A stretch of DNA of 64,000 bases from Owenia fusiformis (taxonomy: Eukaryota; Annelida; Polychaeta; Sabellida; Oweniidae), in contig CAIIXF020000011.1 of the NCBI GenBank assembly GCA_903813345.2, forward strand, positions 8,208,571-8,272,570. The letters run 5' to 3'. This document shows, piece by piece, positions 1 through 64,000 of the stretch; within the stretch, counting starts at the first letter, position 1, and every line of letters starts with the position of its first letter. A program made the translations under genes and the position numbers. Below the pieces are notes generated by a model. That model did no database searches. It was not told the origin of the DNA and was given only the letters and a program-made list of their open reading frames with translations.

Positions 1-54
1 TCACAATTGGTAATTATAAATATATATACTTGAATCATATTCCTATATACTTAC

Positions 55-3000
55 TCAGGACTACACAGTGTAGACATTATCGACACCTGTCTCTTTGATC
101 CATACTTCGCAATCATTACATTGCCTTTTTGATATGTCACCAGTTGGCCTTCCCCCACTACTAACTCCCTAAAGTTATTCGGTAATCCAATCCTGGAGGC
201 CCTTGTCATGCATGTGACGCAAGTACCTTCTTCGTCCAGGAATTCCCATATTTGCATGCTGCCAAATGCCTGGTCCAGGATGACATGGTGGCCTTTGTTT
301 AGTAAAGGAGCTACCAATTCGGTGACTATTTGATAGCCGAACCCATTGGGATGGTACGCAGGCTGACCACTTCCAATTCATCTGTTTATCTGAAAATGGT
401 TGACAATTTAAATATCTACAACATATGACAGTGATCTCCCTAGGATTAAATCAAGTGGGCACCCACTTGAGATTTTGAAAATAGGCTTGTACCCATATGA
501 AACCCATTTGCACCCACTTCAAAATTAGAAAACTCATGAAAAGGTGGAATGTTTTGATCATTTTCGGACATAACTGAAAAAATGATACCACGTGAGAAAA
601 GAATCCTGGGGAGAACACTTCACTGTATGACATTGCAAATTTATCTGTATTGATTCTTTTGTCATCTAATTAAAAAAATTGCCAGTGTGAGAAAATTTGC
701 ACAATTCTCCACTATGGCATAAACCAGGCATCAAATTAACCCAATCTACAACACTATAAAATTAAATAGTACCATGGGTACTGGGTTCAAATGGTGTTGG
801 TCAGCAAAGAGAAAAGTTAATGGTACATAAAATGGTAGACAATTAAAAAAAGCAGATATAAATTTTTGACTGTTCTTTTCCAAAATTATCCCATTAAACT
901 ACTCTTTACAGTGACATGTGTTTTTACAATCTAAGACACCTGAAAGCCGTTTTAAAGCTACTGAAATGACAAAATGTGATTTTTCCATAAAAACTGCTTT
1001 GAAAAAAGACAAGCTTTTGAGCTTTTGAATTATATTAAAGAGGAACCAAAATAATTTAAAATAGGAATCTTATTGACTCAGGTTCCAAAACATGCTTCTA
1101 TATTATGGAGTGAGTCTGACAAATTCCAGCAAAACATGCTTCTACTGTATTGTTGACTGACTGAGAGACAAATGGACAAATTAATGTTAACTGAAATGGC
1201 CGAAAATAAAAAAATGGATATCATTTTTTGCAGATTTTTTGTAACAAAATTATTCCATAGAACGACTCTTTACAGTGACATGGCATTTTACAATGCAGGA
1301 CACCTGAAATTATTTATAAAGCTACCAAATGATCCAAAGGTGAATTTCGAGAGACAAAAGTGGCGGCCATTTTGAAAATAGGCGAGCCCTTAAACCATGA
1401 ATTATAGGGAGGTTTTCTGTATTGATGTTGAACAAAATAACTTAAAACGGGAATCCTATCAACACAGGTTTTAAATCAAATGATCACGAGACAAAAATGT
1501 CGGCCATTTTGAAAATAGGCGAGCTTTTGAACCAGAAGTCATAAGAGGGTTTTCTATATTGATTTTGAACAAAAATAACTCAAAACGGGAATCCTTTTGA
1601 CAGAGGTTTTAAAATGGGCCAGTTGTTGACAGACGGACAAGTGAGTGATTGCAATAGCTCACCAAGTGAACTAACAATTAAAAGATTATCATCTTACCAG
1701 CATACATTTTTGTTGCGGCTGTGTAACCAGTCTCCCCTTCACATAAGCTGTGGTATTTGGCACCCCATTTCCTTGGCTTTTTCGGCATGTATTGAATCAA
1801 ATGATCACGCCCTTTGTGGCCTGAAACATAAAAATGTATAGATTTCAATACATGTTATAATTTAGATTCATTTCTATGAATATATCTCGGCATTGAATTG
1901 CCATATTTTAACATTAGTGATAAATACATGTAGCATTTGCTGGCCTGGAATCCAATGTGAGAGTAACAGAGTAATAAGCTATATATCATAGATAACTTGT
2001 CATGTATGTCATAAGAATAATTACATTATAATAATTTGTTTTTTGCCATGTCAGACTTGTATCAGAATAATGTGATATCGTTTGGAGCATAAAAATCTGA
2101 TATTATGCATTTCTTTCATATGGATAATTATAAAAAATAAATTCATGTATAGGCTGTGCTTTTCAATTTTAGTTTGATTGGTGAGTCAATAAGTTCAAAT
2201 ATGGCCTATGCAAAAAAAGAATTCATCAACAGTACTGTAATATATTAAAAAATAAAATGACCTACCAACAAGGCTCTCAATAAATGTTCCGAGGCATGAC
2301 TTTGCCAAAGGCTGGAGTATAGGTCAGCCAATTCTCCTCCTGACTTTCCTCCCAATACATGGACAGCTCAGGCTGTATTTCTGCTTCAGTGACATCTTCA
2401 AAGTCACTGGCTCCACTCTCATTAGCATATCTGGAATAACTGATTATATTGATATGGATTTCATCTTGTGATCATGCATGCATGGTTTAACATAAACAAA
2501 TGACATTTTACTCTGTAGGGTCTTGATTCCCTTGTAATTTTTTGTAATTAACTTGTAACAAAAAACACACAAAAGAATGCCTAGTGTGGGTTTTGCAATT
2601 GTCCAAGAAACCTCATACACTGTAAACATGCATACATGTATATTGTTTATTTTAGCTTTCACAGTGACCATAGATGTTCACATCGAGTTGACGTGTAGGC
2701 TCAATTATATGTATGGTGACCTCAGGGGCCACAAAAGTTGAATATTTGCAGAGAAAAATAAATTGAACTAATAAATGAACTACAGTGTATGTACATGTAT
2801 GTACCTGATGTATGTGTGGTATTTTCTAATTAGCTAAAAGTGAATCACCGACACTTGGTATTCTTGTTTGGAAAGAAATGAACTCAGCTACATGTACTTG
2901 TACAGATCTGCAAATTTGTACTTCATGTACATGTATATATTGAAAAGCATGTAGACTCAGTGACATGTAAACGTACATGTACATGTAGCTAATGTTAGGG

Positions 3001-3328
3001 TGTGTATAGCCATACCTATTGGTCTCTTGCACAAGAATCTCAAAAAGAGACCGGTTGTCAGCTCCTTGATGCTGAGGAATACCCCTACACTGTGCTATGA
3101 AATAGTCCATCGGAGAGCTATTTACTGGGGTGGATTAACTGGTCCACACCTGTCATTGTCAAATACATGTTCATTCATATTAAAGTTATTGGGTAAAATT
3201 GCAGTCCATTCTTCATCATCATCATCATCCTCCTCTGAACTTGCCTGCTCTGACATGTCATTGCCACTATTCTCATCAAAACAATCGAATGTACTAGCTT
3301 TTAGCTGGGCCTCACTTGTACTAGTCAT
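55..3328 (-). pseudogene. Decayed piggyBac (PGBD-like) transposase gene in several exons
   Basis: Collinear minus-strand pieces read as a piggyBac DDE transposase. From 3328 comes an acidic N-terminus with a run of D/E, then after a one-base frame break near 3110-3122 a segment ending in ETNR. A consensus donor (AG|GTATGG) near 3012 joins to an acceptor at ~2432 and restores the family hallmark ETNRYA; that piece stops near 2280. The piece at 1698-1820 reads KGRDHLIQYMPKKPRKWG, the well-conserved piggyBac core, flanked by TTTCAG and GTAAGA. The piece at 55 to ~365 contains LDQAFGS, where the D matches the second catalytic aspartate, and SIMSTLCSPE before a GTAAGT donor. The N-terminal frame break, missing sequence between ETNRYA and the QYMPKKP block, and an intron phase that does not match before the last piece all argue for a pseudogene. 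Several splice sites are nonetheless good, so a former domesticated multi-exon PGBD gene is possible. It may continue left of the window. Confidence 0.72.
884..1612. repeat. Degenerate tandem repeat inside the piggyBac-relic intron
   Basis: Two diverged copies of a ~355 bp unit are visible. The phrase ACTCTTTACAGTGACATG near 903 returns near 1263, and both are followed by GACACCTGAAA. A nested ~135 bp unit recurs at about 1350-1480 and 1490-1612; each copy has GGCCATTTTGAAAATAGGCG, TTTTCTRTATTGATKTTGAACAAAA and AAAACGGGAATCC. No coding sequence is recognisable here. Confidence 0.6.
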
Positions 3329-4571
3329 GATCTCTCATATAATAATCCATATTAGAGTGTTATTAGAGTGTTAAAACAAATACTAAACTAGATCCGTCAA
3401 AATCCTGGATAAAAACACCAATATTTCAGTCACAATCTGAAAGCTACAGCCACTGTCCGTTTTGCGTATAGATCGAGGCCCCTCTATCTTCTGTAATTAC
3501 AGTCTATTAGTTGGTTTCAAAGTTGTGTAGCCAATTACTTTGATTTGAGCCTTGCGAAGCGATTTCTCAAGAAAGAAACATATTGTCAGACGCGACATTT
3601 TTGTTTGTTTATTTTCAGAGTTGATCCGCCCGATTACGCAGTCTAGTTGTAGCTTCCGGGTTTGCAAATATGCTGATTCTTACGGTTGAAGATTAGAAAT
3701 TTCATCTTATACATTAGCGAAAAGTGAAAAGAATATTTGTTTGTTATACCCATATTCATGTTTAGACCATGCCCTTTGATAGTCTATGTTAATTTAATGA
3801 AATAAATGTCTTCCGGGTTTGAAGTTTGGCGGACTTTTTCTAGGGACCTGTCAACATCTTTTCGTTTCCAAGATGACAATGGCAAAATAACGCCAGGAAA
3901 GTGGATAATAATGAACAATAGAATTTCAGAAACATATATGCTTGCCTTCCCGTGATTCAGACTGACTATACTTAGCCTGACTATCGGAATAACGTTTCTT
4001 GAACTAATGACGTATTTTCTCAGATATCACGTGATGAAAACAAGCCGCCATTTTTAAAAGGCTTGAACCAAATATTTTGATTCCGTGACTTTTTACAATA
4101 TTTCACCCATAAAGAAGGGTATTTCAGGCCGATTTACAGTCTCTGTGGATGTAAGTGAATGATTTGAATTTGCTTTGACATATTACGGTTCTATTAGTCT
4201 GATGTAAGTTTTTTCTAAGATTATTTGCATTTCATGATTTCACGTGTCAAAACGACATAAATGTCGTTGTGGGAGGCAGCGGTAAAACGACATAAATGTC
4301 GTTATGACGTTAAAAGGGTTAACCCTGAAAACATAGATTTAGACAAAATAATTATGCTGCTACCATTGTTACTTTTCAAGGTATTGAAAAAAATCAATGT
4401 TTCAATAAGTGCCTCCTTAATTAGCCTATATTATTTTTTCCCCAAACTAACTTTTTGTCCAACCCAGTTAAATCACTTCAAAAAACCCTTATTATCATGA
4501 ATTGGTCATAATACTTTGTACTTTTAATAATTTCTAGGTTCACTATAGGATGTATAGGGGTGACAAATGGA
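3329..4571. other. No gene recognised; non-coding upstream of the piggyBac relic and duplication A
   Basis: No protein family is recognisable in either strand. The only structured element seen is a pair of short inverted repeats at 4252-4302, listed separately. A promoter for the minus-strand relic could lie just above 3328, but no clear core element was found. Confidence 0.5.
4252..4302. repeat. Twice-repeated 16-bp palindrome
   Basis: The inverted repeat ACGACAT-AA-ATGTCGT occurs at 4252-4267 and again, identically, at 4287-4302, so the two are 35 bp apart. Direct repetition of a near-perfect dyad resembles a pair of protein-binding sites, but no binding factor can be named. Confidence 0.55.
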
Positions 4572-4864
4572 CCTGAGTAAAGCTGGATCGCCGATGAAAC
4601 GTCTGTTTAGCTAAAATGTTTTCAAATAAACTTGTGACAATTTTTCTATACTTACTCTTAACTCTATTCCGTAACTTGTAAGGACTGATTTTACTATCAG
4701 CGTCTTCTTCTGTGACCTTTTTTGGCCAGCTCTATTGGTTTATATCAATATAATTATTGACTTGAGGTTGGATGAATGTGACAAAAGTAATATAATTCAA
4801 AAATGCAATAACATATGAACTTGGATTTCTCTAACATCTATGTGTACATGTATAGCTGTAGTTA

Positions 4865-6319
4865 TCAAAGCGTATGATTAAAGGTTGACAAATCAAATGA
4901 TGAAAAGTTTGCAATATTAGAAAGCCAGGATAGAAATGGAACTGATGGGTCAGCTGCAGAAAGATGTCTCTGCCAGTCATTTTTAAGAAACCATACATCC
5001 CCGGCTGAATCGGCATTCTTAGACGGATGCCACACGGTAACAGTGCTTAGGTTGACTGCGGTCTTGCATGCAACAGCCCTGCACGCCAATTCTTTTGACA
5101 GAATCGTCACCTTTAGGCAATTATTTCCAGTCCCTTCCCAAACCCAATCAGAGCACGTGGGACCACTACATAGGTTAGTGATGGATTTAGACCTAGTTGT
5201 ATTCATTCCGTAAAGTATATAGTTCACTATTCCTTGATCAGTGTTCAGGGAATTCAGTGTCTTCGTATAGTTGTGTCCAAACTCCCAAAATGATGCTGAA
5301 ATTAAAGAAAAAATGATAAACATAGTAGCTTAAATGTGAACTTTCTGGTCACTCGTCACAACTGCGCTAACTAAAGACAAATAAGCGATCTTACATTTCT
5401 CCAGGGAGCTCTTAAATAACACACATCCCATGTTGAGTGCTAAAGTCCATGTTTGACTAATTACTCCTTTCTTATTTCCCTTAGCTCCTATGATATCACT
5501 CTTTGGAAACATATTAAAAAGTGGATTTGGGTTAAGGAGTGGCAAGGCATCGCTATCATAGTTGACCACATCAAACCCAAGGTGGTTTAACGACCGCCAC
5601 AGCATCAGTCGAATATGCCAGATACACTTCGGGAAGTTACAATCTTCGCTTAAAAGGGAAGGCATAAACTCAGACGTATCTACCCAAATACAGTCAATGT
5701 TTCTGTTGTCTAGAAAGTGTTTCAATTTTTTATCTGGTGTTACTAATAGTGTCGTTCCGATTGGTTCCTTAAGTTGCAAATGTGCGCTAACGAGCCAGTT
5801 GAATATTTGGGCTAGATAGGGTCCAGTTAACGTCAATGTGTTTACTCTTTTTTCATTCCATTTTCGTGAAATCTTGGAAAGGTTTTTATAGAAATCAGTA
5901 TGTATTATTTTCTCTATGTCTAAAAAATTGTGAACATCCTTTCCATTTACTCTAATGTTGTGCAACGTTTCATTCAATGTTCTGTCATTTGCTTTCGTAA
6001 TCTCCAGTACAGCTTTGAACTCATTATTATTCACTATATCACTTGACTCACTGTCAACAACAACAGTTTTCAACTCTGTAGTTTCATCAGTTTGTATTAC
6101 ATCTGCATCTTGTTTTGAATGTATTGCACTTATCCGTTTCGGCCTGCTATCCTGGATAACGTTTTTATGATTCATTCGATCTGGGGAGAAGTCCCGTTCC
6201 AATATAGTTGAGAAAACGATGAGTACAAAAATGACGGCTGCTAAACTAGGAATTATGTATCTATTGGAAGATCCCATGTTTGTAGCATTCAAAGCTAACA
6301 AAATGTGTTTGCAGGACAT
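4865..6319 (-). CDS. Type II membrane glycosyltransferase-like protein, copy A
   Basis: Two exons, 5395-6319 and 4865-5295, give 451 residues. The donor is AAAT|GTAAG, the acceptor TTTCAG|CATC, and the junction is in frame. Residues 1-21 would be cytosolic, 22-40 form one hydrophobic signal anchor, and a variable stem follows to about 150. The block around 233-258 has WHIRLMLWRSLNHLGF followed by NYDSDALPLL; D255-S-D257 is a DxD metal/nucleotide-sugar site. Near the C-terminus is DVWFLKNDW (~408-416). This arrangement fits the nucleotide-diphospho-sugar transferase family (PF03407 type), usually Golgi enzymes. Donor and acceptor sugars are unknown. The gene is divergent from the sulfotransferase at 6711, which suggests co-expression on one glycan pathway (inference). 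The start at 6319 is chosen because it precedes the anchor; Met15 is an alternative. Potential N-glycosylation sites include N116 and N146. Confidence 0.85.
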
Positions 6320-6710
6320 CTGTATTCTAAAACGTTAATTAAGTAAAGGCTAACCTATCGATTGTTTGAAAAAGAATGAAAATGCTGTCTAAGTTTCGAT
6401 GGTTATAATGTTATAAAAACTCACGGCTATAACACACATGGTATATATGATTGTAGAATCCATAACCACAACAACTCATGAAGTCCCATTAGTGAAATGT
6501 ACACGATGGCTGCATATAATTGATGGGATATATTCTTCTCATCAATTGAAACAACATGATGAAGGACACCTACAATACAGCTGACCAACATACACAACTT
6601 ACTTAAGAACTAAACTTATCATTTCAAACATTTAGGTAAAGGTACATCATAGGCCGGCCTACTGGACAAGATATTTCCGTCTAGCCATCTTCAGAGAGAC
6701 GAGCACCAAT
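6320..6710. promoter_or_regulatory. Shared intergenic region of the divergent pair, copy A
   Basis: Only 391 bp separate the two start codons, which face away from each other, so both 5' UTRs and promoters must lie here or in undetected upstream exons. Copy B keeps the same arrangement (20327-20720) with few changes. A TATAAAAA string at about 6412 in copy A is altered to TTTTAAAAA in copy B, so it is not a safe TATA call. Bidirectional control is an inference from spacing. Confidence 0.45.
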
Positions 6711-9700
6711 ATGAAAGCAAATGTGAGGCCAATTAGTTTTGCTGACTGTCAGAACGTCTTTAAGATTATTCTGCTTACTGTAATGGCTACAGCGTTTTGT
6801 ATCCTTGTACTATTTACCCTGGCAGGTATGTGTGAAGATTTATTTTTAATTAGTTTGCCAAGGCGGCTATATGCATAGATTTATTGTCACTGTACCTATA
6901 CAACATATATATATATTTTAACATTTTTACAGCACTGAACGTCAATGTTCCTCCGATATATTGGAAACACTGGTAGATTAAGTATACTGTAAGTGTATGA
7001 TTTTGTAGTTTCTTATTCTGAGATGCTCGTGTACAAAAGTAGATGCAAAACAAATTAACGGAATGACGAATCTGAAAAATTAATTGTAATCCGACTTCCG
7101 GATGACCATTTATAATGACCTTGTTCAATTTCAAGTCTTATTTTACATATCGTATATGCTTGAAAATCGAGGTGATGATAAGATGTGGTCGCCGATTTTC
7201 TGATTTTCTCTAGGTCGGACTGCAAATTAGCATTTTTTGCTTTCAAATCTTCCGGACAAGTTATGATTGAACGGCTCCCTATTACATATCAATTGTTATT
7301 AATAAAAGATTTGCACCAGGTTTCAGAAAGTACAAGGCGTTTAGTAAGTAGTGAGCTAATTCGTAGACTGAAAAACTCTGAAAAGGTCACGTTTTAACCT
7401 GCTTTATATCTAGGCTTCACATGTATAACCAATATTTTTTAATTCATCTGATTTCCAGGAGTATGTATTTTGAGATTCGACATTTTTGACATTCATGAAA
7501 CATTCATAAACAAATCTATACTCTGCTGATTTACTCTTTATTGAAATTGATTAGAGATATAAGAGTTCAACAAATGATTCAACTACAAAAAAGTGCAAAT
7601 TCACCTTAGAAAGTGCAAATTGAGAAGGTCTCTAGATTCACGTCCAAATTTGTCACATTTAACTTATCTTGATGGCTTTTACTAGAGCCAGTTTACATTT
7701 CATGTAATTAGAAATGCTTAAGGCCTACATTATGATCTGACGATTGATGCTTTTTGTGTGTACATGTACAATTGGCCATGGTCAGTTAAGGTAAGACTGC
7801 CTCTATGTATACTGCTAGCGAACGTAGACATAAAAAGTATACCTCCGTGTTAAAATTTCCACGGCGATCCTACGACCTGTAAAATCTTGGATAAGCCGTA
7901 CGTATTGTGTCCGTGGGACAATCGTTGATCGTCAATCTTCAACGAACACCGTAAATATTTCTCGATTCTAGACCAAACATGACTGAAATATAATAAAAAT
8001 AACAGAGATCGAAAATTAGTTAATATCTTGGATAATTGCTTTTTAACTTGGGGGTTAGCTGCTTTTGTTACTATAAAGATTTGAGTGATCAATTAAGGAT
8101 ATCTTAGAAGAACAAGACATTGTATTTATTTCTAGACAAAGATGGCACAAGAATTTTGGTAGCCTCGGATCACCTAACCATTGAAACACATGTTGATGCT
8201 TCCCAAGGAGTCGAGGCAGCTCATGGAACAGATGACGAAGTAAGGTTTGACTTCATTGGTGAAATAAACATGCATAAAATCTAAAATTGTATTTCAATTT
8301 AATATTTACGGTATTCATTTTATTTTTTTGTGTAGTTTAAACCAATGAAAGGTGTCACAAAGGTCATTGTATTAGGATATAAAAGAGGGGGGACATCTTT
8401 CTTTGGAGAGCTACTCCATACATACCCTAAAACCCAATATCTGTTCGAGCCGCTTGTTGGAGTCTATGCTCATATGTATGGGGGTGTGACTGTGCCGCCA
8501 TGGAGCATTAGAGCCTTCGCTAATGGAACGATACGGTAGGCGACATTCACTGCTACCCACCTAATTACACAGACGTATCGTCGGTGTATCATGGCGGAAC
8601 TTCCTCCGGGAGTAGGTTTCGGTAAGATTTTTTCATTTCCCGATTTACACCTACTTATAAGTCACGTTGTAGATAATAATTTGGCTCGAAGTTAAGGGAG
8701 ATAGTCTTGTTTGAGAATGTGTCGATGGTTTTAGGTTTTATATGTTAACAAAGACACAATTCACGTATTTAGTCCCTCGCTTTTCTTACACTGACGATCG
8801 GCATTAATATTGCCAATATAACACTGACGAAGAGGTTTGCTTACCCTGACGAATGGATAATATTATTGAGAAAGTTGATCTGAGGAATGTCATGAACATA
8901 GGACGTAGCCATACGCCCGGTGGCATTTATAAAAATCGCCTCGATATTTTTATACATGTTCCCGGGCCTATGGATGTAGCTTTCTATCAAATCTCGGAGA
9001 TTTCTGGCAGGTACCCAGGGGGAGGTATGTGAAGCTGAAGCTGAGATATTGAATCAAATCCTTTCAATTATTTTTATGTAATTATGATATGTGCATAACA
9101 TCTTGAAATATTTAAACAAAACAGGCATCATATTCTCAATTAATAATAAATTGGAGTACAAATTTACTCGTAGTATATAACATGCGGTTGATGTGATAGC
9201 GCTATTGGGAGTGTGCAGTTTATTTACATTATTTTGCTACAACTATCATCACATTTGTTTTGACTGGCTCTTATTGTAGTTGACCAAGAGCCATCTACTG
9301 CAATGGCGGACACTAGTGGGGTAAGTTTCATGTTTGCTGTTTTGCTGTTAAGAGGGGGAGAAACCCCAGGGTTCAAAGATGACATACGCTTATAATGTAA
9401 ATCTGTATTGAGATGACATCGTCGCTGATTGGTCAAAAGTCGACAAACAAATGACGTCATCAATGGCGGTTTCAAAATTTTCGAAATACGCTTCGAATAA
9501 TATTATGTTCATTTCTGGCGTGTTAACCAATATCATAGCTTCTCATTTCACATCAAGATAAAGAAAGGTGTACGGAATATGCCTATATCAATTAAAACAT
9601 CCCATCGAAGTGTAGTATTTGATAACTAGACGATGAAAATTCGAACGAACGAAGGTGGTAAGCAAGAGAGGTAATTATGTCTGTCATCTTTAAACTCTGG

Positions 9701-12589
9701 GGCTTCCCTCCTCTTTTTGCTGTTTAAGGATTTAGACTCAGTGCATTGTGGAATGACCATTCCTTGAAGGACGTTGCTTTCCAAAATTTGCTCGAGATGC
9801 TTGCATCAAATGTCAATTTTAGGACACAACCCTTGAAAGGAATTGCCATTCCACAATGCATTGATTCTTTGGCTTAAATTATTTTCACACATTGCAAAAT
9901 ATTTTCTACAAAGTCACCTAAAACATACCAAATCACTAAAATAACATATTTCTACTGAAACTTTTTGCGAGGGTCAAGTATTTGAAAAACATCAATTACA
10001 GCTCCTCACCTAGCAACTATACAAAACAAATGCATTATTGATTATTTTATAATTCACTAAAGTATCATCATATTTGAAATGTAACATATAAGATTACATT
10101 TAGAAATGCTTTAAATTCATTTTTAATTATCAGATTCACTCGCACTGTTGATGAAGATTTTGATGATAAATCATCTTTAGCCGATATATGATCGATTTTT
10201 TGGGTAAATAAGAATCCTTAATTCACTAATTGTCTTTAAATGGCTCTGACTATTGAAATTAATAGGTGACAATTGATGATGCACGGGATGGTAAGTTGAA
10301 GATACGTAACTTGCTCTTTTCCTTTGTATGTTCACAATAATTGATAAGGATTGTTCTCCCTAGAATGACATTTGCAATGGTTATGTTCAATGCAAAACTG
10401 AGTACGTTTGACCACACCCGTGGACAACACACATACGTGTAACGTTTTAGAAACATGTCCATGGCCAGAGATACATCGCCAATGTACGAGCTTTGGCTTT
10501 TTTCACAATTTTGGCTAAAAATCATACGAAAGTGCTCAGAATGGTGAAAACTGCATGGTTTTGTAAAAATTGGGAACATCATGATATTGCATTGTATGCG
10601 TAATAACATCTTTGGCGCTTCCCCATCCCCTATTACAATAGTAGCATTTGTATTTGGGAGATCCATGACTCTCTGAAATAGTTTAACCATACATACGAAA
10701 TTGTTACCTAGTATACACAAATGTTAAAATGGTTCGTCAGTGTAAGCAACAGCTCCAAATCAATGATTCGTCAGAGTGATATTGGTCGTTCGTCAGTGTA
10801 AGAAAAGCGAGGGACTAAATACGTGAATTGTGTCTTTTTTAACATATAAAACCTAAAGCCATCGACACATTCTCAAACTAGACTATCTTCCTTAACTTCG
10901 AGCCAAATTATTATCCACAACGTGACTTATAAGTAGGTGTAAATCGGGAAATAAAAAAATCTTACCGAAACCTTGTCCCGGAGGAAGTTCCGCCATGATA
11001 CACCGACGATACGTCTGTGTAATTAGGTGGGTAGCAGTGACATTGGCATTGACAAGAATATCCACTTTATTTTGGGTGAATTGTTCCTTCGTCTTTTACT
11101 CAACAAAACTGAGAAATACACCTAATATCATTGAAAACATTCCTAAATTCTGCAACTTAGATATCGTTTTCCGTATTTACCTTATTTCTTGTATGGCTCA
11201 TTTGAGTTTATGTGTTTTTGTTGTTTTTTGGCAGTGATGCGCCTGATTACGAAGTGAACTATATAGCGGAGACACTTAACAAAATGTTTAACTGCGACTA
11301 CAACTCTGTCCATATTGAGAACTTTAAAAGTGACGGTCCACTACCCGCAATTCATTCAGTGTCATACAAACAATGCATAAAACAGAATGGCCTCAAAAAA
11401 TGGCCCAACATTACCTATAGTCATTGTGATAGGCCTACCTATATGAATGATATTCCTCCAGAGTGTGTTAACCCAGACGTCTATGACGATATTTCACTAC
11501 ACCAAGGCAACAAGAACAGAACAACTATAATGCAACATTTCAACACATATAACTCAAAGGTGAAGCTCAAATGGAATCGTTTGTTAAGATGCACTGACGA
11601 TTTGAGAAAAAATTGCTCAGAATCTAATCAAAGAGTTTATAAATTGATTCGCATGAACATGAAGACTGCTGTAACGCTCTTGGAAAGATATTCCGACATT
11701 AAAGTGATACATTATATCAGGGACCCTCGAGGTATTCAGAATTCCAGGGTCGACACTGTAACATCTTTTGCATTTGAGGATAGAATGACCCTTGTAGAGT
11801 CGTCTGATTTACTCTGTAGACTGATTTGGAACGACATTCTAGTTGCTTCAAGACAACCTCTGCATATTGCTAGGAGGATACTACAGGTGAATCAATTTGT
11901 TTGTTGATTGTTTTTCCTTTTTTCGTTTCTGTTCATCTTCAGATTATGTCTAATGCTTTATGATTTTCACATTTTCTAGTCATTAGGGAATTACTTCTTA
12001 CTACCATGGGGTATGATTTTAACAATGCAAAACATCTTTAAGACTTATACAAATACGTTAACTGCATGACAATCAAATGTACATGCAGTTTCACGGTTGC
12101 AACAAAGCAAATTGTTATGTAACAATATGGCAGTGTACTCTACAATGTCACACCACGTTTGTAATTAATTGTCATACTATGTTGATTATTAATTCTATGC
12201 TGGCATACGACGTTGGTAATTAGATTTTTGCCAACATCTAGTTATTATCGCCACCCAGTGATGATATTCATAAAACTGTAATTAAGGAAATAAGAAATAA
12301 TGTTATTTTCCAGGTGAGATACGAGGATGTTGTTAACGACCCAAAGAACACAATAGAAAAAATTGACGAATTTCTGGATAGAGAGTCACAACCAGAGATG
12401 CTTGACTGGTTGAATTTGAATACTAATTGTCCGAATATGACACAAACTTTGTCAGACAGTCAACCATTTGCCTTATGCAAAAATGCATCTTACACTATGG
12501 ATAAATGGCGCGAACGCCTCAGTCCAGAAGACATAGCTGGGATAACTAAGACATGTTCCAATGTTCTCAAGCATTTTAAGTATTCATAA
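6711..12589 (+). CDS. Carbohydrate sulfotransferase (CHST-like), copy A
   Basis: Five exons (6711-6825, 8136-8239, 8336-8535, 11235-11886, 12314-12589) splice in frame into 448 residues. Residues 17-38 form a signal anchor, giving type II Golgi topology. The 5'-phosphosulfate-binding loop is GYKRGGTSFFGELL (87-100). The 3'-phosphate-binding motif is IHYIRDPRGIQNSR (298-311), with R302 and S310 expected to contact PAPS. VRYEDVVNDP opens the last exon, a conserved position in the family. This is the pattern of membrane carbohydrate 6-O-sulfotransferases (CHST1/3/5/7 group), which move sulfate from PAPS to Gal, GalNAc or GlcNAc; the acceptor here is unknown. All introns are GT..AG. Intron 3 is 2699 bp because of a transposon, against 210 bp in copy B. 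No stop or lost motif was found, so it looks functional provided intron 3 is still spliced. Confidence 0.9.
8548..11039. mobile_element. 2492-bp DNA transposon with ~290-bp terminal inverted repeats in sulfotransferase intron 3
   Basis: The ends are CACTGCTACCCACCTAATTA and its reverse complement. The inverted arms continue, nearly identical, to about 8840 and from about 10750. The 5-bp ACATT is duplicated at 8543-8547 and 11040-11044; copy B has ACATT once at the same site, so the insertion boundaries are exact. CAC termini with a 5-bp target duplication recall Transib-like elements, but no transposase domain was recognised inside, so it is probably non-autonomous. The 153-codon open frame at 10259-10720 (minus) resembles nothing I know. 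A smaller palindromic MITE is nested at about 9723-9878. Confidence 0.9.
9723..9878. mobile_element. Small palindromic MITE nested in the 2492-bp transposon
   Basis: GTGCATTGTGGAATGACCAT at about 9741 faces its inverted partner near 9843-9870 (CCATTCCACAATGCATTGA); TTTAAG marks both outer edges. Total length is about 155 bp with imperfect arms of ~45 bp. Family and target duplication are uncertain. Confidence 0.55.
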
Positions 12590-12713
12590 TTCAATTGAAA
12601 AGCATTCAGTTGTCCCCCCAACATTTGATCTGTAAGGATCTGGTAAACATTTTAAACGCTATGCGTCACACTGTATATATTTGTATTTGTATGTTTAAAC
12701 ATCAGTCGAAAAG

Positions 12714-14362
12714 CATAACTAATATCATGCTGCTAGATCTCTCTTGCAAAACAGGTATAGTATTAACATCATTAACCATGCTTCCTAAAGCATATTTGAG
12801 ATTAAGTACATTATCATAAATTTTATGCTTTGAAAGCCTGAATAGCATAATTTCTTACTTTAGATGTGAGTTTATCTTATCTTGCAAGGTAGGTCTATAG
12901 CATAATATAATGTGAATATATATATATATATCTATATTATATGAGTGTTCATTCATTTACTTATAATCAGTCAAATTTTGACATTATAACTGACCTTTTA
13001 TAGCCAAGAATACACTGATTATCTTAAAATGAGTTGAAAATATTGCTCATAGTTCTTAATGACACTGTTTCCAAAGTTCTTAAACTATGAACTCAAAGGC
13101 CTAATGTTTGAAATTAAGTCTGACTTGACTAATCATATTATTTAAGTATTGATAGGTCATTGAGCATGCAACTCATACCAAGTTTGTTGTTACTCATTGC
13201 TCTGAAAGGATGCAATAATATGATCAATGAGTTTTTTTGAAAAGTAGGTTCACAGTATGCTGTTGTACTCTTGGCAGAATTGTTTTTGTGCTATAATGAA
13301 CCTTGCCCTATCTGGTCATTCAAAGCCACTTTAGTATTATAATGAGTACTGAATATTGAGAAAAGTACTTTCAACATTCTGCAGTTTCGAGAATGGTCTT
13401 GTTCATGAATTCACAGAAATTTAAATGTTGTAAATAGTTTATTTGACTGAACTTATTTTATTAGTTGAACCTATGACAATTCAGTATATGGGTTGGAATG
13501 TTCTGCAATGTTGTTTTACCCATGACTTTACAGGTTCAATTTTTTTGTAATTAGTTTTTTGTTTTGTTTTAACTGCCTTATTCCTGTCAACTGAACATAT
13601 GACATTTCAGAGAGTATTATATAATATGTATGTTGTACCAGCATAAGATAAAGTGAGTATTTTGTTCAACTTCTACATGCAGAGTTTGTGTATGTATTAT
13701 GACTATGATTATCATGACTTTACATTTCCCCTTTTCTCAAAACGCATTCAAGTTGATAACACAATGGTATTATGATTTCCTGGGTTCTAGTGTCATTTGC
13801 AAATATTTCGATACTCTTCATATTTATTTTTAGGAGCAGTGAGAGCAGTGATTACCTCCTTTTTTACATTTGACCTGATCTATTCTATTTTGCAAAGAGT
13901 ACACTGACATTTTTTGACAGTTTTTTGCATTGAGATCATTTCATGTTTGGAGTGTATACTTTCTATATTGGCAAACTTTGAGTGAATACCATGATGCATT
14001 GATTACGATTACTGAGTTTTATCTTTATACTGAGTTGGCTTCGCTGGCTGATCATGCTTATTTGTTTTGTTTTTTATATTATCAACTTGATTGCATGAAT
14101 TTTGAGAATTAATCTGACTTTGATTTCACATATTTAAATATTGGAAATAGTTTAACAATAGTTTTGAGTGGACTTATTTCCAGTTATTGGACATATGATC
14201 ATTCAGAAAGTATCATAAGTATGTTGTAAAATGAGAATTAAAATCTAAGTGATTTACTTGATGTCAACATGAAGAGTTTGTGTATACTAATTAATATGAC
14301 TCAATGACTTTACACTTTACTAAACCCAACTTATTCTATAATGTAATGGTATTATACACATA
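12714..14362. repeat. Non-coding stretch with degenerate ~600-bp tandem repeat
   Basis: No gene is recognised. A short AT microsatellite lies at about 12917-12932. Blocks at about 13420-13900 recur at about 14140-14360 and continue beyond the mariner element at 15339-15440. Shared phrases are CATATGA..ATTCAG, AGAGTTTGTGTAT, AATGGTATTAT and AGCAGTGAGAGCAGTGA. The first copy therefore supplies the uninterrupted version of the second. Confidence 0.5.
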
Positions 14363-15338
14363 CAGGGTGACCCAAAAAAAATGCAACCCTCCATTTCTTC
14401 AATATTTTTCTTAAATGGAGGTGAATTGCTCTGAAATTTGGCACACACGGACTTCATTCAATGTGGGATCCTCTGGCAAAGTTTCAATAATCAGAGTCTT
14501 ATATTGATAGAGTTATGGTCGTTCCAAAATATGCTCAAAATGTCGTCCATTTCCAATGTTAGGTTTTCGGAAGAATCACATTCCCTTCTTTCTGAACATG
14601 TAAACTCAAGAAATAATGTGTTCTGGGATCACAAATTCAAGATGAAGTGCTTCAAAGGCCCCTTCATTCTGTTAAATGCACAGCTTGGGCTGCCAATTTC
14701 CAAACATGAAATCATCAGCCCCTTTTGGTTTGAGGTTGATAATGGCAACACTGTTACTGTTAACACACAGCGCAATATTGGCATTCCCAGGAAGTTCTAG
14801 GCAGTTCTAGAATGACATACAGGCTTCAATAGACAAGAACAGCGATTCTAGAAGGATGGGGCTACTCCTCACACTTCTTATGATAGCATAGCCTGGCTCA
14901 CTAGTCATTTCTATGATGAGATTATCTCTCCTAGGATGGAGAACCCATGACCATCCCACAGTCTTGATCTCAATGCCCCTGACTTCTATATATGAGGTTA
15001 TTTAAAGGATAATGTGTATGAAAATAACCCTACTGCAATTGCAGAACTCCAACAAGCATTCCTGCAAAAATTTGAGCCATACCCATGGGGAAGAATGCAT
15101 CCGTGTTATGAACAGTTTTCCTTGAACATTGCAAGTTTGTTTTCAGCGAAATTGACGATATATGGAGCATATTTTGAAACAACCATAACTCGATCAATAT
15201 AAGACTATCGTTATTAAAACTTTGCCAGAGGATCCCACATTGAATGAAGTTCTTGTGTGCCAAATCTCAGAGCAATTTACCTCCATTTAAGAAAAATATT
15301 GAAGAAATGGAGGGTTGCATTTTTTTTGGGTCACCCTG
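14363..15338. mobile_element. Mariner/Tc1-superfamily element, 976 bp
   Basis: Ends are CAGGGTGACCCAAAAAAAAT and its reverse complement, flanked by a TA target duplication (14361-14362, 15339-15340). Inverted similarity extends about 170 bp inward. It sits inside the second unit of a local tandem repeat. The internal transposase reading frame is broken and is listed separately. Confidence 0.9.
14620..15100 (+). pseudogene. Mariner transposase remnant
   Basis: Fragments in shifting frames carry family landmarks. FWFEVDNGNTVTVN lies at about 14730-14770. DGATPH is at about 14855 (the DDE second acidic site in QDGAPPH-like motifs). SHSLDLNAPDFYI at about 14955-14995 corresponds to SPDLNPxDFxLW, and NPTAIAELQQAF follows at about 15030. 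In-frame stops and truncation show it is inactive. Confidence 0.75.
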
Positions 15339-15559
15339 TATTTGGGTTTTTGTGTCACACACATATTTTTGATACTCAAATTATTCATTTTTAGCAGTGA
15401 GAGCAGTGACTACCTGCTTTACCTGCCATCTTTCTTTAATTTGACAAATGATTTACCTTGTCATTACCATAATTGTTTTCAGTGGGGACTTGTCTGTGTA
15501 TTCACATAACTTTACATTTGATAGAGGATGATACAGTTTCTTTGTCACATCCTTGGACT

Positions 15560-15968
15560 GAGTTACCCTTTTACAGTGTCAGAGACCATAATGATTTTAT
15601 CGAGTTGGTTCCTAATGGTAATATGATAATTACATTTGAAAACAAACTTTTCAATCCAATTGAGATTAGAGGCGATGATGAGGATACACCAGGTTATGAT
15701 GATATTTCTTATGATTATATGTCAAAATGTGATTATCTTACCCTGACTGAACTGAATAACTCATTGAATGCCAAGAATTTATTAGACATGTCTCTTATAC
15801 ATAGCAATATACGCAGTTTATCAGCAAACCAATGGAAATTAACAAACATGATTTCTGCTATTGACAAGACCATTTCAGTAATAGCACTTTCAGAAACATG
15901 GCTCTATAAGGACCAGGAATCATATTTTTCCAAATTTTTGAATTACAATGGTCACTTTTACACTTCAT
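15560..15968 (+). pseudogene. LINE endonuclease N-terminal fragment
   Basis: An open frame running from 15473 ends in the segment LIHSNIRSLSANQWKLTNM followed by ISVIALSETWL. This is the start of the apurinic/apyrimidinic-type endonuclease of jockey/CR1-like non-LTR retrotransposons: the N of NIRSL and the E of SETWL are active-site positions. The frame stops at 15968 and no further endonuclease or RT sequence follows, so it is a severely truncated copy. The upstream ~600-bp repeats might be its tandem 5' UTR, but that is speculation. Confidence 0.75.
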
Positions 15969-16282
15969 GATTGAATTATGACCCTAATAAGTGGCCTATA
16001 CATCAATACAGTGCTGAATATAGGTCAACAAGATACTAGTGTGCATATAAATGTAATAATTGAAGCAGAATACTCATTTTGAAAAATCAGATGAATTATT
16101 TTTTTCCCATGGGGAGATCCCAATGGAGGGTGTATAAGGTCCTTTGTTGATATTTGTTGATTATTTACAAAGTAAATAGTTTTTAATAGCATAGCGACAT
16201 CTTTATTATCTTACTATAACTGATTATTAGCGCATGCGTATATTCATTCGATTTACACTTAGTCATAGTTGAGTAAAGCTTT

Positions 16283-16672
16283 TTGAAGTTTTTGAAGAAC
16301 CGTATAATGGATACTAATAGTGATATAGAAACGCAAGGAGCTAAGCCAAGGTGTTGCAGCACTTGTGGTAACACGGTCAGGGGACATAACGCACCGTATG
16401 GCCCGAAATGTACGAATTATCAGACAGAGGGAAACGCCCAGTCAAAAATTGAAACACCAGATTCGACTGACACGTCATCGGGGATCGTAAGTGATGATCA
16501 ACCATCAGCGTCTTGGATAACTGTCGGAACACACATTGCCAGCAATGTGTATTCCGCGCTGGATCACAGAACCTTGCCTTGTTCGAGATGCACGAAAAGT
16601 GTATTGTTAATACTTGACGTCGTTCGGATATTTGGATGTTTTGACGTTTTCGTTAATCTCTTACCACTGTAA
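16283..16672 (+). CDS. Unrecognised 129-codon ORF with Cys/His cluster, probably repeat-derived
   Basis: Near its start are CCSTCGNTVRGHNAPYGPKC (residues ~24-43), a CxxC...H...C spacing that could bind zinc. The middle is Ser/Thr/Asp-rich. The C-terminal third is also found, diverged, on the minus strand near 33115-33210 (shared HRT-LCSRCTKSVLLILDVV), so at least this part belongs to a dispersed repeat. No function is assigned; a retroelement or transposon ORF1-like origin is the simplest guess. Confidence 0.3.
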   Translation: MKFLKNRIMDTNSDIETQGAKPRCCSTCGNTVRGHNAPYGPKCTNYQTEGNAQSKIETPDSTDTSSGIVSDDQPSASWITVGTHIASNVYSALDHRTLPCSRCTKSVLLILDVVRIFGCFDVFVNLLPL

Positions 16673-16855
16673 CTTAATTTTTGAAAGCCAAATATGATAG
16701 TCACGAATTGATATTTAAGTCACACGTTGATGCATACATCATGTGTGTACATTAACTGTCGAATACATGCCGACTTACTTTTTTATAAATATCCACAGTT
16801 AACTCAAATCATCAATTCTCGAAACGGTTTATCATATAACCTGGTGAGTTTAATG
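16544..16855 (-). repeat. Inverted partial copy of repeat R1
   Basis: About 310 bp matches 32905-33212 in reverse orientation. It includes GATAGTCACGAATTGATATT, a TACATCATGTGTGTACATTA-like block, and TTTATCATATAACCTGGTGA at the end. Beyond 16855 a Tc1/mariner element begins. Confidence 0.75.
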
Positions 16856-16919
16856 TCCTTGTATTTACGACAGATGGATAAGTACTTCATCTTTCATTTG
16901 ACATTTTGATGTACATGTA

Positions 16920-18425
16920 CAAGGTGGTCCACAAAACGGGACATTCGTATTCAGAAATAAATATTGATTTTATTAGATGCATTGCACAAAATTTGTCCAA
17001 TATTTCACTGCGCATGCGCAGAACCATTACTCCCGGTTTTCCAAAGCCTATGGGATTTATAATGGAGACATTTTTCGAACGCTTACTGTGCGAATGATAT
17101 TGATTTGCCACCTTAGTAATCTCAGGTTTCTATAACTAGACATCAACCTTTACTGATTTAACATGTTTTAAGCAATGTACACATGCACACTTTTCGGCCA
17201 ATTTGTTTTGAAAAAATCATGAGGAATTCATGCATGACTCCATTGAAATCCATTAGAAATGGCGTCAAAATGGTGAAATGAGGTCTGGTAGAGGTACTTA
17301 AAATCATATGGTATCTTAGTCATCTCGGGTTTCTGTAACTTTGAAGGTAGATCTGTTTGATTCCGTTGAGATTAGAATCCTCATACCTTTAACTTTTCGG
17401 CCAATTTCAAACAAAATATGATAACTTTTGGTGATATAACTGGTTCATTACATTGGAATGACGTCAAAATAAAATAAGACAATCTCAGTTTCTATGGCAC
17501 TTACGTCATGACGTCAGATTTATCTTAAGATCTCAAATATGACGTCATGTTTAATCAATGAATGACATCTATCGGCTATTCGACCAATTCTGTGCAATGA
17601 AAACATGTCATTTTGTATACCAGTGGACGGGGAATTTAATTATCTTTAATTTGGTACAAAATAAGTCTAAAGTTATCATATTGTCTGTCAACCAGCGTCC
17701 ATAATACAAATGACGTCACTTTTTCTCAGAACAAAGTCATGGAGGCATCAGTGTCTCAGCTGGAATAAACTGAAATACTCTTGGACCAAGGATGTTCATG
17801 GTAAGCCTACACCAGTTCTGTTGTTTTTGGTTTGGAACACCTTGATTTGAGCTTATTTCCGGATCATAACATTTTACAAGAGTAGGCTCCGCGCCAAAGA
17901 TCTCAGAAGACAGTCAAATGTTTTAAGGAGAATTTGCCTAGCTCCTAATGCCAAAATCTGCGACTACCATATGTATGGGTAAAACTAACAGAATTGGTTA
18001 ACCATGAACCCCCTACATCTATTCAGTCCCTTAAGGACAGAATTGTTAAGAAGTGGAATTCATCGTCTCAACAGCATATCTATGATGCTATTGACCAGTT
18101 TACAATGGTGATCTACTCGATAACGCTAGTATTCGGTAACAAAATGTCGGAACGTCGAAGGTACGATTTTTCTTTTTTCCTTATTTTACACGTTGTAGGC
18201 AGAATTCCCACGACATTTTAACCACAAACGTGTATCAGTATCATATGTTTAATAAAATGTACATATTTGCGAACATCTGGAGTACATTTGACAAAAACAT
18301 GCTTTTTGCAAGTTTTGGGACACCGTTTTGATGCGAGGGTGACGCAATATTTGATATGGATATTTTCATCAATAAAAACAATATTTATTTTTGAAATACT
18401 AGTGTCCCATTTTCGGACCACCCTG
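16920..18425. mobile_element. Tc1/mariner-type element, ~1.5 kb, with decayed transposase
   Basis: The left end CAAGGTGGTCC..AACGGGACATT and the right end (reverse complement CAGGGTGGTCC..AATGGGACACT) are flanked by TA on both sides. The imperfect TIRs are about 55 bp and include AAATAAATATTG. The coding segment at about 17990-18100 (PPTSIQSLKDRIVKKWNSSS) resembles the C-terminus of Tc1/mariner transposases. Most of the remaining 1 kb is not recognisable as coding. Confidence 0.8.
18106..18274 (+). mobile_element. Single-arm fragment of the CACTGGTGATC foldback element
   Basis: From TGGTGATCTACTCGATAACG to GTACATATTTGCGAAC it matches the left arm of the complete foldback at 49854-50374, including ACAAAATGTCGGAACGTCGA. 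The right arm is missing and ~18 bp near the end are deleted. It lies inside the Tc1/mariner element, so it inserted later. Confidence 0.75.
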
Positions 18426-18864
18426 TACTTATAGCCATAGTGGCGTGAACATATTCCTGTTCGATTCTTTGGAGACATGAACTCTCGATGTGATTATAGT
18501 ACACGTCTCAAAGCTTTAAAAACTGTAGTGGCGGTTAAGCAATATTATAATAGTAACTTGGACTTCAATTGCCCCTGAGTAAAGCTGGGTCGTCGATGAA
18601 ACGTCTGTTTAGCTAAAATGTTTTCAAATAAACTTGTGACAATTTTTCTATTCCTACTCTTAACTCTATTCCGTAACTTGTAAGGACTGATTTTACTATA
18701 AGCGTCTTCTTCTGTGACCTTTTTTGGCCAGCTCTATTGGTTTATATCAATATAATTATTGACTTGATTGGATGAATGTGACAAAAGTGATATAATTCAA
18801 AAATGCAATAACATATGAACTTGGATTTCTCTGACATCTATGTGTACATGTATAGCTGTAGTTA

Positions 18865-20326
18865 TCAAAGCGTATGATTAAAGGTTGACAAATCAAATGA
18901 TGAAAAGTTTGCAATATTAGAAAGCCAGGATAGAAATGGAACTGATGGGTCAGCTGCAGAAAGATGTCTCTGCCAGTCATTTTTAAGAAACCATACATCC
19001 CCGGCTGAATCGGCGTTCTTAGACGGATGCCACACGGTAACAGTGCTTAGGTTGACTGCAGTCTTGCATGCAACAGCCCTGCACGCCAATTCTTTTGACA
19101 GAATTGTCACCTTTAGGCCATTATTTCCAGTCCCTTCCCAAACCCAATCAGAGCACGTGGGACCACTACATAGGTTGGTGATGGATTTAGACCTAGTTGT
19201 ATTCATTCCGTAAAGTATATAGTTCACTATTCCTTGATCAGTGTTCAGAGAATTCAGTGTCTTCGTATAGTTGTGACCAAACTCCCAAAATGACGCTGAA
19301 ATCAAAGAAGAAATTATAAACATAGTACAGGGTAGCTTAAATGTGAACTTTCTGGTCACTCGTCACAACTGCGCTAACTAAAGACAAATAAGCAATCTTA
19401 CATTTCTCCAGGGAGCTCTTAAATAACACACATCCCATGTTGAGTGCTAAAGTCCATGTTTGACTAATTACTCCTTTCTTATTTCCCTTCGCTCCTATGA
19501 TATCACTCTTTGGAAACATATTAAAAAGTGGATTTGGGTTAAGGAGTGGCAAGGCATCGCTATCATAGTTGACCACATCAAACCCAAGGTGGTTTAACGA
19601 CCGCCACACCATCAGGCGAATATGCCAGATACACTTCGGGAAGTTACAATCTTCGCTTAAAAGGGAAGGCATAAACTCAGACGTATCTACCCAAATACAG
19701 TCGATGTTTCTGTTGTCTAGAAAGTGTTTCAATTTTTTATCTGGTGTTACTAATAGTGTCGTTCCAATTGGTTCCTTAAGTCGCAAATGTGCGCTAACGA
19801 GCCAGTTGAATATTTGGGCTAGATAGGGTCCAGTTAACGTCAATGTGTTTACTCTTTTTTCATTCCATTTTCGTGAAATCTTGGAAAGGTTTTTATAGAA
19901 ATCAGTATGTATTATTTTCTCTATGTCTAAAAAGTTGTGAACATCCTTTCCATTTACTCTAATGTTGTGCAACGCTTCATTCAATGTTCTGTCATTTGCT
20001 TTCGTAATCTCCAGTACAGCTTTGAACTCATTATTATTCACTATATCACTTGACTCACTGTCAACAACAACAGTTTTTAACTCTGTAGTTTCATCAGTTT
20101 GTATTACATCTGCATCTTGTTTTGAATGTATTGCACTTATCCGTTTCGGCCTGCTATCCTGGATAACGTTTTTATGATTCATTCGATCTGGGGAGAAGTC
20201 CCGTTCCAATATAGTTGAGAAAACGATGAGTACAAAAATGACGGCTGCTAAACTAGGAATTATGTATCTATTGGAAGATCCCATGTTTGTAGCATTCAAA
20301 GCTAACAAAATGTGTTTGCAGGACAT
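18865..20326 (-). CDS. Type II membrane glycosyltransferase-like protein, copy B
   Basis: Exons 19402-20326 and 18865-19295 give 451 residues with the same exon sizes, phases and motifs as the copy at 4865-6319: anchor 22-40, D255-S-D257, DVWFLKNDW. I see four amino-acid differences from copy A: T118A, Q182R, L240V and C368G. T118A removes the N116 glycosylation sequon and C368G removes a lumenal cysteine, so folding or glycosylation could differ. No disabling change was found. It faces away from the sulfotransferase at 20721, as in copy A. Confidence 0.85.
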
Positions 20327-20720
20327 GTGTATTCTAAAACGTTAATTAAGTAAAGGTTAACCTATCGATTGTTTGAAAAATAATGAAAATGCTGTCTAAG
20401 TTTCGATGGTTATAACGATGTTTTAAAAACTCACGGCTATAACACACATGGTATCTATGATTGTAGCATTCATAACCACAACAACTCATGAAGTCCCATT
20501 AGTGAAATTTACACGATGGCTGCATATAATTGATGGGATATATTCTTCTCATCAATTGAAACAACATGATGAAGGACACCTACAATACAGCTGACCAACA
20601 TACACAACTTACTTAAGAACTAAACTTATCATTTCAAACATATAGGAATAGGTACATCATAGGCCGGCCTACTGGACAAGATATTTCCGTCTAGCCATCT
20701 TCAGAGAGACGAGCACCAAT
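20327..20720. promoter_or_regulatory. Shared intergenic region of the divergent pair, copy B
   Basis: A 394-bp region between divergent start codons, nearly identical to 6320-6710. The changes from copy A include a 3-bp length difference, substitutions near GATGTTTTAAAAACTCACGG, and a few near the sulfotransferase start. No core promoter element can be fixed. Confidence 0.45.
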
Positions 20721-23700
20721 ATGATAGCAAATGGGAGGCCAATTAGTTATGCTGACTGTCAGAACGTCTTTAAGATTATTCTGTTTACTGTAATGGCTAC
20801 AGCGTTTTGTATCCTTGTACTATTTACCCTGGCAGGTATGTGTGAAGATTTATTTTTAATTAGTTTGTCATGGCGGCTATATGCATAGATTTATTGTCAC
20901 TGTACCTATACAACATATATATATATTTTAACATTTGTACAGCACTAAACTTCAATGTTCCTCCGATATATTGGAAACACTGGTAGATTAAAGTATAAGT
21001 GTATGATTTTGTAGTTTCTTATTCTGAGATGCTCGTGTACAAAAGTAGATGCAAAACAAATTAACGGAATGCCGAATCTGAAAAATTAATTGTAATCCGA
21101 CTTCCGGATGACCGTTTATTATGACCTTGTTCAATTTCAAGTCTTATTTTACATATCGTATATGCTTGAAAATCGAGGTGATGATAAGATGTGGTCGCCG
21201 ATTTTCTAATTTTCTCAAGGTCGGACTGCAAATTAGAATGTTTTGCTTTCAAATCTTCCGGACAAGTTATGATTGAACGGCTCCCTATTACATATCAATT
21301 GTTATTAATAAAAGATTTGCACCAGATTTCCGAAAGTACAGGGCGTTTAGTAAGTAGTGAGCTAATTCGTAGACTGAAAAACTCTGAAAAGGTCACGTTT
21401 TAACCTGCTAACCAATATTTTTTAATTCATCTGATTTCCAGGAGTATGTATTTCAAATCTCAAATTTGAGATTCGACATTTTTGACATTCATGAAACATT
21501 CATAAACAAATCTATACTCTGCTGATTTACTCTTTATTGAAATTGATTAGAGATATAAGAGTTCAACAAATGATTCAACTACAAAAAGTGCAAATTCACC
21601 TTAGAAAGTGCAAATTGAGAAGATCTCTTTAGATTCACGTCCAAATTTGTCACATTTAACTTATCTTGATGGCTTTTACTAGAGCCAGTTTACATTTCAT
21701 GTAATTAAAAATGCTTAAGGCCTACATTATGATCTGACGATTGATGCTTTTTGTGTGTACATGTACAATTGGTCAGTTAAGGTAAGACTGCCTCTATGTA
21801 TACTGCTAGCGAACGTAGACATAAAAAATATACCTCCGTGTTAAAATTTCCACGGCGATCCTACGACCTGTAAAATCTTGGATAAGCCGTACGTATTGTG
21901 TCCGTGGGACAATCGTTGATCGTCAATCTTCAACGATCGCCGTAAATATTTCTCTATTCTAGACCAAACATGACTGAAATATAATAAAAATAACAGAGAT
22001 CGAAAATTAGTTAATATCTTGGATAATTGCTTCTTAATTTGGGGGTTAGCTGCTTTTGTTATGATAAAGATTTGAGTCATCAATTAAGGATATCTTAGAA
22101 GTACAAGACATTGTATTTATTTCTAGACAAAGATGGCACAAGAAATTTGGTAGCCTCGGATCACCTAACCATTGAAACACACGTTGATGCTTCCCAAGGA
22201 GTCGAGGCAGCTCATGGAACAGATGACGAAGTAAGGTTTGACTTCATTGGTGAAATAAACATGCATAAAATCTAAAATTGTATTTCAATTTCAATTTAAT
22301 ATTTACGGTATTCATTTTATTTTTTGTGTAGTTTAAACCAATGAAAGGTGTCACAAAGGTTATCGTATTAGGATATAAAAGAGGGGGGACATCTTTCTTT
22401 GGAGAGCTACTCCATACATACCCTAAAACCCAATATCTGTTCGAGCCGCTTGTTGGAGTCTATGCTCATATGTATGGGGGTGTGACTGTGCCGCCATGGA
22501 GCATTAGAGCCTTCGCTAATGGAACGATACGGTAGGCGACATTGGCATTGACAAGAATGTCCACTTTATTTTGGGTGAATCGTCTTAAACTCCTTCGTCT
22601 TTTACTCAACAAAACTGAGAAATACACCTAATATCATTGAAAACATTCCTAAATTCTGCAACTTAGATATCGTTTTTCCGTATTTACCTTATTTCTTGTA
22701 TGGCTCATTTGAGTTTATGTGTTTTTGTTGTTTTTTGGCAGTGATGCGCCTGATTACGAAGTGAACTATATAGTGGAGACACTTAACAAAATGTTTAACT
22801 GCGACTACAACTCTGTCCATATTGAGAACTTTAAAAGTGACGGTCCACTACCCGCAATTCATTCAGTGTCATACAAACAATGCATAAAACAGAATGGGCT
22901 CAAACAATGGCCCAACATTTCCTATAGTCATTGTGATAGGTCTACCTATATGAATGATATTCCTCCAGAGTGTGTTAACCCAGACGTCTATGACGATATT
23001 TCACTACACCAAGGCAAAAAGAACAGAACAACTATAATGCAACATTTCAACACATATAACTCAAAGGTGAAGCTCAAATGGAATCGTTTGTTAAGATGCA
23101 CTGACGATTTGAGAAAAAATTGCTCAGAATCTAATCAAAGAGTTTATAAATTGATTCGCATGAACATGAAGACTGCTGTAACGCTCTTGGAAAGATATTC
23201 CGACATTAAAGTGATACATTATATCAGGGACCCTCGAGGTATTCAGAATTCCAGGGTCGACACTGTAACATCTTTTGCATTTGAGGATAGAATGACCCTT
23301 GTAGAGTCGTCTGATTTACTCTGTAGACTGATTTGGAACGACATTCTAGTTGCTTCAAGACAACCTCTGCATATTGCTAGGAGGATACTACAGGTGAATC
23401 AATTTGTTTGTTGATTGTTTTTCCTTTTTTCGTTTCTGTTCACAATTTCCCCAAAGTAAGAGAATCTTCAGATTATGTCTCATGCTTTATGATTTTCACA
23501 TTTTCTAGTCATTAGGGAATTACTTCTTACTACCATGGAGTATGATTTTAACAATGAAAAACATCTTAGACTTATAAAAATACGTTACATGCATGATAAT
23601 CAAATGTACATGCAGTTTCACGGTTGCAACAAAGCAAATTGTTATGTAACAATATGGTAGTGTACTCTACAATGTCACACCACGTTTGTAATTAATTGTC

Positions 23701-24115
23701 ATACTATGTTGATTATTAATTCTATGCTGGCATACGACGTTGGTAATTAGATTTTTGCCAACATCTAGTTATTATTGCCACCCAGTGATGATATTCATAA
23801 AACTGTAATTAAGGAAATAAGAATAATGTTATTTTCCAGGTGAGATACGAGGATGTTGTCAACGACCCAAAGAACACAATAGAAAAAATTGACGAATTTC
23901 TGGATAGAGAGTCACAACCAGAGATGCTTGACTGGTTGAATTTGAATACTAATTGTCCGAATATGACACAAACTTTGTCAGACAGTCAACCATTTGCCTT
24001 ATGCAAAAATGCATCTTACACTATGGATAAATGGCGCGAACGCCTCAGTCCAGAAGACATAGCTGGGATAACTAAGACATGTTCCAATGTTCTCAAGCAT
24101 TTTAAGTATTCATAA
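20721..24115 (+). CDS. Carbohydrate sulfotransferase (CHST-like), copy B
   Basis: Exons 20721-20835, 22127-22230, 22332-22531, 22742-23393 and 23840-24115 have exactly the same lengths as copy A (115, 104, 200, 652, 276) and give 448 residues. Exons 3 and 5 encode identical protein. Differences from copy A: K2I, V5G, F10Y, L22F and I45N in the anchor/stem, and A151V, K195Q, T200S, P207S and N232K in exon 4. The PAPS-binding motifs (87-100, 298-311) are unchanged, so changes fall outside the cofactor site. Intron 3 is only 210 bp and holds the empty ACATT site of the copy-A transposon. Membrane sulfotransferase of the Golgi; acceptor unknown. Confidence 0.9.
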
Positions 24116-24319
24116 TTCAATTGAAAAGCATTCAGTTGTCCCCCCAACATTTGATCTGTAAGGATCTGGTAAACATTTTAAACGCTATGCGTCACACTGT
24201 ATATATTTGTATTTGTATGTTTAAACATAAGTCGAAAAAACGGAAGTAAATATTTATTGAAACACTGCATTTTGCTTAATTCGGATGTGCTTTTTCCTAT
24301 GTTCAAAATGAACCCAAAA

Positions 24320-26630
24320 GTTCCACATTTACTATTAATATAATAGTAAATATGGGAGTTCCTGTTGATGGCACAAATATCGGAATTTTGCTTTACGCGG
24401 ACGACATTGCCTTGATACAGGGTGTTCAAAAAAAACGCAACCCAAAGAAATTGCTATATCTTGAAAAATCCTGGTTCAATTATGTTCATATTTTCAGAAA
24501 ATAAAGAAGAGACTGTGTATGTATAGCTACTGTTAATGGTTAGTTGTAAAACATGATGCCTTGGACACCTGCTCAAAAGACAGTTGTACTAGCAAAATGC
24601 GAAAAACGCAGTCAGGGGTGACTGCAACCGCAAAAAAATTAAATAACTTCCTAACCATAGTGTTTTGGCTCTTCAAATTTGGCACAAACCATCTTCATTT
24701 ACTGTTTGATAAATCTGTAAAGTGAAATCAAAATCACTTCAGGGACTTCACTGTCATGGTCGAAATGGTTTCAAATGCCCTGGTTCAGGGAGACTTAAGA
24801 AGGCATTTTGACCATGACTATAAAGTCCCTGGAGTGATTTTGATGAAACTCGACAAATTTACCAAACATTGAATGAGGATAATTTGTGCCAAATCTGAAG
24901 TGTCAAAACACCATGGTTAGAAAGTTATTTGGTTTTATTGCTGTGGCAGTCACCTCTGACTGCGTTTTTATATTTTCCTAGTACAACTGTCATTTGACGA
25001 GGTGTCCAAGGCATCATGTTTTACATCTTACTGACAACAGGAGCTATACATACACAGTCTCTTCTTTCTTTTCCTGAAAAAATAAACATAAATGAATGAG
25101 TATTTTCCAAGATATAGTTATTTTCCATTCGCGTTTTTCGTATTTTGCTAGTACAATTGTCTTTTGAGCAAGTGTCCAAGACATCATGTTTTTCAACTAA
25201 CTAACAACAGGGGATATACATACACAGTCTCTTCTTTCTTTCCTGAAAATATGAACATAATTGGATTAGTATTTTCCAAGATATCGCGATTTCTTTGGGT
25301 TGCGTTTTTTTTAGCACCCTGTAGCTCCAACAGAGCAAAACCTTCAAGAAATGCTAAATACCATGAATACTTGGTGCTGCAAATGGAGGATGACGGTTAA
25401 TGCTATGAACACGAACATTATCCACCATCGTCCAAAGGATTACATGCGGTCCCAATTCGTGTTTCGATGTGGTGACGATGTCATTGAATATGCAACACAA
25501 TACAAATATTTAGGACTTACCTTAAATGAGCACATGGATATGTCTAAATCGGTATCCATCCTTGCCAAATCAGCCACGTGTGCCCTAGGAGCAATTATGA
25601 CAAAATTCCGTCTAAAAGGAGGAATGAACTACAATGTTTATACCCAGCTTTACGACTCGATGGTCGAGCCAATTCTGTTGTACGCTGCCGGCACATGGAG
25701 TGCAAACGTCACCTCAGGAGCGCCAGCAGTTAAAATACAAAACAAAGCAGAACATTTCTACATGGGAGTTGGTAAATGTGCACCGAACGATGCAACACGT
25801 GGAGACATGTGCTGGACTGACCCGAATGTGCGACAAAAAGTCGAAAAGGCCAGGCAGTGGTGTCGTTTTAAAAACATGAATAACGACAGAATCACAAAAC
25901 GGATCCACAACTGCTGGACTGACCCGATCATGGGACTCTAAGATTAAGCTAGAATTGCAACGTGAAAAGGCAAACCACTTCATAACAGATGACTACATCC
26001 CATCAGTAAAACATGAAATTAAAAAGTATAAATTGGACCTAATCTCAAAACGGCATATAGCTTGGCACAACTCCATATGGAACGACTCTAGGAACCAAGA
26101 AAACGGAAATAAACTTAGGACATATCGACTCCACAAGATACACAAAACAGAACCCGAACACTATCTTCGCATTAGCCTTAATATATATGAACGCTCCAAT
26201 CTAGCTAAACTCAGAATGGGTACACTGCCACTGAGACTTGAAACTGGTAGATACACTGGTGTCCCCATTAACCAACGAACATGTTTATGTGAGCGTGACA
26301 TCGTCGAGGACGAGATACACTTTCTCGCGGACTGTTCACTTCATCAAACTTAAAGAATTAACCTATTTGAGAAAGCCACATGCTATCTATAGCTAGTTTG
26401 GGTAAATACTGTACTCTCATGACAAATGAAAACCTCACACGAACATTTAATAGCTAAGGTTGTAAACAATATGCTTTTAAATCGCAAAAAGTATTTTATT
26501 GATTAATTTTAGATTTTACAACTTTAAATAAAAAGTATTTAACGTTTTTAAAGTTTTTAGCATGTACTGTGTATTTTATCATTTTTAGCGTGAGACATAA
26601 ATAAATTATAAAACCTAAAACCTATTAATA
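24320..26630 (+). pseudogene. 5'-truncated LINE reverse transcriptase, split by a MITE
   Basis: The frame before 24417 ends in LLYADDIALI (the RT YxDD catalytic box). After the MITE, translation resumes at 25324 with APTEQNLQEMLNTMNTWCC, then KYLGLTLNE and VEPILLYAAGTW, all typical of the RT thumb/connection region. A one-base frame break near 25930 moves reading to 25955-26353, which has LAKLRMGTLPLRLETGRYTG and a CLC..VEDEIHFLADC knuckle at the C-terminus. An AT-rich 3' tail with ATAAATAAATT follows to about 26.6 kb. Nothing upstream of the palm domain is present. Dead copy. Confidence 0.85.
24418..25321. mobile_element. Palindromic Tc1/mariner-type MITE, 904 bp, inserted in the LINE YADD box region
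   Basis: Ends are CAGGGTGTTCAAAAAAAACG and the reverse complement of CAGGGTGCTAAAAAAAACGC, with TA duplicated at 24416-24417 and 25322-25323. Nearly the whole element is an inverted repeat centred near 24780: the left GATGCCTTGGACACC faces GGTGTCCAAGGCATC near 25000, and TCAAAATCACTTCAGGGACT faces AGTCCCTGGAGTGATTTTGA. The outer right arm (~165 bp) is duplicated in tandem, at about 24965-25130 and 25130-25310. No coding capacity. Confidence 0.88.
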
Positions 26631-27540
26631 TGAACATGATCCAAGTGCCTTTATTTCGTGAATAGATTCAATGCTGCAATTTTTTATTATCCAATCACAT
26701 TGTAATATCAAATCTAATTAAACTGGAAAAGTGTGATTTGCATTGCTTAATGGCATGTTTTATCGGATGATAGTCAAATATTTAAAATATTTAAGAATTA
26801 CATGAGGAATGAGGGATTGTTCTATTTCAAAATACCGTCTGCTTTATAACGGTGCGATCTCTGCGCACAGAGATATGTACGAGGCTTGTCCAATACGTCC
26901 TGAACTAATTATTCGAGAACTAAGAGTTTTATATAATAAAATTTGAGACGGATATTTCATCAGTGAAATGTTGCTACAACTTCTCGTTGATTCACGATTT
27001 TTATTTAAAAAGCATTTTGAAAAATATGAATTTTACAACCATATAGCTTTGGGTGATGCAATAGGGTAACCATGGCATTATCTAATTTGTCCAAAGATCT
27101 AAAATCCAACAAAGTTCGTTCACTTTGGTAACACTTTCGTACGTAGATCACAAAGGGGAATATTTTGAAACACTACGCGCCTAGATATGAATAAGTACTA
27201 AACTATTTTTACAAGTGAATTTTGATGGGGTAAAGATAACAGTGATAATCTGGATTCAATAAATATTTGCAATTTGTTTTAAAACGATAACATTTGGTGA
27301 AACAAGAGACGTGAATCAATTATCGGAGTTTTGAACAATTATAAAAGGTTAACACATTTGACTTTTATTTAATGAGCTATTGATGCAGTGTAGAATCAGG
27401 CTGCTATAGAACCAAATGCAAGTGATTAATTACCACTGTTAGCCTTTATAAACACTTTTATCTAAATAAAACAAGGTTTATTAACACCCTATACAGACAG
27501 TGCTATACGAAAACAAGCGGTGTGGATATCATGTGCTCAA
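26631..27540. other. No gene recognised
   Basis: AT-rich sequence without an identifiable coding region or TE terminus. A short dyad, ATCTCTG-CGCA-CAGAGAT, lies near 26858-26875. Confidence 0.4.
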
Positions 27541-27544
27541 GGTT

Positions 27545-28205
27545 CGGATATTAACGGTCATTTTTGAATTTGAATTTGTGATATTTCATAAACAAAGGGA
27601 TGTTGGGTACTCAATTATAGTCATCCATTGTAGAGGATACCTAATAAAAAGGAAATTTATCTATAGTTGTATTCTTCATTCTTTAAAATAGCTACATACC
27701 AAAGAATTTGAAATTGCTGCTTTATTACACAGTTTACAGCCTTCATTCAGTATAGGTGATCGAGATGACCAATCGATATAAATCATTTTTTTGCATTTTG
27801 AAAGTCATAAACTTTCTGTGGACATTTTTTAAAAATTGAAAACATTCATCGGATATGTGCTACCTCTAAACAAACGATCCTAATATCCACTCCGCTTGTT
27901 TAGAGGAAGCACTTTTTTGTTCAATGTTCCCATTTTGTATAAAATTACATAGAAACCTTTCAACTTTCAAAATGCAAATATAATTTGTATTGATAGGTCA
28001 TCTCGATCACCAATATTGAATGAATGCTGTTTACGCTGTGAAAAAGCTGAAATTTAAAATCATTTGCTTTGGAGAGAGAATTGCTTTATGCGTCGCTATA
28101 GAATGAGCTACACACCTATTTACACAATTCCCTTTTTATTAGGGACATGCCTTAGTTGGTGAAATATCACGAATCCAAATTTAGAAATGACCTTTAAAGA
28201 TGTTA
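27545..28205. mobile_element. Diverged foldback element, ~660 bp
   Basis: Two inverted arms of roughly 320 bp meet near 27885. The loop carries CCTCTAAACAA facing TTGTTTAGAGG. In the arms GGTGATCGAGATGACC (about 27755) faces GGTCATCTCGATCACC (about 27997), CATTTTGAAAGT faces ACTTTCAAAATG, and CCTAATAAAAAGG faces CCCTTTTTATTAGGG. The outer ends are not sharp because the copy is old. Confidence 0.75.
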
Positions 28206-31200
28206 ATTTAAGAGCAAAAAAGGCTCCAAAACTTAATAAAATATGTAGTTTGGATGTTCATTTATGTCTGTGGATTATATTTTATACCACAAACACTTAT
28301 AAATACCTGAAATTTGCAATAAAAGTGCCCAAAAATTGTTGTTTTGAAATTCCCCATTTTTCCTGTATCGCGCTAATCACGTGACCATTACGCGTAGCAG
28401 GCAATGTCTGTATTCAGTCAATATGGTACAACGAAAATGGGACTTCTGCGCATGTTAAAATTTTTCGTCAAAACTCAACATTTGTTCAAGTTGATACGAT
28501 TGTCTTTCGAACTAGAGACTTACCTCATTCGAAAGATCATAAAAGACTTTATCTAAACTGAAAATCTTAGATCCAAACATAGTAGAATACGCCGTCAGTC
28601 CGCATTTGATTTTTTGAAGTGAGTTTCGTAGATCGTCAGATTTCTCCGACTGATATCAGGTTATCGCAAACTGGTTCGTTTATAAATACGAATTTCTTTA
28701 CCGTTGTAAGGCTCATGCGCAAAATTGATTTATAAACCTTATTGGTTGATGGTTTTTCTCCTGCGCATGCGTGAAGTCTGATGAACACTTATGACGAAGA
28801 CCGGAGCAAACATTACTAGCTCTCGAACGAAATTCCAAGATTCAGGTCATTTCGCCGTGTTTGCTAAGCGTGTATACGTGAATGACAAGCTGTTTTGAGT
28901 AGATCGGGTACCTGTTTTAGACACAACATTGATTTAGCTTGACATTGATGTGCACATTGGCACCTTTGAGCATGTTAATACAAGTTTTTACACTCTTAGC
29001 ACGAGACGGGTTTTCGAAAAATCTGTTATCTGATTCACTCGATTATCGTATGGATATGTATTTCTGCTGACATTTCAACACCACATCATATAGAATTACG
29101 ATGCAGAATGATAATAAAACACAAAACAACTACTAAATTCCACTTGTTATTTCACAGGAGGTAAAAATGCAAACTGCCTAGATTCTTTGTAAGGGTCGTC
29201 AGACATCGGATTGGCCGCCATATTTGAAATGAAAATATCACTCAATAGAGGTCTGCGCATGCCTCAACATTTCGACTGTATTACAGATATTACAGTACCT
29301 ATTTCAACATGTTCACTATGGCAAACATCAGCGATTCTGATTCCGGGACGTTCTGGGAAATGGCTATATAAATCGGCGAGAGGGTGTAATTTGACTGAGG
29401 ACAATATTTCAGGAGGGGAAATGTGTCCAAGTATACCAGTAAGTTACAGTAAGAGAGCAGATATGGGGACTTTAGACAAGTACTATGACGGAGAATCAAC
29501 TAAAAATGTGAGTTCTGAATTGAAGATCCGTTGTTGACTGAGGATCCCAGCGATCCTATTATCCTACTCAGTTTGAATTTAGACGCGGAAAACAGGTTAT
29601 GAAAACAGGTTTTCTGCAAAGTTATCAAATTGTGAACATATGGATCTTATTTTATAGTGGCTTAACAACCATTTAGAAACAAGACTTGGCGCTATCTCTT
29701 GTCAAATGCACGCAGACTTGCAGTAAATTGGCCATTGCAAATTGCAAAATCAGATCGTCAAATTAATCGCTTCGTTTTAAAACGTATGCTTCATATCTGT
29801 AGCTAAAACTTTAGGATTCAATAGAGATAAGTTATAACTTGTACAGGAATAAATGGCAGATCCTACCTTAATTTAGAATCGCTGATTTCTCTGGACAAAT
29901 TCTGAGAAGAAATTAGTTCAACATCGTGATCAGCTCAGACTACATGCCGGTGTGCATGTCACTCTGAACTGGCGTGATAAAACACGGCATCTTGATTGGT
30001 TACTACTCGTGTTGTCATGACGCGACAAGCAGTAGTAAACACTGAATATGTTAATGAACTGCCATATATGGAACAATTGTCTTTCTGATTGGTTAACTTT
30101 ACACGCCTCCTAAATGAATATAGTAGTCGTAGTAAATGATTCATTGATAACTCTGAAAGTGGGCGTGACCAGCTTTATTTTGACACCAAATTCAAAATGT
30201 TTCAAATCAAAATGGCCTCGCAAGACGAGGTTGAAATATCGGCAATTTGATACTGATAAGGTCTACGATAGATCAAAATTGCCTGCCCCGCGTCACATGT
30301 CACGTGAGCCTATATTTGTTGAAAAATGAAAAAGATTGTGACACTTTTTAATCTTAAGTTAATACCAATATTACAAACACATATCTATTTTTTTCATTAT
30401 ATATTTATTTCTTCATTATATATACATTTGTTTTATACTACATTGATTCATTTTTGCAAAACCTTTGCTATTAGATCTTTAATATCCGCACATTGTGATT
30501 AAGATGGAGATCTTATTAGGGACTATGTCCGTCAGACATAATTTCTTATTTCGGTAGGACTAGAAACGCTTGCATACTGGTTACAAAAATAAAAATAACA
30601 ATAATTACAAATAAAACGTGAACATTTGGTATTAACCAACAGACCAGTTGGTATATGATATAGATAGGAACTGTAGCCTATCCGTTTTCGTATTCACTGT
30701 ACTATAATATATTATAAGCACAAATGCAAAAGGGAAGGGTGACTAAAAACTTTAAAGAAAGCCAACAAGAAAAGCAAACTGTAAGTGTAAATCTGTCATA
30801 AGAAAAGTAGACCCTATATATCCCAAAACCATGATCTAACGTGAAAAGAAACAATGTCTAACATTCCCCTCCCCCTCCAATCGAGAACCAATATCACAAA
30901 CCAGGACCAGAACACCAAGGTACATTTCATTCATACTGAAGTCATTACAATACATGTTGAAGAAAAATTGAAAAAATTGATAGCCAATACTCATAACATC
31001 AAAAATAGTTGTAGATACTAGTACTCATAAGAGTTTTCAGTCTCAAATGATGTGGGATATATAAATCCAGTCTCGAAGTTCATAGGCAATTCAAAGGGTC
31101 AACATCCGTTCGCAAAGCCGTCATCATAATCCATAAAACACAACAATTCACAATGGTCATCAGGAGAAAACTATGGCTGATTTCGATCCCTATTTCCCCC

Positions 31201-31240
31201 ATTAATGCCATAGCCGTTGTAGAAGTAATGTAGGTCCCCC
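28206..31240. other. About 3 kb with no recognisable gene
   Basis: Short open frames occur, the longest 108 codons at 29211-29537, but none resembles a known family. Sequences such as CTGCGCATGCG near 28760 and the relatively CpG-rich stretch at 28.3-29.4 kb could be promoter or exon material of an undetected gene. I cannot support a call. Confidence 0.35.
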
Positions 31241-31244
31241 TAAA

Positions 31245-31410
31245 ATAATGTCCCCCGGACCATTTTTACTAAGGGATTTTGGTCCCTGGACCATTTACCC
31301 TAGGGCAATTGGCCCGCCGGACATCTAACACATAGGAAATATTGTCCTATAGCTAGGGCGAATGGTCCAGATGGGACCATTTTTACTAGGAAAAATGGTC
31401 TCCCAAATGT
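31245..31410. repeat. Low-order direct/inverted repeat block based on GGACCATTTTTACTA
   Basis: Variants of GGACCATTTTTACTA and its complement-like partner TAGGGCGAATGGTCC alternate for ~165 bp, with CCCCCGGACC, CCTAGGGCAATTGGCC and ATGGGACCATTTTTACTAGG. The block is partly palindromic and non-coding. Confidence 0.5.
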
Positions 31411-31578
31411 GTATCAATAATTATAATCAACAGATAGAGTAGAATATGTTAGTCATAATAAGATTTAATTACATAAACAACTATAAAAACAATCGATTTA
31501 AGGCACAATATCTTTAATTAGTAATTACAAATTATCTCAGGACATTACTAGCATTTTCACCGGTTACGTACATTTTCA

Positions 31579-31920
31579 CGCTGGTTACCGAAACGGTTCG
31601 TTTTGGTAACAAAATGTCGGAACGTCGAAGGTACGATTTTTCTTTTCCTTATTTCACGCGTTGTAGGCAGAATCCCAACGACGTTTTTTCTCACAAACGT
31701 GTATCAGCATCATATGTTTTAGAAAATGTACATGTTTGCGAAAAAATAGCTCAGAAGACAACAGAATCGTCGATTTAATTCCTCACTTAAGTTTCATAAA
31801 CGGTTTGGGTTAAAAGTGCAGATCTTAACTGTTTTTCGAAAAACCGTTTATGTAACTCAAGTGAGGAATTAAATCGACGATTCTGTTGTGTTCTGAACTA
31901 TTTGTTCGCAAATATGTACA
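31579..31920 (+). mobile_element. Truncated copy of the CACTGGTGATC foldback element
   Basis: It matches the element at 49854-50374 from CTGGTTACCGAAACGG through both sides of the central loop, including CAACAGAATCGTCGATTTAA and its inverse, to TTGTTCGCAAATATGTACA. The outer two thirds of the right arm are absent. Confidence 0.8.
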
Positions 31921-31977
31921 GTGACAAAATATACCGTCGTACACTTTAAATGTGCGGTGTCACTATTCTCACTGATC

Positions 31978-33836
31978 AGTCAAGCCGAGTAACTAAGTCA
32001 ACATTCGAAAATAAAAATCTCAAAAATCGTCCATCTTTGATTTCAAAAATAATTTGTGAGGTGGTTATTAAGATGATAATACACAATTTTACGTATTAAT
32101 TTTGAGTACATCTCGAATCCATTCTCAACAAAGCGTTCTCAAAATAAGTATTCCAAAATATTTGAGTTCGGGATGATAAAAGTACGTTAAGATATACCGC
32201 TCCTTAACAAACTTCTTTGGGAACAAGATATTGATCAAATGCATATTCTTATTTACTCCCTGATACATGCCAACGAATGTAACATAAGTAAATATCTCCG
32301 TTTTAAATAATTTTGTGAACGTTGGTCTCTACAGGTGCCATTTTTGTAATTAAAAAAAAACAAAATTGAACACTTTGCATTTCTAAATTGATAAGTTTCT
32401 TGGAATACAACTTAACCGTTGACGATTTAAGTTATTAATAATATTTCCCTTAGTGATCCCATGCTAAATAGACAGTAACTGGGTCATTGTTTTGTGCTCA
32501 ACCTTGTTTTCATGACTTTTAAACATGAGTCGACAATTATGTAGGAAATTTCAATTCCAAATGTAAGCGTGTCAACTCCTGTTTTTGCACAAAATGTAGC
32601 CTTTTATTATGATAGATCGCCAAATTCTGCATGTACCTCTCAATGAGGCGACATGTTTTTAAATTTATAGATGCTGAGCTATAAACACGAACAAAAATTC
32701 AAACCACCCGCTATTATTTTGATTACACAAGACGAAATTTCCACTCCCGGGGAGCACTGTGGTAACAATTTGAAGGAGAATTCTTGAAAAATCGTTCGAA
32801 TTTTCAAAAAAGGTTTAACGCAGTTTTATTGCTTTGTTTAAGCCTCGACTAATATCATACTCAAATCCGATACCATAATTATAAATTAAAATGAAACATT
32901 AAACTCACCAGGTTATATGATAAACCGTTTTGAGAATTGATGATTTGAGTTAACTGTGGATATTTATATAAAATATAAGTCGGCATGTATTCGACCGTTA
33001 ATGTACACACATGATGTATCATCAACGTATGACTTAAATATCAATTCGTGACTATCATATTTGGCTTTCAAAAATTAAGTTGGAAGTGACAGTGGTAGGA
33101 GATTAACGAAAACGTCAATCACATCCAAATATCCAAACGACGTCAAGTATCAACAATACACTTTTCGTGCATCTCGAACAAAGCAAGGTTCTGTGATCCA
33201 GCAATGTGCATTCCGAAAGAAAAAAATCACAAATATCAACAAATTTCATTGAGTTGGATATTACATTCGAAATCACAACTTTCGAAATATTTGTTTCAAC
33301 CAAGAATTGTAAGAACTTAAAACATGTTGTTAGTTTTTCAAACCGCATATCCTCATTAACGTTCTTTGACAAGGATGAATTCATTTGAAAACATGGATTT
33401 TCTTGATTATTCTTCAAAACTACCCTTGAAATATAAGTATGTGGGATATTACAGTATAAATTGACACGCATTTGTTTGCTCCATATCATGAAAAAATAAA
33501 TGCAGTACCATCTTTCAATATTTAAAAACAGAAAGTTCAGTCTGTATGTAAACCAAAAAAATACATTTATGGTTGATTCATTATGAAAAATGACAAATAA
33601 CATAATCTTTTGAAGTAGGGGTGTACAGGGACATAGTGGAAATTCAGAAATTTGGGCCACATCTCCAAGATTGCTTCACCAATATGTAACAGGACATCAA
33701 AATAAGCATTTACACGTTTGCTGAAAGGTTTATTGAAAATAACTTAACAGAGCTTTATTTCAATTGTGGCACCATTCTTAGTTAATATTGATGAACATAC
33801 GAATATCGAATGTTGACTAAGTTACTTGGCTTGACT
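31978..33836. mobile_element. TIR element R1 (~1.86 kb)
   Basis: The left end AGTCAAGCCGAGTAACTAAG faces the right end (reverse complement AGTCAAGCCAAGTAACTTAG), and both continue TCAACATTCGA. Parts recur elsewhere: 32905-33212 inverted at 16544-16855, 33085-33830 at 52865-54790 (with an insertion), and 32270-32600 at 41085-44180 (with an insertion). The minus-strand open frame at 33115-33660 is not recognised as a known protein. Confidence 0.65.
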
Positions 33837-34195
33837 TTGATATGAAGCAAAAACGATGATGTGAGTGTGGTGTAGGTTTTAAAAATTAATCTGAGGAATC
33901 CTTAAGGGATTTTATGTTTAATTTCGTGTGGATTAGATTTGGAAGACATTTACCTTTCTAATTCCGTGAAAAATTCTTGGGGAGTGCTCGAGTTTTTTCG
34001 ATGTAAATCTACCCACCAACAATGATCGGTTGGTAAATGTTGATTTTTTCACATTTCCTTTGGTCATTTTCCCCCTGTCGCCTAAGAGTGTCGATTATTT
34101 TTATGAGAATATGTTTCCCAAAGTTACAAAATTAAGATCGGTTGAAGATTTAATAAATATTCACGTTTTTGCTAAAATAATAAAAAAATGATAAG

Positions 34196-34900
34196 TGTAC
34201 ATTAGAGAGGTTTCGCAAAACGTTTTTTAGCTCCACGGATCCGTATCCGTAACGTATTTACCATAGTTATGCGTAGTCAGTTCAATTTATACGTGAAATG
34301 ATACGGAAAACACGAAAAATGAGGCTTTTGTGCGTTGGTCATTTACGTATCCGATTTTACCCTTCGATTATATTGTTTTTAGTTCTAAAGGTATCACTAT
34401 ATGAACAAGCACAGTGTGCTGTGTATAATTTGACTAAAATTTGGTGAATGAATTTGTTTATTGTTTGAAATAAATCGAGTTTTTCAAATGGTATGTTCAA
34501 TTCATTTTACACTGTATGGAATGGTATTGCAATAATTACAGTGTACATGTTTCGCACAACGTTTTAGCTACCCGTATCAAAATCCGTAACGCATCGATGG
34601 AGTAAAAGCGTACTCAATATGTTTGTGATACCAACAGCAATACCGAAAGTACGTAAACTAACACTTTCTGTGTGTAGTTGTCTCCGTATCTATTTTGTCC
34701 TTCAAATCTTGATATTTTTTCCCTAAATGTATAATTTTAGTAACACACATATGTTATCACGCGTATCGTGCTAATTTTGATGAAGTAATAGCCGATAAAT
34801 TTGATTATAAGCGATGGGCCTGCACTTCCAAATAAAGCGTTAGTCACATTTGCTAATAGGCAGATGTAAGGTCTATCGTTTCTGGTGTCAATAGTAATAC
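34196..34900 (+). repeat. Two diverged ~350-bp tandem units starting GTTTCGCAAAACG
   Basis: TACATTAGAGAGGTTTCGCA at 34199 and GTACATGTTTCGCACAACGT at 34543 both lead into TTTTAGCT..CCGTA..CCGTAACG. Later parts also correspond, for example a CCGTATC..TTT.CCCTTC.AT block. The units are old. Confidence 0.5.
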
Positions 34901-34933
34901 CGTAGTCAATTTCTTAGGGACATCAAACCAATA

Positions 34934-37776
34934 CACGGGTTGTATCCAAAGCCCCGTTATAATTGAGAGATCGCGAGCAAGTTCCCGCTGAAATCACGAG
35001 CAAAGTCCTTTTTATTTAATTCATCTGGAAATATGGACCAAAAAGGTAAGAATACGCATTACTGTTCTTTGATACTTTAGGTATACTTTCAGAACAGGTA
35101 TATCTTCACAAACAATGACATGAAAGATAACTATTTTTACTGGCATGGAAGAAACGGGCGTCAATATGCACGTTTGCATAATTTACTGTTAACATATTAC
35201 TTTTATGGTTAAAATAGAGACAACAACTACGATATACATACCTCATTATGAATATTGGACCAACATTGTATGTATTGATAAGTTTGTTTTCAAAAACATC
35301 CACTGTGGGGGGTGAAATACATCATTGAAGGTGTGCCAGTGGCCCCGCTGAAATTATGAGGAAGCCCCGCTGAAAACATGAGGAGGTCCCGCTGAAAACA
35401 GGAGCAGATATCACGAGTACCCGCTTCGATCACGAGGAAAGCTCATTACTATTACATAAAATATTGAGGTTCTTCAAATAAACGTACACGAAAGACCAAG
35501 TTAAGTATTTCTAATAATTACTGTATATATACTGTTTCATTCTAGGGCCAGGTTTCTAATGTTTCCATTCCAACTTCAAGCCACCAGAGATTTCATCAAA
35601 CATTTTATAGAGTTACATCCATATTAAAATGTATAGGAGAAAGGTGGATATCATTTCAAGAATGAACTTAATTGAAGCCTGAGGTTCAGCAGGGTAATGA
35701 GTCTTGTATTAAACAAAGACACCCCAAGTTGCAAGAAGATGAAATTTAGAGAGAAAGGAGAACCACAAAGTCTCCATGATAATTCAGGTTCTACTTTTAT
35801 AATTTAACAATAACATTTAACAATAACATTCAAGTTTTTGTTTTTAAATATTTATTAAAATAATGATGATTTGTATTCCATACCTGATAATTTTCAGGGA
35901 CATATCAACCGGGAATATATTCCATATCCGGGCAAAATTTTTTCGTATGTCCCGCTCAAACGAGGATCCGGGACATATAAATCGTATGTCCTGCATAAGC
36001 CATTTTCCTGGACATATTGTTACGCGGTAAACACGATACAAATATATGTCATATTCCACAATGAATATGGCATATTCACTTGTGGAGTATGATAGATTCA
36101 TCTGCGGTATATGGCATACTCACCTGCGATGTAAGGCATATTCTGCAAGTGAGTATGACATATTCTGCGAGCATGGGGTATTTACTGAAATCAATGTATC
36201 ACATATTCAATACGGAATATGCCATACTCACCTGCGGAATACGCCATATACCACAGCTGAATATGGCATATACACCCGTATCACAAATACCACGCAACCA
36301 TGAATATATGCCATATTCCGCGTAACACATACGATGTTACGCGGAGTATGGCATACATTTATGGTTGCGTGTTATTTGTGATACGGGTATACAGTATATG
36401 CCATACTCACCTGCAGTTTATGGCATATTCCGCAGGTGAGTATGCGATATTGCGCCGTGAATATGCGATACATTGATTTCAGTGAATACCTGATAGTCAC
36501 CTGCAGAATATGTCATACTCACTTGCCGAATATGTCATATACCGCAGGTGAAAATGACACAATGATTACCCGTTTCTTCAATCAATGCAATTGACAATTG
36601 CGTACTTCTGTATCGTGTTCTCATTGCTTAGTGGGTATGCAATATACTGCAGCTGAATCTGTCATACACCGCAAGTGAATATGCCATATTTATTGCAGAA
36701 TATGACACATATTTGCATCATGTTTTCCGCGTAACACGTGCGTTTAACATAACCTACGATTAATTGTTAATGATGAAATTATTTGATTATTATTATTTCG
36801 GACTCATAATCGGATGATGTACTCCTTTGTTACTTACATCTAGCAGTTGATCCATAAATTGCCTTTTCAAACGTGTGCGCCATTGGTGCTGAATCCTCTA
36901 AGGTAGTAATATACTGAACTACAGTATAATGTAACTTCAGTGAAATATAAATATATATTGCATACAAAGAAGAACGAGTTCTTTGAAACTTGTCAAAAGT
37001 CGTGGAATGGATTTAAATCTTCTCTTGGTAAATTTCTCGATGGAGTCAGGTCGAAATACATTAAGTGAAATGGTTTTATTGGAATCATGCTCGTAGCCAG
37101 CTTTTGGTAAGGGGGGGGGGGGGGTGCTCGAACCGATAATAACAATGACAATGATATATAATATATATGTGCTCTGTAGAGTATCAATAATTAATATATT
37201 TATTACGTTGGCTAAAGTCGTGGCAGATTTGCAAAGTCAAATTGGTCTTCACTCCATTTTAGAGAGCCACTTGCTCCTGATTTCAGCGGGACCTCCTCAT
37301 GTTTTCAGCGGGGCCTCCTCATGTTTTCAGCGGGATCTTTAGTTTATTGCTCATGGTAGAAGCGGGGCCTCAAGGGATATGCTAAAATTGAAATATATAA
37401 TTTTTTGTGAAACTTTAGGAAGTGAAACTCACAATACCTTCATTTCATATTACTATGACCATTTCATCTGAAGGGCAATGACCTTTTTCAGCTATAAAAT
37501 ATAGAAATATATAGATAAAGATTCAAGATGATACATTCTCTCTCCAATTATCGAATAACAAAACTCAGAACATCAGCTCGTGATCCTTTTTTGCAGAAGT
37601 TGCTTTTTAGTATCAATACCATGTAATAATTGAGTAAAATTAAATGAAAACGCTTTTTATAACATACAATTTAAGTAAACAAAAGATAACCTTTCTTTTC
37701 TTTTAATTGCTCGCGATTTCAGCGGGTATTTGCTCGCGACTTCTAAATCATAGCGGGGCTTTAGATACTACCCGTG
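34934..37776. mobile_element. Giant imperfect inverted repeat (foldback), ~2.84 kb
   Basis: The arms of ~1.4 kb meet near 36331. The outer ends are CACGGGTTGTATCCAAAGCC and, reversed, CACGGGTAGTATCTAAAGCC. Inside are CCCGCTGAAATCACGAGCAA facing TTGCTCGCGATTTCAGCGGG, and a set of CCCCGCTGAAAACATGAGGA repeats (35340-35450) facing their complements at 37265-37370. The central loop is CCGCGTAAC..GTTACGCGG. It is non-coding. The right arm includes a 14-G run at 37111-37124. Confidence 0.85.
36040..36740. repeat. Central degenerate array of GAATATGCCATA / CACCTGCGG motifs
   Basis: About 20-30 bp blocks of the form GARTATGYCATAYTCACCTGC and their inverses alternate through both inner arms of the giant palindrome. 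Because the motif is itself nearly self-complementary, many alternative hairpins are possible. Confidence 0.7.
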
Positions 37777-38430
37777 CAATAGTTAGCAGCTAGGCCACCT
37801 GAATATATATTTTGTGCCTTAATTAAGTAACGCTCCGAATTCATATAGAACAGGGTCTTGGGCTTAGTTTGAGTATAGTAGCTTGTTCCTGACCTCGACA
37901 ATGAATGTGATATTGGGTCTAAAGATGGCGCCCCGCATCACTCTTGCCCGTATGCAGCTTGTGGCAAGGGGAAGCCTTTTTGGCTTAAAACTCCCGAAAA
38001 GTGCTCAGTATGATGAAAAACTGAATGATTTTGAAAATATTTCTAGCCAGGTAGCTTCTTCCCGTGGTATGACTTGAACAAGCATCAAGTCATGCGATGT
38101 ATGTCAAATAGTAAGAGGCCTCGTTTGGGGGTCCAGGGAGACTAGTGCCCTAAAGTTTAGTGCCCAAGCTTCCCCGAACCACCGTCAATGATTATGTAAC
38201 AGGTAAAGTATATTTCTTTGATCCTAGGATGATGATATTGGCGTATCATTTCCTATTTTCATTTTTGTAAAGACAGGCCTGCCATCCAGATCCTGTAACG
38301 GATCTTCTCTCTTACATATGAGTCACGGTAGGGGCCCCAGATGTTCCTAACTCTTGGGTAGTGGTCCATGATGTGTTCTTCATTAGCAGCCTTGTGATGA
38401 TAGGGAAGGGGGGGGGGTGTAATTCAAGTA
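37777..38430. other. No established gene; two short coding-like segments
   Basis: A 64-codon plus-strand frame (37883-38077, with TLARMQLVARGSLFGLKLP) and a minus-strand segment at about 38275-38400 (DHYPRVRNIWGPYRDSYVRE) have protein-like composition. Neither is recognised nor clearly bounded by splice sites. A 10-G run lies at 38408-38417. Confidence 0.25.
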
Positions 38431-38439
38431 CATATCAGT

Positions 38440-39360
38440 AGATATCGGGTTGTCCCCGATTGTTTTGTGCGATTGTCTCCAGTTGGAATAACTTAGTTGA
38501 GTAAATCGGTATCAACGTTTCGTTGTTGTTTATTGGTTGTGCCTGATTGTGTTTTGATGGGTTGAGTAAATCGATTGAGTATTTGACTACGCCTGGTTGT
38601 GTAACGGTGGGTTAGTGTCAAGTAGGTATAGGTTTTGCCGAAATGTGTTGTGTACGTTTGAGACTAGGTTCTCTTTTGATGGTTGTTAGTCTGGTGATTT
38701 AGTATCGGGTTGTGTCCCATTGTGTTATGTTAATCTTATAATGGGTTGTTTTCTCTTGTGAATATTTTCTGTTGGTTGGCTAGCTGGTTGTGGCTAGTCG
38801 GGTGAGGTATCTTGCTGTGTCTGATTGTGTTGTGTGATTGGCGTTGTCTCCAATTGGGTTAAGTTAGTTGTGTATCTCGGTATTACAATTTTAATGTGTT
38901 TTTTTTGCCTGTGTCTGATTTTGTTTTGATTGTTTGGTTTTGGGTTTTGAAAAATTGTGTTGTGTTACTTGAACAATGGGCTGTGTTTGCTTTTGTTGGT
39001 TTACCATTGGGTTGTGCCAAATTGTGTGGTGATAATTTCACAGTTCGATGTGTTTTCATGGTTGTCAGTTTAGTTGTGCCTGATTGTGTTTTTATTGATT
39101 AGTGTTGGATTGTGCACAATTGTGTTGAGTTAATTCAACAATTGGTTGTGTTTGTCTTTGTTGTCTTATTATTGGGTTGTGACATATTGTGTTAATCTGA
39201 CAGTTGGTTGTGTTTTGGTGGTTGTAAGTCAGGTTGCGTAATAGGTTATATATGTCGAGTTGTGGGCTGTGTCCGATCAGGTTGTGGTGTTTATTGGGTT
39301 AAGAAACAAATGGTTGGTTTAGGGTATTATGTTGTTGGTTTATCAGTTGATTCTATGTAG
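38440..39360. repeat. GT-rich, strand-asymmetric degenerate repeat block
   Basis: For about 900 bp the plus strand is dominated by G and T, with recurring words such as GGTTGTG, TGATTGTGTT, GGGTTGTG and TTGTGTTGTG. There is no fixed period and no coding frame worth calling. Confidence 0.7.
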
Positions 39361-41256
39361 ACCCCAAACAGGGTATTATGATTGTGAGATATTCAACTGG
39401 TGTGGTAGGCGTTAGCTTTGCGTCGTTCTCTGTTGAGCTGGTCCCCTGTTGTTCAATTAAATCAAGAAAAACAATGCTAATTTATCTTTTTACATAATAT
39501 ATTTTTTGTTGATTTCTCATAAAAAACATTACTTTTATTGCATAACTGATATATTTGTGTCGCTTTCTATGATCAAATATGTTACTTTGCTCCCCTCCTT
39601 AGTTTATATGAGGCATGGGTTTTCAACTAAAGCCCATGTATGAGGAAGGGGGGGGGGGGGGGGGTGGCTTATGTGAAAACGTATGGTTTCCGAATGCCTT
39701 GGCCTTGCCCAAGTCGCCATTTTCTATATTTATTTGATCTTGAATTATTACCAAAATATACAACTGCAAAAACATGAAATTAAAGGTCCATGTGCAATAT
39801 GGCAAGTGATTTTAGAAATGTTTACGCATTTTGTGGCATAATGCAGTCACTGCACGTCACTTAATGACCACTATTCAGCCTATCTGTTTTCAAGCCTTTG
39901 AATATTCCCAAAGGTATAATTTGACACTGAATTGGTTATTGTAAACCTAGAAACAATCTTTTCTGGCCTAAAGGATATTCTTTATTTTAAAATTGATGTC
40001 ATGAAATTAATAAATGACACCTTAGGGATGAGAGGGTTAATATGTATTTTTGCACTCACCAAAAATACTTTTGGAGTTGTGATTCTGAAAGCTGACACTC
40101 CCAATGGTGTTTTGAAATCTTAGTGCAGGTGAAGCGTTAATAATTACGTACTTCAAAAAACGAACTACGAAACGAAAATTATCGAAATACGTATCCGTAA
40201 ACGTAACGAGATACGGATGCGGATACGTTTTAGCTAATTCGTTTTGCGAAACCTCTCTGTTGTCATCTCGATATACGTTGTCCCATTGAACGTACAAATC
40301 TGAATTCACAGTTAACCTTTATGTAGACAACGTATTTTTCATAACACTAAGGAGCAGGGGGATCAGATTCATTTAAAACTGAAACAGAACAATCCAGTAT
40401 TACTAATTCAACTTGATTGAACTATATTGAACCTCTGCACTTTCCAGATATTGCATAAGCGGGATTTCATCAAAGTCAAAGTCATCTTCGATTAGCTAGT
40501 ATATGTCTCTCCATGAACTCCTAAGATTATTAAAATTCATAAATGTGCAACATTACGTAACGTACCGACGTCGAATGGTCAAAGAGGTTGGAAGATAACT
40601 ACCCCCAGGGAAATATTAAGCACCATATCAACACTTTCATAAAATAAAATAGCATTCAACAAGAGGAAAAAATCACTTTTACCTGTTTATCTGTACCAGG
40701 GATACATGAACATGTTCGTTGAACATCACTTGTTACTCATAAAACCCTTAATGCGTTTTGAAATTAAATCATTGCATTGTTTACATTTCATTTACAGGGA
40801 CAACGTACATTGACGATGACAACGTACATTTTTGATTTTTTAAATTATACCAAATACCAATCCTTCAACTGTTACCTCGAAATGTCCAATGTGCGTTCAC
40901 CTTAAGCATAGCAGAGGTTCCAGCTCTGCATGATTCGAAACGTTAAAGAAGATTGATTATAAAAAATAACGTCTCCCTTATATATACATAAGAATAAAAA
41001 GACACACAAGAATAAATAATATGTAAGCACTTTGACGGGGATTCGAACCTAGAACGATGGAAAATGATATTTAACAAATAATTATATACAGTACTTACCA
41101 GCGCCTCTATCCATTCATGGAATATTTCCGTTCTAAATGATTTTATTAACGTTGTTATCTACAAGTGCTCATTTCTCTGATTGAACGACAAAAAATCATT
41201 TGCCTTTGACCAATTTCTTGGAATACACCACAACTGTTTGTAATGTAAGTTATTAT
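39361..41256. other. No gene recognised
   Basis: Contains a 17-G homopolymer at 39648-39664, the right AGAGAGG-type TIR near 40240-40258, and, from about 41085, a diverged R1-like repeat matching 32270-32455. Confidence 0.4.
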
Positions 41257-41294
41257 CCCAACGAACGAAGTTCTGTAGGGATATAGTGGAGCCC

Positions 41295-41330
41295 TCCGTC
41301 CGTCTGTCCGTCCGTCAGTCAGTCAGTCAG
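41295..41330. repeat. CCGT/CAGT microsatellite
   Basis: Tandem CCGT units pass into CAGT units just after the GGAGCCCTCCG block. Related CGGA repeats lie at 58449-58491. Confidence 0.8.
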
Positions 41331-41459
41331 TTGACAGATTTTTTTCATATTTGGATGAAAGATGTATATTGGTGAACAGTTTTACGCAAAAATTTTTATT
41401 TTCAAGATGGCCGCCAGTTTAAAAATGGCGGGATTTTTTCGCAAAAATCTTATGTTTTT

Positions 41460-43425
41460 CATTTTAAATGGAAAGGAAACAACAGATCATGAAATCATTT
41501 CCAATGGATTTAATAATTTTTTTACCAATATTGGTATAAATCTAGCCAAGGAGATTCCAAAATCCAAAAAATGCTTTAATGAATACCTAGCAAGAGCTCA
41601 AAAAGTTCAATCATCTATTTATCTCAAAAAGACCTCAAAAACTGAGCTTGAATTAGAAATGTGTCTTCTAAAATCTTCCTCGCCTGGACCTGATGGGATT
41701 CTACCATCACTTATTAAGTCTGCAAGACAGTTTTTAATTGATCCACTCTTGTATATATTTAACTTATCTCTTAAATCTGGTATTTTCCCAGACGCCCTCA
41801 AATTGGCCAAAGTAACACTTTATTTAAAAAAGGTGTCACTACAAATCCTTCGAACTATAGACCAATTTTAGTTTTATATGTATTTTCTAAATTGTTAGAA
41901 AAGCTCATGCATGCCAAACTCACTGGTTTTTTAGAACGTTTTGAAATTATTTTTACTTATCAATTTGGATTTCAGAAATTCAACTCTACCTACATGGCCA
42001 TTTTATATTTCATTGAACAAATTCGAAAATCAACTGATTTGGGGAAAACGAGCATTGGCATAACATTAGATTTTTCCAAGGCCTTTGACACAATTAATCA
42101 TGACATTTTGATACAAAAACTTGAATATTATGGCATCAGAGGAATAGCTAAGTCCTGGTTTGAAAGTTATTTAAAAGACCGCAAACAATATGTCACCATT
42201 AACAATTATGAATCTAAACAATCATCTCTAAATTGTGGTGTTCCGCAGGGCTCGGTACTTGGACCACTATTATTTATTCTTTACATAAATGATCTGCCTT
42301 TGGTTGCCCCTAATCTAAAATTTATTATGTTTGCTGATGACACCAATCTTCTTGATAGTGATTATGATTTAAATGAACTTATGACTAGAACTAATGCAAA
42401 CTTGAATTCAATAGATGACTGGATAAAAGCAAACAAACTTTCACTTAATATTGGCAAAACCAATGCTATTCTATTTGGACCCCGAAAAAATCAAACAAAT
42501 CTGAATCTTAAAATACGCAATGAGAACATAAATTTCCGGGAAAAAATTGACTTTCTTGGAATTATTATTGATAAAAACTTGAAATTTAAAGAGCACATAA
42601 AATCTGTTGAAACAAAGATTTCTCGCGTCATTGGTTCTCTTTATGACATTAAACATCTACTTCAAATAGACAGTTTCAAAACAATTTACTACTCATTGAT
42701 ACACTCACAATTAAATTATTGCAACATAATCTGGGGTAACACATTTAAATCATTTTATGATCGTCTACATAAACTGCAGAAACAATTCTTAAGGCTAGCT
42801 TTAAATAAGGATAGACTTTCTCACTCCGCTCCCCTATTTAAAGATCTTAGAATATTAAATATTTTTGATGTCAACAGATATTGTACTGGTCAGTTCATGT
42901 ACAAAATCTTTAATAAGCACCCCAGTCTTCCAAAAAATCTATTTCAAGACTTGTTTGATATCAACATTAATATTCATCATCATTACACAAGACAATTGCA
43001 TTATTTTCATATCCCTAAATGCTTTAAACTTTCCCTTCGCTATCTGGGTCCTAATCTTTGGAATGCTCTACCACATGATATTAAAAAATGCTCCACTCTA
43101 AATATTTTCAAATCTTCATATAAAAAACTACTCATCTATCGATAATGTATAATACCAATATCATACTATACTGTTGATTTTATACTGGTACCCGATTTTT
43201 GTAACATTTTTACATTGTACATCCTTAGATTAATTGTTAATACCATTTTTATATACCTACATGTAACATAATATAAGTGTTTTATTTTATATGTAGTCTA
43301 GTTGACATTTAAATGATTTCTGTTAAACCGCAACATATACCCACTAGGGTGTCTAGCGGCTTGTTTTTATAGTGTATATTATATAAGAATTATGAAATAA
43401 ATAATTGAATTGAAAAAAAAAATAG
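41460..43425 (+). pseudogene. 5'-truncated LINE with full reverse transcriptase (jockey/CR1-like), one frameshift
   Basis: The first frame (about 41471-41830) covers the region before RT, with SSPGPDGILPSLIK and FNLSLKSGIFP. A missing base near 41815 shifts into the second frame, which runs to 43145. That frame has YQFGFQKFNST, ITLDFSKAFDTINHDIL, GVPQGSVLGPLLFILYINDL and MFADDTNLL, that is, fingers, palm and the catalytic FADD box. Then come the thumb and the C-terminal domain with NIIWGNTF and LGPNLWNALP. The 3' end has ATAAATAATTGAATTG followed by an A-run at about 43410-43420. The endonuclease is absent. It was probably active recently, since only one break interrupts ~560 codons. Confidence 0.9.
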
Positions 43426-43554
43426 AAACCAAAATAATAAAATATTATTTGAAATTTTGGTAGTAGACAACAACATCTATCTATTTCACATATATCCCGG
43501 GTTTTTCACCCTGACCCACTGTAAATGGGGGATCGGGAAAACAAGAATTTGCGT

Positions 43555-43905
43555 TAATTTTGAGATGTTTTTGAAGTATAGCTTTATTATACTCAAATAA
43601 AAGGCAATTTAGAGTAGATTGCAAACATTGTAACGTTTTTCTGATTCGGGCCTCAAAAAATTCAAAATGGCCGCCTAATGCGGGATTTCGCAATTGTTTT
43701 CTGATCTCTTAAAAGTATGGCTATATTATACTCAAATTGAAGGAATTTCAGAGTAGATCACAATTATGGCATCTTTTTTCTGATTTGCGCTTCTGAAAAT
43801 TCAAAATGGCTGACTAGAGCAGAAATTCGCCATTACTTAGAGTTATCTTGAAAGTATGGTTACATGATACTACAATGATTTAAAATATTTATTGAAGGTA
43901 AGAGT
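43555..43905. repeat. ~135-bp tandem units (TATACTCAAAT..CAAAATGGC)
   Basis: Three diverged units share GTATRGCT.TATTATACTCAAAT, AGAGTAGAT and TTTTTCTGATT followed by TTCAAAATGGC. A single related unit lies at 49725-49815. Confidence 0.6.
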
Positions 43906-44342
43906 AGATGGTAAATATTCCATTGTGACTGTACAGATTCATGATTTATATAGTGTTCGTTGGGATTTGCTACTCTGTGGAGTTGCCATTTTCTAGTTAA
44001 AAATGTTCTCCTATGTAACTTCATGACAAATATACAGTAACTGGATCAAATGTTCAATGTTTAAATTAGTTTTCACAACATTTAAACTTCAGTTGAAAAT
44101 TATGTAGGAGATTTCTATTCCGAATGCTAACGTTAAAATGTCATGGTTTTTACAACATTCGAAACAAATGAATCTAATGGCTGAAATTACAGTTCCGTGT
44201 TTCCTTGAGCATTCGTCAGAATCGTGAAACTACATGTTTCACGTTTGATCCACTCTATGGTGGAAGTACTATCGACGTAGTAGTTAACGAGACACGAAGG
44301 GGTGATGATGACAGATTTGACTAGTGTTTGCTTTTTCCAGGC

Positions 44343-46375
44343 TTACTGTGACATCATTGGATTTTCCTTGCAGTCATCGTAGTAACAGGATAGATCCCTT
44401 GTGAGAATTATATTCTCACTTACTTCATGTACTGCATGTACTTTAAAAGTACCAACGACTGGTTTGATGCCCTTTGCCCTATCCTCAATGATGCCTTTAC
44501 TCAACTGGATATCATTTTGAGAAACAAACAGATACTTAATTGTAGAGCCGGAATTGTTGGCCCATTCAAAGATGCCGCGGGCGTTTTGAATTGTTGTAAC
44601 GCCACGTTTGACCGCCCAATCCGCCGATCGTTTCACGCTCGCTCCTGTACCATCTCAGGGTCCTTTGCAATGCCCAATCTCTAGATAATTCCATGTTGCT
44701 TTCACGCGTGGAAAACGAAGCTGTGACAGCTGACACATTAAAACATTGTTTTGTTTCTGTATTGCGATGTCGGTGAATCAGAAAGGTAATGGATGTGATT
44801 AAGAGATGGAACAAGAGCTTGGATTTCGGGAATTAGTTTTGTGACTATCGCTTGAACTGTTCCTGAATCGTGATCTAATGTTGGGGATACAGGACAGAAA
44901 CATCTTACGCTGGTTGGGGAATCTTCGGATGGTTTATAATAGAGAACAGCTGAACAGTGAAGTGTAACCATATTGGCGTTCCAATAAGTCGACTGTATTT
45001 CCTCCATTGAGGAACACGTATAGTTTTCTGAGAAGTCCAACCATACCATGACTTCACTTTGATTTTAAGATTCTCGCAGGTTTCTGGTTTGTTTATATTG
45101 ATTTCTATGTTCATCAGGTGTTGCCTAAAGTCTTTGAAGTCAGTCATAAATGTTTTTGAAATTCTCTACTAGGGACTGTGGCGGACACCTGCTTCCATCT
45201 CATTTTGTCATCGGTATCCTTTACCTTTTTCCAAGTAAGATGGGTGACTGTTTTAGGCAGGTGGGAGAAGCGATTCAGTATCTCTGCATCCGTAAAATTT
45301 CGTGCTACACCATCGATCGTGCTGTGGTTCTTTCCAATGTTATTCACGCCGACGCTTTAAGGCAATATTTTGGTGTCTTGTGCAAAGACAAATTTTCTGT
45401 GATTTGTATTTTAAAAGTGATATATACTTTGGTCGAAGTTTCTTGAATGGTGTTAAACCAATTGGTACATTTGGATATTCGAATTTGAATTTCAGATAAA
45501 GGTTATTTACATAGTCTTTAAGGACGTATTTCTGTTGAATTTGATTCTTTCTTTTTACGCAATCACCTTTTCCAGGAAACATTGTGCTATTATCTTCTCT
45601 CTTTAGAAATTCTACGACCAATGATCCGTACATAAGACCTTTGTTTGACGACCTTGGTTGTTTTATGGGTTGTTTCTCGTGTTTCAGTTGAACTCGCATT
45701 CCGGGAAAGCTTGATATTGCTTTGAGGCATCCGTACTTCTTAAGGCTATCGCGAAGAAAAACATCTTTATTTTTCTTGCTAGACCTCTGGAGTGTTGCAT
45801 TTGCGACGATATGTTTTGCTTGGAGATAACGCAATTGTTTCGAATCTAGATTGATACGTTTAAGGTCTGCTAATGCGATTCTTCCTGGAGAGTTCAGATG
45901 GTAAACCATCACTGAGTTCCCTTGAACGTACAGATATATCTTCACGTGCTCGCACTTGCTTCGCCCTCATTCGAGATATTGTTCTTTTTAGTCGTTTCAC
46001 AAGTTTCTCTAATTTGATAGTTTTGTTCTTCAGACGTGAATTATCTTGCTTCATCGATCGGTTGATACTGAGTTTTTTGTTGAAGGACTTTCATTTTTGA
46101 CTGAAAACCGGTAATGCTACCTTGAAAACGGTTTGGGCACTTGTACGTGTTCGCATAGATTGCGCTAGAGCCTCCCTTTTTCTCTTTCTACATGCTTGTG
46201 CGGCAATTTTGTTTCGAATTCTCAAGTTATGTAACCTTTTCTTCGGAAGCCGATTCCTTGGAACATACTCCGCACGTTTGCGTTCTCTATCATTTTTAAG
46301 GAATGCCTCTCTGTTCTCTAACAGTTTCCTATATCTATGTCGACGACAGCGCTCGGCATTTGTTGTGAGTGGCAT
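44343..46375 (-). pseudogene. Decayed multi-copy transposon-type gene, family not assigned
   Basis: Consecutive minus-strand frames form one broken protein of roughly 650-680 residues. From 46375 there is a highly basic N-terminus (RCRRHRYRK, KIAAQACRKRKRE). It is followed by a Lys-rich coiled-coil-like stretch (~45860-46054) and NLYLKFKFEYPNVPIGLTPF with a CLCTRHQN cluster (45340-45945). Next come MVWLDFSENYTC and LSDSPTSQYRNKTMF (44738-45049), then KRGVTTIQNARGIFEWANNS (44343-44636). Several frame changes show decay. I recall similar uncharacterised multi-copy proteins in invertebrate genomes, which suggests a DNA transposon, but I cannot name the superfamily. A TIR element begins 8 bp upstream of its ATG. 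Confidence 0.65.
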
Positions 46376-46382
46376 ATCTGAC

Positions 46383-48249
46383 GTACACTCCCCTCCATAA
46401 GTTTGGCAACCTTTTTTCCCCCATTGAACTACGTGTTAAAGCCTCTTTACCTTTGAATTTTTATTTACTTAACCTGCGATGAAAATACTTATACTATTGA
46501 TGGAAACGTAATTTGACTTCAATTCCAATGCCTCCAAATTTTCTCAATTTTTTTCCTCAATTGCAATAGGTCGAAAATTGATGATGAATTTGATGAATTT
46601 TTGAAAATCGACATTCCCATGTAAACCAATGGGAAAAGGTAGGTTTGCCGCAAGTCATATGACAGAACATCCATCCATCTGAGTCCTTGCAAAAAATACG
46701 AGTTAGGCAGGCAATTGGATTTGCTAACTTTATTTAATAAAAAATTGATATGTTTTTTTCAGGTTCAACAAAGTTATAGGGCTTTAAAGTGTGCGCCTGA
46801 CCCGGCTACGTATAGCACAGAGTTTATACTGGCGGATTAGACTAGTTCATTTTTTATATGTGTGTGAAAGCTTTCTCTTATTTGCGTTTTTTCGTTTAGT
46901 ACGGTTTTGTTATAATTGCCGAGGTCATATAACCGGCATAAAACAATGATTATCGTTGACTGCCCACACACAAAACATACGTTGAGTGAACAGTGTTATT
47001 ACAAACAACAGGCTTTAGAATACAAAGCGTAGTGTGATAATAAGCTGCACACTACCACTGCTGCATGTACATATTACTAATTTACTAGGGCTCCCAAAGA
47101 GTGGATAGGGAGGTTGTGTTTGTCACTTTTAAATTTTACATTTCAAAATTGTCATTTTACATGTCATAATTTGTTGGTTTCATTCGTTTAGCCAATCAAA
47201 ACATTGTAAAACAATAAATTGTCTGTTACGTACAATCAATTTTGTTAGTTGTCAGAATAAAGTTACGTTCATCTGAATCCATGTATCAAAACAAAAATCC
47301 TATTTTCACTTCAAAATACTTCAGTGAGATGAAGGCTCGGAATTGTCACATGCAATAACTTATTGTCGTATTCGTTATTTTATCTTCTCGATAGTAGCAT
47401 TTAGTCGCACATTTGATGCCAGGTCACCTTGTCGCGTACCTCTTAGGGAACCCCACATTTATGTGTGTACTCATGGAAGTAAATTCCCCGGTGTAGCCGA
47501 GAGCCACAAACTTTTCAACAGGTTCGAAATGACCAATTTCTCTCATATATACTCTAAATATTTTATTATTTAGCACCTACAAAGTATTGCTAATAACCAT
47601 ATGTAATTTCAATAAGGAAACTTATCTGGCTACATATAAATTCAATATCAACACTAGCTGTTCTCTCAACACGTCCTGGCTTACCTTGTGGTAACAAACC
47701 CTGGATTTTCGCTATTTATAGTTTATCAACACCTGGACGCATGCGCATTTTATACTTTATCGGGCACTTTAAAGTCAAAATTGTTTTTCAAAAAACCTCT
47801 CCCATTGAAATAACACAGGAGGCGAAAAATTATTTTCAAACATGACTTTGAAGCGCTCTTACTTTAATATTCATCAAATAAACTAAACACTTAGTGTTAA
47901 AAAAAGTTAGACAATCCAATTTTCTATATAAAAATATTTTTCCTGAATCTTTTACTGAAAAGATATCCTGATTTCTGATTTGCCCCGAACCCTCCATTTC
48001 CCATTGGATTACATGGGAATGACGATTTTCAAAAATTCATCAAATTTATCATCAATTGTCGACCTATTGTAATTGAGGAAAAAAATTGAGAAAATTTGGA
48101 GGTATTGGAAATAAAGTCAAGTTACTTTTCCATCAATATGATAAGCTATTTCATCGCCGGTTAAGTAAATAAAAATTCAAACGTAAAGAGGCTTAAACAC
48201 GTAGTTCAATGGGGAAAAAAGGTTGCCAAACTTATGGAGGGGAGTGTAC
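46383..48249. mobile_element. TIR element GTACACTCCCCTCCATAAG, ~1.87 kb
   Basis: The left end GTACACTCCCCTCCATAAGT faces ACTTATGGAGGGGAGTGTAC at 48230-48249. Inverted similarity covers ~255 bp on each side, for example CACGTAGTTCAATGGGG opposite CCCCATTGAACTACGTG, and ATTCCCATGTAA opposite TTACATGGGAAT. The interior has no recognisable protein. Confidence 0.85.
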
Positions 48250-48559
48250 ATGCATACACTGGAAAAAAGAAAATCTATCTAATTAGTTTGTGCCATGTAA
48301 AACATTCCAGATGCAATGTTTGATCAATCGTATCAAACATTCCGGGATTTTATATGACTACTTTGGACGAAACGCGGATTCCCGGGGAACCAAGCTTTCC
48401 TATTGAAAGAGGATTATCATAAATGGGGTATTGTTTTTTCCATAGAATAATATTAATTTCTAGTATATTGAGCTTCATTTAAAATGATAATCATAATCGA
48501 TAAAATACTTATATTGCAAAATAAAATATCACACCAGTCGGCTAGGTCTACTCGCTTAC

Positions 48560-49133
48560 CCCCCTATCACACCAAACTAGTTCTTACCCGTTCTTGCCAG
48601 TCCTACGAAAAACGGGCTCGATCTGGCTGCGGTCGGGATAGATATATGTCTAAAATAATTAGCTACTTCGGTCATAAACAGTCTTCAATACGTCTATCAC
48701 GTTCGCAGTTCGTTCAGGTCGCACCACGTCGGTGTGCAACGTAGTATAAACCGTCCCTTAGTCTAGAAGGTCATCATGACCGGATTACAGAACGGTATGG
48801 TCGCCATCGAATTTTGAATCGATTCAAAATTCTAAATCACATACCCCGTTCGGGAAAGTCCATGAAGTTCGAAAACAGACCGTCGAAGGTTGTAGCGACG
48901 TTCATTCAGTTCGCACACAGTTTAAAACCGATTCGGCAACGTTTTGATGATCACCAGAAAATGTTGAGCATGCTCTAAGTGCTGGAGGACCTACTCGTTC
49001 TAGTAGTTTCATGAAGTTTGTAAACAGATCCCAAACGGTTCTTAGTGGGTTCTTAGTACGTCAAATCCGTTCGTGCACAGTTTAAGCCCGTTTTCGAGAA
49101 CGTAGTGACAACTAGTTTGGTGTGATAGTAGGG
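48560..49133. mobile_element. 574-bp MITE with CTATCACACCAAACTAGTT ends
   Basis: The left CCCCCTATCACACCAAACTA faces the right end (reverse complement CCCTACTATCACACCAAACT). TTAC is present on both sides (48556-48559 and 49134-49137), a likely 4-bp target duplication. Internally, GTTCG..ACAG direct-repeat blocks recur (CATGAAGTTCGAAAACAG and CATGAAGTTTGTAAACAG). Confidence 0.8.
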
Positions 49134-49853
49134 TTACTGATGACTGGCACACTTCGTGTATTGATATAAATGTAAATAGTAGATGGGTTAACTGCATTTT
49201 AGGGGGTCTGGACTTCAATCTATGATGCAAACGTTTCCTTTGACATGAGAACTTACCTTAGGACCATAGAAACAAATTTATCCAAAGACACACGCCAGAT
49301 GGCGCTTTATATTGGAAATATTCACATTTTTCAAAATGGCCGCCAAAAATACAACGGAGACAATATATTTTCTTCCATGCATGCTATAATGATACGATTG
49401 GTGCCTAAATATACATTTTTGTGGGTGAAGAATCAATTTAGTATGGGTTTGAGTCTTGAAAATAAGGAACTTCCTCTTTATATTAAAAAATATGCCTTTT
49501 TAAAATGGCTGCCAGAGATGTAACAAATATGATATCTTCACTTGTATGCATGCTACAATAGTAAGATTGATGTCCAAGTATACATTAATGGGGTGGTAGA
49601 ATCCATTTGATACGGTTTACAGTCTTTATTTTCCCAATGAAAAAAGTTCAGTGGGGATATAGTGAAGCCCTCCGTCCGCCAGTCTGTCAGTCCATCGTCT
49701 GTCTTAAATATGATTTTGCAATTATTTTCAGATTCCTTCAAACTATGGCCATATATACTCAATTAAATTGAAGATGGGGTTAATTTAATGATTAATGCCT
49801 CAGAAAATTCAAAATGTCCCAGAGAAGGAGTTGATTACATATTCACTGGTGAT

Positions 49854-50374
49854 CCACTCGATTACGCTGGTTACCAAAACGAACCATTTTGGTAACAAAA
49901 TGTCGGAACGTCGAAGGCACGATTTTTCTTTTTTCTTTATTTCACGCGTTGTAGGCAGAATCCCCACGACGTTTTTTCTCACAACGTACATCAGTATCAT
50001 ATGTTTTAGAAAATGTACATGTTTGCGAAAAAATAGCTCAGAAGACAACAGAATCGTCGATTTACTTCCTCACTTAAGTTAAACGGTTTTTCGAGAAACA
50101 GTTAAGATCTGCATTTTTAACCCAAACCGTTTATGTAACTTAAGTGAGGGAGTAAATCGACGATTCTGTTGTCTTCTGAACTATTTGTTCGCAAATATGT
50201 ACATTTTCTCAAACATATGATACTGATACACGTTTGTGTTAAATAATGTCGTGGGAATTCTGCCTACAACGTGTAAATTGAGGAAACGAGAAAAATCGTA
50301 CCTTCGATGTTCCGACATTTTGTTACCAAAACGAACCGTTTTGGTAACCAGCGTAATCGAGTGGATCACCAGTG
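49854..50374. mobile_element. Complete foldback element CACTGGTGATC, 521 bp
   Basis: Almost perfectly palindromic. The left end CACTGGTGATCCACTCGATT faces AATCGAGTGGATCACCAGTG. The arms are ~250 bp and the loop near 50095-50120 includes AAACGG..CCGTTT. Flanks ATATT and CTATT may be a 5-bp target duplication with one change. Fragments of the same family lie at 18106-18274 and 31579-31920. CACTG ends with ~5-bp duplication resemble the 2492-bp transposon at 8548-11039. Confidence 0.9.
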
Positions 50375-51800
50375 CTATTACTTACTACATATCTCGTCAA
50401 GGCATGGTTACATTATATTAAGTTAGATCTCAAATTTTTTATTGTCTAAATATGATTTTTACCATTGACTAAATGGTCACCAAAATGTTTAAAAAAGCAG
50501 AAATTCTGATATTGTACTGTATGTCTATTAGTTAACAAACATTTTCACTTTTTATTGAAAATGTATGCCGTTTTCTCAATGGCTGTGGAAAATAATACAA
50601 AAATTATATCTAACAAGGGTTCTAAAACTTCTTCAAAAGTAGAATATATAGTTTGAAAGAGTAGTTTTGAATGTATCAATTTGCGATGACAGAAACTATG
50701 CTGAAAACAATGGATAGCATGGGACATGTGGTTCAGCGCATTTCAAATGCCATCCCCTTTAATTAATTGTTGATATAAAATGAAGTGCCAAGGTGGGATC
50801 CTAATCCATAATTTTCCAGAAAGCTGGATAGATATTTTACAAGCATGGGGACTTCACTTGCTGAAAGAAAACACATTGTTTTAATAATAAACACTGTATT
50901 TATGGCCAGGAAGTACTCATGGTGAAAGACATATTAATGTGGTTTAAAATCTTAATCTCTAAAATGTTCAAATGAAAAAATAAGAATATTTTTCTCAATG
51001 TAACAATATTCAGTGCTGTATGTGTATACATACATGAAGGCATTTCTCAAAATGACTATTATTTAAAACTCAATAGTTTGAAAACGATTATTTTTAAGGC
51101 TCATAATCCAATTAGCTAGATGCGAGTAGTAACAATCTTTATTTTTGTCATCAAAAATTCAAAATTCAGTCTCACTGTTGTCGAATTTGGAATCTTAATG
51201 ACAAATTGCATCTAGATATATGGTTTTGAAAAGAGTCCATCAACTTTAAAATTGAATTTTCTTCGAAAATGTGACATTTAGGTCAGGGAAATTCCCCATA
51301 GTCCCCATGTTGTAAAACACAAAAAGTGAGATATCTTTCCTTGTGCTGTGCAGATAATATTTTCTTTTACTGGAGATATTTTAATTTGTACAACTATCAG
51401 ATACAAAATAGTAATATGAAATTTGAACCACTAAGAATTAAGAATATTCAAGTTTAAGGGAACTTTGTAATACCCTGCAATGTTATTTCACCCGAATTAG
51501 CCACCTGGTGGGGAAATGGTAACTACCTACTCGCATCTGAGTAATTAAATAGGTTTTACATTTCTAAAAATTAAGATTTTGAAGCCAGTTTTATGAAATA
51601 TTATGCCCAAAGAAACTTTTAGCAAAGATACAATTTTTGTTAGCAACGATACAATCTTAGTTAGCAAAGGTACAATCTTTGTTATATTTTCAGCTGCGTA
51701 TAGTGTATATTTCCAATATAAAACAATACACAATAAAGTCTTTAAGATAAAACGGATAGTTGCTACAATATTATGTGCGCACTATTAAGAACTAATGAAA
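50375..51800. other. Non-coding interior of the 3.56-kb element
   Basis: No protein similarity is recognisable. It contains a small 21-bp tandem repeat at 51622-51684. Confidence 0.4.
51622..51684 (+). repeat. Three copies of a 21-bp tandem repeat
   Basis: The unit GCAAAGATACAATYTTWGTTA is repeated three times with a few substitutions. It reads open in frame, but only because 21 is a multiple of three. Confidence 0.85.
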
Positions 51801-52864
51801 TTGATTCTCCTATCCCATAAATGTAAAATGTTGACACCAATGGTATCAGTGTAGCATGCACTGATGTGAAGATATCATGATTGTTATATTTCTGGTGGCC
51901 ATTTTTAGAAACACATAATTTCAAATAAAGTGAAAATTCTAATTATGAAAGACTCCAAACCTATTTAAATGGATTCTACAACCCGATTAATGTATACTTT
52001 GACACCATTCTTATCATTGTAGCATGCTTAGAAGCGAAGATATCTTCTTTGTTATATTTCTGGCAGCCATTTTGAAAAATGCATATATTTTGAATATAAA
52101 GTGCAAGTGCTGAATTTACAAGACTCGAAACCTAATTAAATAGATTATACAACTGCATTAATGTATTTTTTGACACCACTCTTATAACTGTAGCATGCAC
52201 AGAAGCAAAACTATTGTCTCTGATGTATTTTTGGCGGCCATTTTGAAAAAATGTATATATTTCCAATAAAAAGCGCTTGTGTCTTTGGATAAATTTATTT
52301 CTATTGCCCTAAGGTATTTCCATGCCAAAGGGGACATTTGTAAGATAAGATATCTTAATTTGTAAGTATTCGTAAGGTAAGATATCTATAATTAGTTATA
52401 TTTCTGGCAGCCATTTTGAAGAACGCGTATATTTTGAATATAAAGTGGAAGTTCTTAATTGTCAAGACTCAACATCTAATAAAATAGATTCTTCAACTAC
52501 ATCACTGTATTTTTGACACCAATCTTATAATTGTAGCATGCACAGAAGCAAAGGTATTGTCTCTGGTGTATCTTTGGCGGCCATTTTGAAAAATGCGTAT
52601 ATTTCCAATATAAAGCGCCATCTAGCTTGTGTCTTTGGATAAATTTATTTCTATTGCCCTAAGGTACTTCCATGCCAAATGGGACATTTGCATCATACAA
52701 TGAAGTCCAAATGTAGTTAACCCATCTACTAAAACATATTAATAGAACAGCATGAATTCACAACAAAAATTTAAGCTCAATGCATTTAAGAAAAGACAAG
52801 ACATGAATGGCTCAGCACTATCATTTTATAGGCTAAGGCGTTCGAAAAACATGATGGAGGCTAC

Positions 52865-54790
52865 AGTGGTAGCCGATTACCAAAACCGCCATCACATCAA
52901 AATATCTGAGCAACGTCAAGTATTAACAATACACTTTGCGTGCGTCTAGAATAAGGCAATATCCTGAAATCCAGAAATGTATATTTCATAAGAAAAACTT
53001 CATATTTGTTTTCATTTTTCATTGAGTAGGAGATTACATTCAAAATGTTACACTTTCAAGATATAAGCTTCGACCCAGAATTGTAAAAACCTGAAACGTA
53101 TTGTTGGTTTTTCAAATTGCGTATTATCATTCACGTTCTCCAAAAGTGAGGAATTTAAATACGTGGATTTTCTCGATTATTCTTAAAATGCTACCCTCGA
53201 AATATAAATGTGTTGGAGGTTGAACTTAAATTGGCACGCTTGTATTAATACGATATCTTGAAAAAATACAGTGTCACCCAATAATGTACAAAAGAAGTAA
53301 GTTTATTCTAAAACTGAACGCAAAAAAATTACATTTAAATTGTGGTTGGTTCATGATAAAAAAGATTTATTATTTACATGTTTGCTGATGATACGACGTC
53401 AGATACTGTACATCGCGGCATTTTACTGCATTTTTAATGCGTACTTACTTTTAAAACCGCAATATCTAGTCAGCAACATCATATTTTTCTACAATTTTTC
53501 GTCATCAGTTGAACACGTATGTCCATGAAATATTTTGCCTATCAGAATTCCAAATAACTGATTTGGGACTTTTTAAATGAGAATCACGCAAGCCGTATTA
53601 TGCGACTTTCTATGCTAAAACCTAAAACGAAAAATGAAGATAACTTTTTCATTTCCCAACGGATCTTTCTCAAATTTTCACAATATTTAAATTCACCATT
53701 TTGAAAAAGACAAACAGATTCTGTGTGATGACGTCATAATATAACAATGCTAACTTAACGCTTATATTTATGCAAAAAAAGTGTCGACAGGCAGGATTTC
53801 GTACCAACAAGATATATATTTTGATCAATTAAACATTAAATCGTTTGAAAGGTGAATTATTCTTTTTTGATTCCTGAAAGGCATATCATATTCTATATTT
53901 TTATCAAAAAACTATATCATTTCGATTAAAATTCAGTCTGTAAGAAGTATAAATTGAAAGAAATATGAAGTGAAGCCATGTGAAAAAATCACAAAATTAC
54001 GTTTCATTTTTTGAGTTCTAATATTTCTAATTAAGGAATAAACATTCAAAACTTTCCAATGTTTCAGCATGTTCTTTTAAATATACCCCTTACTACATAC
54101 AATTAATTTCATTTAATTTGAACCAGTATATATTGAGATAGACATCGTTTTATCACCGTAACCCCAAGTGAAGCCTTTACAAAATAAGACGTTACGCCGT
54201 TAGCGTATTATATGTTCTCCTTTATTATTCATTGCTTTAAATAAATAAAACTAAATATTCGAGTTAAAATAAATTACAAATAATGCATTTAACAATCCTT
54301 AATATCTTCCCGTCTGTGTTTATCAGTTGAATATGACAAGGGGCATTGTGAAAGAGTCTAGAAAGACGGTGCGACAACGAGAGCGCAGTGCCAAAAAGCG
54401 CGACAAAGAAGAAAACGGGTAGGGTTTGAAATGTCTACTTTCTGGTGATTCTAATTCTGTATATCGTGACACAAACTTTGTGAATATAGAATTGTATTGA
54501 AGCGCACATTAATCTGAACAAAACTTGAAGTTTTTAAGAAGATTCCACGAATATTAAAACGTTTGCAATTACTTGGAGGAGCATTGCGCATATTTATCGT
54601 GTACATTTTTGCATTTTGTCGGTAAAATGAACAATTACACTGTTACGCCGTGATGTACAGTATCTGACGTCGTATCTGATAGGAACATTGTATATTGAAA
54701 ATAATGGCCCAGAAGTTAACTTCAAATGTGGCAATATTTTCAGTAAATATTGATGAACGCAAGTATTGCTCATGTGACCTGACTGATAAC
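52865..54790. repeat. Second R1-like copy, interrupted by a TIR element
   Basis: 52865-53389 and 54677-54790 together match 33085-33830 in the same orientation. Shared phrases include ACGTCAAGTATYAACAATAC, TGGATTTTCTYGATTATTCTT and TTTACAYGTTTGCTGA. The intervening 53390-54676 is a separate insertion. Confidence 0.8.
53390..54676. mobile_element. 1287-bp TIR element with 4-bp target duplication
   Basis: The left GATACGACGTCAGATACTGT faces ACAGTATCTGACGTCGTATC. TIR similarity spans ~30 bp. TGAT flanks both sides (53386-53389, 54677-54680). The R1 copy at 33.7 kb gives the uninterrupted sequence (TTTGCTGAAAGG). No transposase is recognised. A short plus-strand frame at 54333-54422 is unusually basic. 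Confidence 0.88.
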
Positions 54791-55643
54791 TGTTTTTGTT
54801 AACATTTTTTGCGCGACTGTTTCTGTTCCTTTCAAACTAATCTTGAGAAAAAAGAAACATCTATCCAAATTTCATTGGAACAAAATGAAATATAAACAAC
54901 GTGTTTTGGGTTGCTGTACAAAAAAGTATTCAAAAAATTAAAACAAAAATAGATAAAAATTAAAGTAAACATTTTATTTCATTAACAAGATACTTTTTAA
55001 TTAACCAAATTTTCCTTTGTATAATAGCAATGTTGAGCGTCGTGATAATCGAACACAATTAAGAAAATCAGTTGTGAAACAAAGTTACATTTGAAACAAT
55101 ACCAGTCGCTTAAAACTGGCACTCGTTAGTCTTTCATTCGAGTGTGGTAATAGGTTAATTGGATGGGTTTTGTGGATGCATGTTAACGTACATGTTACAT
55201 GTGAATGAATTCAGAAACAGATGATTTGAATGAAGATAGCTAAAATCAAGAGTTTTCATGGAAAATCTAAGTGTCTCGTCGACAAATCGGTAGTTTTATA
55301 CGCGGGACCTCTTGAGTTTGACTTTTAATTTTGAAAGAGATCTGTATCCATATGCCATCTATTATTTATGTTCAGATTACTTCACATAAAATACATTTTT
55401 GTGCTTTTGATGTTTGAGCGTAGGGATATACTCTCATGGATAATTTCGTTAGGCGTCGTGTAATTTGAACAGTGGGTGATAGCTTGTTGTTGCAAATCAC
55501 TGGAAAACGAAAGGAAGACATGATGTCATCCTGTCAACTGCAATAAAATTCGCTAAGAATGTTTTCCAATTACATGTAAATCATTTTTATCCTCGAAATT
55601 TTAATTTAATATCTTAACACGTGTGTATGAATTCATTGAGTAA
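54791..55643. other. No gene recognised
   Basis: AT-rich sequence with no identifiable coding region, TE end or structured repeat. Confidence 0.4.
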
Positions 55644-55783
55644 TACCTTGGTCACATTTGCTCCGATTCATCGACCGGCGCCCGGCCGATTGGGTATTCT
55701 GTTCACGATTGTATTCAGTTTTGAACAGAATACTCAATCTGCGAGGCGCCGGCCGATGAATCGGAGCAAATGTGACCAAGGTA
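55644..55783. mobile_element. 140-bp palindromic MITE, PIF/Harbinger-like
   Basis: TACCTTGGTCACATTTGCTC faces GAGCAAATGTGACCAAGGTA. The arms are ~60 bp and GC-rich (GGCGCCCGGCC), around a short loop. TAA flanks both sides (55641-55643, 55784-55786), consistent with the 3-bp TWA preference of PIF/Harbinger elements. Confidence 0.85.
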
Positions 55784-55786
55784 TAA

Positions 55787-57560
55787 AATGTGCTTTCTAG
55801 CGCAAATATCATTCGAAATTATTACAACGTTTATATGTACAGTAAAACTAATTAAATGTCTTATTTGGCTACGTTTCATTGCTAAAAAGTAGAAAACTAT
55901 CTCCGTTTACTTATTGAGGAGGTGTAATTTTTTTCGAAACAAATGCGTGATATATACACATATTTTGTACAAAATCCGTGACATAAACGGCAATCGCGTG
56001 CAAAGACCAAACGGAATGCGTTCGCTTTTTTCGCCGTTCGGTATTTTACCGTATCGGCATTTCACAAAAACGATTTTTAAAACGTTTTTAAAAATATCAA
56101 CAAAATGCGTGATATGCGTGATATTTAATCATGCACGCTAAATTGATGCGTGATTTCTATTTTTCCAGCAAATGCGTGACAATCACGCCTAATGCGTGAG
56201 GGTTGACAGGGCAGCACCTACTAAGCCCCGGGTATTAAGCAAGCCCTTGAATAAGTCCAATCTTGAAGTACGTTTTGATTTCAAAATTCAAAAACAGCCG
56301 GCCATATTCTTTAGTTCAGATTTTGAATCACAAGTTTTGGTTTTATTACATATCAAAAATTCAAAGTGATATTTTCTGCCCAAAAAAGTTGCAGAGACAA
56401 AAATCAGTGTGATGTCAGAAAACATTAAGATACCTATTTCAATAGATTCCTTGGTATTTTAGCATTCTTTTCGTGTAGTTGAATCCAAGATTGTCTGGGT
56501 TTATCGGCTGTTGGCCTGACACGTGTATCTAGCCTGTAAAAAAGAAAAATCGCTACATTGTAGCAATTTCAGTGAGATGTGGGCCCTCAAAATCATGTAA
56601 TTTTAGCAAAAATGAAGAAATAACCTGCAATTTTGACGGAATTTCAGAGGGCTTTCTTTCATTTATGACCCTTCACGGGCCTCTTATGACCATTCTTATA
56701 CGCACAGAAGGGTTGAAAGTGATTTTAAATCATTGTTTGCCCTACGCAGAACGAAAAAATCGATTCTGTTCTCAAATTCTGCTAGAATATTGGTCTCTAG
56801 CCAACTAGCAGACAATTTTAGGCCTCATATTATATTAAGTGTAAGAAGCGTAGAAAATTCTCCCATGATGTAATCGTACAGGCAAAAGAATAAGACGTTC
56901 GCGGGACTATAGTCCTGGCACGGGATAAGTTTAGCCATTTTGTTTCGTTTTCGTAAATGAGGATGTTATAGGAGGTTTTGGATATAGGGTATATCCCGAG
57001 GTAAATATTGATATCTTACCGAGGGCCCGGAGGGCACGAGCGAAAACGTTTTCCCGGGAATATTGGTGCGGGATATATATATATGTCCCACTCCTCCAAG
57101 ATATCGATTTTATATCCCGCTGTTATGTACTTGAAACCTCGCTTGTCATAGGATAATTCGCCATATCGCTGTTCAAGAGCCAAAGTGTTCTATGTCACTT
57201 TTTGGCCAAAATGAGATAAATGTGGATTCCCCCTAATTTGACGATGCTGTTTCCATCTAGCATGGTCTCAAGTGTGAAATATAGCTGTAAACATGTGATT
57301 TTCAGTATTCAATTGTTCTATGTCTGGAAAAACAGTTATCCCAAATGAATTAAATTATCCTATGTCAAGATCTCAGAAAACTGTAAAAGTTGATTTGTTC
57401 TATCTCATCCAGCAAAAGGGGGAGCAGCAGAGAAAACAAACAAAATTAAAAAAGAGAGTGTAGAAAGATGAGTGATTTAACAGAACTGAACGTACCACAC
57501 AGAGATTTTGATCTTAAAACATAGAATGACATCTACAAGAAGAATTAACTTGTAATTTAC
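55787..57560. other. No gene recognised
   Basis: Short open frames only. Near 56985-57125 an imperfect inverted block (GGATATAGGGTATATCCCGA, CGGGATATATATATATGTCC, TTTATATCCCG) surrounds GAGGGCCCGGAGGGC. This is probably another old palindromic repeat. Confidence 0.35.
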
Positions 57561-59330
57561 TTAATTTTTTATAATGAAAGGACCCACGGTCCTGTGCTCA
57601 CACAGTTTGGAACACCCTCAGAGGAATGTATATCCTGACTTTTAAACCAAAATATTGATTTGGATTTGTAGTCTCGAACTTTGAGAAACTTAGATAGCAC
57701 AGTTGTGTGACCCTAGTTTGATGACCTTTGACCTTGAAAATTTTACTTAGTCAGAGCTCAGTCTTTTGTGATTAAGCTGACCAAAATTTACATCCAATTT
57801 TGACCTTTCGAAGGTCACTGAAGGTCAAGTAAAGGTCAAATCCTAAAACTAATGTCAGATTTGAACACCTGGCAACTTGTAGATGATTTTCAAAAAAGAA
57901 TTTGGTCAAATTGAAGCAAGTTGAAAAATATCTTATTTTTACTGTTTTTTGACGTCAAATATCTCAAAAACGGTAAAAATTTGATGCTGACATATATTAA
58001 GCAATATGTAGGGAATGCTTAAATCTAGTAATAATGTAATTCATTGCAAGAATATATGGATCAAGTATAAGGCAAACTTTGAGAAACTTGTCAATCACAA
58101 AACCTGCCATTGACTTTAGAAAGTTTCCTGAAAATGACTAAGTCCTACTTTTTGTCAAATTTTATAGAGTAAACACCAAAAACTGTAATTCCAAGAGCTT
58201 TGAAATATTCAGAGGACATAAGCTGCATATAAAGCAACAACTACAAGTTAATTGAAAGTTCTTCTTCAACAAAGTGTCTAATATTTACCAAAAATTTGAC
58301 TTTTTGACGTCAAAATCAGCAATTTCTCGGAAACCGGGCGAACTTGGGAAATGGCGATGATAGGTCAAATAAGCATTATGGATATGCATAAAATGAATGT
58401 GGTTATGACTCAATCTGAATAGCAGTTTTAATTTGTGCGGCCAATGTTGACGGACGGACGGACCGACGGACGGACGGACCAACGGACGGACGCCTGGTCG
58501 ATCCCATAGGCTCACTGTTTGAGCCAAAAATTACTTGTACGACATAATGTTATATAATGTGTGATATAACTTACCAAATACGTAACGTACCAAAAGAGAT
58601 CTTTAACTTAGGACATAAAGTGAAAACAACCAAAAAATACTTGTAATTTACTTAATTTAAAAAAACTTTACTTGTAAGACATAAAAATGACAGATAGCTG
58701 GAGTAGTTGATGAAGTCTCAGATATTGATAATGATATCTTAAAGTCTTCTTATTAATGATATCTTTTATTTTTCAACATTAAGTCTAATATCTATGTGTG
58801 TTTTTTCTCAGAGTACTGTTTATTTTGTATTTTAGATTGTAATTTTACGTAACTGTGTAAACGAAATTATTGATAATGTAAAAGTAGGAAAAAGTTACAA
58901 GAAAAACAATGAAAACTCAAGCACAAATGAAAGGAAAATGAGCAGACAGCTTGGGATGGACAATCGCTTCCAAGGAACTTTGCAGCAAACGAGGGAGTAG
59001 CAAAGAAAACAAAAAAAGTAAAAGACAAAAGAGGCTGCTTAGTGATTTAATAGAAATGAATGTACCAAACAGAGATTTTTAACTTAGAACATAAAATGAC
59101 AACTACAAGAAGACATTATGTTAATTTAGTGTGATAATATAACTGAGCAATAAAAATGACAAGTTGCTGATGTAATTGATGATGTCCCAGATAATGATAT
59201 TTTATATATAAAATGATATTTTATATATAAAATGATATCTTTTATTTTGTATTTTAGATTGTAATTTTACATTGTCTGAACCAAATTATGGTGTCATAAA
59301 ATAAGAATAAATAAATATAAAAACCAAACT
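57500..59330. repeat. Non-coding mosaic of old direct repeats and a CGGA microsatellite
   Basis: ACAGAGATTTT..CTTA.AACATA at 57500 recurs near 58600 and 59070. AATGATATCTTTTATTTT..GTATTTTAGATTGTAATTTTAC recurs near 58755 and 59225. The microsatellite CGGA is at 58449-58491. No gene is recognised. Confidence 0.5.
58449..58491. repeat. CGGA microsatellite
   Basis: About ten CGGA/CCGA units with two interruptions, followed by CGCCTGGTCGATCCCATAGG. Confidence 0.85.
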
Positions 59331-59939
59331 GTTCAAATTGTTTAATTGTTCTATCTCAATTCACATTTGTCCTAAGTCAGCTTTTCTAAAAAGAAATGAC
59401 TCAAATTGTTCTATCTCCACTTGTCATGTTTTTAAAAAACATACTTAAACTAATCAAATAATTCCCATTTTTTTGCAATATCAGAGAAATTTAATATAAA
59501 TCAGTTGTAGAAACATCAAAAAGCTGGGTTTCATACAAAAAAATCAATTGAGTATAAATGTTGAGTATAAATGTTGATAAACTTACCCGGAAGCCTAGAC
59601 ATACACGTTTAGACGATGCTATTTTCAGTTCAGTGTAAGAGTAAATGCCCGGATATCGAGGCTTTTTCGTGTAAAGTTTTAACCAAGCATCTAAAATCGG
59701 GTTATATTGCGTGTAGAATTTATCGATATCAGGGCCGCTACATGCCAGTGAATATTGTAATTCATCTTATGTCAGGTTTAAATTTAAAAAACATTGCACT
59801 GGCCAGGAATCGAATCATAGCCAGCTGCATGACAGGCGATCATACTACCACTGAACCACCAGGGCATTCAGGTTAAGCTACATTATGATTCATGAATATT
59901 GTAATTCATCTTATGTCAGGTTTAAATTTAAAAAACATT

Positions 59940-60009
59940 GCACTGGCCAGGAATCGAATCATAGCCAGCTGCATGACAGGCGAGCAAACTACCACTGAAC
60001 CACCAGTGC
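59940..60009 (-). tRNA. Representative tRNA-like unit (Gly-type body, GUC anticodon), probable pseudo-tRNA
   Basis: Stem lengths read 7-4-5-5, with an A discriminator. The acceptor stem is perfectly paired. The D-stem pairs 3 of 4 positions, one of them a G-U. The anticodon stem has two Watson-Crick and one G-U pair of five, and the T-stem is mostly mismatched. The loop CTGTCAT places GUC at positions 34-36, whereas animal tRNA-Gly of this body type has GCC; a single C to U change at position 35 explains it. The AT-rich spacer supplies a T-run immediately after the 3' end. Confidence 0.5.
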
Positions 60010-61177
60010 CTTCAGGCTAAACTAAATTATGATTCATAATTATTGTAGTTCATCTTATGGTAGTTCCTAAATTTAAAAAACAACAACATTGCACTGGCCA
60101 GGAATTGAATCGTAGCTAGCTGCATGACAGGCGAGCATACTTCCACTGAACAACCAATGCCTTCGGGTAAAACTAAATTATGATTCAAGAATATTGTAAT
60201 TCATCTTATGGTAGTTCTTAAATTAAATAAAACATTGCACTGGCTAGGACTCGAACCATAGCCAGCTGAATGACAGGCGAGCATACTTTTACTGAGGCAT
60301 CAGTGCCTTCAGGTCAAACTAACATATGATTCATGAATATTGTAATTCATCTAATGTCAGTTTTAAATTTGTAAAAAACATTGCACTGGCCAGGAATTGA
60401 ATCTTAACCAGGTGCATGACAGGCGATCAAACTAACACTGAACCACCAGTGCCTTCAGTTCAATCTAAATTATGATTTATGAAGATTGCTATCCATCTTA
60501 TGTCAGTTTTTAAATTAAAAACATTGAACTGACTAGGAATCGAATCAAGGAAAGTAACATGACAGGCGAGCATATTACCACTGAACCATCGGTGCCTTCA
60601 GGTTAAACTAAATTATGATTAATAAATATTGTAATTCCTATTATGGTAGTTCTTAAATTAAAACATTGCAATGGCCAGGAATCTAATCATGGCCAGCTGT
60701 ATGACAGGCGAGCATACACACACTGAAACAACAGTGCCTTCAGGTCAAACTAAATTATGATTCATGAATATTCTAATTCACCTTATGTTAGTTTTAAATT
60801 TAAAAAAAAACATTGCACTGGCCAGGAATCGAATCATAGCCAGCTGCATTACAGGCGATCATACTACCACTGAACCACCAGTGCCTTCAGGACAAACTTA
60901 ATAATGACTAATGAATATTGTAATTCATCTTATGTCAGTTTTTGATTTAAAAAAAACATTGCACTGGCCAGAAATGTAATCATAGCCAGCTGCTTGACAG
61001 GCGCGTATACTACCAATGAACCACCTTCACCATTCAGGTGAAACTAAATTTTGATTCATGAATATTGTAATTCATCTTATGTCAGCTTTTAAATTTAAAA
61101 AACATTGCACTGGCCTGGAATCGTAACATTAAATTATGAATATTGTAATTCATCTCATGTCAGTTTTTTAATTTAAT

Positions 61178-61258
61178 AAAATTACAAATTACTGTTCATT
61201 AATGTTGTACATCTTCATAATGAAGGAAATAAATCAATACAATACAATACAATACAAT
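61178..61258. repeat. Foreign tail with ACAAT repeats inserted in one array unit
   Basis: Where a unit should read ACATTGCACTGGCCAGGAATCG there is unrelated sequence with GGAAATAAATCAATACAATA followed by further ACAAT units. An AATAAA-like signal plus short tandem tail is the usual look of a retroposon 3' end. The array resumes at ATAATCAGCTGCATGACAGG. Confidence 0.6.
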
Positions 61259-64000
61259 CATAATCAGCTGCATGACAGGCGAGCATACTACCATTGAACC
61301 ACCAGTGCATTCAGGTGAAACTAAATTATGATTCATGAATATTGTAATTCATCTTATGTCAGTTTTTGAATTTTAAAACATTGCACTGGCCAGGAATCGA
61401 ATCATAGCCAGCTGCATGACAGGCGAGCATACAACCACTGAACCACCAGTGCCTTCAGGTTAAATTAGATTATGATTCATGAATATTGTAATTCATCTCA
61501 TGGTACATGTAGTTCTTCAATTAAAAAACAACAACATTGCAACGGCCAGGAATCGAATCATAGCCAGCTGCATGACATGCGAGCATACTTCCACTGAACC
61601 AACAGTGCCTTCAGGTCAAACGAAATTATGATTCATGAATATTGTAATTCATCTTATGTCAGTTTTTGAATTAAAAAAAAACATTGCACTGGCCAGGAAT
61701 CGAATCATAGCCAGCTGCATGACAGGCGAGCATACTACCACTGAACCACCAGTGCCTTCAGGTTAAATTAAATTATGATTCATATGAATATTCTAATTCA
61801 TCTTATGTCAGTTTTTGAATTAAAAAAAACATAGCACTGGCCAGGAATCGAATCATAGCCAGCTGCATGACAGGCGAACATACTACCACTGAACCACCAG
61901 TGCCTTCAGATTAAATTAAATTATGAATCATGAATATTGTAATTCATCTAATGTCAGTTTTTGAATTAAAAAAACATTGCACTGGCCAGGAATCGAATCA
62001 TAGCCAGTTGCATGACAGGCAAGCATACTACCACTGAACCACCAGTGCTTTCAGGTCGATCCAAATTATGATTCATGAATATTCTCATTCATCTTATGTC
62101 AGTTTTTGAATTAAAAAAAACACTGCACTGGCCAGGAACCGAATCATAGCCAGTTGCATTACAGGACTTCATGTCAAACTAAATTATGATTCATATGCAT
62201 ATTCTAATTCATCTTATGTCAGTTTTTGAATTTAAAAAAAAACATTGAACTGGCCAGGAATCGAATCATAGCCAGCTGCATGACAGGCGAGCATACTACC
62301 ACTGAACCACCAGTGCCTTCATGTCAAACTAAATTATGATTCATATGAATATTTTAATTCATCTTTTGTCAGTTTTTAAATTAAAAAAACACTTCATTGG
62401 CCAGGAATCGAATCATAGTCAGCTGCATGACAGGCAAGCATACTACCACTGAACCACCAGTGCTTTCAGGTCGATCCAAATTATGATTCATGAATATTGT
62501 TATTCATCTTATGTAAGTTAAAAAAACACAAAAAACATTGCATTGGCCAGTAATCGAATCATAGCCAGCTACATGACAGGCGATCATACTTCCACTGAAC
62601 CAATAGTGCCTTCAGGTCAAACGAAATTATGATTCATAAGAATATTCTAATTCATCTTATGTCAGTTTTTGAATTAAAAAAAACATTGCACTGGCCAGGA
62701 ATCGAATCATAGACAGCTGCATGACAGGCGAGCATACTACCACTGAACCACCAGTGCCTTCATGTCAAACTAAATTATGATTCATATGAATATTCTAATT
62801 CATCTTATGTCAGTTTTTGAATTTAAAAAAAAACATTGCACTGGCCAGGAATCGAATCATAGACAGCTGCATGACAGGCGAGCATACTACCACTGAACCA
62901 CCAGTGCCTTCATGTCAAACTAAATTATGATTCATATGAATATTCTAATTCATCTTATGTCAGTTTTTGAATTAAAAAAAACACTGCATTGGCCAGTAAT
63001 CGAATCATAGTCAGCTGCATGACAGGCAAGCATACTACCACTGAACCATCAGTGCCTTCAGGTTAAATTGAATTATGATTTATGAATATTGTAATTTATC
63101 TTATTGTAGTTCTTAAATTAAAAAAAAATATTGCACTGGCCATAAATCGAATCATAGCCAGCTGCATGACAGGCGAGCATACTTCCACTGAACCAATAGT
63201 GCCTTCAGGTCAAACTAAATTATGATTCATAAATAGTGTAATTCATCTCATGTCAGTTTTTAAATTTAAAAACATTGCACTGGCCAGGAATCGAATCATA
63301 GCCAGCTGCATGACAGGCGAGCATACTTCCACTGAAGCAACAGTGCCTTCAGGTTAAATTAAATTATGATTCATTAATATTGTAATTCATCTTATTATAG
63401 TTCTTAAATTAAAAAAAAATTGGACTGGCCAGGAATCGAATCATAGCCAGCTGCATGACAGGCGAGCATACTACCACTGAACCACCAGTGCCTTCAGGTT
63501 AAATTAAATAATGATTCATATGAATATTCTAATTCATCTTATGTCAGTTTTTGAATTAAAAAAAAAAAACACTTGCCAGGAATCGAATCATAGCCAGCTG
63601 CATGACAGACGAGCATACTACCACTGAACCACCAGTGCCTTCAGGTTAAATTAAATTATGATTCATATGAATATTCTAATTCATTTTATGTCCGTTTTTG
63701 AATTAAAAAAAACATAGCACTGGCCAGGAATCGAATCATAGCCAGCTGCATGACAGGCGATCATACTACCACTGAACCACCAGTGCCTTCAGGTTAAACT
63801 AAATTATGATTCATGAATATTGTAATTCATCTTATGTCAGCTTTAAATTAAAAAACATGTCACTGGCCAGGAATCGAATCAAAGCCAGCTGCATGACATA
63901 CGAGCATACTTCCACTGAACCAACAGTGCCTTCATGTCAAACTAAATTATGATTCATATGAATATTCTCATTCATCTTGTGTCAGTTTTTGAATTAAAAA

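Follow-up and report, generated by a model that had tools for sequence, protein, structure and literature searches.

Tandemly repeated families with tRNA-like parts include PolIII/TAN, OAX / satellite I, Rana/PolIII and Hy/PolIII, as set out in PMC10702118, where the tRNA origin of Hy/PolIII is doubted and the link of these families to SINEs is judged inconclusive; the Hydromantes and Xenopus cases are also tabulated in PMC9659126. PolIII/TAN of the newt Cynops pyrrhogaster is a tandem repeat with a tRNA-like sequence for which, according to PMC10702118, a similar SINE was not identified. In the same account, OAX / satellite I of Xenopus carries in its tandem unit a segment likely derived from tRNA, the unit being deemed too long for a proper satellite and its SINE origin being described as claimed and unconfirmed. 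Rana/PolIII of green frogs is reported there as a tandem unit of ~250 nt that makes up as much as 10% of certain genomes, is similar to tRNA (64% over 64 nt) and outside that part lacks SINE similarity. Outside the amphibians, PcH-sat of the limpet Patella caerulea has a short AT-rich unit of 179 bp, for which an origin from a tRNA-class SINE was proposed (PMC11121367), and a tRNA-bearing variable-number tandem repeat at human 1q23.3 consists, as given in PMC4041453, of 7.3-kb units with tRNA genes and binds CTCF.

The repeat reported here is found in a window of 64,000 nucleotides, the whole stretch of Owenia fusiformis DNA that was analysed. As a tandem satellite in which one segment derives from tRNA, it is on anatomical grounds best grouped with PolIII/TAN, OAX and Rana/PolIII of amphibians. 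It differs from the amphibian and limpet families in the length of its unit and in that its tRNA-like body is still full-length. The unit of PolIII/TAN is about 360 nt as against 147 here, and PolIII/TAN is given as transcribable in vitro (PMC10702118); the similarity to tRNA is greater here (56/70) than the figure quoted for Rana/PolIII in PMC10702118. Boxes A and B are absent from PcH-sat as described in PMC11121367, in contrast to the tRNA-like body retained over its full length here, and the human repeat stands apart by the size of its units, its tRNA genes and its CTCF binding (PMC4041453). No title or abstract describing this repeat was found in a literature search outside of which most subscription journals fell. 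Collections that are not meant for animal DNA, and whose misses therefore say little, also gave no match: exact spacer and body patterns in viral contigs, the body pattern in prokaryote genome contigs, and the array by blastn in phages.

The array was resolved by Tandem Repeats Finder as a short noncoding unit repeated head to tail with a period of 147 and 29.3 copies (Table 1), a copy number that is a lower bound, the array still going where the right edge of the window is reached. The tandem array of about 29 units noticed in the first-pass annotation is thus real, and it is regular, but the spacing of 145-151 bp given there was too narrow: unit mapping put 24 of the 26 steps between unit starts at 142-156 bp. 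The outliers are a step of 280, where a deletion and a foreign insert (the insert bearing an ATACA run at about 61235-61258) interrupt a unit, and a step of 268, where a 5'-truncated unit lies in between. A semi-global search at no more than 25 edits from the 70-nt consensus body recovered 28 minus-strand bodies, each within the array; elsewhere in the window this search found the consensus body on neither strand, and a profile of the units, taken to E up to 10, had no match in the remaining 59.7 kb. Unit counts below refer to a set of 27, which is without the truncated unit at 62125 (used for the anticodon count only) and without the unit piece at the right edge; an alignment of 25 rows further omits two units with a deletion or insert, those that end at 61028 and 61308.

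Table 1. Features of the tRNA-like array and its left flank (window positions).
Feature	Position	Strand	Basis and remarks
Tandem array, ~29 units of ~147 bp	59749..64000	minus	Tandem Repeats Finder and unit mapping
Typical tRNA-Gly-like body, GTC anticodon	61686..61755	minus	0 edits from consensus body; Rfam tRNA 28.2 bits (match 61685-61755), slightly under gathering score 29
AT-rich spacer, example from the unit with body 61686..61755	61609..61685	minus	T-run directly 3' of body
Most tRNA-like body	61979..62048 (tool matches 61978-62048)	minus	37.0 bits; ARAGORN tRNA-Asp(gtc)
Body with GTA replacing GTC	60815..60884	minus	Consensus-body search
5'-truncated unit without 5' acceptor strand and box A, GTA anticodon	62049..62170 (right boundary approximate)	minus	Body at 62125, 19 edits; period 122
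Unit U10, broken by deletion and foreign insert	61107..61308	minus	Sequence and alignment; array-like part mapped
Candidate coding exon, 1 nt + 50 codons	59587..59737	minus	AG 59739-59738 and GT 59586-59585, both chosen by eye; translation

The descent of the body from tRNA-Gly(GCC), proposed at first pass, is supported by comparison of the consensus with nine human tRNAs (provisional sequences), among which Gly(GCC) is closest with 56/70 matches, followed by Gly-CCC (53/70), Gly-TCC (52/72), Glu (50/73) and Asp (47/72), whereas His, Lys, Val and Ala give 39-45 matches; a provisional Drosophila Gly-GCC gives 55/70. The anticodon is as had been reported, with GTC nearly universal (26 of 28 bodies) and GTA in exactly the two units that had been named, at 60815 and the truncated 62125. 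Because the body is closest to Gly(GCC) and Asp is farther, GTC would most simply represent one change in a Gly body, not an Asp tRNA. Of six CpG sites in the provisional human Gly(GCC), the consensus has lost four, three to TG or CA, and of nine in the provisional Drosophila Gly-GCC it has lost seven, six to TG or CA, which suggests a decay of methylated CpG preceding amplification. Eight of the 14 differences between the consensus and the provisional human Gly(GCC) cluster in one 16-nt window (p=0.04). In the consensus, pairing is retained at 7/7 positions of the acceptor stem and 3/4 of the D stem, and falls to 3/5 in the anticodon stem and 2/5 in the T stem, the two arms in which a loss had been noted; cloverleaf pairing in all four stems, the mark of a functional tRNA gene cluster, is not seen in the consensus. 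The full 7/7 acceptor stem claimed at first pass describes the consensus but not every unit; 12/27 have it, including the broken U10 scored with its insert columns dropped.

Since the lost stems and GTC are common to nearly all units, the founder was probably already a pseudo-tRNA. It may have been a pseudogene of tRNA-Gly(GCC), or else a short retroposon may have supplied it as its tRNA head; in it, before amplification and in an order that we infer, the pairing of the anticodon and T stems would have been lost, GCC changed to GTC, and most CpG sites disappeared. This founder would then have multiplied head to tail together with a ~76-bp AT-rich flank, via unequal exchange or some comparable mechanism and with renewed duplication on a local scale, after which the units would have drifted, selection on the promoter boxes, the acceptor stem and the cloverleaf being undetected. 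Three near-identical unit pairs, U19/U20, U16/U20 and U14/U26 (1, 4 and 12 steps apart in the 27-unit numbering), each 2.0% different, fit such repeated local duplication, presumably by unequal exchange or the like. A strict higher-order repeat was rejected, the mean distances by lag being near flat (0.135-0.148 over lags 1-12) and only local near-identical pairs standing out. The left part of the array is more diverged overall, with a mean of 13.3 mismatches in U01-U09 (120/9) and 8.7 in U10-U27. The outermost two units on that side, however, differ little from the consensus, by 5 mismatches (a part-length unit) and 8. These counts do not establish decay from the edge: the mean of 15.3 for U03-U09 comes from a post hoc grouping that passes over those two units, U08 has 7 mismatches, and the inner U18 has 19.

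The array is thus read, with good though not full confidence, as a satellite, possibly intronic, whose founder was a pseudogene of tRNA-Gly(GCC) or a short retroposon's tRNA head and whose units drift without detectable selection, and we infer that these units lack function. This reading draws on the tandem structure, on Gly-GCC as the best match, on the founder changes common to nearly all units, on the CpG losses and the near-identical pairs, and on the presence within the array of a 5'-truncated and an insert-broken unit; it draws as well on the tree, where body and spacer change at the same rate, and on pair compensation no greater than in shuffles, both given below. Divergence that is not simply greatest at the left edge, with the two outermost units so near the consensus, sits less easily with it. 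The founder is left open between its two forms, so that the narrower proposal, in which a dispersed SINE with its tRNA head gave rise to the satellite and a tRNA gene did not, overlaps with it. SINE-derived satellites are documented in reptiles according to PMC10702118, and one was proposed in a limpet (PMC11121367), but neither the body search nor the unit profile revealed a dispersed copy in the rest of the window, and a SINE head is possible yet rather doubtful.

Promoter-like words are carried by many units. Box A (TRGYNNARNNG) was matched in 21/27 units and the canonical box B (GGTTCGANTCC) in 1/27, the latter being rare because position 53 is A in 25/27; with A53 permitted, box B is present in 19/27, and box A together with this relaxed box B in 17/27. 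A T-run of at least four within 16 nt past the 3' end of the body was found in all 27 units (mostly-gap columns dropped). The retention of box B, as first described, is therefore approximate, and the T-run that had been claimed for most units is present in every one of the 27. In the covariance-model check that had been suggested for the units, three units reached the gathering score of the Rfam tRNA model and 12 came in at E<=1, and ARAGORN in its bacterial setting called one unit only, as tRNA-Asp(gtc). Single-strand folding of four units gave z from -0.25 to -1.89 and no cloverleaf, and is uninformative as the provisional human tRNA-Gly likewise folded into none (z -1.48).

Whether these words are kept by selection was judged from changes within the array. 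Parsimony changes per site were counted on a FastTree tree of the 27 units, and all p-values for regions come from one-sided column permutations. On the tree the body shows no protection, with 1.414 changes per site as against 1.421 in the spacer (p=0.52); the boxes are not significantly protected relative to the rest of the body (p=0.23), and the acceptor stem leans toward the higher side relative to the rest (p=0.81). In raw mismatches per site over the 27 units, the body stands at 1.59 and the spacer at 2.18 (p=0.07), or 2.02 for the spacer minus the T-run region (p=0.15). This lean vanishes on the tree, where shared ancestry is counted. Raw mismatches per site are also fewer in the boxes than in the remaining body (p=0.14) or in the spacer minus the T-run (p=0.06), none of these comparisons reaching 0.05, and more frequent in the acceptor stem, at 2.07 versus 1.68 in the rest. 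Changes confined to a single unit, which are likely recent, run at 0.64 and 0.55 per site in the two boxes versus 0.47 in the rest of the body, giving no protection of the boxes, and at 0.54 in the body versus 0.71 in the spacer (p=0.08). Of the compared regions, the anticodon loop has changed least, with a value per site of 0.57 on the tree (p=0.04 when set against the remaining body, uncorrected for several regions), a difference that we regard as weak. It had been held at first pass that equal substitution rates in body and spacer, along with a lack of small RNA or Pol III signal, would make the repeat an inert satellite; the rate part, run within one array, came out on that side.

A Pol III-transcribed tandem noncoding RNA family, in which box A, the weakened box B and the T-runs would drive putative short transcripts from many units, is one alternative. 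The frequencies of box A, of the A53-permitting box B, of both together and of the T-run are in its favour, as is the newt PolIII/TAN tandem repeat, called transcribable in vitro in PMC10702118. Against this, the canonical box B occurs in a single unit, the boxes are without significant protection on the tree, and the T-runs belong to a homogenised unit and require no selection. Such a family is unlikely; residual Pol III transcription of some units is possible. Two readings had been offered at first pass: selection on transcription or on end structure, for which no protection appears on the tree, and a satellite from a pseudo-tRNA, which fits better. For the satellite, the universal T-run, the 17 units with both boxes, the low anticodon loop and the raw lean to a conserved body (p=0.07) and to boxes lower than the spacer (p=0.06) are points on the other side, and selection can be masked by homogenisation in the one array of one genome examined.

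Pairing was examined in 25 bodies, of which 24 are distinct, against 500 shuffles. Standard cloverleaf pairs amount to 66.3% versus 66.1% in the shuffles (179/500 at least as high), pairs changed on both sides number 2 versus 1.3 (150/500), showing no excess of compensation, and the covariation score is 0.046 versus 0.043 (89/500). Maintenance of the cloverleaf is undetected within the power of one array, and at that power selection on the boxes, the acceptor stem or the cloverleaf is unsupported (p=0.23 and p=0.81 on the tree for the first two, and no compensation in excess of shuffles for the third).

The period of the array invites comparison with chromatin. A period of 147 bp leaves no room for linker DNA, which argues against a chromatin barrier or nucleosome-positioning array even though the figure of 147 bp is itself what recommends one. 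The analogy would be to the human tRNA tandem repeat at 1q23.3, which binds CTCF but whose unit is, as described in PMC4041453, 7.3 kb, GC-rich and furnished with tRNA genes, and such a role is highly improbable here. A working cluster of recoding tRNAs, Gly-type in body and Asp in anticodon, scarcely deserves credence despite GTC in 26/28, the single ARAGORN tRNA-Asp call and the three units over the Rfam gathering score, as the stems are not maintained (D 3/4, anticodon 3/5 and T 2/5 in the consensus) and GTC resembles a founder change.

Read as a satellite, the array would offer a clean example of a dead tRNA gene (or SINE head) seeding tandem growth, in which the persisting promoter-like words and T-runs are most simply copied along. 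It also advises caution: in a tandem array, the retention of box A and of T-runs, or an acceptor stem that pairs in the consensus, does not by itself amount to evidence of selection. Should transcription prove true, a further case would join the few tRNA-like tandem families set out in PMC10702118, where in vitro transcription is described for the newt family alone.

On its left, the array ends 9 bp before a candidate AG and 11 bp before a candidate coding exon, the open frame of which continues beyond both splice sites (59491-59766, 91 codons); the exon gave no Pfam, PDB or phage match. If the candidate exon is real, and only then, the array would lie in an intron with the tRNA-like strand as the sense of the gene, and it may thus be intronic and in sense with that gene. 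There is a slim chance that Pol III still transcribes the array in the sense orientation, giving RNA of Gly-type body and Asp-type anticodon, within the intron of an active gene beside its splice acceptor, and that the passage of Pol III or the RNA once excised affects the gene or feeds tRNA-fragment pathways. Elsewhere among the open reading frames of the window, three of the eight scanned match Pfam at E<=0.001, namely a reverse transcriptase, a sulfotransferase domain and a sugar-transferase family, the last barely under its cut-off.

The window contains a direct duplication in two parts, the copies of which are 96-97% identical. Within the duplicated stretches were found two ORFs, one carrying a sulfotransferase domain and the other sugar-transferase-like, with a Pfam score slightly below the cut-off. 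In the first copy the two parts are separated by about 2.5 kb, which the second copy lacks.

The inverted repeats are nested, with arms that contain tandem repeats of about 22 bp, and together they possibly form a non-autonomous fold-back or DNA transposon. A strongly strand-asymmetric stretch was also observed. The ORF matching a reverse transcriptase is overlapped by a second one in a different frame, a candidate that may represent its broken start. Two further repeats were observed, and the tandem array of tRNA-Gly-like units is interrupted by a foreign insert, ending in an ATACA run, that is possibly a retroposon 3' end.

Coordinates of repeats, ORFs and other features within the window
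Feature	Position	Partner	Detail
Direct duplication, part 1	4572-8547	18574-22543	
Direct duplication, part 2	11039-12712	22538-24238	
Inverted repeats	34926-37784		
Example pair	35344-35406	37272-37334	94% complementary
Example pair	36018-36123	36631-36736	87% complementary
G + T rich stretch	38400-39440		GC skew +0.27, AT skew -0.27 (over 38001-40000)
Candidate ORF	41359-41871		
Reverse-transcriptase ORF	41775-43145		RVT_1, E 2.5e-32 (Pfam)
139-bp repeat	43574-43871		~2 copies
171-bp tandem repeat	51831-52615	49228-49627	4.6 copies; inverted relative ~2 kb off
Insert in array	61187-61258		Approximate bounds
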